Source: an uncultured Eubacteriales bacterium (GTDB lineage Bacteria > Bacillota > Clostridia > Lachnospirales > Lachnospiraceae). Taken from it: DNA of 40,454 nucleotides. The position numbers and the translations under genes are program-made. The notes under the pieces are model-generated. The model was not told the DNA's origin. It did not search any database and was given only the letters and a program-made list of their open reading frames with translations. The DNA lies in the NCBI GenBank assembly GCA_900317515.1, contig ONHA01000024.1, positions 1 through 40,454 on the forward strand, in the 5' to 3' direction. Each line of letters begins with the position of its first letter. Within the stretch, counting starts at the first letter, position 1. Shown here piece after piece: positions 1 to 40,454 of this stretch.

Positions 1-530
1 AGCTCCCGCCGCATGACGCGGGCGAGAGGATCGTAGGAAGTCTCGCTGATGTCGGAGACCGTAAGCATGGCCGGATTCAGCTTGTTGCCGGTTCCCATGG
101 AGGAGATGACCGGCACGCCGGCCGCAAGGGCTTTTTCGATGATCGCGAGCTTTCCGGAAACCGTGTCGATCGCGTCGACGACATAGTCGAAGGCGGAGAA
201 ATCGAAGGTGTCTGCATTTTCGGGAAGGAAGAAACAGTTGTGCAGGGTCACCCGGCAGTTGGGATTGACGGAGAGAACGCGGGCTTTTGCCGCTTCCGTC
301 TTTAATTCGCCGAGCGTGTTTTCGGTCGCAATGATCTGGCGGTTCAGGTTGGAGAGGGCGACCGTGTCGTTGTCGATAAGATCAAGGGCGCCGATGCCGG
401 TCCGCGCGAGGGCCTCGACGACATGGCCGCCGACGCCGCCGAGGCCGAAGACGGCGACGCGGGATGTGGCAAGGCGCTCCATGGCGTCCTCCCCGAGCAG
501 CATCTGAGTTCTTATGAAGCGGGTATCCAT
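1..530 (-). CDS. tcdA: tRNA threonylcarbamoyladenosine dehydratase (partial)
   Basis: E1-like enzyme of the ThiF/MoeB/HesA superfamily that adenylates and cyclises t6A37 in ANN-decoding tRNAs. The reverse strand from 530 reads MDTRFIRTQMLLGEDAMERL, then a Rossmann nucleotide loop FGLGGVGGHVVEALAR, then LIDNDTVALSNLNRQI, where the acidic residue and the N-R pair match the ATP-binding part of TcdA (YgdL). VVDAIDTVSGKLAII and VISSMGTGNKLNP follow the family pattern. The ATG at 530 has an AGGAGG-type site 7-8 bases upstream. The 3' end lies outside the window, so about 176 residues are visible. It is divergent from the EamA gene. MoeB or ThiF are alternatives, but the start region and the SMGTGNK block favour TcdA. 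Confidence 0.88.
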   Translation of the reverse strand, partial: MDTRFIRTQMLLGEDAMERLATSRVAVFGLGGVGGHVVEALARTGIGALDLIDNDTVALSNLNRQIIATENTLGELKTEAAKARVLSVNPNCRVTLHNCFFLPENADTFDFSAFDYVVDAIDTVSGKLAIIEKALAAGVPVISSMGTGNKLNPAMLTVSDISETSYDPLARVMRRE

Positions 531-677
531 ATAAAACCTCCTTCATTCAAGAGTGTTCTGCCGGACAGTATACCACAGGGGAGGGCGGCATGTCCTCTTA
601 TTTATAATGTATTTTCAGTGGAAATGAATCTTTTTATATGCTATAGTAGACGAATCTCTGAAAGGAATTTATGGAAT

Positions 678-1580
678 ATGACAGCTGAAGGCAGCAAAAA
701 GACACAGATTATTCCCCTGCTGCTCCTCGTGCTTGCGGCCGCGATCTGGGGCACGGCCTTTGTCGCGCAGAGCGTGGGGGCGGAGTACGTGGGGCCGCTC
801 ACGTTCCTCATGGCAAGGAGCTGGATCGGGGCCGCGTTCCTCATCCCCGTGATCATGGTGCGGGACAGGTTTCTTCTTTCTCACACCGGGGAAAATGAAA
901 AGCCCAAGAACAAAACCCAGCTGAAAACGCTTCTTGCGGGGGGAGCGGTCACCGGGACGGCGCTCTTTCTGGCGGCTCTGTCCCAGCAGGCAGGCATCTC
1001 CGGGACAACCACCGCAAAGGCGGGCTTTATCACGGCCCAGTACGTCGTGATCGTGCCGATCCTCTCTGTATTTTTCGGGAAGAAGGTGGGGAAAAAGATC
1101 TGGGGCTGCGTCATGCTCGCCGTCGTCGGATTGTACTTTCTTTGCATGACCGGCAGCTTTTCGCTGAACCGGGCGGATGCCCTGATGCTTCTCTGCGCAT
1201 TCCTCTTCGGCGTGCAGATCATGGCGGTCAATTACTATTCGCCGCGGGTGGACACCGTGCGGCTCTCCTGCCTTCAGTTTCTCGTGGAGGCCGTTCTCTC
1301 GACGATCTTCATGCTGTTTCTTGAGCCGTTTGACGCTGCGGCCTTCCGCCTGGCGCTTTTCTCGATCCTCTACGCCGGCGTCATGTCGAGCGGCGTGGCC
1401 TTCACGCTGCAGATCGTGGCCCAGAAGAAGCTGGATCCGACCGTCGCGAGCATTGCGATGAGCCTTGAGAGCGTGTTTTCCGCGCTGGCGGGCTGGATCA
1501 TACTGAAGCAGACGCTGACGCCCCTGGAGCTTTGCGGCTGCGCGCTGATGTTTGCGGCGATCGTGCTGTCGCAGATATAA
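678..1580 (+). CDS. EamA/DMT-family transporter
   Basis: Ten-helix drug/metabolite-type permease of about 300 residues in the cytoplasmic membrane; the substrate cannot be told from sequence. The first helix contains AAAIWGTAFVAQ, the usual WG signature of EamA repeats. The second half repeats the pattern and ends with SLESVFSALAGWIILKQTLT, the conserved E-x-V-F block of the second EamA repeat. I chose the ATG at 678 because it begins just before the first helix and has AAAGGA upstream, although the spacing is long. An in-frame ATG at 624 would add 18 residues but has no ribosome site. It converges on asnA with a shared terminator. Confidence 0.85.
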   Translation: MTAEGSKKTQIIPLLLLVLAAAIWGTAFVAQSVGAEYVGPLTFLMARSWIGAAFLIPVIMVRDRFLLSHTGENEKPKNKTQLKTLLAGGAVTGTALFLAALSQQAGISGTTTAKAGFITAQYVVIVPILSVFFGKKVGKKIWGCVMLAVVGLYFLCMTGSFSLNRADALMLLCAFLFGVQIMAVNYYSPRVDTVRLSCLQFLVEAVLSTIFMLFLEPFDAAAFRLALFSILYAGVMSSGVAFTLQIVAQKKLDPTVASIAMSLESVFSALAGWIILKQTLTPLELCGCALMFAAIVLSQI

Positions 1581-1616
1581 AAAAGGACGTGTGTCAGCGT
1601 TGACACACGTCTTTTT
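1579..1616. terminator. bidirectional terminator between EamA gene and asnA
   Basis: An 11-bp perfect stem (1586-1596 with 1601-1611) and 4-base loop, flanked by an A-run on the left and a T-run on the right. It can therefore end transcription from both converging genes. Confidence 0.9.
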
Positions 1617-1619
1617 ATA

Positions 1620-2627
1620 TCAGAGAAGAATTACATTTTTCGCCGCGCACGCCTCCTTCATCTCCTCGGGCCAGACCGAAGCCTGGACCTCGCCGATATG
1701 GACGCGGCCGAGGAGGAGCATGCAGAGCCTTGACTGGCCGATGCCGCCGCCGATCGAGTAGGGCAGCTTGCCCTCAAGGAGCATCCTGTGGTAGGGAAGA
1801 ACCGTCCGGTTCATGCAGTTTGCAGCCGTGAGCTGCTTGATCATGGACTCCTCGCTCACGCGGATGCCCATGGAGGAGATCTCGAGAGCACACTGAAGCG
1901 GCTCGAACCAGAAGAGGATGTCGCCGTTTAAGTTCCAGTCGTCGTAGTCCGGGGCGCGGCCGTCATGGGGCTTGCCGTCCGCGAGCGGCCAGCCGATCTT
2001 CTCGATGAAGACGGCGCCCTTCTCATGGCAGATGCGGTTCTCCCGCTCCTTGCGGGTGAGGTCCGGATAGAGGGCCTCCAGCTCGTCGGAGGTGATGAAG
2101 AAGATCTCGTCCGGCAGATGGTAGACGGCGTCCGGCCACTTGTACCAGACCTCATGCTCCATGTGCTTGATGATCTTGAAAATCTTTCTCACGACCTCGT
2201 GGAGAACCATCGGAGTCCGGTCTTCGCGGCGGACGACCATCTCCCAGTCCCACTGGTCCACGTAGGAGGAGTGGAGATTGTCGAGATCCTCGTCGCGGCG
2301 GATCGCGTTCATGTTGGTGTAGAGGCCTTCGCCCGGCTTAAAGCCGTATTTTCCGAGCGCGAAGCGCTTCCATTTCGCGAGCGACTGGACAACCTCGAAG
2401 GTGGCGCCCGGAAGAGACTTCATGTCGAACTGAACCGGGCGCTCGATGCCGTTTAAGTTGTCGTTGAGACCGGAGGCCTGGTCGACGAAGAGAGGCGCGG
2501 AGATGCGTTCGAGGTTCATTTCCCGGCCGAATTCCTTCTGAAAGACGTCGCGTATATATTTGATCGCGTTCTGGGTCTCACGGACTGTCATGTGAGAGTC
2601 GTAGTTGTCGGGGAGTATCAGATTCAT
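1620..2627 (-). CDS. asnA: aspartate--ammonia ligase AsnA
   Basis: Makes asparagine from aspartate, ammonia and ATP, giving AMP and PPi; a cytoplasmic enzyme with a class II aminoacyl-tRNA-synthetase fold. The 335-residue length matches the family. Recognisable blocks are the N-terminal [37 protein letters not shown], the core [35 protein letters not shown] and the class II motif-3-like [21 protein letters not shown] near the C-terminus. The start at 2627 has a perfect AAGGAGG site, while an upstream in-frame ATG at 2672 has none. A good sigma-A promoter lies about 110 bases upstream and the leader between them folds strongly. It is a single-gene unit. Confidence 0.95.
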
Positions 2628-2658
2628 GAATGGTTCCTCCTTGCGGAAAATAGAAGAC

Positions 2659-2713
2659 GCACACAAAGACACCGGGTCCCGCCTTCCTTGGCGGATGCCG
2701 GCAGCTTGCGTGC
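2659..2713 (-). promoter_or_regulatory. structured 5' leader of asnA
   Basis: Read on the minus strand the leader forms one long hairpin in three tiers: GCACGCAAG with CTTTGTGTGC (one mismatch or bulge), CCGG with CCGG, and CCGCC with GGCGG around a 6-base loop. No long U-run follows, so it is not a plain terminator. It matches no riboswitch class I know. Its role, such as attenuation or mRNA stability, is inference. Confidence 0.45.
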
Positions 2714-2733
2714 ATCGGTTCTGTCACCCCGCT

Positions 2734-2762
2734 ATCATACAACGGAGCGCACAAAAATGCAA
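2734..2762 (-). promoter_or_regulatory. sigma-A promoter of asnA
   Basis: On the minus strand TTGCAT (2757-2762), a 17-base spacer and TATGAT (2734-2739). The predicted start gives a leader of about 100 bases. Confidence 0.75.
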
Positions 2763-2831
2763 TCAAAATCTCTCTTTTGTATGATGCACGGGCGGCTTTT
2801 GTGTGCTATGATTGAATAGGTTTGATATCTG

Positions 2832-2857
2832 CGGACGCGGGAAAGCCCGCCTGTCCG
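2832..2857 (+). other. leader hairpin upstream of the ABC exporter operon
   Basis: CGGAC-GCGGG pairs with CCCGC-(CT)-GTCCG around an AAAG loop, ending 24 bases before the start codon. No U-run follows. It could affect mRNA stability or translation; no known RNA family is recognised. No convincing -35/-10 pair is visible upstream. Confidence 0.4.
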
Positions 2858-2881
2858 ACGAAGCGAGTATGAGGTAGACAC

Positions 2882-4663
2882 ATGGAGAAAAAAATTTCGA
2901 CCGGCGAGGCCGTGAAGAGAGTGATGCGGGAGATCGGAGAGTTCAGGACGCCCTCCGTCCTGACTCCGATCATGATGATCGGAGAGGTTGTCGTTGAGAC
3001 CCTGATTCCTCTTCTCATGGCTTCCATCATCGACAACGGCATCAACAAGGGGGATATGAAGCATATCCTGCTCGTCGGCGGGGGCATGCTGATACTCGCC
3101 CTTACCGGGCTCTTCTTCGGCGTCATGGGCGGCGTCTACGGCGCGAAGGCGTCGACCGGCTTTGCGAGGAACCTCCGGAGAGCCATGTTCACGAATATCG
3201 AGACGTTTTCATTTTCCAATATCGACCGGTTCTCGACATCCGGCCTGGTCACGCGCCTGACAACGGACGTCACCAACGTGCAGAACGCCTACCAGATGAT
3301 GCTCCGCATGTTCGTCAGAGCCCCGTTCTCCATGATCGTCGCGATGACCATGGCATTCATCATCAACGCGAGGATCGCCTCGATCTATCTCGGCGCGGTC
3401 ATCCTGCTCGCGATCTTCCTCTTCTTTATCATGAAGCGGGCGACTTCCTATTTCCAGAAGGTCTTCAAGCAGTACGATGCCCTGAACGAGAGCGTGCAGG
3501 AAAACGTCAACGCGATCCGCGTCGTCAAGGCCTATGTCCGCGAGGAGTATGAAAATGACAAGTTCGCGAAAGCCGCGGAAAATGTCTACAACCTCTTCGT
3601 CAGGGCAGAGAACAACGTCATCATCAACATGCCGGTCATGCAGGGAACCGTCTATGCGGTCATTCTGCTCATCTCCTGGGTCGGCGCCCACATGATCATC
3701 CAGAACGAGCTCACCACCGGCAACCTGACCAGCCTCCTGGCCTACTGCATGAATATCCTCATGTCCCTTATGATGCTCGGCATGGTCTTCATCATGATCA
3801 CGATGTCCTCGGCCGCGATCGAGCGTATCGCCGAGGTTCTGAACGAGACTACCGACATCGCGAATCCCGAGAACGGCATCACGGAAGTTCCGGACGGCAG
3901 CATCGATTTCAACCACGTGAATTTCTCCTACCGCCAGGGCGGCGGCGACTGGGTCCTCCACGACATAGATCTTCATATCAAATCGGGTGAGACGATCGGC
4001 GTCATCGGCGGCACGGGCTCCGCAAAGTCCTCGCTGGTGAACCTGCTCTCGCGTCTCTACGACGTGCAGGAGGGTGAGGTCGTGGTCGGCGGACACAACG
4101 TGCGCGAGTATGACCTCCCGACACTGCGCGACCAGGTCGCGGTCGTTCTCCAGAAAAATGTCCTCTTCTCCGGCACGATCCTCGACAACCTCCGCTGGGG
4201 CAATAAAAATGCCACGGAGGAGGAGTGCAGGGAGGCCTGCCGGATGGCCTGCGCCGACGAGTTCATCGAGCGCCTGCCCGACGGGTACAACACCTGGATC
4301 GAGCAGGGCGGCACGAACGTCTCCGGCGGCCAGCGCCAGAGGCTCTGTATCGCCAGGGCACTCCTTAAGAAGCCGAAGATCCTTATACTGGACGACTCGA
4401 CCTCGGCGGTCGACACCGCGACGGACGCGAAGATCCGGAAGGCCATGCAGGAGTTCATCCCGGGTACGACCAAGATCATCATCGCGCAGCGCATTTCCTC
4501 CGTTGAAAATGCAGACCGCGTCATCGTCATGGAGGAGGGCCGCATCTCCGGCTTCGATGCGCCGGCGGAGCTTCTTAAGAACAACACCATTTACCGAGAG
4601 GTCCACGAGACGCAGACCGCAGGCGGCGGAGACTTCGATATGAAGAAGGGAGGTGAGAACTGA
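2882..4663 (+). CDS. heterodimeric ABC exporter, subunit with degenerate ATP site
   Basis: Half-transporter of the type IV exporter family (MdlA/YheI/BmrC-like): an N-terminal six-helix membrane domain (about residues 20-320) followed by a nucleotide-binding domain. The Walker A is GGTGSAKSS, with Ala where Gly is usual before the Lys. The signature is VSGGQRQRL. The Walker B ends LILDDST, with Asp in place of the catalytic Glu, and the switch His is Gln (IIIAQRIS). These changes are typical of the non-hydrolysing side of an asymmetric exporter. The stop overlaps the start of the partner gene by one base (TGATG), so the two are translationally coupled. Substrate unknown; multidrug or lipid export is only a family-level guess. 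Confidence 0.9.
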   Translation: MEKKISTGEAVKRVMREIGEFRTPSVLTPIMMIGEVVVETLIPLLMASIIDNGINKGDMKHILLVGGGMLILALTGLFFGVMGGVYGAKASTGFARNLRRAMFTNIETFSFSNIDRFSTSGLVTRLTTDVTNVQNAYQMMLRMFVRAPFSMIVAMTMAFIINARIASIYLGAVILLAIFLFFIMKRATSYFQKVFKQYDALNESVQENVNAIRVVKAYVREEYENDKFAKAAENVYNLFVRAENNVIINMPVMQGTVYAVILLISWVGAHMIIQNELTTGNLTSLLAYCMNILMSLMMLGMVFIMITMSSAAIERIAEVLNETTDIANPENGITEVPDGSIDFNHVNFSYRQGGGDWVLHDIDLHIKSGETIGVIGGTGSAKSSLVNLLSRLYDVQEGEVVVGGHNVREYDLPTLRDQVAVVLQKNVLFSGTILDNLRWGNKNATEEECREACRMACADEFIERLPDGYNTWIEQGGTNVSGGQRQRLCIARALLKKPKILILDDSTSAVDTATDAKIRKAMQEFIPGTTKIIIAQRISSVENADRVIVMEEGRISGFDAPAELLKNNTIYREVHETQTAGGGDFDMKKGGEN

Positions 4664-6675
4664 TGGCAGAGCTTAATAATAAGGAAAAAACTCTGAAAGA
4701 AATGAAGGAGGCCGACAAAAAGGAGAAAAAAGGCGGCAAGGTCGAGATGACCGCCGACGAGCTCCAGAAAGCCAGGGCGGGCCGCGGACAGATGCGGGGC
4801 GTCAAGGTGAGGGTTGAGAACGGCGGGGCCATTTTCAAGAGGCTCTTCGCCTACGTCATGAAGGAGTACGGCTTCCAGTACGTGCTGGTCATCATCTGCA
4901 TCTTTGTATCGGTTCTCGCCAATGTCCGGGGAACCATGTTCACTCAGACCCTGATCGACAACTACATCATGCCGATGATCGGGCAGCCGAACGTCGATTA
5001 CGGGCCGCTCCTCGGAGCCATGAGCCGGGTCGCCGTTTTCTATGCGATCGGCATCATCGCCTCCTTCACCCAGCAGAAGCTCATGGTCTATATCGGCCAG
5101 GGAACCCTGCTCAAGGTGAGAAAGCAGATGTTTGAGCATATGCAGAGCCTGCCGATCCGGTATTTCGACCGCCACAGCCACGGCGACATCATGTCGATCT
5201 ACACGAACGACGTCGACACGCTTCGCCAGATGATCTCCCAGTCGATCCCCCAGTTCGTGAACAGCGCGGTCACGATCGTCAGCGTCCTTGTCGCGATGAT
5301 CATTCTGTCCGTTCCGCTTACGCTGGTGACGCTGGTCATGGTCGGCTTTACGGTCTTTGCCTCGGGCATGGTCGCAGGCCAGTCCGGCCGCTTCTTTGTC
5401 AAGCAGCAGCGGAATCTCGGCGCGGTCAACGGCTACATCGAGGAGATGATGGGCGGCCAGAAGGTTGTCAAGGTCTTCAATCATGAGGCGGAGTCGCTCG
5501 CCCGTTTCAATGAGCTCAACGACGCGCTTTATGAGAGCGCCAACAATGCAAACCGTTTTGCAAACATACTGATGCCGATCAACGCCCAGCTCGGAAATCT
5601 GTCCTACGTGGTCTGTGCGGTGATTGGCGGCGCTGTCGCCATTTTCGGAGGCGGCAGCTTCACGATCGGCAAGCTGGCATCTTTCCTTACCTATAATAAG
5701 TCCTTCAACATGCCGATCAACCAGGTGTCCATGCAGCTGAACTCGGTGGTCATGGCGCTCGCGGGCGCGGGCCGTATCTTCGACCTGCTCGACGAGGAAC
5801 CGGAGAAGGACGAGGGCTACGTCATGCTGGTCAACGCCAATGTGGCCGAGGACGGAACCATCACCGAGTCGAAGGAGAGGACCGGCCGCTGGGCCTGGAA
5901 GCACTACCATAAGGCGGACAACACGACGACCTACAAGCTTCAGGAGGGCGACATCGTCATGGACGGCGTCGACTTCGGCTACGATCCGGACAAGATGGTC
6001 CTTCACGACATCAAGCTCTACGCGAAGCCGGGCCAGAAGATCGCGTTCGTCGGCTCGACCGGCGCGGGCAAGACGACCATCACGAACCTGATCAACCGTT
6101 TCTACGACATTCAGGACGGAAAGATCCGCTACGACGCGATCAATATCAATAAGATCAAGAAGCCGGACCTTCGGAGGTCCCTCGGCATCGTTCTGCAGGA
6201 CACGCATCTCTTCACGGCGACCGTCATGGAAAATATCCGCTACGGCAAGCTGGACGCGACCGACGAGGAGGTCTACGCGGCGGCGAGACTCGCCAACGCC
6301 GACGGCTTCATCCGGCGTCTGCCGGAGGGCTACAACACGATGCTCCACGGGGACGGCTCGAACCTGTCCCAGGGCCAGCGGCAGCTCCTTGCGATCGCCC
6401 GCGCGGCCATCGCGGATCCGCCGGTTCTCATTCTGGACGAGGCGACCTCCTCGATCGACTCCCGCACCGAGCGCATCGTGCAGGACGGCATGGACAAGCT
6501 GATGAAGGGCAGGACCTCCTTCGTCATCGCTCACAGACTCTCGACGGTCCGGAATTCGGACTGCATCATGGTCCTTGAGCAGGGCCGTATCATTGAGCGC
6601 GGCACGCATGACGAGCTGATCGCGGCCCGCGGCAAGTATTACCAGCTCTACACGGGCCTTGCGGTGAGTTCATAA
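4663..6675 (+). CDS. heterodimeric ABC exporter, catalytically intact subunit
   Basis: Partner half-transporter of 670 residues. A charged, Lys/Glu-rich cytoplasmic extension of about 60 residues precedes the six-helix membrane domain. The nucleotide-binding domain has a canonical Walker A (STGAGKTT), Q-loop LQDTHLF, signature LSQGQRQ, Walker B LILDEATSS with the catalytic Glu, and the switch His (IAHRLST). An insertion of about 50 residues between the membrane domain and the ATPase (around 385-430, ending before GDIVMDGVDFGY) is longer than in the first subunit. The start overlaps the previous stop by one base. Together the two form a YheH/YheI-like asymmetric exporter. Confidence 0.92.
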   Translation: MAELNNKEKTLKEMKEADKKEKKGGKVEMTADELQKARAGRGQMRGVKVRVENGGAIFKRLFAYVMKEYGFQYVLVIICIFVSVLANVRGTMFTQTLIDNYIMPMIGQPNVDYGPLLGAMSRVAVFYAIGIIASFTQQKLMVYIGQGTLLKVRKQMFEHMQSLPIRYFDRHSHGDIMSIYTNDVDTLRQMISQSIPQFVNSAVTIVSVLVAMIILSVPLTLVTLVMVGFTVFASGMVAGQSGRFFVKQQRNLGAVNGYIEEMMGGQKVVKVFNHEAESLARFNELNDALYESANNANRFANILMPINAQLGNLSYVVCAVIGGAVAIFGGGSFTIGKLASFLTYNKSFNMPINQVSMQLNSVVMALAGAGRIFDLLDEEPEKDEGYVMLVNANVAEDGTITESKERTGRWAWKHYHKADNTTTYKLQEGDIVMDGVDFGYDPDKMVLHDIKLYAKPGQKIAFVGSTGAGKTTITNLINRFYDIQDGKIRYDAININKIKKPDLRRSLGIVLQDTHLFTATVMENIRYGKLDATDEEVYAAARLANADGFIRRLPEGYNTMLHGDGSNLSQGQRQLLAIARAAIADPPVLILDEATSSIDSRTERIVQDGMDKLMKGRTSFVIAHRLSTVRNSDCIMVLEQGRIIERGTHDELIAARGKYYQLYTGLAVSS

Positions 6676-8315
6676 TGGCGGAGGAGAAGATGGGGGAAAA
6701 CTTTGAAGATGAGGAGATAAAGGAGGAGGGATTGTCATTTCTGACAATCCCGGTCATCATTGCGGGGCTGGCGATCCTCATCTGCGCATTCATCTTTCTG
6801 AAGATCACCATGGGAAGGCTGGATGAGGCGGAGACGGCGGCAGCCGGTGCAAAGACTGACGCGGAAGCCGCGGAAGGCAGCGTCCTGCCGGAGATGCTGC
6901 TCACGCGCGTAAACGAGAGCTGGTACCGCCGGCTGGGCGATGAGCAGCCCGCGGCGGCATCTGTCTACGGCCGGATCGGGCTGAATGAGCGCTCGGAGGC
7001 CGTCTATCCGGCACTCGCGGAGGCTCTTGAAAGCTATTCGGAGGAAAATGCCGCCTACATGAAGGCTATCCAGGAGGCAAATTGTAAGTATGTCGCCGCA
7101 GGAGGGCCGAATTGCGAAGAAGAGCTCGTCTATTCGCCGAAGCGGGCGGATGAGAAGGTGTTTTCATTTTCCGTGCGCTACCGGGAGGACGGGTCGGCCG
7201 GCTTCAGGGAGGGGATCTCCGGGGCTGCGTTTGACTCCCGGACGGGAAAGCGTCTCGCCTTCGGGGACGTCGCGGTCCGGCGGCAGGATTTCTGCGACCG
7301 GGCGGCGGCAAGGCTCTTCGAGGCCTACGGGGAGGAGGAGTTCGATCTCGACTCCACGAGGAAGCTCTCGGATTATCTTTTTGAGAACATTCTGCTTGAG
7401 GATATGAACGATCTTTTCACGGTGGACCCGCTGGGCGTAACCGTCTATCTTCCGGCCGGCATCGCCGCGGCGGAGGAGAAGGGCGTGCACATGGTCTCCG
7501 TGTTTTTCTCGGAGTCGCCGAAGATGTTCGCGGAAAATGTGCGGGGCACATCGGACACCTACGTGATGCTGCTCGACAAGGCGCCCTATGTGAATTTCAT
7601 CGATGTCGAGGGCGACGGCGAGCCGGAGACGATCACGGTCGAAGGACTCTCCTATGAGCCCGGCGATCCGGAGGAGGGGCTCTACCCCTACGCCGGCGTC
7701 GCGCTGGGGCTTAACGGGGACGCGAACCGACAGTATTTCGGCTGCGATTCCTTCGAGGCGGCCGTCGTAAAGAACGGGACGTCCACCTATCTCTATGTGA
7801 GCGTCTCCGCGGAGGGGAAAAATGAACTCCTGGTCTACGAAGTGACCGGAGGCAAGGTGGTGTTCACGCAGAAGCAGGAGGATGTGTATTTTCTTGCGGA
7901 GCCGGGGGACGACGCCGAGGAGGAGTGGCTTTTCTCCTGTGACTCGAACAATATTGCCCTCGTGAGCACCATGAACGCGCTCGGCAGCTACAAGGGAACC
8001 CGCAGCTGCCACGTCGGCAAAAACGGGGCGCCCGCGGCGAACACGGACTGGTATATGTGCGAGGATGACCGCTGGCTTACGGCGAGGAAGGAGCTCAGGG
8101 CTCTGGCTCTCGACCAGACGACCCTCGAGCCGACGGGGAAGGAGATCATTGTCCCGGCCGGGGCTTACATGACCTTCTACCGGACGGACAATGCGGAGTA
8201 TGTGGACTTTTTCGCCGGCAACACGACTTACATCCGGTTTGCCTACGGCGCGGCCCATCCCCAGTCGGTGAACGGGGAGACGGCGGCGGAGGTTTTTGAA
8301 GGGATCGAGTATTGA
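6675..8315 (+). CDS. single-pass membrane protein with RsiV-like (DUF3298-type) extracellular region
   Basis: A 546-residue protein with a short acidic cytoplasmic tail, one membrane helix (about residues 23-45, LTIPVIIAGLAILICAFIFL) and a large outer domain. The first 250 residues of that domain have the layout of DUF4163/DUF3298 proteins such as RsiV and PdaC: SFSVRYREDGSAGFREGISGAAFDSRTGKRLAFGDV resembles their strand pattern with a G-x-x-L-x-x-x-D turn. The C-terminal half is unassigned and resembles the lipoprotein at 16667-18790 (ELRALALD then IIVPAGAYMTFYRTD in both). The ATG overlaps the stop of the ABC gene by one base, so it belongs to that operon and may be a partner or sensor of the exporter. 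No sigma factor gene lies beside it. Function unknown. Confidence 0.6.
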   Translation: MAEEKMGENFEDEEIKEEGLSFLTIPVIIAGLAILICAFIFLKITMGRLDEAETAAAGAKTDAEAAEGSVLPEMLLTRVNESWYRRLGDEQPAAASVYGRIGLNERSEAVYPALAEALESYSEENAAYMKAIQEANCKYVAAGGPNCEEELVYSPKRADEKVFSFSVRYREDGSAGFREGISGAAFDSRTGKRLAFGDVAVRRQDFCDRAAARLFEAYGEEEFDLDSTRKLSDYLFENILLEDMNDLFTVDPLGVTVYLPAGIAAAEEKGVHMVSVFFSESPKMFAENVRGTSDTYVMLLDKAPYVNFIDVEGDGEPETITVEGLSYEPGDPEEGLYPYAGVALGLNGDANRQYFGCDSFEAAVVKNGTSTYLYVSVSAEGKNELLVYEVTGGKVVFTQKQEDVYFLAEPGDDAEEEWLFSCDSNNIALVSTMNALGSYKGTRSCHVGKNGAPAANTDWYMCEDDRWLTARKELRALALDQTTLEPTGKEIIVPAGAYMTFYRTDNAEYVDFFAGNTTYIRFAYGAAHPQSVNGETAAEVFEGIEY

Positions 8316-8318
8316 TCA

Positions 8319-8410
8319 ACGGATTAGGGGACGGTTCTTCGCAGAGGGGGACGGTTCTCCGCAGAGGAGAACCGTCCCCCTCTGCGAAGAACCGTCCCCC
8401 TCTGCGAAAA
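8319..8410. repeat. GGGACGGTTCT palindromic element, copy 1
   Basis: A perfect 34-bp inverted repeat (8327-8360 with 8366-8399) around a 5-base loop. Each arm holds two GGGGACGGTTCT modules joined by TCGCAG. The left end reads TCAACGGATTAGGGGACGG, shared in pattern with copies 2 and 3. It starts a few bases after the stop of the RsiV-like gene and lies between that gene and the oppositely oriented tRNA-Val, so it may also act as a terminator. Confidence 0.9.
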
Positions 8411-8411
8411 C

Positions 8412-8438
8412 AAAAAAAGAGAAGCATATTTGCTTCTC
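8412..8438 (-). terminator. terminator of tRNA-Val
   Basis: On the minus strand an 8-bp stem (8419-8426 with 8431-8438) and 4-base loop, followed by seven U residues, starting 11 bases after the tRNA 3' end. Confidence 0.85.
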
Positions 8439-8448
8439 CTTTTCTTCC

Positions 8449-8521
8449 TGGAAGGTACAGGGCTCGAACCTGCGACCTTTCACACGTCAAGCGAATGCTC
8501 TCCCAGCTGAGCTAACCTTCC
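8449..8521 (-). tRNA. tRNA-Val (GAC)
   Basis: 73-base cloverleaf on the minus strand. The acceptor stem is GGAAGGT with ACCTTCC and an A discriminator, the D arm is GCTCAGCTGGGAGAGC, the anticodon loop TTGACGT carries GAC, and the T arm is AGGTTCGAGCCCT-like. CCA is not encoded next to the discriminator. It has its own promoter and terminator. Confidence 0.95.
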
Positions 8522-8539
8522 ATGTCGTCAACGAATAGG

Positions 8540-8568
8540 ATTATAACAGGGTTTCGCAAAGAATGCAA
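8540..8568 (-). promoter_or_regulatory. promoter of tRNA-Val
   Basis: On the minus strand TTGCAT (8563-8568), a 17-base spacer and a perfect TATAAT (8540-8545), about 20 bases before the mature 5' end. Confidence 0.85.
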
Positions 8569-8591
8569 GTGTTTTTTTGAAAAAAATGTGA

Positions 8592-8597
8592 TATAAT
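8592..8597 (+). promoter_or_regulatory. -10 element before the GDPD-acylphosphatase gene
   Basis: A perfect TATAAT lies 40 bases upstream of the GTG start. No good -35 box is present at 16-18 bases, so the promoter is probable but incomplete. Confidence 0.5.
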
Positions 8598-8637
8598 CAG
8601 GCGGAAATGAAAATTCTATTTTCCTGGAGGAAAATCA

Positions 8638-9762
8638 GTGGAAAGATACATCGTACCCGCCGTCATACTGATCCTTGTGATCCTGATCTCTGCGGCGATC
8701 TCGCCCTACAACGCCCGCCGGGAGAGGATACATGAGTTCGCCGGCACCTATTTTGCCCACAGGGGGCTGCACGACCTTGCAAAGGGGATACCGGAGAACT
8801 CGATGGCCGCGTTTGAGCGCGCGGTCCTCTACGGCTACGGGATCGAGCTCGACGTCCGCATGACGGCGGACAACCAGTTCGCGGTCATGCACGACCGGAG
8901 CCTTAAGCGCGCCTGCGGCATTGAAAAAAACGTCGACGAGCTCTCCATGACCGAGCTTAAGGAGCTTACGCTCTTCGGGACGAACCAGACGATCCCGGTC
9001 TTCTATGAGGTCCTTAAGAAAGTGGCCGGCAAAGTGCCGCTCCTCATCGAGGTCAAGTGCGAGAACGGTCTTGATTATAAGGAGATCGTGCGGGAGCTTA
9101 CCTTCTATCTCGACAGCTACGACGGGAAGGTCCTTATCGAATCCTTCCATCCGGGGATCCTCATGATGCTGAAGCGGGAGAGGCCGCAGTATCTCCGCGG
9201 CCAGCTCTCCGAGCGCTTCCGGGGGGAGCCGCTCTGGATGAAGCTGTTTGCGTCTTTCATTTTCAACTTCCTCGCAAAGCCGGATTTCATCTCCTACAGG
9301 ATCAGCGATTCCGGGTTCCTGGGCTTTGTGCTCCAGAGATGGGTCTACAAAGCCTTTGCCGCCGGCTGGACGCTCACGGATACGGCGACGGAGGAGGAGC
9401 AGAGAGGAAATTTCGATTTCTATATATTTGAAGGCTTTCTGCCGAAGAAGAAAGAGGAAGTGAAAGCCGGGAAGGCGAGGAAGATGAGCGGATTTGTGAG
9501 AAAGCATATCATCGTGAGCGGCGAGGTGCAGGGCGTGGGGTTCCGCTATCACGCCTCCTACGCGGCTCAGCGCTACGGAGTGACCGGGTGGGTGAAGAAC
9601 TTATATGACGGGCGCGTCGAGCTCGAGGTCCAGGGGACCGAGGAGACGATTGACCTCATGTTCGCGTCGATCGAGGCCCAGCGCTTTGTCGAGATCCGCG
9701 ACCGGGAGGTCCGGAGCCTGCCGACGGATCCCCATGAGTACGAATTTAAGATCCGATATTAA
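8638..9762 (+). CDS. membrane-anchored glycerophosphodiester phosphodiesterase fused to acylphosphatase
   Basis: 374 residues with two enzyme domains. After one N-terminal membrane helix (about 4-22), residues 35-270 are a GDPD domain: AHRGLHD, then PENSMAAF, IELDVRMTADNQFAVMHD, LIEVKCENG and a late GWTLTD strand. They supply the His, Glu and Asp metal ligands and general acid/base His of the family, which cleaves glycerophosphodiesters to glycerol-3-phosphate and an alcohol. Residues 283-374 are a complete acylphosphatase: VSGEVQGVGFRY holds the phosphate-binding loop and catalytic Arg, and VTGWVKNLYDGRVE the catalytic Asn. A Lys-rich linker joins them. The GTG start has GGAGG at good spacing. 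An internal ATG at 9484 might also give free acylphosphatase. The membrane anchor would leave the acylphosphatase on the same face as the GDPD. Confidence 0.88.
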   Translation: MERYIVPAVILILVILISAAISPYNARRERIHEFAGTYFAHRGLHDLAKGIPENSMAAFERAVLYGYGIELDVRMTADNQFAVMHDRSLKRACGIEKNVDELSMTELKELTLFGTNQTIPVFYEVLKKVAGKVPLLIEVKCENGLDYKEIVRELTFYLDSYDGKVLIESFHPGILMMLKRERPQYLRGQLSERFRGEPLWMKLFASFIFNFLAKPDFISYRISDSGFLGFVLQRWVYKAFAAGWTLTDTATEEEQRGNFDFYIFEGFLPKKKEEVKAGKARKMSGFVRKHIIVSGEVQGVGFRYHASYAAQRYGVTGWVKNLYDGRVELEVQGTEETIDLMFASIEAQRFVEIRDREVRSLPTDPHEYEFKIRY

Positions 9763-9771
9763 ATAATCTGC

Positions 9772-9800
9772 TTGACTTGAAAAAAAGACTGTGTTAATAT
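9772..9800 (+). promoter_or_regulatory. promoter of the rpmG-secE-nusG-rplKA operon
   Basis: TTGACT (9772-9777), a 17-base spacer and TAATAT (9795-9800). It gives a leader of about 155 bases before rpmG. Confidence 0.85.
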
Positions 9801-9875
9801 TCTTAGGCGACTATTCGCAAGTCTTTTTTTTGTGTGTGAAAACGCGCAAGAAGACTTAAGTAACATTCATTGGAT

Positions 9876-9932
9876 CTGTTCGTCTTCCCGCTCTCGGAGT
9901 ATTTCTCGCAGCCCCGTCGGGCTTTCGAACAG
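9876..9932 (+). promoter_or_regulatory. structured leader of rpmG-secE-nusG
   Basis: CTGTTCG (9876-9882) pairs with CGAACAG (9926-9932) to close a domain that contains a small AGCCC/GGGCT hairpin (9910-9914 with 9919-9923). It sits in the long 5' leader between the promoter and the L33 start. I do not recognise a known ribosomal-protein leader here; a regulatory role is inference. Confidence 0.4.
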
Positions 9933-9963
9933 GGACACAAGATTATCATTGGAGGTGAAAACC

Positions 9964-10113
9964 GTGCGTACAAGGATAACTTTGGCCTGCACAGAATGCA
10001 AGCAGCGTAACTACAATACCAAGAAGGATAAGAAAGAACATCCGGAGAGGCTGGAGACGAAGAAATACTGCAAATTCTGCCGCAAGCACACCCTGCACAA
10101 AGAGACGAAATAA
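9964..10113 (+). CDS. rpmG: 50S ribosomal protein L33
   Basis: 49 residues, the normal length of bacterial L33. The start is GTG after a TGGAGG site. The protein begins [12 protein letters not shown] and has two CxxC pairs, ACTEC and YCKFC. These form the zinc ribbon of the zinc-binding form, and [16 protein letters not shown] is the usual middle section. It sits upstream of secE, the usual Gram-positive order rpmG-secE-nusG. Confidence 0.97.
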
Positions 10114-10130
10114 GGGGTAGGAAGAGCAAT

Positions 10131-10340
10131 ATGGCAGATAATGAGAAGAAAACCCCTGCGAAGAAGGAAAGCTTTTTCGCCGGCGTGAAGAAAGAATGGA
10201 ATAAGATCATCTGGCCGACCAGGGATGATCTTGTCAAGCAGACCGCGGTGGTGGTTTTTGTCTCGATCATTATGGGCGCGATCATCACTGTCGCGGACAG
10301 CGCAGCTCTGCAGCTTGTGAATTGGCTCATGTCTCTGTGA
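10131..10340 (+). CDS. secE: protein translocase subunit SecE
   Basis: Small single-helix subunit that clamps SecY in the SecYEG channel. The 69 residues have a basic N-terminus, then FFAGVKKEWNKIIWPTRDDLVKQT, the conserved amphipathic stretch with W-P-x-R before the membrane helix, and one membrane segment to the C-terminus. AGGAAG precedes the start. It lies 17 bases after rpmG and 29 before nusG, in the standard order. Confidence 0.97.
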   Translation: MADNEKKTPAKKESFFAGVKKEWNKIIWPTRDDLVKQTAVVVFVSIIMGAIITVADSAALQLVNWLMSL

Positions 10341-10369
10341 CGGCCAGCTCATTTTCGAAGAGGTGAACG

Positions 10370-10912
10370 ATGGCAGAAATTAACTGGTATGTTGTACATA
10401 CTTATTCGGGATATGAGAATAAGGTTAAGGCGAACATCGAGAAGACGATCGAGAACAGACATCTTGAAAATGAAATTCTCGAAGTCCGGGTCCCCATGGA
10501 AAACGTCAAGGAGACCAAAAACGGTGTGACGCGCGAGACGCAGAAGAAGCTTTTTCCCGGATACGTTCTGGTCAATATGGAAATGAACGACGACACCTGG
10601 TATGTCGTGCGCAACACGCGCGGCGTCACGGGCTTCGTAGGACCGGGAAGCAAACCGGTTCCGCTCACGGAAAGCGAGATCCGTGCGCTCGGTATGGGCA
10701 GCGGTGACGAGCCGGCAGCGGAGACAAAGACGAAGGTCATTTTCGACTGCGAGAAGGGCGATACGGTTGTCGTTACAGCCGGCGCCTGGGAGGGAACGGT
10801 CGGCAATGTCACGGCGGTCAACACGCAGAAGCAGACCGTCACGATCAATGTCGAACTTTTCGGACGCGAGACTCCGGTCGAGATCAGTTATTCCGAGGTG
10901 AAAAAGCGCTGA
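10370..10912 (+). CDS. nusG: transcription termination/antitermination factor NusG
   Basis: 180 residues. The N-terminal NGN domain starts INWYVVHTYSGYENKVKANIE, contains the family block KKLFPGYVLVNMEM and TRGVTGFVG, and binds the RNA polymerase clamp. The C-terminal KOW domain (about 125-180) carries FDCEKGDTVVVTAGAWEGTVGNVTAVN and ends VEISYSEVKKR. GAGGTG precedes the ATG. It is followed directly by an L1-type operator motif and rplK. Confidence 0.97.
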   Translation: MAEINWYVVHTYSGYENKVKANIEKTIENRHLENEILEVRVPMENVKETKNGVTRETQKKLFPGYVLVNMEMNDDTWYVVRNTRGVTGFVGPGSKPVPLTESEIRALGMGSGDEPAAETKTKVIFDCEKGDTVVVTAGAWEGTVGNVTAVNTQKQTVTINVELFGRETPVEISYSEVKKR

Positions 10913-10915
10913 GGA

Positions 10916-10946
10916 GTGGAAGGGGGAGACCCCCGTTATTAACCAC
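10916..10946 (+). promoter_or_regulatory. L1-binding-type operator before rplK
   Basis: GTGGAAG then a GGGGG/CCCCC hairpin then an AT-rich stretch and CCAC, just before the rplK ribosome site. The GTGG...CCAC closing stem with an internal purine-rich loop is the pattern of the L1 site on L11-operon mRNA, which mimics the 23S rRNA site. A second copy lies at 11396-11425. Feedback repression by L1 is family knowledge, not shown here. Confidence 0.65.
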
Positions 10947-10963
10947 ATAAGGAGGAAACAAAG

Positions 10964-11392
10964 ATGGCAAAGAAAGTAACAGGCTACATTAAGCTTCAGA
11001 TCCAGGCCGGCAAGGCAACTCCGGCTCCGCCTGTAGGTCCGGCTCTCGGACAGCACGGCGTCAACATCATGGACTTCACAAAGCAGTTCAATGCCCGCAC
11101 GGCTCAGATGGGCGATTACATCATTCCGGTCGTCATCACCGTCTATGCAGACAGAAGCTTTACCTTTATTACAAAGACCCCGCCGGCACCGGTCCTCATC
11201 AAGAAGGCCCTGAACCTCTCTTCGGGTTCCGGCGAACCGAACAAGAAGAAAGTCGCAACGATCACCAAGGCTCAGGTCCGCGAGATCGCTGAGCGCAAGA
11301 TGCCGGATCTCAACGCAGCCAACATCGAGGCTGCCATGAGCATTATCGAAGGCACCTGCCGCAGCATGGGCGTTGTTGTAGCTGAAGACTGA
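10964..11392 (+). CDS. rplK: 50S ribosomal protein L11
   Basis: 142 residues, normal length. The N-terminal domain reads [34 protein letters not shown] with the proline-rich loop that contacts the GTPase-associated centre and thiopeptide antibiotics. The C-terminal RNA-binding domain contains [15 protein letters not shown] and ends with the GTCRSMGV block that packs on 23S rRNA helices 43/44. AGGAGG precedes the start. It is cotranscribed with nusG and rplA. Confidence 0.98.
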
Positions 11393-11395
11393 AGC

Positions 11396-11425
11396 GTGGA
11401 AGGACTAAACATCCGATAAGACCAC
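11396..11425 (+). promoter_or_regulatory. second L1-binding-type operator, before rplA
   Basis: GTGGAAGGAC...ATCCGATAAGACCAC, with the GTGG/CCAC closing pair and an inner GGA/TCC stem, sits between the rplK stop and the rplA ribosome site. It parallels the motif before rplK. Confidence 0.6.
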
Positions 11426-11440
11426 AAGGAGGAATAGAAT

Positions 11441-12130
11441 ATGAAACACGGCAAGAAATATGCAGAAGCTGTGAAAGTTTACGATCGTCAGAATCTCTAC
11501 GATCTTGAAGAAGCCTGCGCAGTTGTCAAGAAGACCGCTGTCGCAAAATTTGATGAGACCATCGAGGCTCACATCCGCACGGGCTGCGACGGCCGCCATG
11601 CCGACCAGCAGGTCCGCGGCGCCGTTGTTCTTCCGCACGGCACCGGCAAGACCGTCCGCGTCCTCGTATTTGCCAAGAGCGCGAAGGCCGATGAGGCCCG
11701 CGAGGCAGGCGCTGACTATGTCGGCGAGATGGATCTCGTTGAGAAGATCCAGAAGCAGAACTGGTTCGAGTTCGACGTTGTCGTCGCTACTCCGGACATG
11801 ATGGGCGTTGTCGGCCGTCTCGGCCGCGTCCTCGGCCCGAAAGGCCTCATGCCGAACCCGAAGGCCGGTACAGTCACCATGGATGTCGCCAAGGCAGTCA
11901 AGGAGATCAAAGCCGGTAAGATCGAGTATCGTCTCGACAAGAGCAACATCATCCATGTTCCGGTAGGCAAGGCTTCCTTCACCGAGGCTCAGCTTTTCGA
12001 GAACACCAAGACTCTGCTTGACCAGCTCATCAAGGTTCGCCCGAGCACGGTCAAGGGTCAGTACCTCCGCAGCATCACGCTTGCGGCCACCATGGGCCCG
12101 GGCGTCAAGGTCAATCCGGTCAAGCTTTGA
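11441..12130 (+). CDS. rplA: 50S ribosomal protein L1
   Basis: 229 residues, the usual length. It has the two-domain L1 layout: [26 protein letters not shown] at the N-terminus, the inserted domain with [32 protein letters not shown]-type loop (the most conserved L1 block), and the C-terminal return ending [23 protein letters not shown]1 forms the mobile stalk at the ribosomal E site and represses its own operon. AGGAGG precedes the ATG. The next gene has its own promoter. Confidence 0.98.
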
Positions 12131-12140
12131 TAATCATCCC

Positions 12141-12169
12141 TTGACAATGTGATTGCACCATGCTAATAT
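12141..12169 (+). promoter_or_regulatory. promoter of rplJL
   Basis: Perfect TTGACA (12141-12146), a 17-base spacer and TAATAT (12164-12169), placed 10 bases after the rplA stop. Confidence 0.9.
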
Positions 12170-12175
12170 AACAAG

Positions 12176-12296
12176 GCATCATACCGAAGACAGCTGGTGT
12201 CCTTAAAGGACGTAAGCTACGCCGCCAGCCGAGGGAATGATTTTTCATGTGAGAGATCGTATATCCCTGTGTCTTTGGATGCAGGGATATTTCTTT
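12176..12296 (+). promoter_or_regulatory. L10 leader with attenuator hairpin
   Basis: The leader contains GAAGACAGCTGGTG, then TTAAAGGACG and GCCAGCCGAGG, the spaced blocks of the Firmicute L10 leader bound by the L10(L12)4 complex. It is followed by a 9-bp stem (12261-12269 with 12282-12290) and a U-rich tract, a terminator that excess L10 would favour. Position directly upstream of rplJL agrees. Confidence 0.85.
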
Positions 12297-12342
12297 ATTC
12301 CGGTTAGATGCGCAAATATTCTAAGAAGGAGGATAGAAGCAC

Positions 12343-12861
12343 ATGGCAAAAGTAGAACTGAAACAGCCGATCGTTGCTGAGATCGCCGACCATTTAAACG
12401 GCGCACAGGCAGCAGTGATCGTCAAGTATCACGGCATCACAGTCGCTCAGGACACAGCGATGAGAAAAGAGCTGCGTGAGAACGGCGTCGTTTATAAGGT
12501 ATACAAGAACACCCTTATGAAGCGCGCATTCGAAGGCACAGACTTCGCTCAGCTCGATTCCCATCTTGAAGGCCCGAACGCGATCGCCATCTCCAAGGAT
12601 GACGCAGTCGCTCCGGCAAGACTCCTGGCCAAGTATGTCAAGGATATCAAGGCGATGGAATTCGTCGGCGCTGTCGCTGAAGGCAAATATTACACCGCAG
12701 AAGAGTGCGCGGAGCTCGCAAAGGTTCCGACCAGAGAAGTTCTTCTCGGCAGACTCTTCGGCAGCATGCAGTCCCCGATCGCAAACTTCGCCCGCGTTAT
12801 CAAGCAGATCGCGGAGAAGGACGGCGAGCCGGCGGCAGCCGAAGCTCCGGCAGAGGCATAA
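12343..12861 (+). CDS. rplJ: 50S ribosomal protein L10
   Basis: 172 residues. VELKQPIVAEIADHLNGAQAAVIVKYHGITVAQDTAMRKELRENGVVYKVYKNTLMKRA is the conserved rRNA-binding half. The C-terminal helix that carries L7/L12 dimers follows and ends in an acidic, Ala-rich tail. AGGAGG precedes the ATG. L10 is also the regulator that binds the leader just upstream. rplL follows after 87 bases that hold a GCCGCTT/AAGCGGC hairpin. Confidence 0.97.
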   Translation: MAKVELKQPIVAEIADHLNGAQAAVIVKYHGITVAQDTAMRKELRENGVVYKVYKNTLMKRAFEGTDFAQLDSHLEGPNAIAISKDDAVAPARLLAKYVKDIKAMEFVGAVAEGKYYTAEECAELAKVPTREVLLGRLFGSMQSPIANFARVIKQIAEKDGEPAAAEAPAEA

Positions 12862-12894
12862 GGTTTTCATTTTCAGGAAAAACCGTTTCAATGA

Positions 12895-12911
12895 GCCGCT
12901 TGCGAAGCGGC
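12895..12911 (+). other. intercistronic hairpin between rplJ and rplL
   Basis: A 7-bp perfect stem GCCGCTT/AAGCGGC with a 3-base loop and no U-run. A likely role is to separate mRNA stability or translation of rplJ and the more abundant rplL; this is inference. Confidence 0.45.
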
Positions 12912-12948
12912 AGCATGATTTATCAAATATTTAATGGAGGATATTACA

Positions 12949-13326
12949 ATGGCTAAATTAAGCACAGCTGAATTTATCGAAGCTTTAAAAGAGCTCACTG
13001 TTATGGAACTCAATGATCTGGTCAAGGCTTGCGAAGCGGAGTTTGGTGTTTCCGCAGCTGCAGGTGTTGTCGTTGCAGGCCCGGCCGCTGACGCTGCTCC
13101 GGCTGAGGAAGAGAAGACCGAGTTTGATGTCGAGCTCACCGAGATCGGCGCATCCAAGGTTAAGGTCATCAAGGTTGTCCGTGAAGCTACAGGTCTCGGC
13201 CTGAAGGAAGCTAAGGACCTCGTCGATGCAGCTCCGAAGGTCATCAAGGAAGCTATGATGAAGGAAGAGGCTGAGGAGCTCAAGAAGAAACTTGAGGAAG
13301 CCGGCGCTAAGGTTACCCTTAAATAA
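12949..13326 (+). CDS. rplL: 50S ribosomal protein L7/L12
   Basis: 125 residues. The N-terminal dimerisation helices ([25 protein letters not shown]) lead to an Ala-rich hinge and a C-terminal domain with [46 protein letters not shown]-type sequence, which recruits translation GTPases. The ATG at 12949 has GGAGG; the in-frame ATG at 12934 overlaps that ribosome site. A strong terminator follows at once, and neither rpoB nor rpoC is present downstream. Confidence 0.98.
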
Positions 13327-13345
13327 TCTAAAAGCGAACAAAGAA

Positions 13346-13373
13346 AAGGAACCGGGAGACCGGTTCCTTTTTT
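13346..13373 (+). terminator. terminator after rplL
   Basis: A 10-bp perfect stem (13346-13355 with 13360-13369), GAGA loop and T-run, 20 bases after the rplL stop. It closes the ribosomal cluster. Confidence 0.92.
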
Positions 13374-13398
13374 GTGTCTTTTGAATTAAAAAATGAAA

Positions 13399-14025
13399 TC
13401 AGCTGACGACGACGGTCAGTGTCTTCGGGTCGGAAATGTAGCCGTTTGTATCTTTCGCCTGCAGAGCGATCTGATAGGTTCCGGGAACGGATGTATCAAC
13501 TTCGCCGATGACAGATGTGTTGTCGATGATGTTCACGCCGGAGGCATCGACGGCCTCGGAGACGTAGTCGAGAGGATCGAAGACGGTGTCCTTTGCCACC
13601 ATCACGGAGTCGGCTTCAAGGATCAGGACGGGGCGGTTGAGCGTCACCGGGACATTTACGGTGATGGAGACCGGCTCTTTGTCCTTATCCCCCTGGACGC
13701 TGAAGGTGCAGACGGCGATACGCTCGTCGCGCTTGTCGCTCTCAGCCTCAAAGACGATCCGGTCGGTGATGTCGTTGCCGTCCGCGTCGACCGCCTTGAC
13801 ACTGCCGGCTTCGATCAGCTTTTTCCCGAGATTGGGAAGATCGAGGTCGGTGACGGCGGGAAAGCGTGACGGGAGAGAGAGCGTTGTTCCGATCCCGGCG
13901 GCAGATCCGATCTGTTCGGTGGCCTCTCCGGGCAGGTTATAGTCGAGTGCAAGGAGCAGTATGAGATTTGCGACTGCCACAACGGAGATGACGACCTTCA
14001 GAAAACGAGTTATAAATGTATTCAT
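13399..14025 (-). CDS. membrane-anchored Ig-like (DUF5011-type) protein
   Basis: 208 residues of unknown function. One N-terminal membrane anchor or uncleaved signal (about residues 8-27, LKVVISVVAVANLILLLALD) precedes an extracellular region. The last 80 residues form a bacterial Ig-like fold: VMVAKDTVFDPLDYV, then GEVDTSVPGTYQIALQAKDTNG and a final TLTVVVS strand, the usual pattern of DUF5011/HYR-like cell-surface repeats. The middle (about 75-125) may be a second, weaker copy. GGGGAAA lies before the ATG at 14025, and a TATAAT -10 lies at 14056-14061 on the minus strand with a poor -35. It stands alone between the ribosomal cluster and the divergent phosphatase gene. Confidence 0.65.
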   Translation of the reverse strand: MNTFITRFLKVVISVVAVANLILLLALDYNLPGEATEQIGSAAGIGTTLSLPSRFPAVTDLDLPNLGKKLIEAGSVKAVDADGNDITDRIVFEAESDKRDERIAVCTFSVQGDKDKEPVSITVNVPVTLNRPVLILEADSVMVAKDTVFDPLDYVSEAVDASGVNIIDNTSVIGEVDTSVPGTYQIALQAKDTNGYISDPKTLTVVVS

Positions 14026-14160
14026 AATGTTTCCCCATGGTTTTTATTTTCGTGTATTATAACACAGTGGGAGATTTTAGGAAAGAATATATTATATTGA
14101 ACTTTCGCAAATTCCATTTCTGTGGTATTATCGTAAGCGTACTACAGTGACGGAGGTTCT

Positions 14161-14937
14161 ATGCACATGCTGGATATGCATCTGCACATCCTTCCCGGTG
14201 TGGATGACGGCTCTTACAGCGAGGAGTTATCCCTCGAGATGGCGGAAATAGCCCTGAATTCGGGGATCGACTGCGTCATCGCCACACCGCATGCGAATCA
14301 GATGGGAAGATTCGAGAATTTCTATACGCCTGAATTCGCCGCAAGGTTCGACCGGTTCAGGGAGATCCTCGCGGAGAACAACCTTCCGCTTACGGTACTC
14401 CCGGGGATGGAGATCATGGCCTCGAATGACATGGCGGAGAAAATAAAGGACGGGCGCCTTATCGGCCTTAACGGTACGGACCGCTACCTCATAGAGTTTC
14501 CGTTTCATGCGGATCTTGCCTGGATCAATGACCGGATAAACGATGTGACGGCCCTGGGCAAAACGCCTGTCATCGCCCATGCGGAGCGCTTTGACTGTGT
14601 GAAGACCGATCCCGACGTCACGGGCGACTGGATCGGGATGGGCGCCATCATACAGGTGAACCGGGGGAGCCTCTTCGGCCGGTTCGGGAGGGGTTCATTT
14701 TCCGCAGCGGATTACCTCCTCGGCGAAGACCTGGTCGATCTCATCGCATCGGACGCGCACGGCGTCGAGTGGCGGGCACCGTTTCTTATGGACGCGTTCG
14801 ATGAGATCGCGGCCCGATTCGGGATCGAACGTGCGAGAAGGCTGCTTGAAATAAACCCCACGGCAATCGCGGAGGGGACGGATATAATACGAGAAAAAAC
14901 CGTTAGAAAATCCCGCACCGGCTTTGTGTGGGATTGA
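14161..14937 (+). CDS. PHP-type tyrosine-protein phosphatase (CpsB/YwqE-like)
   Basis: 258 residues of the PHP metallo-phosphatase family that removes phosphate from the tyrosine-rich tails of capsule-synthesis kinases. Metal ligands are visible in order: DMHLHILPGVDDGS at the N-terminus, ATPH (residues about 40-43), GMEI, IAHAERF and ASDAHG near the C-terminus. GGAGG precedes the ATG at 14161. It is followed 20 bases later by a Wzz-like membrane protein, the usual partner type in exopolysaccharide operons. No bacterial tyrosine kinase (CpsD/YwqD) or glycosyltransferase is in the window, so its substrate here is not evident. Confidence 0.9.
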   Translation: MHMLDMHLHILPGVDDGSYSEELSLEMAEIALNSGIDCVIATPHANQMGRFENFYTPEFAARFDRFREILAENNLPLTVLPGMEIMASNDMAEKIKDGRLIGLNGTDRYLIEFPFHADLAWINDRINDVTALGKTPVIAHAERFDCVKTDPDVTGDWIGMGAIIQVNRGSLFGRFGRGSFSAADYLLGEDLVDLIASDAHGVEWRAPFLMDAFDEIAARFGIERARRLLEINPTAIAEGTDIIREKTVRKSRTGFVWD

Positions 14938-14957
14938 AGAAAGAAGGATATGTCAAT

Positions 14958-16226
14958 ATGGCTGAAAATGTAAAGAAGAGCGGTACGGAGAGTTATCCCG
15001 TAACGACCGGCATCATAGGTGAGATCAAAAAATGGTACTGGGTGCTCCTGGCAATCCTGAGCCTTACGGCGACGGCTTTCTATGCGACGGCAAAGATCAC
15101 GTATAAGCCGGTCTACCAGTCCTACGCATCGCTGACGCCTTCCTTGAGGGACGCAGCGACGGCCGATACGATCGAGAAGCTCGCCGGGGAGCTCATGGAT
15201 AAGGCGAAGGACGGGCGGCTTGCGGAGGCCCTCGGGGAAACAGCAGCGGCGGACACCGATATCCGCTTTGTGGCGGACGGCCTCGATCTGGCCGTGAGCG
15301 TCAGGGCTGCCTCTCCCGAAGCATCCTACGAGACCCTGAGGGGGATCGCGGACAAGGGTGTCGAACTTCTGGACGAAAAACCGGATTATTCGCTGGTCCT
15401 GACAGCGGACAGCGGAATGCCGAAGACCGTGACGAATCCCCTGGATACAAGCGCGGCGGCAATGCGGGGGCTCCTTGTCGGCGCCGCACTTTCGATCGCA
15501 TTTCTTTTCCTCGCAATGATGTGGGATAAGAAGAGGGCGGCCGTACCTTCCGTGGAATCCGAGAGCGAACCTGCCTACGGGAGCATGGCTGAGGCGGCTC
15601 CGAAGACAGAGAATCCGCCTGTGCCCGAGTTTGCGATGAAGGCAGAACCTGTTTACGAACCTGTGCCCGCTCGCGAAACAGCGGCAGTGTCTGCACCGGA
15701 ACCGGTCATTGAGCCTGTGCCTGCACCGGTCATCGCGGAAACTCCTGCCATGGAGCCTGCCGCAGCCCCGGAGAAGTCCGGAAATGAAAAACCGGCGCAC
15801 ACCGTCGGCGTTCCGGCGGATCTTGCCAGATTTGCGTCGGCGCTCGGCGCTTCATTTATCGGAGCTTTGAAGATCCCCGATGAGGAGCCCGGGGAAGAGA
15901 CTTCCGGGCTTTCTGAGGTGACGGAGGTTTCGGCTCCCGCGGAGGAGGCTGTTTCTGTTCCGGTGGAGGAGGAAGTCGCTTACGCTCCTGCGGAGGAAGA
16001 AGTCGTTTCCGCTCCTGCGGAGGAGGAAGTCGTTTATGTTCCCGAAGAGGAGGAAGAGTCTCTTTCTGTCCCCGCTGAGGAAGAGGATGCCCGGGATGAG
16101 GCGCCTGAAACGTCTTCCGACAAGTCTGCCGATGACGAGGAATGGGATCCGGCGAAGACCACCCTCTCGAAGGAGATGTGGGAGATCGCCAAAGAGATGG
16201 GTATGCTGGACGATTTCCGGATCTGA
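14958..16226 (+). CDS. Wzz/YveK-like chain-length regulator with acidic repeat tail
   Basis: 422 residues. Two membrane helices (about 26-48 and 169-190) flank an outer domain of about 120 residues with a proline-containing stretch before the second helix, the layout of Wzz/CapA polysaccharide co-polymerases. The cytoplasmic C-terminal half is a low-complexity Pro/Ala/Glu region with tandem units such as APAEEEVVSAPAEEEVVYVP (about residues 325-375). It ends with WDPAKTTLSKEMWEIAKEMG, a short conserved-looking helix. This tail is not found in ordinary Wzz proteins and has no tyrosine cluster. The ATG at 14958 has AAGGA upstream. It is likely cotranscribed with the phosphatase. Confidence 0.6.
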   Translation: MAENVKKSGTESYPVTTGIIGEIKKWYWVLLAILSLTATAFYATAKITYKPVYQSYASLTPSLRDAATADTIEKLAGELMDKAKDGRLAEALGETAAADTDIRFVADGLDLAVSVRAASPEASYETLRGIADKGVELLDEKPDYSLVLTADSGMPKTVTNPLDTSAAAMRGLLVGAALSIAFLFLAMMWDKKRAAVPSVESESEPAYGSMAEAAPKTENPPVPEFAMKAEPVYEPVPARETAAVSAPEPVIEPVPAPVIAETPAMEPAAAPEKSGNEKPAHTVGVPADLARFASALGASFIGALKIPDEEPGEETSGLSEVTEVSAPAEEAVSVPVEEEVAYAPAEEEVVSAPAEEEVVYVPEEEEESLSVPAEEEDARDEAPETSSDKSADDEEWDPAKTTLSKEMWEIAKEMGMLDDFRI

Positions 16227-16328
16227 TGCAATGCGGCCGTTGTTTTGCAGGCGTTTTGTCCTGCAATCCGCTCGCTTTCGACGGATGCTGAACAGTTACA
16301 ATTTTTTGAAAAAATCCGAAAATTGTTG

Positions 16329-16357
16329 TTGACAGATCGAAGGAAATGGTGTAATAT
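16329..16357 (+). promoter_or_regulatory. promoter of tRNA-Gly
   Basis: Perfect TTGACA (16329-16334), a 17-base spacer and TAATAT (16352-16357), 26 bases before the mature tRNA. Confidence 0.9.
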
Positions 16358-16383
16358 AACTTTTGTCGCCGAAAGCGGCAAAT

Positions 16384-16455
16384 GCGCGAGTGGCTCAGCG
16401 GTGGAGCACCACCTTGCCAAGGTGGGGGTCGCGGGTTCGATCCCCGTCTCGCGCT
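16384..16455 (+). tRNA. tRNA-Gly (GCC)
   Basis: 72-base cloverleaf. The acceptor stem GCGCGAG pairs perfectly with CTCGCGC, followed by a U discriminator. The D arm is GCTCAGCGGTGGAGC, the anticodon loop TTGCCAA carries GCC, and the T loop is GGTTCGATCCCC. CCA is not encoded. Confidence 0.96.
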
Positions 16456-16468
16456 CTTTTCTTTTTAT

Positions 16469-16503
16469 CGGAAGTATCTGAAAGCAGGTACTTCCGTTTT
16501 TTT
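16469..16503 (+). terminator. terminator of tRNA-Gly
   Basis: An 8-bp stem CGGAAGTA/TACTTCCG (16469-16476 with 16489-16496) with a 12-base loop and seven T residues. Confidence 0.85.
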
Positions 16504-16666
16504 GTGTGCCGGAGCTTCCTGGAAGTATTTTTTCGGGCTGAATCGGATGTTTTGCAGCTTGCGCTGTTCATTTTCCGAATAATAGGGTATGATAGAGAGG
16601 ACAAAGGATCGTGACAGCGGAATGGCGAGACCCCTCTTTGGAAAAACAGATGAGAGGAACTGCAAA

Positions 16667-18790
16667 ATGAAAATCGTAAGAAAGAGAGTAAGAAAGATGG
16701 TACTTCTATCAGTTGGCACACTGCTTTCGGTACTGCTTACGGCCGGGTGCGGCACGCGGCAGCCCCCGGCCGCCGATCCTGCCGGCACATCCAAAGGAGC
16801 TGACAGCGGTACGTATGCAGTAAGAACGGAACTTAAGGAGGTTTATTCGGCGGACCCGGAAAAAAAGATCGGCGTGTACGGACGCTACACGGAGCTCTCC
16901 GCGGATGGCGAGGTTCCGGAGACACTCGCCCGGGTTCTTGGCGAGGCGAATGCGCGCGCAAAGGGGGATATTGAGAGAAAGGCCGCAAAGTTTCTCGCGG
17001 AGAACGAATTCCCGGCAGCGGCGGAAGAATCCGCAGAGACGGAGCATTTCCGCTACCGCAATATTTCCCACATTGTGAACGTGACGCGGGCGGATGATGT
17101 TATATTGAGCCTGCTTGAGACGGAGATGGAGTCCGGGATCGGCGACGCCGAGGGACAGTATCCGTACGTCTCAAAGACCTGCGTCTTTCGCTCGGCGGTT
17201 TACGATACGAAGAGCGGAAGGGAGCTTGCACTCACGGATTTCCTCGCGGATGCGGGGAGCCTTACGGAACGCCTTGACGGCGCGCTTTCCAATAAATACG
17301 GAGGCAGCGGGCTCTTTACGGGCAGGGAGGTCCCGGCGTGGACTGCGGATTATCTGGGGCTGCATTTTTATTTCGACGGGAAGATGATCCCGGAAGAAAA
17401 AATGCAGGCGCTCGGAATCTATACGCGCAGAGCCGTGCATGTCTCCATTCCCTACACGGCGCTGGACGGGCCGCTTGCTGAGACGGCCGCAAAGACACCG
17501 GAAAGTTTTATCGCGGCGGTCGAGAAAAATACAGACTACGCTCTGCCGCACGACAACCGGACCATCCGCGTCTCTAAGGCATTGAATTCCGGCTATGAAC
17601 AGTACCGCATCGAGATCCGGGGCGGCGAAAAAGAGGCGGCCTGGTGGCTCGAATACGCGGATGACGAGTCGGAATACTATGTGTTCCGGGCGCAGGAGAA
17701 GTATTATTTCTATCGCCTGGAGGACAATGAGGACCGGGGATACGTGTACAGCTTCGCGAGCCCCGACGGCGGCTTTGAGCGCTTTGCGAACCAGAATGCC
17801 CAGTGCTTCGACTCGTTCTTGCACGAACTCTACCTGGCGGTTCCCTCCAATCCGGAGTGCGTCCACATGCGCGAGCGGGCGCGGAAGTTTATGGATTCCA
17901 GAAGCGGCCTTAACACGTACTACGCGCCGAACGGACATTACTCCTTTATGCCGGAGCCGGGGCGCGGGCGCACATGGCTTCATTTTGCGCTGATCGACGA
18001 TGCGCTCGCGCTTGACAGCCGCAATGTCGGTCTGAGGCTGCTGCACGAGATCAGTGCCGTGAAGCTGGATGAGCAGGGAAATGCAGGAGACGAAATAACG
18101 ATCCCGGCGGGAGAGGTGCTGCGCTTCCTCAGCGTCGACGGGGAGGGCGAACTCTACTATTACATGTCGCGGGAATACAATTCGTACAAGTCCGGGGCAA
18201 GGAACTATTACTATGACTGTGAGCTCTCCGATGGGAGCCGGGTGCGCATCGTCACCGAGTATGAAAACAGCTTTTTCGTGGACGGGATGTACATGGACCG
18301 GATCGGGGAACCTGTGACGATCGGGGCGGCGCAGTACGAGGCCGGGCTTGCCGAAATACCGGACCACTATGTCACAATCGGCGGAAAAGAGTATAAGCTG
18401 ATCCGGGATCTGTCGAACAAGACGGAATCCGGCGAGGAAATCGATTTCGCGGGCGACGTCTGGTGGGAGGTCGAAAACTATGTCGGAACCTTTACCGCGG
18501 AGGAAGGGGACGCAAAGCTCGTCATCTCCGGGAACGGGGAAGTGAGCTTTGACTATGAGGGCAAAATCTTCAAGGGACAGCTTCCCGAAAAGCGGTATTA
18601 CAACACTTATGTGCGGGTCTATATGGAGGCGGAGTATGAGAGACGCACGTTCAGCATCATCGTGCGGGAAAATCTGCCCGCGCATGATCCGTCGTTTACA
18701 AAGATTCGCTTCTACTCCGAAGGCCTGCCGGCCACGAACGAGCCTTCCCATGTGCCGCCGATCACGGTTGATCTGGTCAGGGAGCCCTGA
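16667..18790 (+). CDS. lipoprotein with RsiV-like (DUF3298-type) region
   Basis: 707 residues. A basic N-terminus and hydrophobic stretch end in the lipobox LLTAGC, so it should be a lipid-anchored surface protein. Residues 40-320 share the DUF4163/DUF3298 layout: HFRYRNISHIVNVTRADDVILSLL, AVYDTKSGRELALTDFLADAGS and a later KMIPEEKM stretch. It resembles the membrane protein at 6675-8315 in this region and again at EISAVKLDEQGNAGDEITIPAG. A further 200 residues at the C-terminus (DHYVTIGGKEYKLIRDLSNK onward) are absent from that paralogue. The ATG at 16667 has GAGGAA and begins the signal peptide; upstream in-frame codons do not. A TATGAT box at 16588-16593 is a possible -10. Function unknown. 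Confidence 0.65.
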   Translation: MKIVRKRVRKMVLLSVGTLLSVLLTAGCGTRQPPAADPAGTSKGADSGTYAVRTELKEVYSADPEKKIGVYGRYTELSADGEVPETLARVLGEANARAKGDIERKAAKFLAENEFPAAAEESAETEHFRYRNISHIVNVTRADDVILSLLETEMESGIGDAEGQYPYVSKTCVFRSAVYDTKSGRELALTDFLADAGSLTERLDGALSNKYGGSGLFTGREVPAWTADYLGLHFYFDGKMIPEEKMQALGIYTRRAVHVSIPYTALDGPLAETAAKTPESFIAAVEKNTDYALPHDNRTIRVSKALNSGYEQYRIEIRGGEKEAAWWLEYADDESEYYVFRAQEKYYFYRLEDNEDRGYVYSFASPDGGFERFANQNAQCFDSFLHELYLAVPSNPECVHMRERARKFMDSRSGLNTYYAPNGHYSFMPEPGRGRTWLHFALIDDALALDSRNVGLRLLHEISAVKLDEQGNAGDEITIPAGEVLRFLSVDGEGELYYYMSREYNSYKSGARNYYYDCELSDGSRVRIVTEYENSFFVDGMYMDRIGEPVTIGAAQYEAGLAEIPDHYVTIGGKEYKLIRDLSNKTESGEEIDFAGDVWWEVENYVGTFTAEEGDAKLVISGNGEVSFDYEGKIFKGQLPEKRYYNTYVRVYMEAEYERRTFSIIVRENLPAHDPSFTKIRFYSEGLPATNEPSHVPPITVDLVREP

Positions 18791-18799
18791 TTTCCTCCC

Positions 18800-18977
18800 T
18801 GGATTTGCGTGCTTTCCGGGGGTGCTGAGCACCCCCATTCGCAGCCGACTTTGTCGGCTGCTTCATGAGGCGGCCAGAGGCGTTTCACGCCTTGTCCGCC
18901 CCCGGAAAGCCCGCAAATCCCTTCCGGAAAGCAAGCTTTCCCCCTTGGATTTGCGTGCTTTCCGGGGGTGCTGAGCA
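18800..18977. repeat. composite repeat: two direct copies and one inverted copy
   Basis: A 32-base unit beginning TGGATTTGCGTGCTTTCCGG occurs identically at 18800-18831 and 18946-18977. Near 18899-18920 a diverged inverted copy occurs. Between them lie strong hairpins (GCAGCCGAC/GTCGGCTGC, and GGCGG...CCGCC). The arrangement resembles a REP/BIME-type cluster or the remnant of a small palindromic element. It fills the gap between the lipoprotein gene and the T-box promoter, and no gene is seen there. Confidence 0.75.
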
Positions 18978-18991
18978 ATTACATTTTTTAG

Positions 18992-19020
18992 TTGACATGA
19001 CGAATTGTATCTGCTAAAAT
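18992..19020 (+). promoter_or_regulatory. promoter of the trpB T-box unit
   Basis: Perfect TTGACA (18992-18997), a 17-base spacer and TAAAAT (19015-19020). Confidence 0.85.
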
Positions 19021-19039
19021 GCAATCTAAGTTATAAAAC

Positions 19040-19301
19040 TTGACAAACCTGTGATGAAGAGGAGTACTTTCATTTTACGGCACAGAGAGCTGCGGGGGCT
19101 GAGATCGCGGCGCGCGGGATGGGAGGAAATGGGCTTCGGAGGGCGAACCGAACCGGCGACGGTAGGGGAGACGGAGTGGGAACTCCGTGAACAACATCCT
19201 GCATATGCAAGTATGCGTGAGAGGGCGGAATTTCCGCCAAGTTGGGTGGCACCGCAGGAGATTATTCCCCTGTCCCGACAGTATCGGGACAGGGTTTTTT
19301 T
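19040..19301 (+). promoter_or_regulatory. tryptophan T-box leader
   Basis: Leader RNA that senses uncharged tRNA. The AGTA box is at 19063-19066. The distal stem I hairpin is GCTGCG/CGCGGC (19089-19094 with 19106-19111). GAAATGGGCTTCGGAG places the triplet TGG (19130-19132) in the specifier position just before the conserved CUCCGGAG-like block. The antiterminator bulge reads GGGTGGCACCGC, and its UGGC (19247-19250) would pair with tRNA ending GCCA, which fits the G discriminator of bacterial tRNA-Trp. The terminator is an 11-bp stem (19268-19278 with 19284-19294) plus seven T. Both specificity signals agree on tryptophan. Confidence 0.92.
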
Positions 19302-19356
19302 GTGTGAAAATGTACCTGTCCGGGACTCAGCACTATTTTTTAAGGAGGGACCAAAG

Positions 19357-20733
19357 ATGTCCGAAGAAATGAAAATCCCCTACAAGATCTATCTGACCGA
19401 AGACGAGATGCCGAAGGATTGGTACAATGTCCGCGCCGACATGAAAAAGAAGCCGGCGCCGCTTCTTAACCCGGGAACCGGCCAGCCGATGACGGCCGCC
19501 GAGCTCGAAGGGGTATTCTGCAAGGAGCTGGTTGAGCAGGAGCTGGATGAGACCAACCGCTTCATCCCGATCCCGGATGAGATCCGTGATTTCTATAAGA
19601 TGTACCGCCCGTCGCCGCTGGTCCGCGCATACTGCCTTGAGAAGAAGCTCGGGACACCGGCTAAGATCTATTACAAATTCGAGGGCAACAATACCTCGGG
19701 TTCCCACAAGCTGAATTCCGCGATTGCCCAGGCCTACTACGCAAAGAAGCAGGGGCTCAAGGGCGTCACGACCGAGACCGGTGCCGGCCAGTGGGGCACG
19801 GCCCTCTCCATGGCCTGCTCCTATTTTGATCTCGACTGCAAGGTCTACATGGTCAAGGTCTCCTACGAGCAGAAGCCGTTCCGCCGCGAAGTGATGCGGA
19901 CCTACGGCGCCTCCGTCACGCCGTCCCCGTCGATGACGACCGAGGTCGGCAGAAAGATCCTCGCGGAGCACCCGGGCACGACCGGCAGCCTTGGCTGCGC
20001 GATCTCCGAGGCGGTCGAGGATGCTGTCACCCATGAGGGCTATCGCTACGTGCTCGGATCGGTCCTGAACCAGGTCCTGCTGCACCAGAGCGTGATCGGC
20101 TGCGAGACCAAGGCGGCGCTTGACAAGTACGGCATCAAGCCGGACATGATCATCGGCTGCGCGGGCGGCGGCTCCAACCTCGGCGGCCTCATCTCCCCGT
20201 TCATGGGCGAGAAGCTCCGCGGCGAGGCTGATTACGACATCGTTGCGGTTGAGCCGGCAAGCTGCCCGAGCCTGACCCGCGGCGTCTACGCCTACGATTT
20301 CTGCGACACCGGCAAGGTCTGCCCGCTCGCGAAGATGTACACGCTTGGCAGCGGCTTCATCCCGTCCCCGAACCATGCGGGCGGCCTCCGCTACCACGGC
20401 ATGAGCCCGGTTCTCTCCGAGCTCTACGACCAGGGCATGATGCGGGCCGTCAGCGTCGAGCAGACGTCCGTCTTCGAGGCCGCTGAGATGTTCGCAAGGG
20501 TCGAGGGCATCCTTCCGGCACCGGAGAGCTCGCACGCGATCCGCGTGGCGATCGACGAGGCCTTAAAGTGCAAGGAGACCGGCGAGGAGAAGACGATCGT
20601 CTTCGGTCTCACCGGAACCGGCTACTTCGATATGGTCGCCTACGAGAAGTTCCACAACGGCGAGATGGTGGACTTCATCCCGAGCGACGAGGAGCTTCAG
20701 GCAAGCTTTGCGACGCTTCCGAAGCTCGGCTGA
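19357..20733 (+). CDS. trpB: tryptophan synthase beta chain, TrpB2 type
   Basis: PLP enzyme that joins indole and serine to give tryptophan. The 458-residue length, longer than the TrpB1 form of about 400, and the N-terminal YLTEDEMPKDWYNVRADM block mark the TrpB2 class. This class often lacks a TrpA partner. The PLP lysine is in NNTSGSHKLNSA, the phosphate loop is CAGGGSNLGG and the glutamate region is TETGAGQWGTA. The ATG at 19357 has AAGGAGG; the frame is open further upstream but that sequence is the T-box. No trpA or other trp gene is adjacent, and a terminator hairpin follows. Regulation by tRNA-Trp charging is clear from the leader. Confidence 0.95.
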   Translation: MSEEMKIPYKIYLTEDEMPKDWYNVRADMKKKPAPLLNPGTGQPMTAAELEGVFCKELVEQELDETNRFIPIPDEIRDFYKMYRPSPLVRAYCLEKKLGTPAKIYYKFEGNNTSGSHKLNSAIAQAYYAKKQGLKGVTTETGAGQWGTALSMACSYFDLDCKVYMVKVSYEQKPFRREVMRTYGASVTPSPSMTTEVGRKILAEHPGTTGSLGCAISEAVEDAVTHEGYRYVLGSVLNQVLLHQSVIGCETKAALDKYGIKPDMIIGCAGGGSNLGGLISPFMGEKLRGEADYDIVAVEPASCPSLTRGVYAYDFCDTGKVCPLAKMYTLGSGFIPSPNHAGGLRYHGMSPVLSELYDQGMMRAVSVEQTSVFEAAEMFARVEGILPAPESSHAIRVAIDEALKCKETGEEKTIVFGLTGTGYFDMVAYEKFHNGEMVDFIPSDEELQASFATLPKLG

Positions 20734-20746
20734 AAATGATGAAAGC

Positions 20747-20781
20747 GGGACCCGGGGCGGCTTTGCTCCGGGTCCCCGTTT
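20747..20781 (+). terminator. terminator after trpB
   Basis: A 9-bp perfect stem GGGACCCGG/CCGGGTCCC (20747-20755 with 20768-20776) followed by CGTTTTA. The U-tract is short, so some read-through into trmL is possible. Confidence 0.65.
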
Positions 20782-20803
20782 TAGAGAGGGGTTTATCATA
20801 CAT

Positions 20804-21304
20804 ATGCTGAATATCGTGCTTCATGAGCCGGAAATCCCGAGCAACACCGGGAACATCGGAAGAACCTGCGTCGCCTCCGGCACGGCGCTCCACCTCATTC
20901 ACCCGCTGGGCTTTGCGCTCTCCGAGCACAACCTCAAAAGGGCGGGGATGGATTACTGGAAGCGGCTCAACGTGTCGGAGTACGGAAGCTACCGGGACTT
21001 CCTCGGGAAGAATCCGGGAGCCCGCATCTGGTACGCGACCACCAAGGGGAGAAAGACCTATGCGGAGGCGGATTTTCGGGACGGGGACTTCATCATGTTC
21101 GGTAAGGAGAGCGCGGGCATCCCGGAGGAGATCCTGATCGAACATCCCGAACGATGCATACGGATACCGATGCTCGCGGAGGAGCGATCCCTCAATCTCG
21201 CCAATTCCGTCGCAATCGTGCTCTACGAGGCTTTAAGGCAGAATGATTTCCCGGGCCTTCAAGGCGAGGGACAGCTGCACCGCCTCAAATGGAAGGAGAT
21301 TTAA
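20804..21304 (+). CDS. trmL: tRNA (cytidine(34)-2'-O)-methyltransferase
   Basis: SPOUT-class enzyme that methylates the wobble ribose of tRNA-Leu isoacceptors. 166 residues, close to the normal 155-160. The family motifs are present: LHEPEIPSNTGNIGRTC (motif 1 with N-x-G-x-x-x-R), FGKESAGIPEEIL (motif 2) and RSLNLANSVAIVLYEALRQ (motif 3 with the S-L-N-x-x-x-S knot). The ATG at 20804 starts the conserved MLNIVLHEPEIP; an upstream in-frame ATG overlaps the trpB terminator. The SGNH gene begins one base after its stop. Confidence 0.93.
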   Translation: MLNIVLHEPEIPSNTGNIGRTCVASGTALHLIHPLGFALSEHNLKRAGMDYWKRLNVSEYGSYRDFLGKNPGARIWYATTKGRKTYAEADFRDGDFIMFGKESAGIPEEILIEHPERCIRIPMLAEERSLNLANSVAIVLYEALRQNDFPGLQGEGQLHRLKWKEI

Positions 21305-21305
21305 A

Positions 21306-21890
21306 ATGAAAATCCTGTGCTACGGCGACTCCAACACCTACGGCTATGATCCGCGCCTCGGGACGAGCGGGAGACTGCCGAAAAATGCCCGGTGGACCGG
21401 CCTTCTGGACGCTCTTCCGGGCGTCACGGTCATAAACGAGGGGCTGAACGGGAGGACATTTCCCGCAGCGGCGGGGGCCTTTCGCTATCTGGAACGGATC
21501 CTCAGCGAGCATGGTGACGCGGACATCGTGACCGTCATGCTCGGGACCAACGACCTCTTTATGATGCGGAGCGTGAGCGCCGAGGCCATAGCCGAGCGGG
21601 CGGCGGTCATGTTCGACCGGGTGCCGGCGCTGGCGTCTCCGCGGACGATCCTCATCTGTCCGCCGCAGCCGGAGACCATGCGGGGCGGCTTTTACGAGCG
21701 GATCCTCTATGCCGCTGCCGCGCTGCCGGCCTGCCTCAAGGCACGGGCGGAGGACGCAGGCGCGCGTTTCATCGATGCCGGGCAGTGGCGGATCCCGCAG
21801 TATCCGGGAGATGTTCATTTTACGGAGGAAGGACACAGAATATTTGCGGAAAGGCTCGCAGAAGTGCTGAAAATCGGGCCTCTTTCGTGA
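21306..21890 (+). CDS. SGNH/GDSL-family hydrolase
   Basis: 194-residue esterase/acetylhydrolase-type protein with no signal peptide. Block I is ILCYGDSNTYGYDP (nucleophile Ser), block II has NEGLNGRTF (Gly), block III is MLGTNDLF (Asn) and block V is GDVHFTEEGH (Asp and His). This is the arylesterase-like branch that includes TesA-related and acetyl-xylan esterase proteins. Substrate cannot be assigned. AAGGAG lies before the ATG at 21306, inside the end of trmL, so the two are likely cotranscribed. Confidence 0.88.
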   Translation: MKILCYGDSNTYGYDPRLGTSGRLPKNARWTGLLDALPGVTVINEGLNGRTFPAAAGAFRYLERILSEHGDADIVTVMLGTNDLFMMRSVSAEAIAERAAVMFDRVPALASPRTILICPPQPETMRGGFYERILYAAAALPACLKARAEDAGARFIDAGQWRIPQYPGDVHFTEEGHRIFAERLAEVLKIGPLS

Positions 21891-21906
21891 AATATACCCG
21901 TTTTGA

Positions 21907-21935
21907 TTGAAAAGAAAAGGAATCTATTATATAAT
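21907..21935 (+). promoter_or_regulatory. promoter of pgi
   Basis: TTGAAA (21907-21912), a 17-base spacer and perfect TATAAT (21930-21935), about 35 bases before the start codon. Confidence 0.85.
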
Positions 21936-21978
21936 ACTCATAGTGCTTTTTATTTTAATTCAAAGGAGTGATGCCGGT

Positions 21979-23559
21979 ATGAAATGGGAAAATTTTTCGA
22001 AACTGGATGTCTTTAAGAAGCTCGGGGAGCTTGCCCCGGTCAATGTGAAGTCCGTGATGAGCGGCGAGTCCGGCGCGGAGCGCGTTAAGAATTACAAGGC
22101 TCCGATGGCGGAGGGCATGGTCTACAGCTACGCAGCCAAGGCGGTCGATGATGACGTCCTTGCGGCGCTGCAGGAGCTCGCCGACGAGGCGGAACTGACC
22201 GAGAAGTATGCGGCCCTCTATGGCGGCGAGCGCATCAACACGGGCGAGAACCGCTGCGTCCTGCATCAGCTCTGCCGCGGCCAGCTCGGCGGCGACGTGG
22301 TTGTGGACGGTGTCAACAAGCGTGAGTTCTACGTCGAGCAGCAGAAGCGCGCGGCGGAATTCGCGAAGAAGGTTCACGCCGGCGAGATCGCCAATGAAGC
22401 CGGTGAGAAGTTCACGACGGTCGTTCAGATCGGTATCGGCGGCAGCGACCTCGGCCCGCGCGCCCTCTATCTCGCTCTCGAGAGCTGGGCAAAGGCCAAC
22501 AAGACCCTGCTCATGGATGCGAAGTTCATCAGCAACGTCGACCCGGACGATGCCTCCGCGATCCTCGCGCAGATCGATGTCGCGCATTCGATCTTCGTGC
22601 TGGTCTCCAAGTCCGGCACAACGCTCGAGACGCTGACCAACGAGTCCTTCGTCAAGAACGCCATCAAGGAAGCCGGTCTTGACCCGTCCAGGCACATGAT
22701 CGCGGTCACCTCCGATGCTTCTCCGCTCGCCAACAACCCGGATTACCTCGATTCCTTCTACATGGACGACTACATCGGCGGCCGCTACTCCGCGACCTCC
22801 ATGGTCGGCGGCGCGATCCTCTCGCTCGCATTCGGCCCGGACGTCTTTGCACGTATCCTTGACGGTGCGGCAGCGGAAGATGCCCTCGCCAAGAATCCGG
22901 ATATTAAGGAAAATGCAGCCCTCCTCGATGCCCTGATCGGCGTCTACGAGCGCAACTTCCTGGGCTACGGCATGACGGCGGTCCTTCCGTATTCGCAGGC
23001 TCTGTCCCGCTTCCCGGCTCATCTGCAGCAGCTTGACATGGAGTCCAACGGCAAGTCCGTGAACCGCTTCGGTGAGCCGATCGACTACGTGACCGGTCCG
23101 GTCATCTTCGGCGAGCCCGGCACGAACGGCCAGCACTCCTTCTACCAGCTGCTCCACCAGGGCACCAACATCATCCCGCTGCAGTTTATCGGCTTCAAGC
23201 ACAACCAGATGGACAACGACGTGGTGATCCAGGGCACGACCAGCCAGCAGAAGCTCTCCGCGAACGTTGCGGCCCAGATCGTCGCATTCGCATGCGGCAA
23301 GGACAGCGACAACAGGAACAAGTACTTCGAGGGCAACCGCCCGTCGTCCATCATCGTGGCCGACAAGCTGACCCCGGAGGTTCTCGGCGCACTGCTTGCG
23401 CATTTCGAGAACAAGGTCATGTTCCAGGGCTTCGTATGGAACGTCAACAGCTTCGACCAGGAGGGCGTCCAGCTCGGCAAGGTTCTTGCGAAGGCGGTCC
23501 TCGCGCAGCAGACAGAGGGTGCTCTCACGGAGTACAGCAAGCTTCTGGGGATCTTCTGA
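21979..23559 (+). CDS. pgi: glucose-6-phosphate isomerase
   Basis: Interconverts glucose-6-phosphate and fructose-6-phosphate in glycolysis. 526 residues, so of the long bacterial/eukaryotic type rather than the 450-residue Bacillus type. Motifs: QIGIGGSDLGPRAL, the sugar-phosphate loop VSKSGTTLETLTN, GGRYSATSMVGG, and GTNGQHSFYQLLHQG with the conserved catalytic His region. The ATG at 21979 has AAGGAG at good spacing; in-frame codons upstream belong to the promoter region. It has its own promoter and a strong terminator. Confidence 0.96.
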   Translation: MKWENFSKLDVFKKLGELAPVNVKSVMSGESGAERVKNYKAPMAEGMVYSYAAKAVDDDVLAALQELADEAELTEKYAALYGGERINTGENRCVLHQLCRGQLGGDVVVDGVNKREFYVEQQKRAAEFAKKVHAGEIANEAGEKFTTVVQIGIGGSDLGPRALYLALESWAKANKTLLMDAKFISNVDPDDASAILAQIDVAHSIFVLVSKSGTTLETLTNESFVKNAIKEAGLDPSRHMIAVTSDASPLANNPDYLDSFYMDDYIGGRYSATSMVGGAILSLAFGPDVFARILDGAAAEDALAKNPDIKENAALLDALIGVYERNFLGYGMTAVLPYSQALSRFPAHLQQLDMESNGKSVNRFGEPIDYVTGPVIFGEPGTNGQHSFYQLLHQGTNIIPLQFIGFKHNQMDNDVVIQGTTSQQKLSANVAAQIVAFACGKDSDNRNKYFEGNRPSSIIVADKLTPEVLGALLAHFENKVMFQGFVWNVNSFDQEGVQLGKVLAKAVLAQQTEGALTEYSKLLGIF

Positions 23560-23592
23560 CCCGGTTTGAAAACCTGACAGCGTGATTTGAGG

Positions 23593-23622
23593 GGCGGCTT
23601 CCGGGAGGAGGCCGCCTTTTTT
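23593..23622 (+). terminator. terminator after pgi
   Basis: GGCGGC/GCCGCC stem (23593-23598 with 23611-23616), partly extendable into the loop, then six T residues. Confidence 0.85.
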
Positions 23623-23637
23623 ATGCACCTTGAGGGT

Positions 23638-23728
23638 TCAACGCCTGAGGGACGGTTCTGACGCCGGCGAAGGGACAGTCCCCACAACGGCGAAGGGACA
23701 GTCCCCACAACGGCGTCAGAACCGTCCC
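23638..23728. repeat. GGGACGGTTCT palindromic element, copy 2, with internal tandem repeat
   Basis: An 18-bp perfect inverted repeat (23649-23666 with 23711-23728) encloses two identical 23-base tandem units (23665-23687 and 23688-23710), each containing GGGACAGTCCCC, itself a palindrome. The left end TTCAACGCCTGAGGGACGG matches the left ends of copies 1 and 3. It lies between the pgi terminator and malQ. Confidence 0.9.
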
Positions 23729-23808
23729 CAAAACGGCGCTTTCATTTCAGGCCAAACTATGGTAGAATTATCATTTAGAGGATTTTATTATCAAGGAGGG
23801 TATATATC

Positions 23809-25338
23809 ATGCGCGAAAGCGGAATATTGTGCCCGGTCTCGTCACTTTCTTCGAAGTACGGGATCGGCTGCTTCTCTAAGGAAGCCTATGAGTTTGTGGA
23901 TTTCCTCGCGGAGTCCGGCCAGAGCTACTGGCAGGTCCTCCCGTTCGGCCCGACCGGATACGGAGACTCGCCCTACCAGAGCTTCTCGGCCTTTGCGGGC
24001 AACCCGTATTTCATCGACCCGGAAACCCTGGTGAAAGACGGGCTCTTGCATGAAAATGAAGTGCGCGACTTTCATTTCGGGTCCGACCCGGAGCGGGTCG
24101 ACTACGGCGCGCTCTACAACAGCCGCTTCGTCCTTCTGGAGCTCGCATTCCAGCGCTTCGTGAACAGCCCTGACGAGGACTACGAGGAATTCAAGTCAAA
24201 ACACGCCTTCTGGCTCGAGGACTACGGTCTCTACATGGCCCTTAAAGCCGCAAACGCCGGCAAGGCATGGACGGACTGGGACGACGACATCAAGAAACGC
24301 GACCCGAAGGCCCTCGCTGCAGCCAGACTCGAGTACTCCGACACCATCGAGTTCTACTGCTTCCAGCAGTATGAGTTCTTCAAACAGTGGGCGAAGCTCA
24401 GGAAATACGCCAACGATCTGGGCGTAAAAATCATCGGCGACATCGCCTTCTACACCTCCGCGGACAGCGCGGACACCTGGGCTAACCCGGAAATCTTCCT
24501 CATGGACGAGGACTGCCTGCCGACCAAGGTCGCGGGGTGCCCGCCGGATGCATTTTCCGCCGACGGCCAGCTCTGGGGCAACCCGATCTACAACTGGAAA
24601 TACCTAAAGAAAACCAAGTACGAGTGGTGGATCCGCCGCATTGCGAACACGTTCGAGCTGGTGGACACGCTGAGAGTCGACCATTTCCGGGCGTTTGACG
24701 AGTATTACGAGATCCCGTACGGGGACGAGACCGCGAAAAACGGCAAGTGGGTCAAGGGCCCGGGCCTCGGTCTCTTCCGGGAAATGAAAAAGCAGCTCGG
24801 CGAACTCCACATCATCGCCGAGGACCTCGGCTACATCACGCCGAGCGTGAGAAAGCTGCTCAAGGATTCCGGCTTCCCGGGCATGAAGGTGCTGCAGTTC
24901 GCGTTTGACTCCCGCGAGGAGTCCGACTACCTGCCCTACAACTATGAGCACAACTGCGTCGTCTACACGGGCACCCACGACAACGAGACGACCCGCGGCT
25001 GGATCGAGTCCATCCCGGATGCGGACCGCGATTTCGCCCGCCGCTACATCGGCTCCATCTTCACCGATTACGGCCAGTTCACATGGGATTTCATCCGCAC
25101 GGCCCAGGCTTCCGTCGCTGACCTCTGCATCGTTCCGATCCAGGACTATCTGGTCAAGGACAACAGCGCGCGGATCAACCATCCGTCGACGACCGGGACC
25201 AACTGGCAGTGGCGCATGCGCCCGAATGAGCTCTCGAAGGAGCTTTCAAAGAGCATTTTCAATATGACAAAGCTGTATGGCCGTCTTCCGAAGAAGAAAG
25301 AGCCGGAAGCCGAAAAAACAGCCGAAAAAGAAGCGTAA
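23809..25338 (+). CDS. malQ: 4-alpha-glucanotransferase (GH77)
   Basis: Amylomaltase that transfers alpha-1,4-glucan chains between maltodextrins; cytoplasmic. 509 residues, normal for the family. ESGILCPVSSLSSKYGIGCF opens the barrel, LPFGPTGYGDSPYQSFSAFA is the usual early block, and the catalytic triad is visible in DTLRVDHFRAFDEYYEIP (nucleophile Asp), HIIAEDLGYITP (acid/base Glu) and YTGTHDNETTRGW (third acid). AAGGAGG lies upstream of the ATG. A TAGAAT at 23763-23768 is a possible -10 with a poor -35. The C-terminal 15 residues are Lys/Glu-rich. No other maltodextrin gene is beside it. Confidence 0.96.
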   Translation: MRESGILCPVSSLSSKYGIGCFSKEAYEFVDFLAESGQSYWQVLPFGPTGYGDSPYQSFSAFAGNPYFIDPETLVKDGLLHENEVRDFHFGSDPERVDYGALYNSRFVLLELAFQRFVNSPDEDYEEFKSKHAFWLEDYGLYMALKAANAGKAWTDWDDDIKKRDPKALAAARLEYSDTIEFYCFQQYEFFKQWAKLRKYANDLGVKIIGDIAFYTSADSADTWANPEIFLMDEDCLPTKVAGCPPDAFSADGQLWGNPIYNWKYLKKTKYEWWIRRIANTFELVDTLRVDHFRAFDEYYEIPYGDETAKNGKWVKGPGLGLFREMKKQLGELHIIAEDLGYITPSVRKLLKDSGFPGMKVLQFAFDSREESDYLPYNYEHNCVVYTGTHDNETTRGWIESIPDADRDFARRYIGSIFTDYGQFTWDFIRTAQASVADLCIVPIQDYLVKDNSARINHPSTTGTNWQWRMRPNELSKELSKSIFNMTKLYGRLPKKKEPEAEKTAEKEA

Positions 25339-25352
25339 AGAAAATACAAACA

Positions 25353-25390
25353 GTCAGACATCCGGGAAAAACGGTTGTCTGACTTCTTTG
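25353..25390 (+). terminator. hairpin between malQ and thyA
   Basis: An 8-bp stem GTCAGACA/TGTCTGAC (25353-25360 with 25376-25383) with an inner CCG/CGG pair, followed by TTCTTTG. It looks like a weak terminator. No promoter fits between it and the thyA start 28 bases later, so read-through from malQ or a promoter inside malQ must serve thyA. Confidence 0.55.
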
Positions 25391-25410
25391 CAGTGACCCG
25401 GGAGGTAAAC

Positions 25411-26259
25411 ATGAGCAAGGCTGACCAAATCTTTATCGACATGTGCCGCGACATCCTTGAAAACGGCACGGATACGCGCGGCGAGAAGGTACGCCCCCAC
25501 TGGGAGGACGGCACCCCGGCCTACACAATAAAGCGCTTCGGCGTCGTAAACCGCTACGACCTCCGGGAGGAGTTTCCGGCGATCACGCTGAGAAGGACGG
25601 CGCTGAAGAGCGCGATGGACGAGATCCTCTGGATCTGGCAGAGAAAATCCAACAACATTCATGACTTAAAGCCCCACATCTGGGACGAGTGGGCGGACCC
25701 GGACGGCTCGATCGGCAAGGCCTACGGCTACCAGATCGGCACCAAGTCCCGATATAAGGAAGGGATGTTCGACCAGACGGACCGGGTTTTATTTGATTTG
25801 AAGAATAACCCCTACAGCCGCCGCATCCTGACCTCGATCTACAACCATCACGACCTCTCCGAGATGAATCTCTATCCGTGCGCCTGGTCCATGACCTTCA
25901 ACGTCACCCAGAACCCGGGTGAGGAGAAGCTCACGCTGAACGCGGTGCTGAACCAGCGCTCCCAGGACGTGCTCGCGGCCAACAACTGGAACGTCTGCCA
26001 GTACGCGCTCCTTCTCATGATGTTCGCCCAGGCGTCCGACATGATCCCGGGGGAGCTCCTCCATGTGATCGCGGACGCGCACATTTACGACCGGCATGTG
26101 GATATCATCAAAGAGCTGATCTCGCGGCCGACCTACCCGGCGCCGAAGGTACGCCTGAACCCCGAAATCAAGGATTTTTATGCGTTCACGACGGATGACC
26201 TCATCGTGGAGGATTATCAGCACGGACCGCAGATCAAGGACATACCGATCGCCATCTGA
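25411..26259 (+). CDS. thyA: thymidylate synthase ThyA
   Basis: Methylates dUMP to dTMP with methylene-tetrahydrofolate. 282 residues of the Bacillus ThyA / phage phi3T ThyP3 subtype, shown by HIWDEWADPDGSIGKAYGYQIG and the late block NPEIKDFYAFTTDDLIVEDYQHG. The catalytic Cys is about residue 157 in LYPCAWSM, a variant of the usual PPC motif. RSQDVLAANNWNVCQYALLL carries the Asp/Asn that bind dUMP. GGAGG precedes the ATG at 25411. folA follows after 12 bases, the classic pairing because ThyA makes dihydrofolate. Confidence 0.95.
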   Translation: MSKADQIFIDMCRDILENGTDTRGEKVRPHWEDGTPAYTIKRFGVVNRYDLREEFPAITLRRTALKSAMDEILWIWQRKSNNIHDLKPHIWDEWADPDGSIGKAYGYQIGTKSRYKEGMFDQTDRVLFDLKNNPYSRRILTSIYNHHDLSEMNLYPCAWSMTFNVTQNPGEEKLTLNAVLNQRSQDVLAANNWNVCQYALLLMMFAQASDMIPGELLHVIADAHIYDRHVDIIKELISRPTYPAPKVRLNPEIKDFYAFTTDDLIVEDYQHGPQIKDIPIAI

Positions 26260-26271
26260 CGGAGGAACTAT

Positions 26272-26772
26272 ATGAATTTAATTGCAGCCGTAGACAGCAA
26301 ATTCGGCATCGGCCGGGACAACAAGCTCCTGGTCTCGATCCCGGAGGACATGAAATTTTTCCGCAGCACGACCATGGACAAGACCGTGATCCTGGGCCGC
26401 AGGACACTGGAATCATTTCCGAACGGGGCTCCCTTAAAGCGCCGCCGCAACATCGTGCTGACCAGAAAGGATATTGAAATCCCGGGGGCGGAGGTCGCCC
26501 ACTCGGTGGAGGAAGCGTTGGAGCTCGTAAAAAATGAAGACCCCGACAACGTCTTCGTGATCGGGGGCGAGACGGTCTACCGCGCGTTCCTTCCCTACTG
26601 CAGCCGGGCTTACCTCACAAAGATCGACTATACCTATGAGGCGGACGCATTTTTCCCGAATCTGGACGAGGATCCCGAGTGGGAGATCGAGGAGGAGAGC
26701 GAGGAGAAGACCTGCTTCGACCTCTGCTACGCATTTGTCACATACAGGAGAAAAGAGGGAACTCAGAAATGA
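26272..26772 (+). CDS. folA: dihydrofolate reductase
   Basis: Reduces dihydrofolate from the ThyA reaction to tetrahydrofolate with NADPH. 166 residues. LIAAVDSKFGIGRDNKLLVSIPEDMKFFRSTT holds the Met20-type loop and the substrate-binding acid (Glu in IPEDMKFF where Asp or Glu is usual). VILGRRTLESFP and RRNIVLTR bind NADPH, and VFVIGGETVYRAFLP is the conserved GG block. GGAGG precedes the ATG. Its stop overlaps the ispG start by four bases (ATGA), so the genes are coupled. Confidence 0.93.
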   Translation: MNLIAAVDSKFGIGRDNKLLVSIPEDMKFFRSTTMDKTVILGRRTLESFPNGAPLKRRRNIVLTRKDIEIPGAEVAHSVEEALELVKNEDPDNVFVIGGETVYRAFLPYCSRAYLTKIDYTYEADAFFPNLDEDPEWEIEEESEEKTCFDLCYAFVTYRRKEGTQK

Positions 26773-27827
26773 CCTATCGCGAACACACAAGAGCCATCCG
26801 GATCGGGAACACATACATCGGCGGCGGCCACCCGGTGACCGTCCAGTCCATGACCAACACGAAGACGGAGGACACCGAGGCCACGATCGACCAGATCCTA
26901 AGGCTCGAGAGAGCCGGCTGCGAGATCATCCGGTCCACATGTCCGACCGAGGCGGCGGCTCTTTCATTTAAGAAAATAAAAGAAGCGATCCACATCCCGA
27001 TCGTGGCGGATATTCATTTTGATTACCGGATGGCGATCGCGGCCATCGAGAACGGGGCGGACGCGATCCGCATCAACCCGGGCAACATCGGAAGCATGGA
27101 CCGCATCAAAGCGGTCGTTATGTGTGCGAAGGCCCACAGGGTTCCGATGCGGGTGGGCGTGAATTCGGGCTCCCTCGAGAAGGAGCTCGTCGCAAAGTAC
27201 GGCGGCGTGACCGCCGAGGGGCTCGTCGAGAGCGCCCTTGACAAGGTGAAGATCATCGAGGACCTGGGGTACGACCAGATGGTCATTTCCATCAAGTCCT
27301 CGGACGTCCTCATGTGCATCCGGGCCCACGAGATCATCGCGGAGAAGACCGACTATCCGCTTCACGTGGGGATCACGGAGGCCGGCACGGTCTACTCGGG
27401 CAATATCAAGTCCTCGGTGGGCCTCGGCATCATCCTGCACGAGGGGATCGGCGACACGATCCGCGTCTCCCTGACCGGAGATCCGGTGGAGGAGATCAGG
27501 ACCGGCAAATTGATCTTAAAGACCCTGGGTCTTCGGAAGGGCCAGATCGAGGTGGTCTCGTGTCCGACCTGCGGGCGGACCAACATCGACCTCATCCCGC
27601 TTGCGAACGCGGTGGAGAAGATGGTCGCGGAGTACTCGCTTGACATCAAGGTCGCGGTCATGGGCTGCGTCGTGAACGGACCCGGCGAGGCAGCCGAGGC
27701 GGATCTCGGGATCTGCGGGGGCCTGCACGAAGGTCTCCTGATCAAGAAGGGTCAGGTTGTGAGGAAGGTGCCGGAGGACCGGCTTCTGGCAGCCCTCAGG
27801 GAAGAGATAGAGAAGTTTAAGGAGTAA
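26769..27827 (+). CDS. ispG: 4-hydroxy-3-methylbut-2-en-1-yl diphosphate synthase
   Basis: Penultimate step of the MEP isoprenoid pathway; a 4Fe-4S enzyme. 352 residues. VTVQSMTNTKTEDTEATIDQI opens the TIM barrel, ADIHFDYRMAIAAIENGADAIRINPGNIG is the most conserved barrel block, and the cluster ligands are in SCPTCGR and MGCVVNGPGE, which also carries the cluster-domain Glu. The ATG at 26769 overlaps the folA stop. Here it is embedded in a nucleotide-synthesis and replication operon rather than with dxr or rseP. Confidence 0.96.
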   Translation: MTYREHTRAIRIGNTYIGGGHPVTVQSMTNTKTEDTEATIDQILRLERAGCEIIRSTCPTEAAALSFKKIKEAIHIPIVADIHFDYRMAIAAIENGADAIRINPGNIGSMDRIKAVVMCAKAHRVPMRVGVNSGSLEKELVAKYGGVTAEGLVESALDKVKIIEDLGYDQMVISIKSSDVLMCIRAHEIIAEKTDYPLHVGITEAGTVYSGNIKSSVGLGIILHEGIGDTIRVSLTGDPVEEIRTGKLILKTLGLRKGQIEVVSCPTCGRTNIDLIPLANAVEKMVAEYSLDIKVAVMGCVVNGPGEAAEADLGICGGLHEGLLIKKGQVVRKVPEDRLLAALREEIEKFKE

Positions 27828-27831
27828 GCTT

Positions 27832-30800
27832 TTGAGAAGTGTTGAGATGGAGTTTCCGAAGGCCTTTCCGAACCTTGCCTTAAGTTCGGAAGCCGGTGAG
27901 CTGATGGAGCGGGCCCGTGTTTCAAGGATCGCGGTGAACCAGGCGAAAAACCGCATGCGGGTTTACATAACATCGGATAACTGGATCAAAAAAGAATATA
28001 TATATGAGGTCGAGGACGCCATCGCATCGCAGATATTCGACAATGCCGGGATGGAGGTGAAGGTCGTCGAGCACTTCCGCCTGTCCAACCAGTACAACCC
28101 GAAGAACTTCTACCGGCTGTACCGGACCTCCATGCTCCTGGAGCTCAAGCAGGTAAGCCCGCTGCTGCACCAGACCTTCCTGCATGTAAAGCTCGATTTC
28201 GGCAAGGACGGCCAGATCGGCGTGGAGCTTCCGGATACGATGATCTCCAGGGACCGTGAGGGAGACATCGTCGACTACCTGGACAAGGTCTTCGCGGAGC
28301 GGGCGGGCTTTACGAATGTTCACTTCGTGACGTCCTATGCCGGACGGGAGGAAGGAAAGACCTTCGCCGACGAGGACGAGAAGATCGCCAACCGGGTCCG
28401 CGAGGTCGTAAAGAAGAACGAGCGCCGCAGGGAGAAGGCCGCCGAGGAAAATGAAAAGCAAAAGAAGCTCTCCAATGCCGCCGAGAAGACCTACCGGCAG
28501 CAGAAGAGCTTCATTTCCAATGACCCGAATGTCATTCTGGGCAAAAGCTTCGAGGGCGAGCCGGTCCCGATCGAGACGCTGGGGGAGGATCCCCACGAGG
28601 TCGTCGTGAAGGGCGAGGTTTTCGCCGTCGAGACCCGGGAGATCCGGAGCGGCAAGGTCATCATGAACATTTCCATCACCGACTACACGGACAGTATCCG
28701 GATGAAGCTCTGGGTGCTGCCGGAGGAGCTGGACCAGTACATGGAGGTCTTCAAAAACGGGGCCTGCTTCCTGGTCCGGGGCATGATGGCGTTCGATTCC
28801 TTCGAGAAGGAATTCATGATCAAGACCGTCTATGCGGTCAAGAAGATCGGGAGCTTCAAGGAAGGCCGCATGGACAACGCCGCGGTCAAGCGCGTGGAGC
28901 TTCACTGCCACACCAAGATGTCCGACATGGACGCGGTCTCCTCCGCGAAGGACATCATCAAGCAGGCAAAGCGCTGGGGCATGAAGGCCCTTGCGATCAC
29001 CGACCACGGGGTCGTGCAGGCGTTCCCGGAGGCCCACCACGCCTCCGACGAGAAGGATCCGGATTTCAAGGTGATCTACGGCTGCGAGGGCTACCTCGTG
29101 GACGACATGGAGAACATCATCGAGGGTCCCGATGCGCGGAGCGTCCGGGAGGATGCGGTCGTCGTCCAGACGGTCGCGACCGGAACATCCGCGGTCCGGC
29201 ACGATCTCATCGAGCTGGCCGCCGTGAAGGTCAAAAAGGGACTTCCGGCCGAAACCTTCAGCGCCGTCATCAACCCGAAAAAGCCGCTTCCCTTTGCGTT
29301 CACGAGGGAGACGGGCATCACCGACGAGATGACAGCCCGCGGGGAGGAGCTTAGAGAGGTGCTGGAGCGCTTCCTTGCATTTGCAGGGGACGCACCGCTC
29401 ATCGCGTTTGACGCACCGCTTATGGCGGGGTTCATTTCCGAAAATGCAAAGCGCCTTGAACTCGCCTTCAACCCCGCGGATCACACATTTGTGGACATCC
29501 CGGGCTGCATCCGCTACCTCTCGCCGGAGGTGAGCCGCAGCTCTTTCGACAAGCTGATCAAGGCTCTCAAGATCCCCTGTGCGGACCCCAGAAGAGCGGA
29601 GCCGCGGGCCCAGGCGCTCGCAAAAGTCTGGGCGTCCCTCCTCGATGTGATGAAGAAGCAGGAGGTGGAGACCTACGCGGACATCAACGAGCGCGGCCTC
29701 ATCTCGGAGGAGCGCATCCGCAACCTGCCCTACTACCACATTATCATACTGGCGAAAAATGAAGCCGGCCGCCGCAACCTCTACACGCTGGTCTCGGAGT
29801 CGCATCTCAAGTACTTCAAGAAGCGGCCGCGCATCCCGCGCTCGCTGCTTAATGCACACCGCGAGGGCCTCGTCTTAGGTTCCGCCTGCTCGGCGGGCGA
29901 GCTCTACCAGGCGATCCTCAAGGAGAAGCCGGCGGCGAAGATCGCCCAGATCGTGAATTTCTACGATTATCTCGAGATCCAGCCGGTCGGCAACAACGAA
30001 TACATGGTCCGCGACAAGGTGGCCGGCGTCGAGACCGACGACGACCTCCGCGAGATCAACAAAAAGATACTGAAGCTGGCGGACGATTTCGGGAAGATGT
30101 GCGTGGCGACGTGCGATGTTCATTTCCTGAATCCGGAGGATGCGATCTACCGGTCGATCATCCAGGCCGGCCACGGGTTCAAGGACGAGGGCCAGCCGCC
30201 GCTCTACCTCCACACGACGGAGGAGATGCTCGAGGAGTTCGCTTACCTTGGCGAGAAGAGGGCCTACGAGGTCGTCGTGGAAAATACAAACAGGATCTCC
30301 GACATGATCGAGCAGATCTCGCCGATCCACCCGGACAAGTGTCCGCCGGTTATCGAGAACTCCGCGGAGGACCTTGAGAACATGTGCTACGAGACCGCGC
30401 GGAAGATCTACGGGGACGATATCCCGCCGCAGGTGAAGACGAGGCTCGACAAGGAGCTCCACTCGATCATCGGCAACGGCTACGCGGTCATGTACATCAT
30501 CGCCCAGCGTCTGGTCCAGAAGTCCCGCGAGGACGGGTATCTGGTCGGCTCGCGAGGCTCGGTCGGGTCCTCCCTGGTCGCGACCATGTCCAACATCACA
30601 GAGGTCAACCCGCTGCCGCCCCACTATCTCTGCCCGGAGTGCCATTTCGTGGACTTCGATTCGGAGGAGGTAAAGGCCTACGGCGGCCGCTGCGGCGCGG
30701 ACATGCCGGACAGAGTCTGCCCGAACTGCGGGGCGCCTCTTAAAAAGATGGGCTTCGACATACCGTTCGAGACCTTCCTCGGGTTCAAGGGCGACAAGGA

Positions 30801-32235
30801 GCCTGATATCGACCTCAATTTCTCAGGCGATGAGCAGGGCGTGGCCCAGGCCTACACCGAGGTCATCTTCGGCAAGGGCCAGACCTTCAAGGCCGGCACG
30901 ATCGGCACGGTCGCGGACAAGACCGCCTACGGTCTCGCGATGCATTACTTCGAGGAGAAGGGCATCAGCAAACGGCCCTGCGAGCTGGAAAGGCTCGGCG
31001 CGGGCTGCGTCGGCGTCCGGCGGACGACCGGCCAGCATCCGGGCGGCGTCATCGTTCTGCCCAAGGGGATGGATATCAACTGGTTCACGCCGGTCCAGCA
31101 CCCCGCAAACGACATGACGTCGGATATCATCACGACGCATTTCGACTATCACTCGATCGACCGAAACCTCCTGAAGCTCGATATCCTCGGACACGATGAT
31201 CCGACGATCATCCGCATGCTGGAGGACCTCACCGGGACCAACCCGCTGGAGGTGCCGCTGGACGATCCGGGCGTACTCTCGCTCTTCACCGGGACGCAGG
31301 CGCTCGGCGTCACGCCCGAGCAGATGGGCGGGGTCGATTTAGGGGTCCTCGGGGTTCCGGAGTTCGGAACCAACTTTGTCATGGGCATGCTCAGGGACAC
31401 GAAGCCGAAGACACTCTCGGAGCTGATCCGCATTTCCGGCCTGTCCCACGGCACCAACGTCTGGCTGGACAACGCCCAGTACTTCATCAAAAACGGGGAC
31501 TGCACGCTGGGTACCGCCATCTGCACCCGCGACGACATCATGCTGAACCTGATCGCGTGGGGCGTGGAGCCGGAGCACTCCTTCAAGATCATGGAGGCGG
31601 TTCGAAAGGGCAAGGGCTTAAAGCCCGACCAGGAAAATGAAATGCGCGAGCACGGCGTGCCGGAATGGTACATCGAATCCTGCAAGCGTATCAAGTACAT
31701 GTTCCCGAAGGCGCATGCGGCGGCCTACGTCATGAACGCGTTCCGCATCGCCTACTATAAGATCAATTATCCGCTGGCTTACTATGCGGCCATGTTCTCG
31801 ATCCGGGTCACGACCTTTGACTATGCGATCATGGCCCGCGGCCGTAAGGTCATGGAGGACTATGCGGAGAGCCTGCGGGAGAAGGAAGCTCTCTCGCCTA
31901 AGGAAGAGGAAATGCTGAAGGACATGATGATCGTCCGCGAGATGTATGCGAGAGGGTTTTCATTTCACACGCTGGACCTCTTCAAGGCGAAGGCGACCCG
32001 CTTTACGATTGTCGACGGTAAGCTCATGCCGTCGATCAACTCCATCGCCGGGCTCGGGGAGAGCGTGGCGGTGCAGATCGAGGAGGAGGCTCAAAAAGGG
32101 CCCTTCCTCTCCAAGGATGATTTCCGGGTGCGCACCAGGGCATCCGGCACGATCATCGAGCTCCTCGAGAGCCTCGGCATCCTGTCGGGGATCCCGGAGA
32201 CCAACCAGATATCACTGTTTGACATGGTAATGTGA
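27832..32235 (+). CDS. polC: DNA polymerase III alpha subunit, PolC type, with degenerate exonuclease domain
   Basis: Gram-positive replicative polymerase, 1467 residues. In order: N-terminal domain, OB fold (about 250-335), PHP domain part 1 (VELHCHTKMSDMD, ITDHGVV, YGCEGYLVDD), inserted exonuclease domain (about 437-610), PHP part 2 (ATCDVHFLN), zinc finger CPEC...CPNC, palm with PDIDLNFSGDEQ and GTIGTVADKTAYG, fingers and C-terminus ending NQISLFDMV. The polymerase acids are intact. In the exonuclease domain the scaffold is kept (SAV...IELAAVKV, TGITDEM), but motif I D-x-E is Q446/V448, the motif II Asp is M531, and the motif III His and Asp are R587 and R592. The TTG start at 27832 has AAGGAG; an ATG at 27847 has no ribosome site. 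It begins 4 bases after ispG. Confidence 0.95.
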   Translation: MRSVEMEFPKAFPNLALSSEAGELMERARVSRIAVNQAKNRMRVYITSDNWIKKEYIYEVEDAIASQIFDNAGMEVKVVEHFRLSNQYNPKNFYRLYRTSMLLELKQVSPLLHQTFLHVKLDFGKDGQIGVELPDTMISRDREGDIVDYLDKVFAERAGFTNVHFVTSYAGREEGKTFADEDEKIANRVREVVKKNERRREKAAEENEKQKKLSNAAEKTYRQQKSFISNDPNVILGKSFEGEPVPIETLGEDPHEVVVKGEVFAVETREIRSGKVIMNISITDYTDSIRMKLWVLPEELDQYMEVFKNGACFLVRGMMAFDSFEKEFMIKTVYAVKKIGSFKEGRMDNAAVKRVELHCHTKMSDMDAVSSAKDIIKQAKRWGMKALAITDHGVVQAFPEAHHASDEKDPDFKVIYGCEGYLVDDMENIIEGPDARSVREDAVVVQTVATGTSAVRHDLIELAAVKVKKGLPAETFSAVINPKKPLPFAFTRETGITDEMTARGEELREVLERFLAFAGDAPLIAFDAPLMAGFISENAKRLELAFNPADHTFVDIPGCIRYLSPEVSRSSFDKLIKALKIPCADPRRAEPRAQALAKVWASLLDVMKKQEVETYADINERGLISEERIRNLPYYHIIILAKNEAGRRNLYTLVSESHLKYFKKRPRIPRSLLNAHREGLVLGSACSAGELYQAILKEKPAAKIAQIVNFYDYLEIQPVGNNEYMVRDKVAGVETDDDLREINKKILKLADDFGKMCVATCDVHFLNPEDAIYRSIIQAGHGFKDEGQPPLYLHTTEEMLEEFAYLGEKRAYEVVVENTNRISDMIEQISPIHPDKCPPVIENSAEDLENMCYETARKIYGDDIPPQVKTRLDKELHSIIGNGYAVMYIIAQRLVQKSREDGYLVGSRGSVGSSLVATMSNITEVNPLPPHYLCPECHFVDFDSEEVKAYGGRCGADMPDRVCPNCGAPLKKMGFDIPFETFLGFKGDKEPDIDLNFSGDEQGVAQAYTEVIFGKGQTFKAGTIGTVADKTAYGLAMHYFEEKGISKRPCELERLGAGCVGVRRTTGQHPGGVIVLPKGMDINWFTPVQHPANDMTSDIITTHFDYHSIDRNLLKLDILGHDDPTIIRMLEDLTGTNPLEVPLDDPGVLSLFTGTQALGVTPEQMGGVDLGVLGVPEFGTNFVMGMLRDTKPKTLSELIRISGLSHGTNVWLDNAQYFIKNGDCTLGTAICTRDDIMLNLIAWGVEPEHSFKIMEAVRKGKGLKPDQENEMREHGVPEWYIESCKRIKYMFPKAHAAAYVMNAFRIAYYKINYPLAYYAAMFSIRVTTFDYAIMARGRKVMEDYAESLREKEALSPKEEEMLKDMMIVREMYARGFSFHTLDLFKAKATRFTIVDGKLMPSINSIAGLGESVAVQIEEEAQKGPFLSKDDFRVRTRASGTIIELLESLGILSGIPETNQISLFDMVM

Positions 32236-32246
32236 GGACGTAAGCT

Positions 32247-35200
32247 TTGATCAGGACGTTAGGAGAAGAGAAGGACAGGAGAAAAGATAGCGGCTTTACC
32301 GCGATCACGGAGCTTTACGTGAACGCGGAGGCGCCCGCCGGGGATGTCAGGCGGGACAAACTGCGCATCAGGAATGCCGGCGAAAGCCGGCTTCTGGGAG
32401 ATGTCTTTGTCACCACTCCCCGGATCCGCGTGAAGGAGAAAAAAATCAGAGGAGCGGAATTCGAGGTTCCCTACCTGGTGAATCTCGAAGGCCTTCAGCC
32501 CGGCGAAGCGGCGGAAGGAGAGATCCTCTTTTCGACAAATGACGGGGAGTACAAGGTCCCCGTCAGGGTGCGCGCGGCGGACAGGAAGCTCGTCGGCGGC
32601 GGCCGGGAGATCAGGAATCTTGACGACTTTACGGCGCTTGCCGAGCAGAATCCGGCCGAGGCGCTCCGGATCTTTGAGAGCGCGGGCTTTTATAAGCTCC
32701 TTACCGGGGAAACGACCCGCCTTCATGCGCTGGCGCAGGGGCTTAAGAGAAGTCCGGTCACCCGGGGGAGCATGGAGGAGTTTCTGGTCCTTGCAGGCAA
32801 AAAAGACCCCGTTCACCTCAGCGGGGGCTTTAAGGCGAGGGAATTTCCTGCGGTCAGCAGCTCCGAGAAGGAAGTGCTTCGGCTTGTGAAGAGCGGCTGG
32901 GGCTGCACGGATATCAGGGTCGAAGCGGAAGGAGAGTTCATCGAGCTTCCGAAGGACCGCTTCAGCGAGGAGGATTTCTTCGGCTCGGTCCTCGACATCG
33001 AGTACATCATACGGGCGGAGAAGCTCTCCCCGGGCAGAAATTTCGGCAGGATCCGGATCATCTGTCCGGAGGGAGACTTTGAGCTGCCGATATCGGCCAG
33101 TCCGGTCAGTGCCGGGGATGCCGATGAGGAGCCGGACACGAAGAAGATCAGAGCCCGGCTCATGAGAGACCTCATTGATTATGGCACGGGGGTGAGAACC
33201 GCGGACGAATTTGCCAACCGGACCCGCAAGAATCTTGCGGTCTGGCCGGGCGGGGAGGCTCCGTCTGCCCTGCAGCTTTTGGGCGTCTACGCGGAGGAGA
33301 AGGCAGGCCGGCATGAGCGCGCGCTCGAGCTTCTGCGCGGCATCTCGGCTCACGATTTTACCGGGGAATCCGCGTCCGTGAAGGCAGGCTTCCTCTATAT
33401 CGGCCTCATGACCGGGCAGCTCATAAATGACGAGGAGACGATCATCGAGCGCATCCGGGAGTGGCAGACGCGGAACCGCGAGGATCTGTACCTCACCCTC
33501 ATGCGCCTCATGACGGACCCGACGCTCAGGAGAATGCCGGACCGGCAGAGCGTCTATTTCTACGAACTCTATGATATGGGCGTGAACAGCCCGCTCCTCT
33601 ATCTTGCGGCTCTGCGGTTTTATGCCGAGCATCCGGAGCTCTTTACGAGAGTTGATGCGTTTATGTGGCACATGCTGGCCTGGGGAGCCAAGAATCTCTA
33701 TCTCCCCGAGGAGCTGGCGCTCAAGGTGTCCTACCTCACGATCAACGACCGGAAGACCGGGAGCATCGCCCTGAGGGTCCTCAAAGCCGCCTTCAAACTC
33801 TATGACAGGGACGCCATCCTGACCGCGATCGTGCGGCTTCTCATCCGGTTTGCGCCGGGAGACGCGGAGAGCTTCCCGTGGTTCTACAAGGCGGTGGAGC
33901 GGGAGATACAGGTCACCCGCCTCTATACGTGCTTTATCGAAGCCATGCCGGAGATAAGCCGGGAGCCGATCCCGAAGGTGATTCTCCGCTACCTGATGCG
34001 GGAGGATCATATTTCCGAGAAAAAGAGGGCCTTCATCTACGCCTCGGTCATCAAGAACCGGACCCGCGACCCGGAAACCTACGGCATGCTCCTTGAGATG
34101 ATGCGGGAATTTGCCGATGAATCCCTTATGAGAGGGCGCATCGGGCGGGACTATGCGGTCCTGTACCGGAATTTTGAAGAAACGATCGGCGAGACCGGGC
34201 GGGGTATCCGCCTCGCGGAGAATATCTTCACGGAGCGCATCTTTACGGACGACCCGCGCGCCCGCGAGGCAGCTGTCTACCACTACGGGCTGAAGAACCC
34301 GGATATCTATCCGCTCCGGAACGGGGAGGCGCTGATCAGATGCTGGACGGACGATGCGGCGATCCTCTTCTCCGACGGGCGCGGCAGATATTTTGCCTCG
34401 TCGGTGGTCTACACCCGGGAGACGCTCATGGAGAAGGAGCCGATGCTGTCAGCGCTTCTGGCCTTCGGCATCCCCTACCCGGGACTCTGGCTCTCCTCGT
34501 CGGTGCGGAACGGAAAGCTTAAGGCCGTGGACGTTCGAACGGTGGATGCCTTCCGGGAGATGGAGAGGAGCGGTCTCTTTGCCGACGACTTCCGGGATAC
34601 GGTCCGGAAGATGCTGCTCACCTATTATCTTGACAATGCGGAAAATGAAACCATCGACCGCTACCTCACCGAAATCGATCTCGACGATTACGCGAGGGCC
34701 GACCGGGCCAGATTTATCACCCTCCTCATTCGAAGAGGGTTCGAGGAGGCCGCTTACGAGCTTCTGCGCCGCTGCGGCGCTGAGGGCGTTACGCCGGAGG
34801 ATCTCCTGACCTGTGCCGATGCGATGACGGAGGCATTTGACAACGCCTACGACGAGACGCTTCTCTATATCTGCATGCAGGCGCTTCGGGGCGAGGCGGT
34901 CAGCGAGGCAGTCCTCATCTATCTGGAGCGCTGGTTTGACGGGGCGATTGCCGATATGCTGCTCATAAGGAAGCACCTTGCCAGCATGGAGATCACGAGC
35001 GGCAACCTGGATGACCGGATACTCCGCCGAGCGGCCTTTACGGGGACGCTCCTGCCGCGGGATGCGGGCGTGCTTTTCGCCTACGAGAAGCTGGCGGGGA
35101 ACCCGGAGGTCTCCTCGGCCTACGCGGATTTTGAGTGCAGGAAGACATTCGAGGAGGACGGCCTTATCAGCCCCGACACGGCGTACCTGGTCTCCCACCT

Positions 35201-35786
35201 GATCGACAGAGGCGTTCCCGTTCCTCTGGAGGACCGGCTTGCGCTGCTCAAGTTCCTTGTGAAGAAGGAAAAACGGACCGCCCACGAGGAGGTCCAGATG
35301 GATGTCCTCCTCGAGGAATGCGTCGGAAAGGGTCTGCGCTTCCCGTTTTTCAGCGAACTGTCCGATGCGGCGCTGCGCCAGTACCACCTCGAGGACAAGG
35401 CTTTCGTCTTTGTCCCCGCGGAGCCGGGCGACGAGGTCGATCTCATCTATGCGCTCTCCTCGGGCGACGAGGAGAAGCATTTCCGCCGGATCCCCCTGAA
35501 GGAGATCTACCGGGGGCTCTTCGGCCGGGAATTCATTCTCTTCTACGGCGAGAAGCTGACCTGGTCGGCGGTGGTCCGCCATAAGGGAGAGGAGCGAACG
35601 ATACCGGAAACCGTCCTTACGGCCGGCCATGTGGACAGCCGGGGCGTGAGCCGCTATCAGCTCCTGAACCAGATACTGGCGGCAAGGGAGAAGGGTGACA
35701 CCGAGACGCTGAACAATAAGATGCGCGAGCTGCGCCGGGCCGAACTGGTCGTCGATGCGCTGTTTAAACTGGAGGAAGAGTCGTGA
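32247..35786 (+). CDS. large helical-repeat protein, DUF5717-like
   Basis: 1179 residues with no signal peptide or membrane helix, so probably cytoplasmic. The first 300 residues look beta-rich (ELYVNAEAPAGDVRRDKLRIRNAGESRLLGDVFV, then a second similar segment near 225-285, RVEAEGEFIELPKDRFSEEDF). From about 310 to 1000 it is a run of helix pairs like an alpha-solenoid (LMRDLIDYGTGVRTADEFANRT, ALELLRGISAHDF and so on). I match it from memory to the DUF5717 proteins of Lachnospiraceae; no function is known to me. The TTG start at 32247 has GAGGA upstream and lies 11 bases after polC. The stop overlaps the next gene by four bases. Confidence 0.7.
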   Translation: MIRTLGEEKDRRKDSGFTAITELYVNAEAPAGDVRRDKLRIRNAGESRLLGDVFVTTPRIRVKEKKIRGAEFEVPYLVNLEGLQPGEAAEGEILFSTNDGEYKVPVRVRAADRKLVGGGREIRNLDDFTALAEQNPAEALRIFESAGFYKLLTGETTRLHALAQGLKRSPVTRGSMEEFLVLAGKKDPVHLSGGFKAREFPAVSSSEKEVLRLVKSGWGCTDIRVEAEGEFIELPKDRFSEEDFFGSVLDIEYIIRAEKLSPGRNFGRIRIICPEGDFELPISASPVSAGDADEEPDTKKIRARLMRDLIDYGTGVRTADEFANRTRKNLAVWPGGEAPSALQLLGVYAEEKAGRHERALELLRGISAHDFTGESASVKAGFLYIGLMTGQLINDEETIIERIREWQTRNREDLYLTLMRLMTDPTLRRMPDRQSVYFYELYDMGVNSPLLYLAALRFYAEHPELFTRVDAFMWHMLAWGAKNLYLPEELALKVSYLTINDRKTGSIALRVLKAAFKLYDRDAILTAIVRLLIRFAPGDAESFPWFYKAVEREIQVTRLYTCFIEAMPEISREPIPKVILRYLMREDHISEKKRAFIYASVIKNRTRDPETYGMLLEMMREFADESLMRGRIGRDYAVLYRNFEETIGETGRGIRLAENIFTERIFTDDPRAREAAVYHYGLKNPDIYPLRNGEALIRCWTDDAAILFSDGRGRYFASSVVYTRETLMEKEPMLSALLAFGIPYPGLWLSSSVRNGKLKAVDVRTVDAFREMERSGLFADDFRDTVRKMLLTYYLDNAENETIDRYLTEIDLDDYARADRARFITLLIRRGFEEAAYELLRRCGAEGVTPEDLLTCADAMTEAFDNAYDETLLYICMQALRGEAVSEAVLIYLERWFDGAIADMLLIRKHLASMEITSGNLDDRILRRAAFTGTLLPRDAGVLFAYEKLAGNPEVSSAYADFECRKTFEEDGLISPDTAYLVSHLIDRGVPVPLEDRLALLKFLVKKEKRTAHEEVQMDVLLEECVGKGLRFPFFSELSDAALRQYHLEDKAFVFVPAEPGDEVDLIYALSSGDEEKHFRRIPLKEIYRGLFGREFILFYGEKLTWSAVVRHKGEERTIPETVLTAGHVDSRGVSRYQLLNQILAAREKGDTETLNNKMRELRRAELVVDALFKLEEES

Positions 35787-37048
35787 ATGAAGTCCGGAAT
35801 ATTATCATAGGCTTTATGCTCGGTGAAGAATGGTCCGATTACTGCTACTTCGACCGTCGGACGGGGGAGCCCGTGTCCCTTTTCCTGAGCGACGGGGCCG
35901 GGGGGGCTCATTTTCCGACCCGGCTGGCCTTTCTGCCGGTGAAAGAGAAGTGGTACACAGGCTCCGCCGCCTCCTTCTACGCGGAGTCCGAGGGCGGGCT
36001 TCTCATAAAGAATCTGTTTTCCGTCGTAAATGGGCACGAGGAGGTGACGCTTGGCTCGTTTACCTTCTCGCCGGAGGATATACTCACCGCCTTCTTAAGG
36101 GAGGCGCTTCGGGCAGCGGGGATCGTCGACCCGGGCAAGAGCATCGGGTGCCTCGCCGTGGCGGTCGATACACTCACGCCGGCCCTTGTGCACAATCTGC
36201 GGGCCGCGTTTGCAGCCCTGGGCTTAAGGCCCGACAGCTGCCGGATCATGAACAGGATGGCTGCATTTTACGGGTTCCTCAAGGGAGAGCGCAGGATGAT
36301 GCGGTCGGGGAACTGTGCGCTTCTTTCATTTTCGGAAAATGAAGTGATCTTCGAAGGCCTGACGGAAGAGTCCGAGGGCGGCGTCATGGTCTCCCGGGCA
36401 GTCCCGCGCAGAGTCTACGAGATCCCGGTGCAGGACGCTAAGCTCTATGACGTGACCACGGCCTCCTTCATAGGCCAGTGCCTCGACGCATCGCCGTTTA
36501 TGAATGTCCTCATCACGGGCAAGGGCTACGACAAGGAGATATTCAGGAAGACGACCGCGGAGATCTGCCGCGGACGGAAGGCCTACCTCGAGTCGGAGCT
36601 GTTCTCGAAAGGCGCCGCCTGGGCAACGTTTATCAGGACCGAGGGGACCGGCGACGACAGCTATTTCGCGGGGCCGGACGTCGTGCCCGCGGAGGTTACC
36701 ATGGATGTCCTGAAGCAGGGACGCCCGGCCGTTCTCTCCCTGATCCCGCGCGGGAGCCGCTGGTATGAGATCGAGGGAAGAGAGCGGATCCTGCTCGACG
36801 GGCGCGAGACGCTGCTCTTTACGATCACGAGGCCCGGCGGACGTGACCGGGCGGAGCTGCCGCTTGAGGGGCTTCCGAAACGGCCCGACAAGGCAACGTT
36901 TCTCATGCTTGAGTACAAGTGCCCGGACGAGGATACGCTCCTGATCACGGCGCGCGATCTCGGGTTCGGCGGGTTTTATCCGTCGGGCGGCCTTTCATTT
37001 TCCATGAAACTCGACCTTGGTGCGGCTGCGCCTTCTAAGGAGGAATGA
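35783..37048 (+). CDS. actin/Hsp70-like protein, DUF5716-like
   Basis: 421 residues, cytoplasmic. The N-terminus VRNIIIGFMLGEEWSDYCYFDRRTGEPVSL looks like the phosphate-1 strand turn of an Hsp70/actin-fold protein. A later pattern follows the chaperone layout: VPVKEKWY-like start of subdomain, VNGHEEVTLGSFTFSPEDILTAFLREALRAAG, then LAVAVDTLTPALVHNLRAAFAALGL, NCALLSFSENEVIF for the phosphate-2 strand and VLITGKGYDKEIF for the adenosine loop. The usual D-x-G and G-x-G-x-S residues are weak, so ATP binding is uncertain. It resembles the DUF5716 proteins of Lachnospiraceae. GTG start at 35783 with GGAGGAAG, overlapping the previous stop (GTGA). Confidence 0.65.
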   Translation: MNEVRNIIIGFMLGEEWSDYCYFDRRTGEPVSLFLSDGAGGAHFPTRLAFLPVKEKWYTGSAASFYAESEGGLLIKNLFSVVNGHEEVTLGSFTFSPEDILTAFLREALRAAGIVDPGKSIGCLAVAVDTLTPALVHNLRAAFAALGLRPDSCRIMNRMAAFYGFLKGERRMMRSGNCALLSFSENEVIFEGLTEESEGGVMVSRAVPRRVYEIPVQDAKLYDVTTASFIGQCLDASPFMNVLITGKGYDKEIFRKTTAEICRGRKAYLESELFSKGAAWATFIRTEGTGDDSYFAGPDVVPAEVTMDVLKQGRPAVLSLIPRGSRWYEIEGRERILLDGRETLLFTITRPGGRDRAELPLEGLPKRPDKATFLMLEYKCPDEDTLLITARDLGFGGFYPSGGLSFSMKLDLGAAAPSKEE

Positions 37049-37050
37049 CC

Positions 37051-37833
37051 ATGGCAGGATATCGGCTTTGTACCGGCAGGGAGGCCGCGAGGCCTTATTA
37101 TATCGAGTGCATCGGCACGAGTATCGGGACGATCGAGGAGCTTTGCTTCTTTTTCTATGAATATATGCCTCTCATAGACGCGAGCGTGATGAACGAGGCG
37201 CTCACGCGCTGGGTGGCGGCGGAGCTTCAGCTTGAGGAGACCGCCGGGCAGATGGAGGAGGCGCTCAGGAACCGGATGGACTGTGCGGGCTTTGTGCTGC
37301 CGGTGTTTGAGGCGGCAGGCTGGCTCGACAACAAGGAGATGGCGGCCTATAAGATGAGGCTCGACCGGTTCTTTGCGGAGAGCCCGGCCGTCCGCCTTAA
37401 AATGAAAGGCGACGCCCTGGTGCGCTGCGGCCGCATGAATGCGGCGTCGGCGATCTATCGGCAGATCATAGACGAGAGCGCTCATCTGAAACTCGCGAAG
37501 GAGTTTCTGGCCTCGGTCTGGTACAATAAGGGAGTCGCGGAGATCAAAATGCTTCTCTACGCGGAGGCGCTTTCGTCCTTCAAGACGGCGGTGCGGCTTT
37601 GCGAGAAGCCGCTCTATGTGAGGTCCGTTCTTCTTGTGCTGGGGCTTTCGAAGCCCAGGGACAAGTATGTGGAGGAGGCGGCTGCCTTCAACCCGGACCC
37701 GGAGGTGAGCAAGGAGGCGGATAGCCTGCTTCAGTTCGTGAGGGGCGACGCCGGGAATATCCGGCTGCCGAAGGACCCGGACGCGTTCATACGGGAGAGC
37801 GTTGAGGCGTATCACGTTGCGACGGGGGTGTGA
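37051..37833 (+). CDS. TPR-like protein of the DUF5716/5717 cassette
   Basis: 260 residues, soluble and largely helical. Residues about 125-205 look like two or three tetratricopeptide-type helix pairs (KGDALVRCGRMNAASAIYRQIID, then ASVWYNKGVAEIKMLLYAEALSSFKTAVRLC). The N-terminal 120 residues (YRLCTGREAARPYYIECIGTSIGTIEELCFFFYEYMP) are conserved-looking but unassigned. I chose the ATG at 37051 because AAGGAGG is seven bases upstream; the ATG at 37045 is too close to it. It overlaps or abuts the stop of the DUF5716-like gene, so all three genes form one translationally coupled block. A palindromic repeat follows. Confidence 0.7.
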   Translation: MAGYRLCTGREAARPYYIECIGTSIGTIEELCFFFYEYMPLIDASVMNEALTRWVAAELQLEETAGQMEEALRNRMDCAGFVLPVFEAAGWLDNKEMAAYKMRLDRFFAESPAVRLKMKGDALVRCGRMNAASAIYRQIIDESAHLKLAKEFLASVWYNKGVAEIKMLLYAEALSSFKTAVRLCEKPLYVRSVLLVLGLSKPRDKYVEEAAAFNPDPEVSKEADSLLQFVRGDAGNIRLPKDPDAFIRESVEAYHVATGV

Positions 37834-37936
37834 TTCAACGTACAGGGACGGTTCTTCGCCGCGAGGGACGGTTCTCCTCCGCGAGGGACGGTTCTTCTCA
37901 GCGAAGAACCGTCCCTCGCGGAGGAGAACCGTCCCT
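37834..37936. repeat. GGGACGGTTCT palindromic element, copy 3
   Basis: A perfect 34-bp inverted repeat (37864-37897 with 37903-37936) around a 5-base loop, the same arm and loop length as copy 1 but different linkers. An extra GGGACGGTTCT module precedes it (37845-37863). The left end TTCAACGTACAGGGACGG starts right after the TPR gene stop. GCGGCATTTTT follows the right arm, so it may end transcription. Confidence 0.92.
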
Positions 37937-37972
37937 GCGGCATTTTTATGCAAAATTACGGGAAAAAAGGGC

Positions 37973-38001
37973 TTCACTTTAGCGTGCTAACATGGTAATA
38001 T
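37973..38001 (+). promoter_or_regulatory. promoter of the amino-acid importer operon
   Basis: TTCACT (37973-37978), a 17-base spacer and TAATAT (37996-38001), 44 bases before the start codon. Confidence 0.7.
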
Positions 38002-38044
38002 GGTAACTGACTAACGCAAACCATTATCATGGAGGAGATTATTT

Positions 38045-38980
38045 ATGAAAAAGAAACTTGCGCTTCTCACCGCTGCGCTCATGATCACGGCTTCCGTCGC
38101 CGGCTGCGGCTCTTCGGGCTCCACGGCCCCGACCGCTTCCACGGCTGCATCTACCGCGGCATCCACCGCTGCAGAGAGCACCGCTGCCGAGTCCACGGCC
38201 GCTGCATCCACGGCTGAAACTGCTTCCGCAGCCTCCTATGTCTTCCTCGAGGAGGACCTCGGCGTCGAGTCCTACGCGATTGGCTTCCGCGTGGGCGACG
38301 AAGAGCTTGCCGAGACCGTCAGCGGCGCTGTTCAGGCACTCGTCTTAAACGGCACCTACGACAAGATCGGCGAGAAGTATCCGGACATCAAGGATTACCT
38401 CTGCCTGACTGCGGACGACATCGACGCGTCCACCCTTCCGGAGGAAGGCTCCGGTGACCCGAACTACACCTTCAAGCACGGCTTCGACCTCGACTATCCG
38501 CCGTACTCCTACCTGCAGGATGACGGCTCCGTCGGCGGCTTCGACGTCGAGCTCTGCCAGGCGGTCTGCGAGTACCTCGGCTGGGGCTACGAGTCCGTAC
38601 CGTTCAACTGGGACGCCAAGGACATGGAGCTGAACGCGAAGAGCTGCGACTGCATCTGGTCCGGCTTCACCAAGGAAGGCCGTGAGGACGATTACACCTG
38701 GGGCATCACCTACTCCAACAACACCCAGGGCATCCTGGTGCCGGCTGACTCCGATATCAAGACCCTTGCGGACCTCTCCGGCAAGATCGTCGGCGTCCAG
38801 ACCGCGACATCCGCCTATGACATGCTCGAGGATTCCAAGAAGGATCTCGCTGACACCTTCGCTGAGCTGAAGGTTTACGAGACCTACACGATCGCTTTCA
38901 ACGACCTTAAGGCCGGCGCGATCGATGCGATCGCGATCGACATGACCGCAGGTTCCTTCCTGATTTCCGGCGCCAACTGA
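38045..38980 (+). CDS. amino-acid ABC importer substrate-binding lipoprotein, apparently circularly permuted
   Basis: 311 residues. The signal peptide ends in the lipobox SVAGC (Cys 21) and is followed by a Ser/Thr/Ala-rich linker (22-64). The family 3 binding fold is present, but its parts are out of order. Residues 65-121 (YVFLEEDLGVESYAIGFRVG, then the helix and NGTYDKIGEKYPD) match the segment that normally ends these proteins. Residues 140-311 then run from the usual beginning (FKHGFDLDYPPYSYLQDDGS, GGFDVELCQAV) through NWDAKDMELN and IKTLADLSGKIVGVQT to IDAIAIDMTAGSFLISGAN. The protein stops where that moved segment would normally follow. A permease and ATPase gene follow, so it is probably functional. 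Likely a polar amino acid binder. Confidence 0.85.
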   Translation: MKKKLALLTAALMITASVAGCGSSGSTAPTASTAASTAASTAAESTAAESTAAASTAETASAASYVFLEEDLGVESYAIGFRVGDEELAETVSGAVQALVLNGTYDKIGEKYPDIKDYLCLTADDIDASTLPEEGSGDPNYTFKHGFDLDYPPYSYLQDDGSVGGFDVELCQAVCEYLGWGYESVPFNWDAKDMELNAKSCDCIWSGFTKEGREDDYTWGITYSNNTQGILVPADSDIKTLADLSGKIVGVQTATSAYDMLEDSKKDLADTFAELKVYETYTIAFNDLKAGAIDAIAIDMTAGSFLISGAN

Positions 38981-39015
38981 TCGGGAGCTTCATTTTCTTA
39001 AAACATTCAAAGCCA

Positions 39016-39044
39016 CGGGCCGCTCACGGCGGCCCGCGCTTTTT
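39016..39044 (+). terminator. attenuating hairpin between binding protein and permease
   Basis: An 8-bp GC-rich stem CGGGCCGC/GCGGCCCG (39016-39023 with 39029-39036), then CGC and five T residues. It would let the binding-protein mRNA exceed that of the permease and ATPase, as is common in such operons. Confidence 0.65.
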
Positions 39045-39059
39045 GTAAGGAGGCAATAG

Positions 39060-39707
39060 ATGACCTTATCCACCATGCTGTCCTCGATGGGCGAGGGCAT
39101 GCTCCGCACATGCGCCATTTTCTTTCTGACGATCCTTTTCTCCATGCCTCTCGGCATGGTCATCATGTTCCTGCGCCGGTCCCGCTTCAGGCTCGTGCGG
39201 GAGATCACCAAGCTCTACATCGCGATCATGCGCGGAACCCCGCTCATGCTGCAGCTCCTCATGTGGTACTTCGGACCTTACTACCTTTTCGGCATGTCGA
39301 TCCGCGGCTACCGCTTTCCGGCCATCATCATCGGTTTCTCGATGAACTACGCGGCCTACTTCGCGGAGATCTACCGCGGCGGTATCGAGACCATCCCGAA
39401 GGGTCAGTACGAGGCCGCCGAGGTGCTCGGGTACAGCAAGGCGCAGACATTTTTCAAGATCATTCTGCCTCAGGTGATGAAGGCCATCCTGCCCTCCGTG
39501 ACAAATGAAATCATCACCCTGGTCAAGGACACCTCCCTCGCCTTCACGCTGGCCTACAACGAGATGTTCTCGATTGCGAAGCAGATCGCGGCGTCCCAGA
39601 CCTCCTTCGTCCCGTTCATCATCGCGGGCGTGTTCTATTTCATTGCCAACTACGCCGTCGCGTTCGTCATGGAGCGCATCGAGAAGGCGTTCGACTATTA
39701 CAAGTAA
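39060..39707 (+). CDS. amino-acid ABC transporter permease
   Basis: 215 residues of the HisM/GlnP family with about five membrane helices. [18 protein letters not shown] is the conserved R-G-T-P-x-x-x-Q block, and [34 protein letters not shown] is the EAA loop that docks on the ATPase. AAGGAGG lies upstream of the ATG. It is followed 16 bases later by the ATPase gene and preceded by an attenuating hairpin. A single permease gene implies a homodimer. Confidence 0.93.
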
Positions 39708-39723
39708 GAAGGGAGGATATGCA

Positions 39724-40454
39724 ATGATCCTGGAAATGAAAAACATTCGCAAATCCTTCGGCGGACTGGAAGTCTTAAAGGATATCAGCATGAACGTCGA
39801 CTCCGGCGAGGTCGTATCCATCATCGGGCCCTCCGGCTCGGGCAAGAGTACGCTTCTTCGCTGCGCGACCTTCCTCGAGCAGGCGGACGCCGGCACGATC
39901 AGCTACATGGGAAAATCCGCCATGCACACCAATGAGAAGGGCGAGGCGGTCTACGTGCACCGCACGGAGCTGAATGAGATCAAGCGCTATTTCGGCCTGG
40001 TCTTCCAGCAGTTCAACCTGTTCCCTCACTATTCGGTCCTGAAGAACATCACGGACGCGCCTCTGCACGTCCAGAAGCGGCCGAAGGAGGAGGTGCACGC
40101 GGAGGCCATGGAGCTCCTCCGGAAAATGAACCTCGAAAACCGCGCCGACGCCTACCCCTGCCAGCTCTCAGGCGGCCAGCAGCAGCGCGTCGCGATCGCG
40201 AGAGCCCTGGCGCTCAAGCCCTCGATCCTCTTCTTCGATGAGCCGACCTCCGCGCTCGACCCCGAGCTCACCGGTGAGGTCCTGAAAGTCATCCGCCAGC
40301 TGGCGGAGGAGAAGATGACCATGGTGGTCGTCACGCACGAGATGCCTTTCGCGCGGGCGGTCAGCAACCGGGTCATTTTCATGGACAAGGGCGTCATCGT
40401 CGAGCAGGGCGATCCCGAGGAAGTCTTCGGAAACCCGAAGCAGGAGAGAACCGT
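39724..40454 (+). CDS. amino-acid ABC transporter ATP-binding protein (partial)
   Basis: GlnQ/HisP-type ATPase of the importer, with 243 residues visible and the 3' end cut by the window. Walker A is GPSGSGKST, the Q-loop is [17 protein letters not shown], the signature [15 protein letters not shown], Walker [15 protein letters not shown] and the switch His is in [10 protein letters not shown]. All catalytic residues are intact. Only a few residues should be missing, since NPKQERT is normally close to the C-terminus. GGGAGG precedes the ATG. Confidence 0.95.

Follow-up and report, generated by a model that had tools for sequence, protein, structure and literature searches.

The PolC-type replicative polymerase of an uncultured Lachnospiraceae bacterium retained an exonuclease domain in which all five catalytic DEDDh residues were replaced. 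The loss of these residues was a trait of the whole genus. Judged by its sequence, the domain lacks the residues needed for membership among the active DEDDh exonucleases. Our main explanation, to which we give a probability of about 0.6, is that the exonuclease lost its activity before the members of the genus diverged and has persisted as a folded pseudo-exonuclease, that proofreading moved to the PHP site, and that the dead domain acts as a scaffold. The gene is located in contig ONHA01000024.1 of assembly GCA_900317515.1 (uncultured Eubacteriales, Lachnospiraceae). Below, the window means the whole stretch of DNA that was analyzed, positions 1-40,454 of the forward strand (40,454 nucleotides).

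The polC gene and the catalytic residues of its exonuclease domain

The window ORF was identified as PolC by NCBIfam NF001688, where it scored 1603 bits with the cut-off at 873, and by TIGR01405 (1462 bits). Counted from a TTG codon, the protein has 1467 amino acids, but translation may actually begin at an ATG slightly downstream, within a few codons. In the Pfam layout, the PHP domain (356-711) enclosed an RNase_T domain (450-580). The latter scored above the Pfam cut-off despite the residue loss, with a match beginning at profile position 8. The PolC N-terminal domain, the OB fold, the polymerase core and the finger domain were also found, and the HhH match fell just under the cut-off. The window PolC has the polymerase motifs GSRGSVGSS and PDIDLNFS, and so do the genus loci that extend far enough, with the exception of L018, which reads ELDIDLNFS. 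At the C-terminus, QISLF bears what we take to be a resemblance to the beta-clamp binding motif.

Table 1. Position of polC and of the parts of its product in the window.
Feature	Position	Strand	Basis
polC, PolC-type DNA polymerase III alpha subunit	27832..32235	+	NCBIfam NF001688, TIGR01405
PHP N-terminal half, metal ligands H358, H360, D391, H392, E419	28885..29106	+	Pfam, alignments
DEDDh-type exonuclease domain without its catalytic residues, aa about 428-626	29113..29709	+	alignments; structural match to PolC 9qpc
PHP C-terminal half, metal ligands H636, C686, D762, H764	29713..30261	+	Pfam, alignments
Polymerase core (PF07733 region), PDIDLNF at aa 991	30370..31191	+	Pfam
C-terminal QISLF	32206..32220	+	read from translation

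Gene gcpE (PF04551, 26679-27827) lies directly upstream of polC, and genes for thymidylate synthase and dihydrofolate reductase (25375-26772) lie just upstream of this pair. Downstream of polC (32247-37048), two proteins of unknown function are encoded, DUF5717 and DUF5716. Three other long ORFs of the window, at 6675-8315, 14928-16226 and 16589-18790 (546, 432 and 733 aa), had no Pfam match at E 0.001.

The window PolC was aligned with 33 loci of its genus and with 16 PolCs (L037-L052) that belong to other families of the order. All 16 read D-E-D-H-D at the catalytic columns, and all five residues were kept in 119 PolCs of the data set from outside the genus. At these columns, the window PolC has Q446 (29167), V448 (29173), M531 (29422), R587 (29590) and R592 (29605). 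The same register was obtained by phmmer against the solved PolC chains 9qpc and 2p1j. The preliminary description had claimed that the five residues were lost while the domain was kept, and the alignment agreed with it exactly in both numbering and replacements. The residues beside motif II were also changed: H526, N527 and F530 are at 100% in exonuclease-intact PolCs and at 0%, 3% and 3% in the genus.

A misaligned active site was rejected because the flanking columns (TTG, I-x-D, D555, R561, RA-x-x-x-A) are in register. The columns common to the genus and the exonuclease-intact set, which anchor the register, include 449T, 450T, 451G, 461E, 464A, 470G, 481N, 482P, 496I, 498D, 528A, 534F, 555D, 561R, 563L, 565P, 588R, 589A and 593A. 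No intact D-x-E, D or H-x4-D set was seen elsewhere in the exonuclease domain of the window PolC. An assembly error of the window genome was ruled out by Lachnospiraceae bacterium UBA3785 (L053, DFFD01000153.1; 80% identity over the query), which reads Q, V, V, H, R at these columns, and by the other genomes of the genus.

The genus was represented by 42 genomes, and the exonuclease region of PolC was readable in 39 of them (the window plus 33 plus 5). Outside the 39, PolC was not found in G030, and G031 and G036 had a partial PolC without the exonuclease. Among the 39, 32 kept none of the five catalytic residues and seven kept exactly one (H587 in L004, L006, L008 and L018; D446 in L015 and L032; D531 in L012), with only three of the five positions visible in L018 and L165. 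This count was made by hand from the rows; repeat records were dropped (L053 = L004, L054 = L031) and L016 was added. As none of the 39 genomes kept more than one of the five, the genus-wide pattern excluded chance. The nearest named records are UBA3785 and uncultured Lachnospiraceae RUG14869 (L054). Certain residues were nearly fixed in the 36 genus rows, namely E493 (92%), R592 (89%), V448 (86%) and D527 (86%), and each of them was at 0% in the exonuclease-intact set.

Pairwise identity of the exonuclease domain within the genus went down to 25%. A genus-wide state at such identities implied that the loss is old and stable, and it counted against the mutator lineage that the preliminary description had suggested. 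So did purifying selection on the domain (see below) and the retention of MutS, a MutS_I match being found in 42 of 42 genus genomes (a fragment only in G034). A proofreading-deficient polC allele has been used for building B. subtilis hypermutators, as far as the accessible part of that source goes (PMC11890065), but for the present genus we consider a mutator lineage very improbable.

One genus member had a second, divergent PolC-like protein (L170, G019:C230:6000-12000) in an 800-aa open frame. Its exonuclease-like domain lies ahead of the PHP domain rather than inside it, the PHP domain is degenerate and the polymerase motifs are altered. An accessory polymerase, a mobile polymerase or a contaminant contig are possible explanations.

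Fold, selection and history of the domain

The length of the exonuclease domain was kept in the genus (median 179 of 181 aligned positions). An AlphaFold model of aa 345-815, built with 60 relatives in which exonuclease-dead and exonuclease-intact proteins were mixed, had a mean pLDDT of 92.3 and a pTM of 0.85. Foldseek matched the model with the solved PolC 9qpc over 479 columns, with an rmsd of 2.7 and a TM of 0.90 (by model length). The predicted position of the exonuclease is thus the same as in normal PolC. The model also matched DnaQ domains, including 8h18 (TM 0.88 by target length), 2gui and 2p1j. A DnaQ-like fold is thus predicted to be kept in the dead domain, and the earlier claim to this effect gained support from both the predicted model and the retained length.

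The dN/dS values (Nei-Gojobori) of the exonuclease domain were 0.06-0.35 in 10 genus pairs, which shared members and included one pair with saturated dS; an 11th pair was identical and is outside this range. For the palm, the values were 0.01-0.12 in the nine genus pairs where they were computable. Among nine exonuclease-intact pairs, dS was mostly saturated and exonuclease dN/dS was computable in only three (0.01-0.08). The ratio of exonuclease to palm tree length was 2.6-4.2 in three genus sets, two of them nested in the first, versus 1.3-2.5 in four exonuclease-intact sets. The domain in the genus is under purifying selection that is relaxed but not neutral, and it evolves faster than in relatives.

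It is possible, with the odds somewhat against it, that the domain is a decaying relic, heading for deletion and without a function of its own. The raised tree-length ratio would fit a relic, as would the genera that adjoin the genus in a quick tree, four with the exonuclease deleted and two with it eroded (support 90). Against this, the length was kept, dN/dS was below 1 and the new residues were nearly fixed.

The genus formed a single clade with a support of 100. Its exonuclease-deleted and exonuclease-eroded neighbors raised the possibility that the inactivation is older than the genus. In a FastTree analysis of all rows, the same neighborhood also contained exonuclease-intact genera (L067, L127, L222, L224). 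A single origin of all exonuclease losses was disfavored by parsimony, which required at least seven changes of the trait, while an AU test did not reject a single exonuclease-lost clade (p = 0.113). The losses likely arose independently.

The PHP site and other candidate proofreaders

In the accessible text of PMC12926913, the PHP site is defined by nine ligands, HHDHEH[C/H]DH. The window PolC reads HHDHEHCDH, and the same nine ligands were found in all 37 genus genomes in which the nine positions were readable. In L018 and L165, four of the nine positions were visible, and all four were kept. The PHP metal motifs are therefore intact, as the preliminary description had held.

We infer that the PHP site is the proofreader, one of the options raised in the preliminary description, because no other nuclease-type site is still conserved in the window PolC, and because a site with the same nine ligands carries out the proofreading of mycobacterial DnaE1. 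The DnaE1 of M. tuberculosis proofreads through its PHP domain, and D226N abolishes the activity (PMC5636811, in the part of it available to us). By motif, D226 would correspond to D762 of the window PolC, where an alignment places N in Geobacillus PolC (3f2b); this difference also points to the PHP site. Tighter selection on PHP was not clearly seen in the genus: the PHP/palm tree-length ratio was 0.94-1.22, versus 1.03-1.57 in exonuclease-intact sets. The ratio was looser, 1.79, in an exonuclease-deleted set.

According to our main explanation, the DEDDh exonuclease of PolC would have been inactivated ahead of genus diversification. The zinc-type PHP site, in PolC itself and/or in its partner DnaE1, would then take off mismatched primer ends, and MutS-dependent repair would back up this proofreading. 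The dead domain, within the PHP loop, would be kept mainly as a scaffold or wall beside the PHP site. Such a scaffold role is plausible. In DnaE1, the loop that corresponds to the site of the exonuclease insert in PolC lines the groove leading to the PHP site, as the available part of PMC5636811 describes, so a dead PolC domain at this place could still serve as a wall. However, the domain was deleted in 10 other Lachnospiraceae genera. It is thus not indispensable in PolC, which argues that a scaffold is dispensable. In a more specific and rather doubtful version, the inserted Mg-type DEDDh domain lost its catalytic function and came to form a wall or gate for the zinc-type PHP site, which is ancestral and would again be the sole proofreader of PolC, and R592, E493, D527 and V448 would mark the new role. 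If this were true, the usual order of proofreaders in the Firmicutes replicase would be reversed in a whole genus.

Alternatively, PolC of this genus might work without any proofreading, its fidelity resting on base selection and mismatch repair and its PHP domain being otherwise used, e.g. for structural zinc. The universal MutS_I match would suit such a polymerase. In addition, PHP proofreading in a PolC is argued here by analogy with DnaE1, and a structural role has been proposed for the PHP domain of E. coli Pol III (PMC3666897, as far as its accessible text goes). However, all nine PHP ligands were kept throughout the readable genus genomes, whereas nine other genera changed PHP beside an intact exonuclease. 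The latter indicated that an intact exonuclease leaves room for the PHP site to decay. We therefore regard a PolC without proofreading as unlikely.

Proofreading in trans, by the PHP site of DnaE1 or by a DnaQ-like protein, seemed quite unlikely to us. The window's own genome has a DnaE1 (L160) that keeps its PHP motifs, read by eye, and extra RNase_T proteins occur in some genus members. However, these extra proteins are patchy across the genus. The only RNase_T match in the own genome besides PolC was a 319-aa KapD-like protein, and no match to a DEDDy exonuclease (Pol I-type, PF01612) was found there. The KapD-like protein was present in 12 of 20 exonuclease-intact, 8 of 13 exonuclease-lost and 3 of 6 PHP-changed genera tested. 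Being equally common with an intact PolC, it gave no sign of a replacement role. A DnaQ replacement was sought in the own genome and the genus and tested for association with exonuclease loss, and none emerged; the earlier idea of a DnaQ-like protein acting in trans was not supported.

Exonuclease and PHP losses in Lachnospiraceae and Clostridia

We also surveyed 299 Lachnospiraceae genomes, nearly every one from a different genus. An exonuclease match was present in 284 of them, in some cases not in PolC. From them we read 28 of the best other-genus loci, 54 further listed loci and 29 of 30 low-score loci, and also 25 genomes with no hit or the lowest scores, where PolC was found in 19. Both sites were intact in all 28 of these high-scoring loci. 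In 10 Lachnospiraceae genera (L085, L086, L089, L090, L091, L093, L095, L096, L097, L099), the exonuclease was deleted and PHP was intact. The exonuclease was retained with changed catalytic residues in L092, L098, L128 and L183, with PHP intact, and in L094, with the N-terminal half of PHP unreadable. Two catalytic residues remain in L098 and two in L183. In L183 (G218), the three Asp are replaced by R, Q and Y, and the Glu, the His and the scaffold are still there; its inactivation is apparently recent. The reverse state, changed PHP ligands beside an intact exonuclease, was observed in L100, L129, L131-L134 and, in another family, L047. Any deviation was scored as a change, and L131 differs by a single residue.

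A class-wide sample gave a PolC match in 148 of 157 genomes, and 109 loci were read. Both sites were intact in 92, the exonuclease was deleted in nine and eroded in four, and PHP was changed in two (L316, L319); the remaining two were unscorable, L237 being cut by the contig end and L299 having masked bases. The eroded remnants, in L317 and L318 (family f61) and in L321 and L322 (family f58), were accompanied by intact PHP ligands.

No main PolC with both sites lost was found among the readable loci; the divergent L170, which looks altered in both, was left out of the tables and trees. Taking 26 exonuclease-lost genera, nine PHP-changed genera (both hand counts) and 209 both-intact sequences as 244 units, 0.96 double losses were expected and none was observed. 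The difference is not significant (P(0) = 0.36, L170 left out), and a statistical exclusivity of the two losses was thus rejected. As about one double loss was expected, the reciprocity of exonuclease and PHP loss among main PolCs is only suggestive.

The exonuclease-intact PolC of most Clostridia read shares its domain order and predicted fold with the window PolC, as well as the polymerase motifs and the PHP ligands, but has the five DEDDh residues that the window PolC lost. According to the available part of PMC3919608, 6% of PolCs lack the exonuclease insertion, and nearly all of these come from Clostridia and Negativicutes. They too have no DEDDh proofreading site, and their PHP ligands were intact in the examples read; in them the domain is absent, whereas the window PolC has it at full length, with a predicted fold and under selection. 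As exonuclease-less PolCs were already known, the surprise is limited. Mycobacterial DnaE1, as far as it is described in the accessible part of PMC5636811, shares the nine-ligand PHP site and has no working DEDDh site in the polymerase. It differs in having no insert and in that its PHP activity was demonstrated, whereas that of the window PolC is proposed. A DnaQ-like domain kept in a catalytically dead state is also found in PolA2 (APEX), many PolA1 and PolB2 (PMC12926913, available part), which, unlike the window PolC, are not Pol III alpha subunits.

In its accessible part, this 2026 census states that replicative alpha subunits inactivate PHP, not DnaQ (PMC12926913). The genus is a counterexample to the rule as given there. 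What is new is that one proofreading site of a replicase was lost by a route that the accessible part of the census did not report. Our literature searches, which took in few subscription papers, brought up no description of a PolC exonuclease kept in a dead state. Clostridial PolCs usually have two candidate proofreading sites, and this genus of about 40 species, together with the PHP-changed genera, is a natural knock-out series for the role of PHP in PolC. In addition, a proofreading domain in the annotation of a PolC does not guarantee that the enzyme uses it for proofreading.

Some minor observations were made in the same survey. In L055 (Oscillospiraceae), a protein whose alignment is not that of a PolC has a degenerate exonuclease-like stretch (VKTTG, TGITDEML). 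Five genomes of family f29 (G366, G400, G449, G470, G512), of 0.8-1.1 Mb and 98-100% complete, had no PolC match at E 1e-60; perhaps their replicase works without PolC. A PolC match in G487 (C15:11813-13156) contains one in-frame TGA, which may be an assembly error or mark a broken gene.
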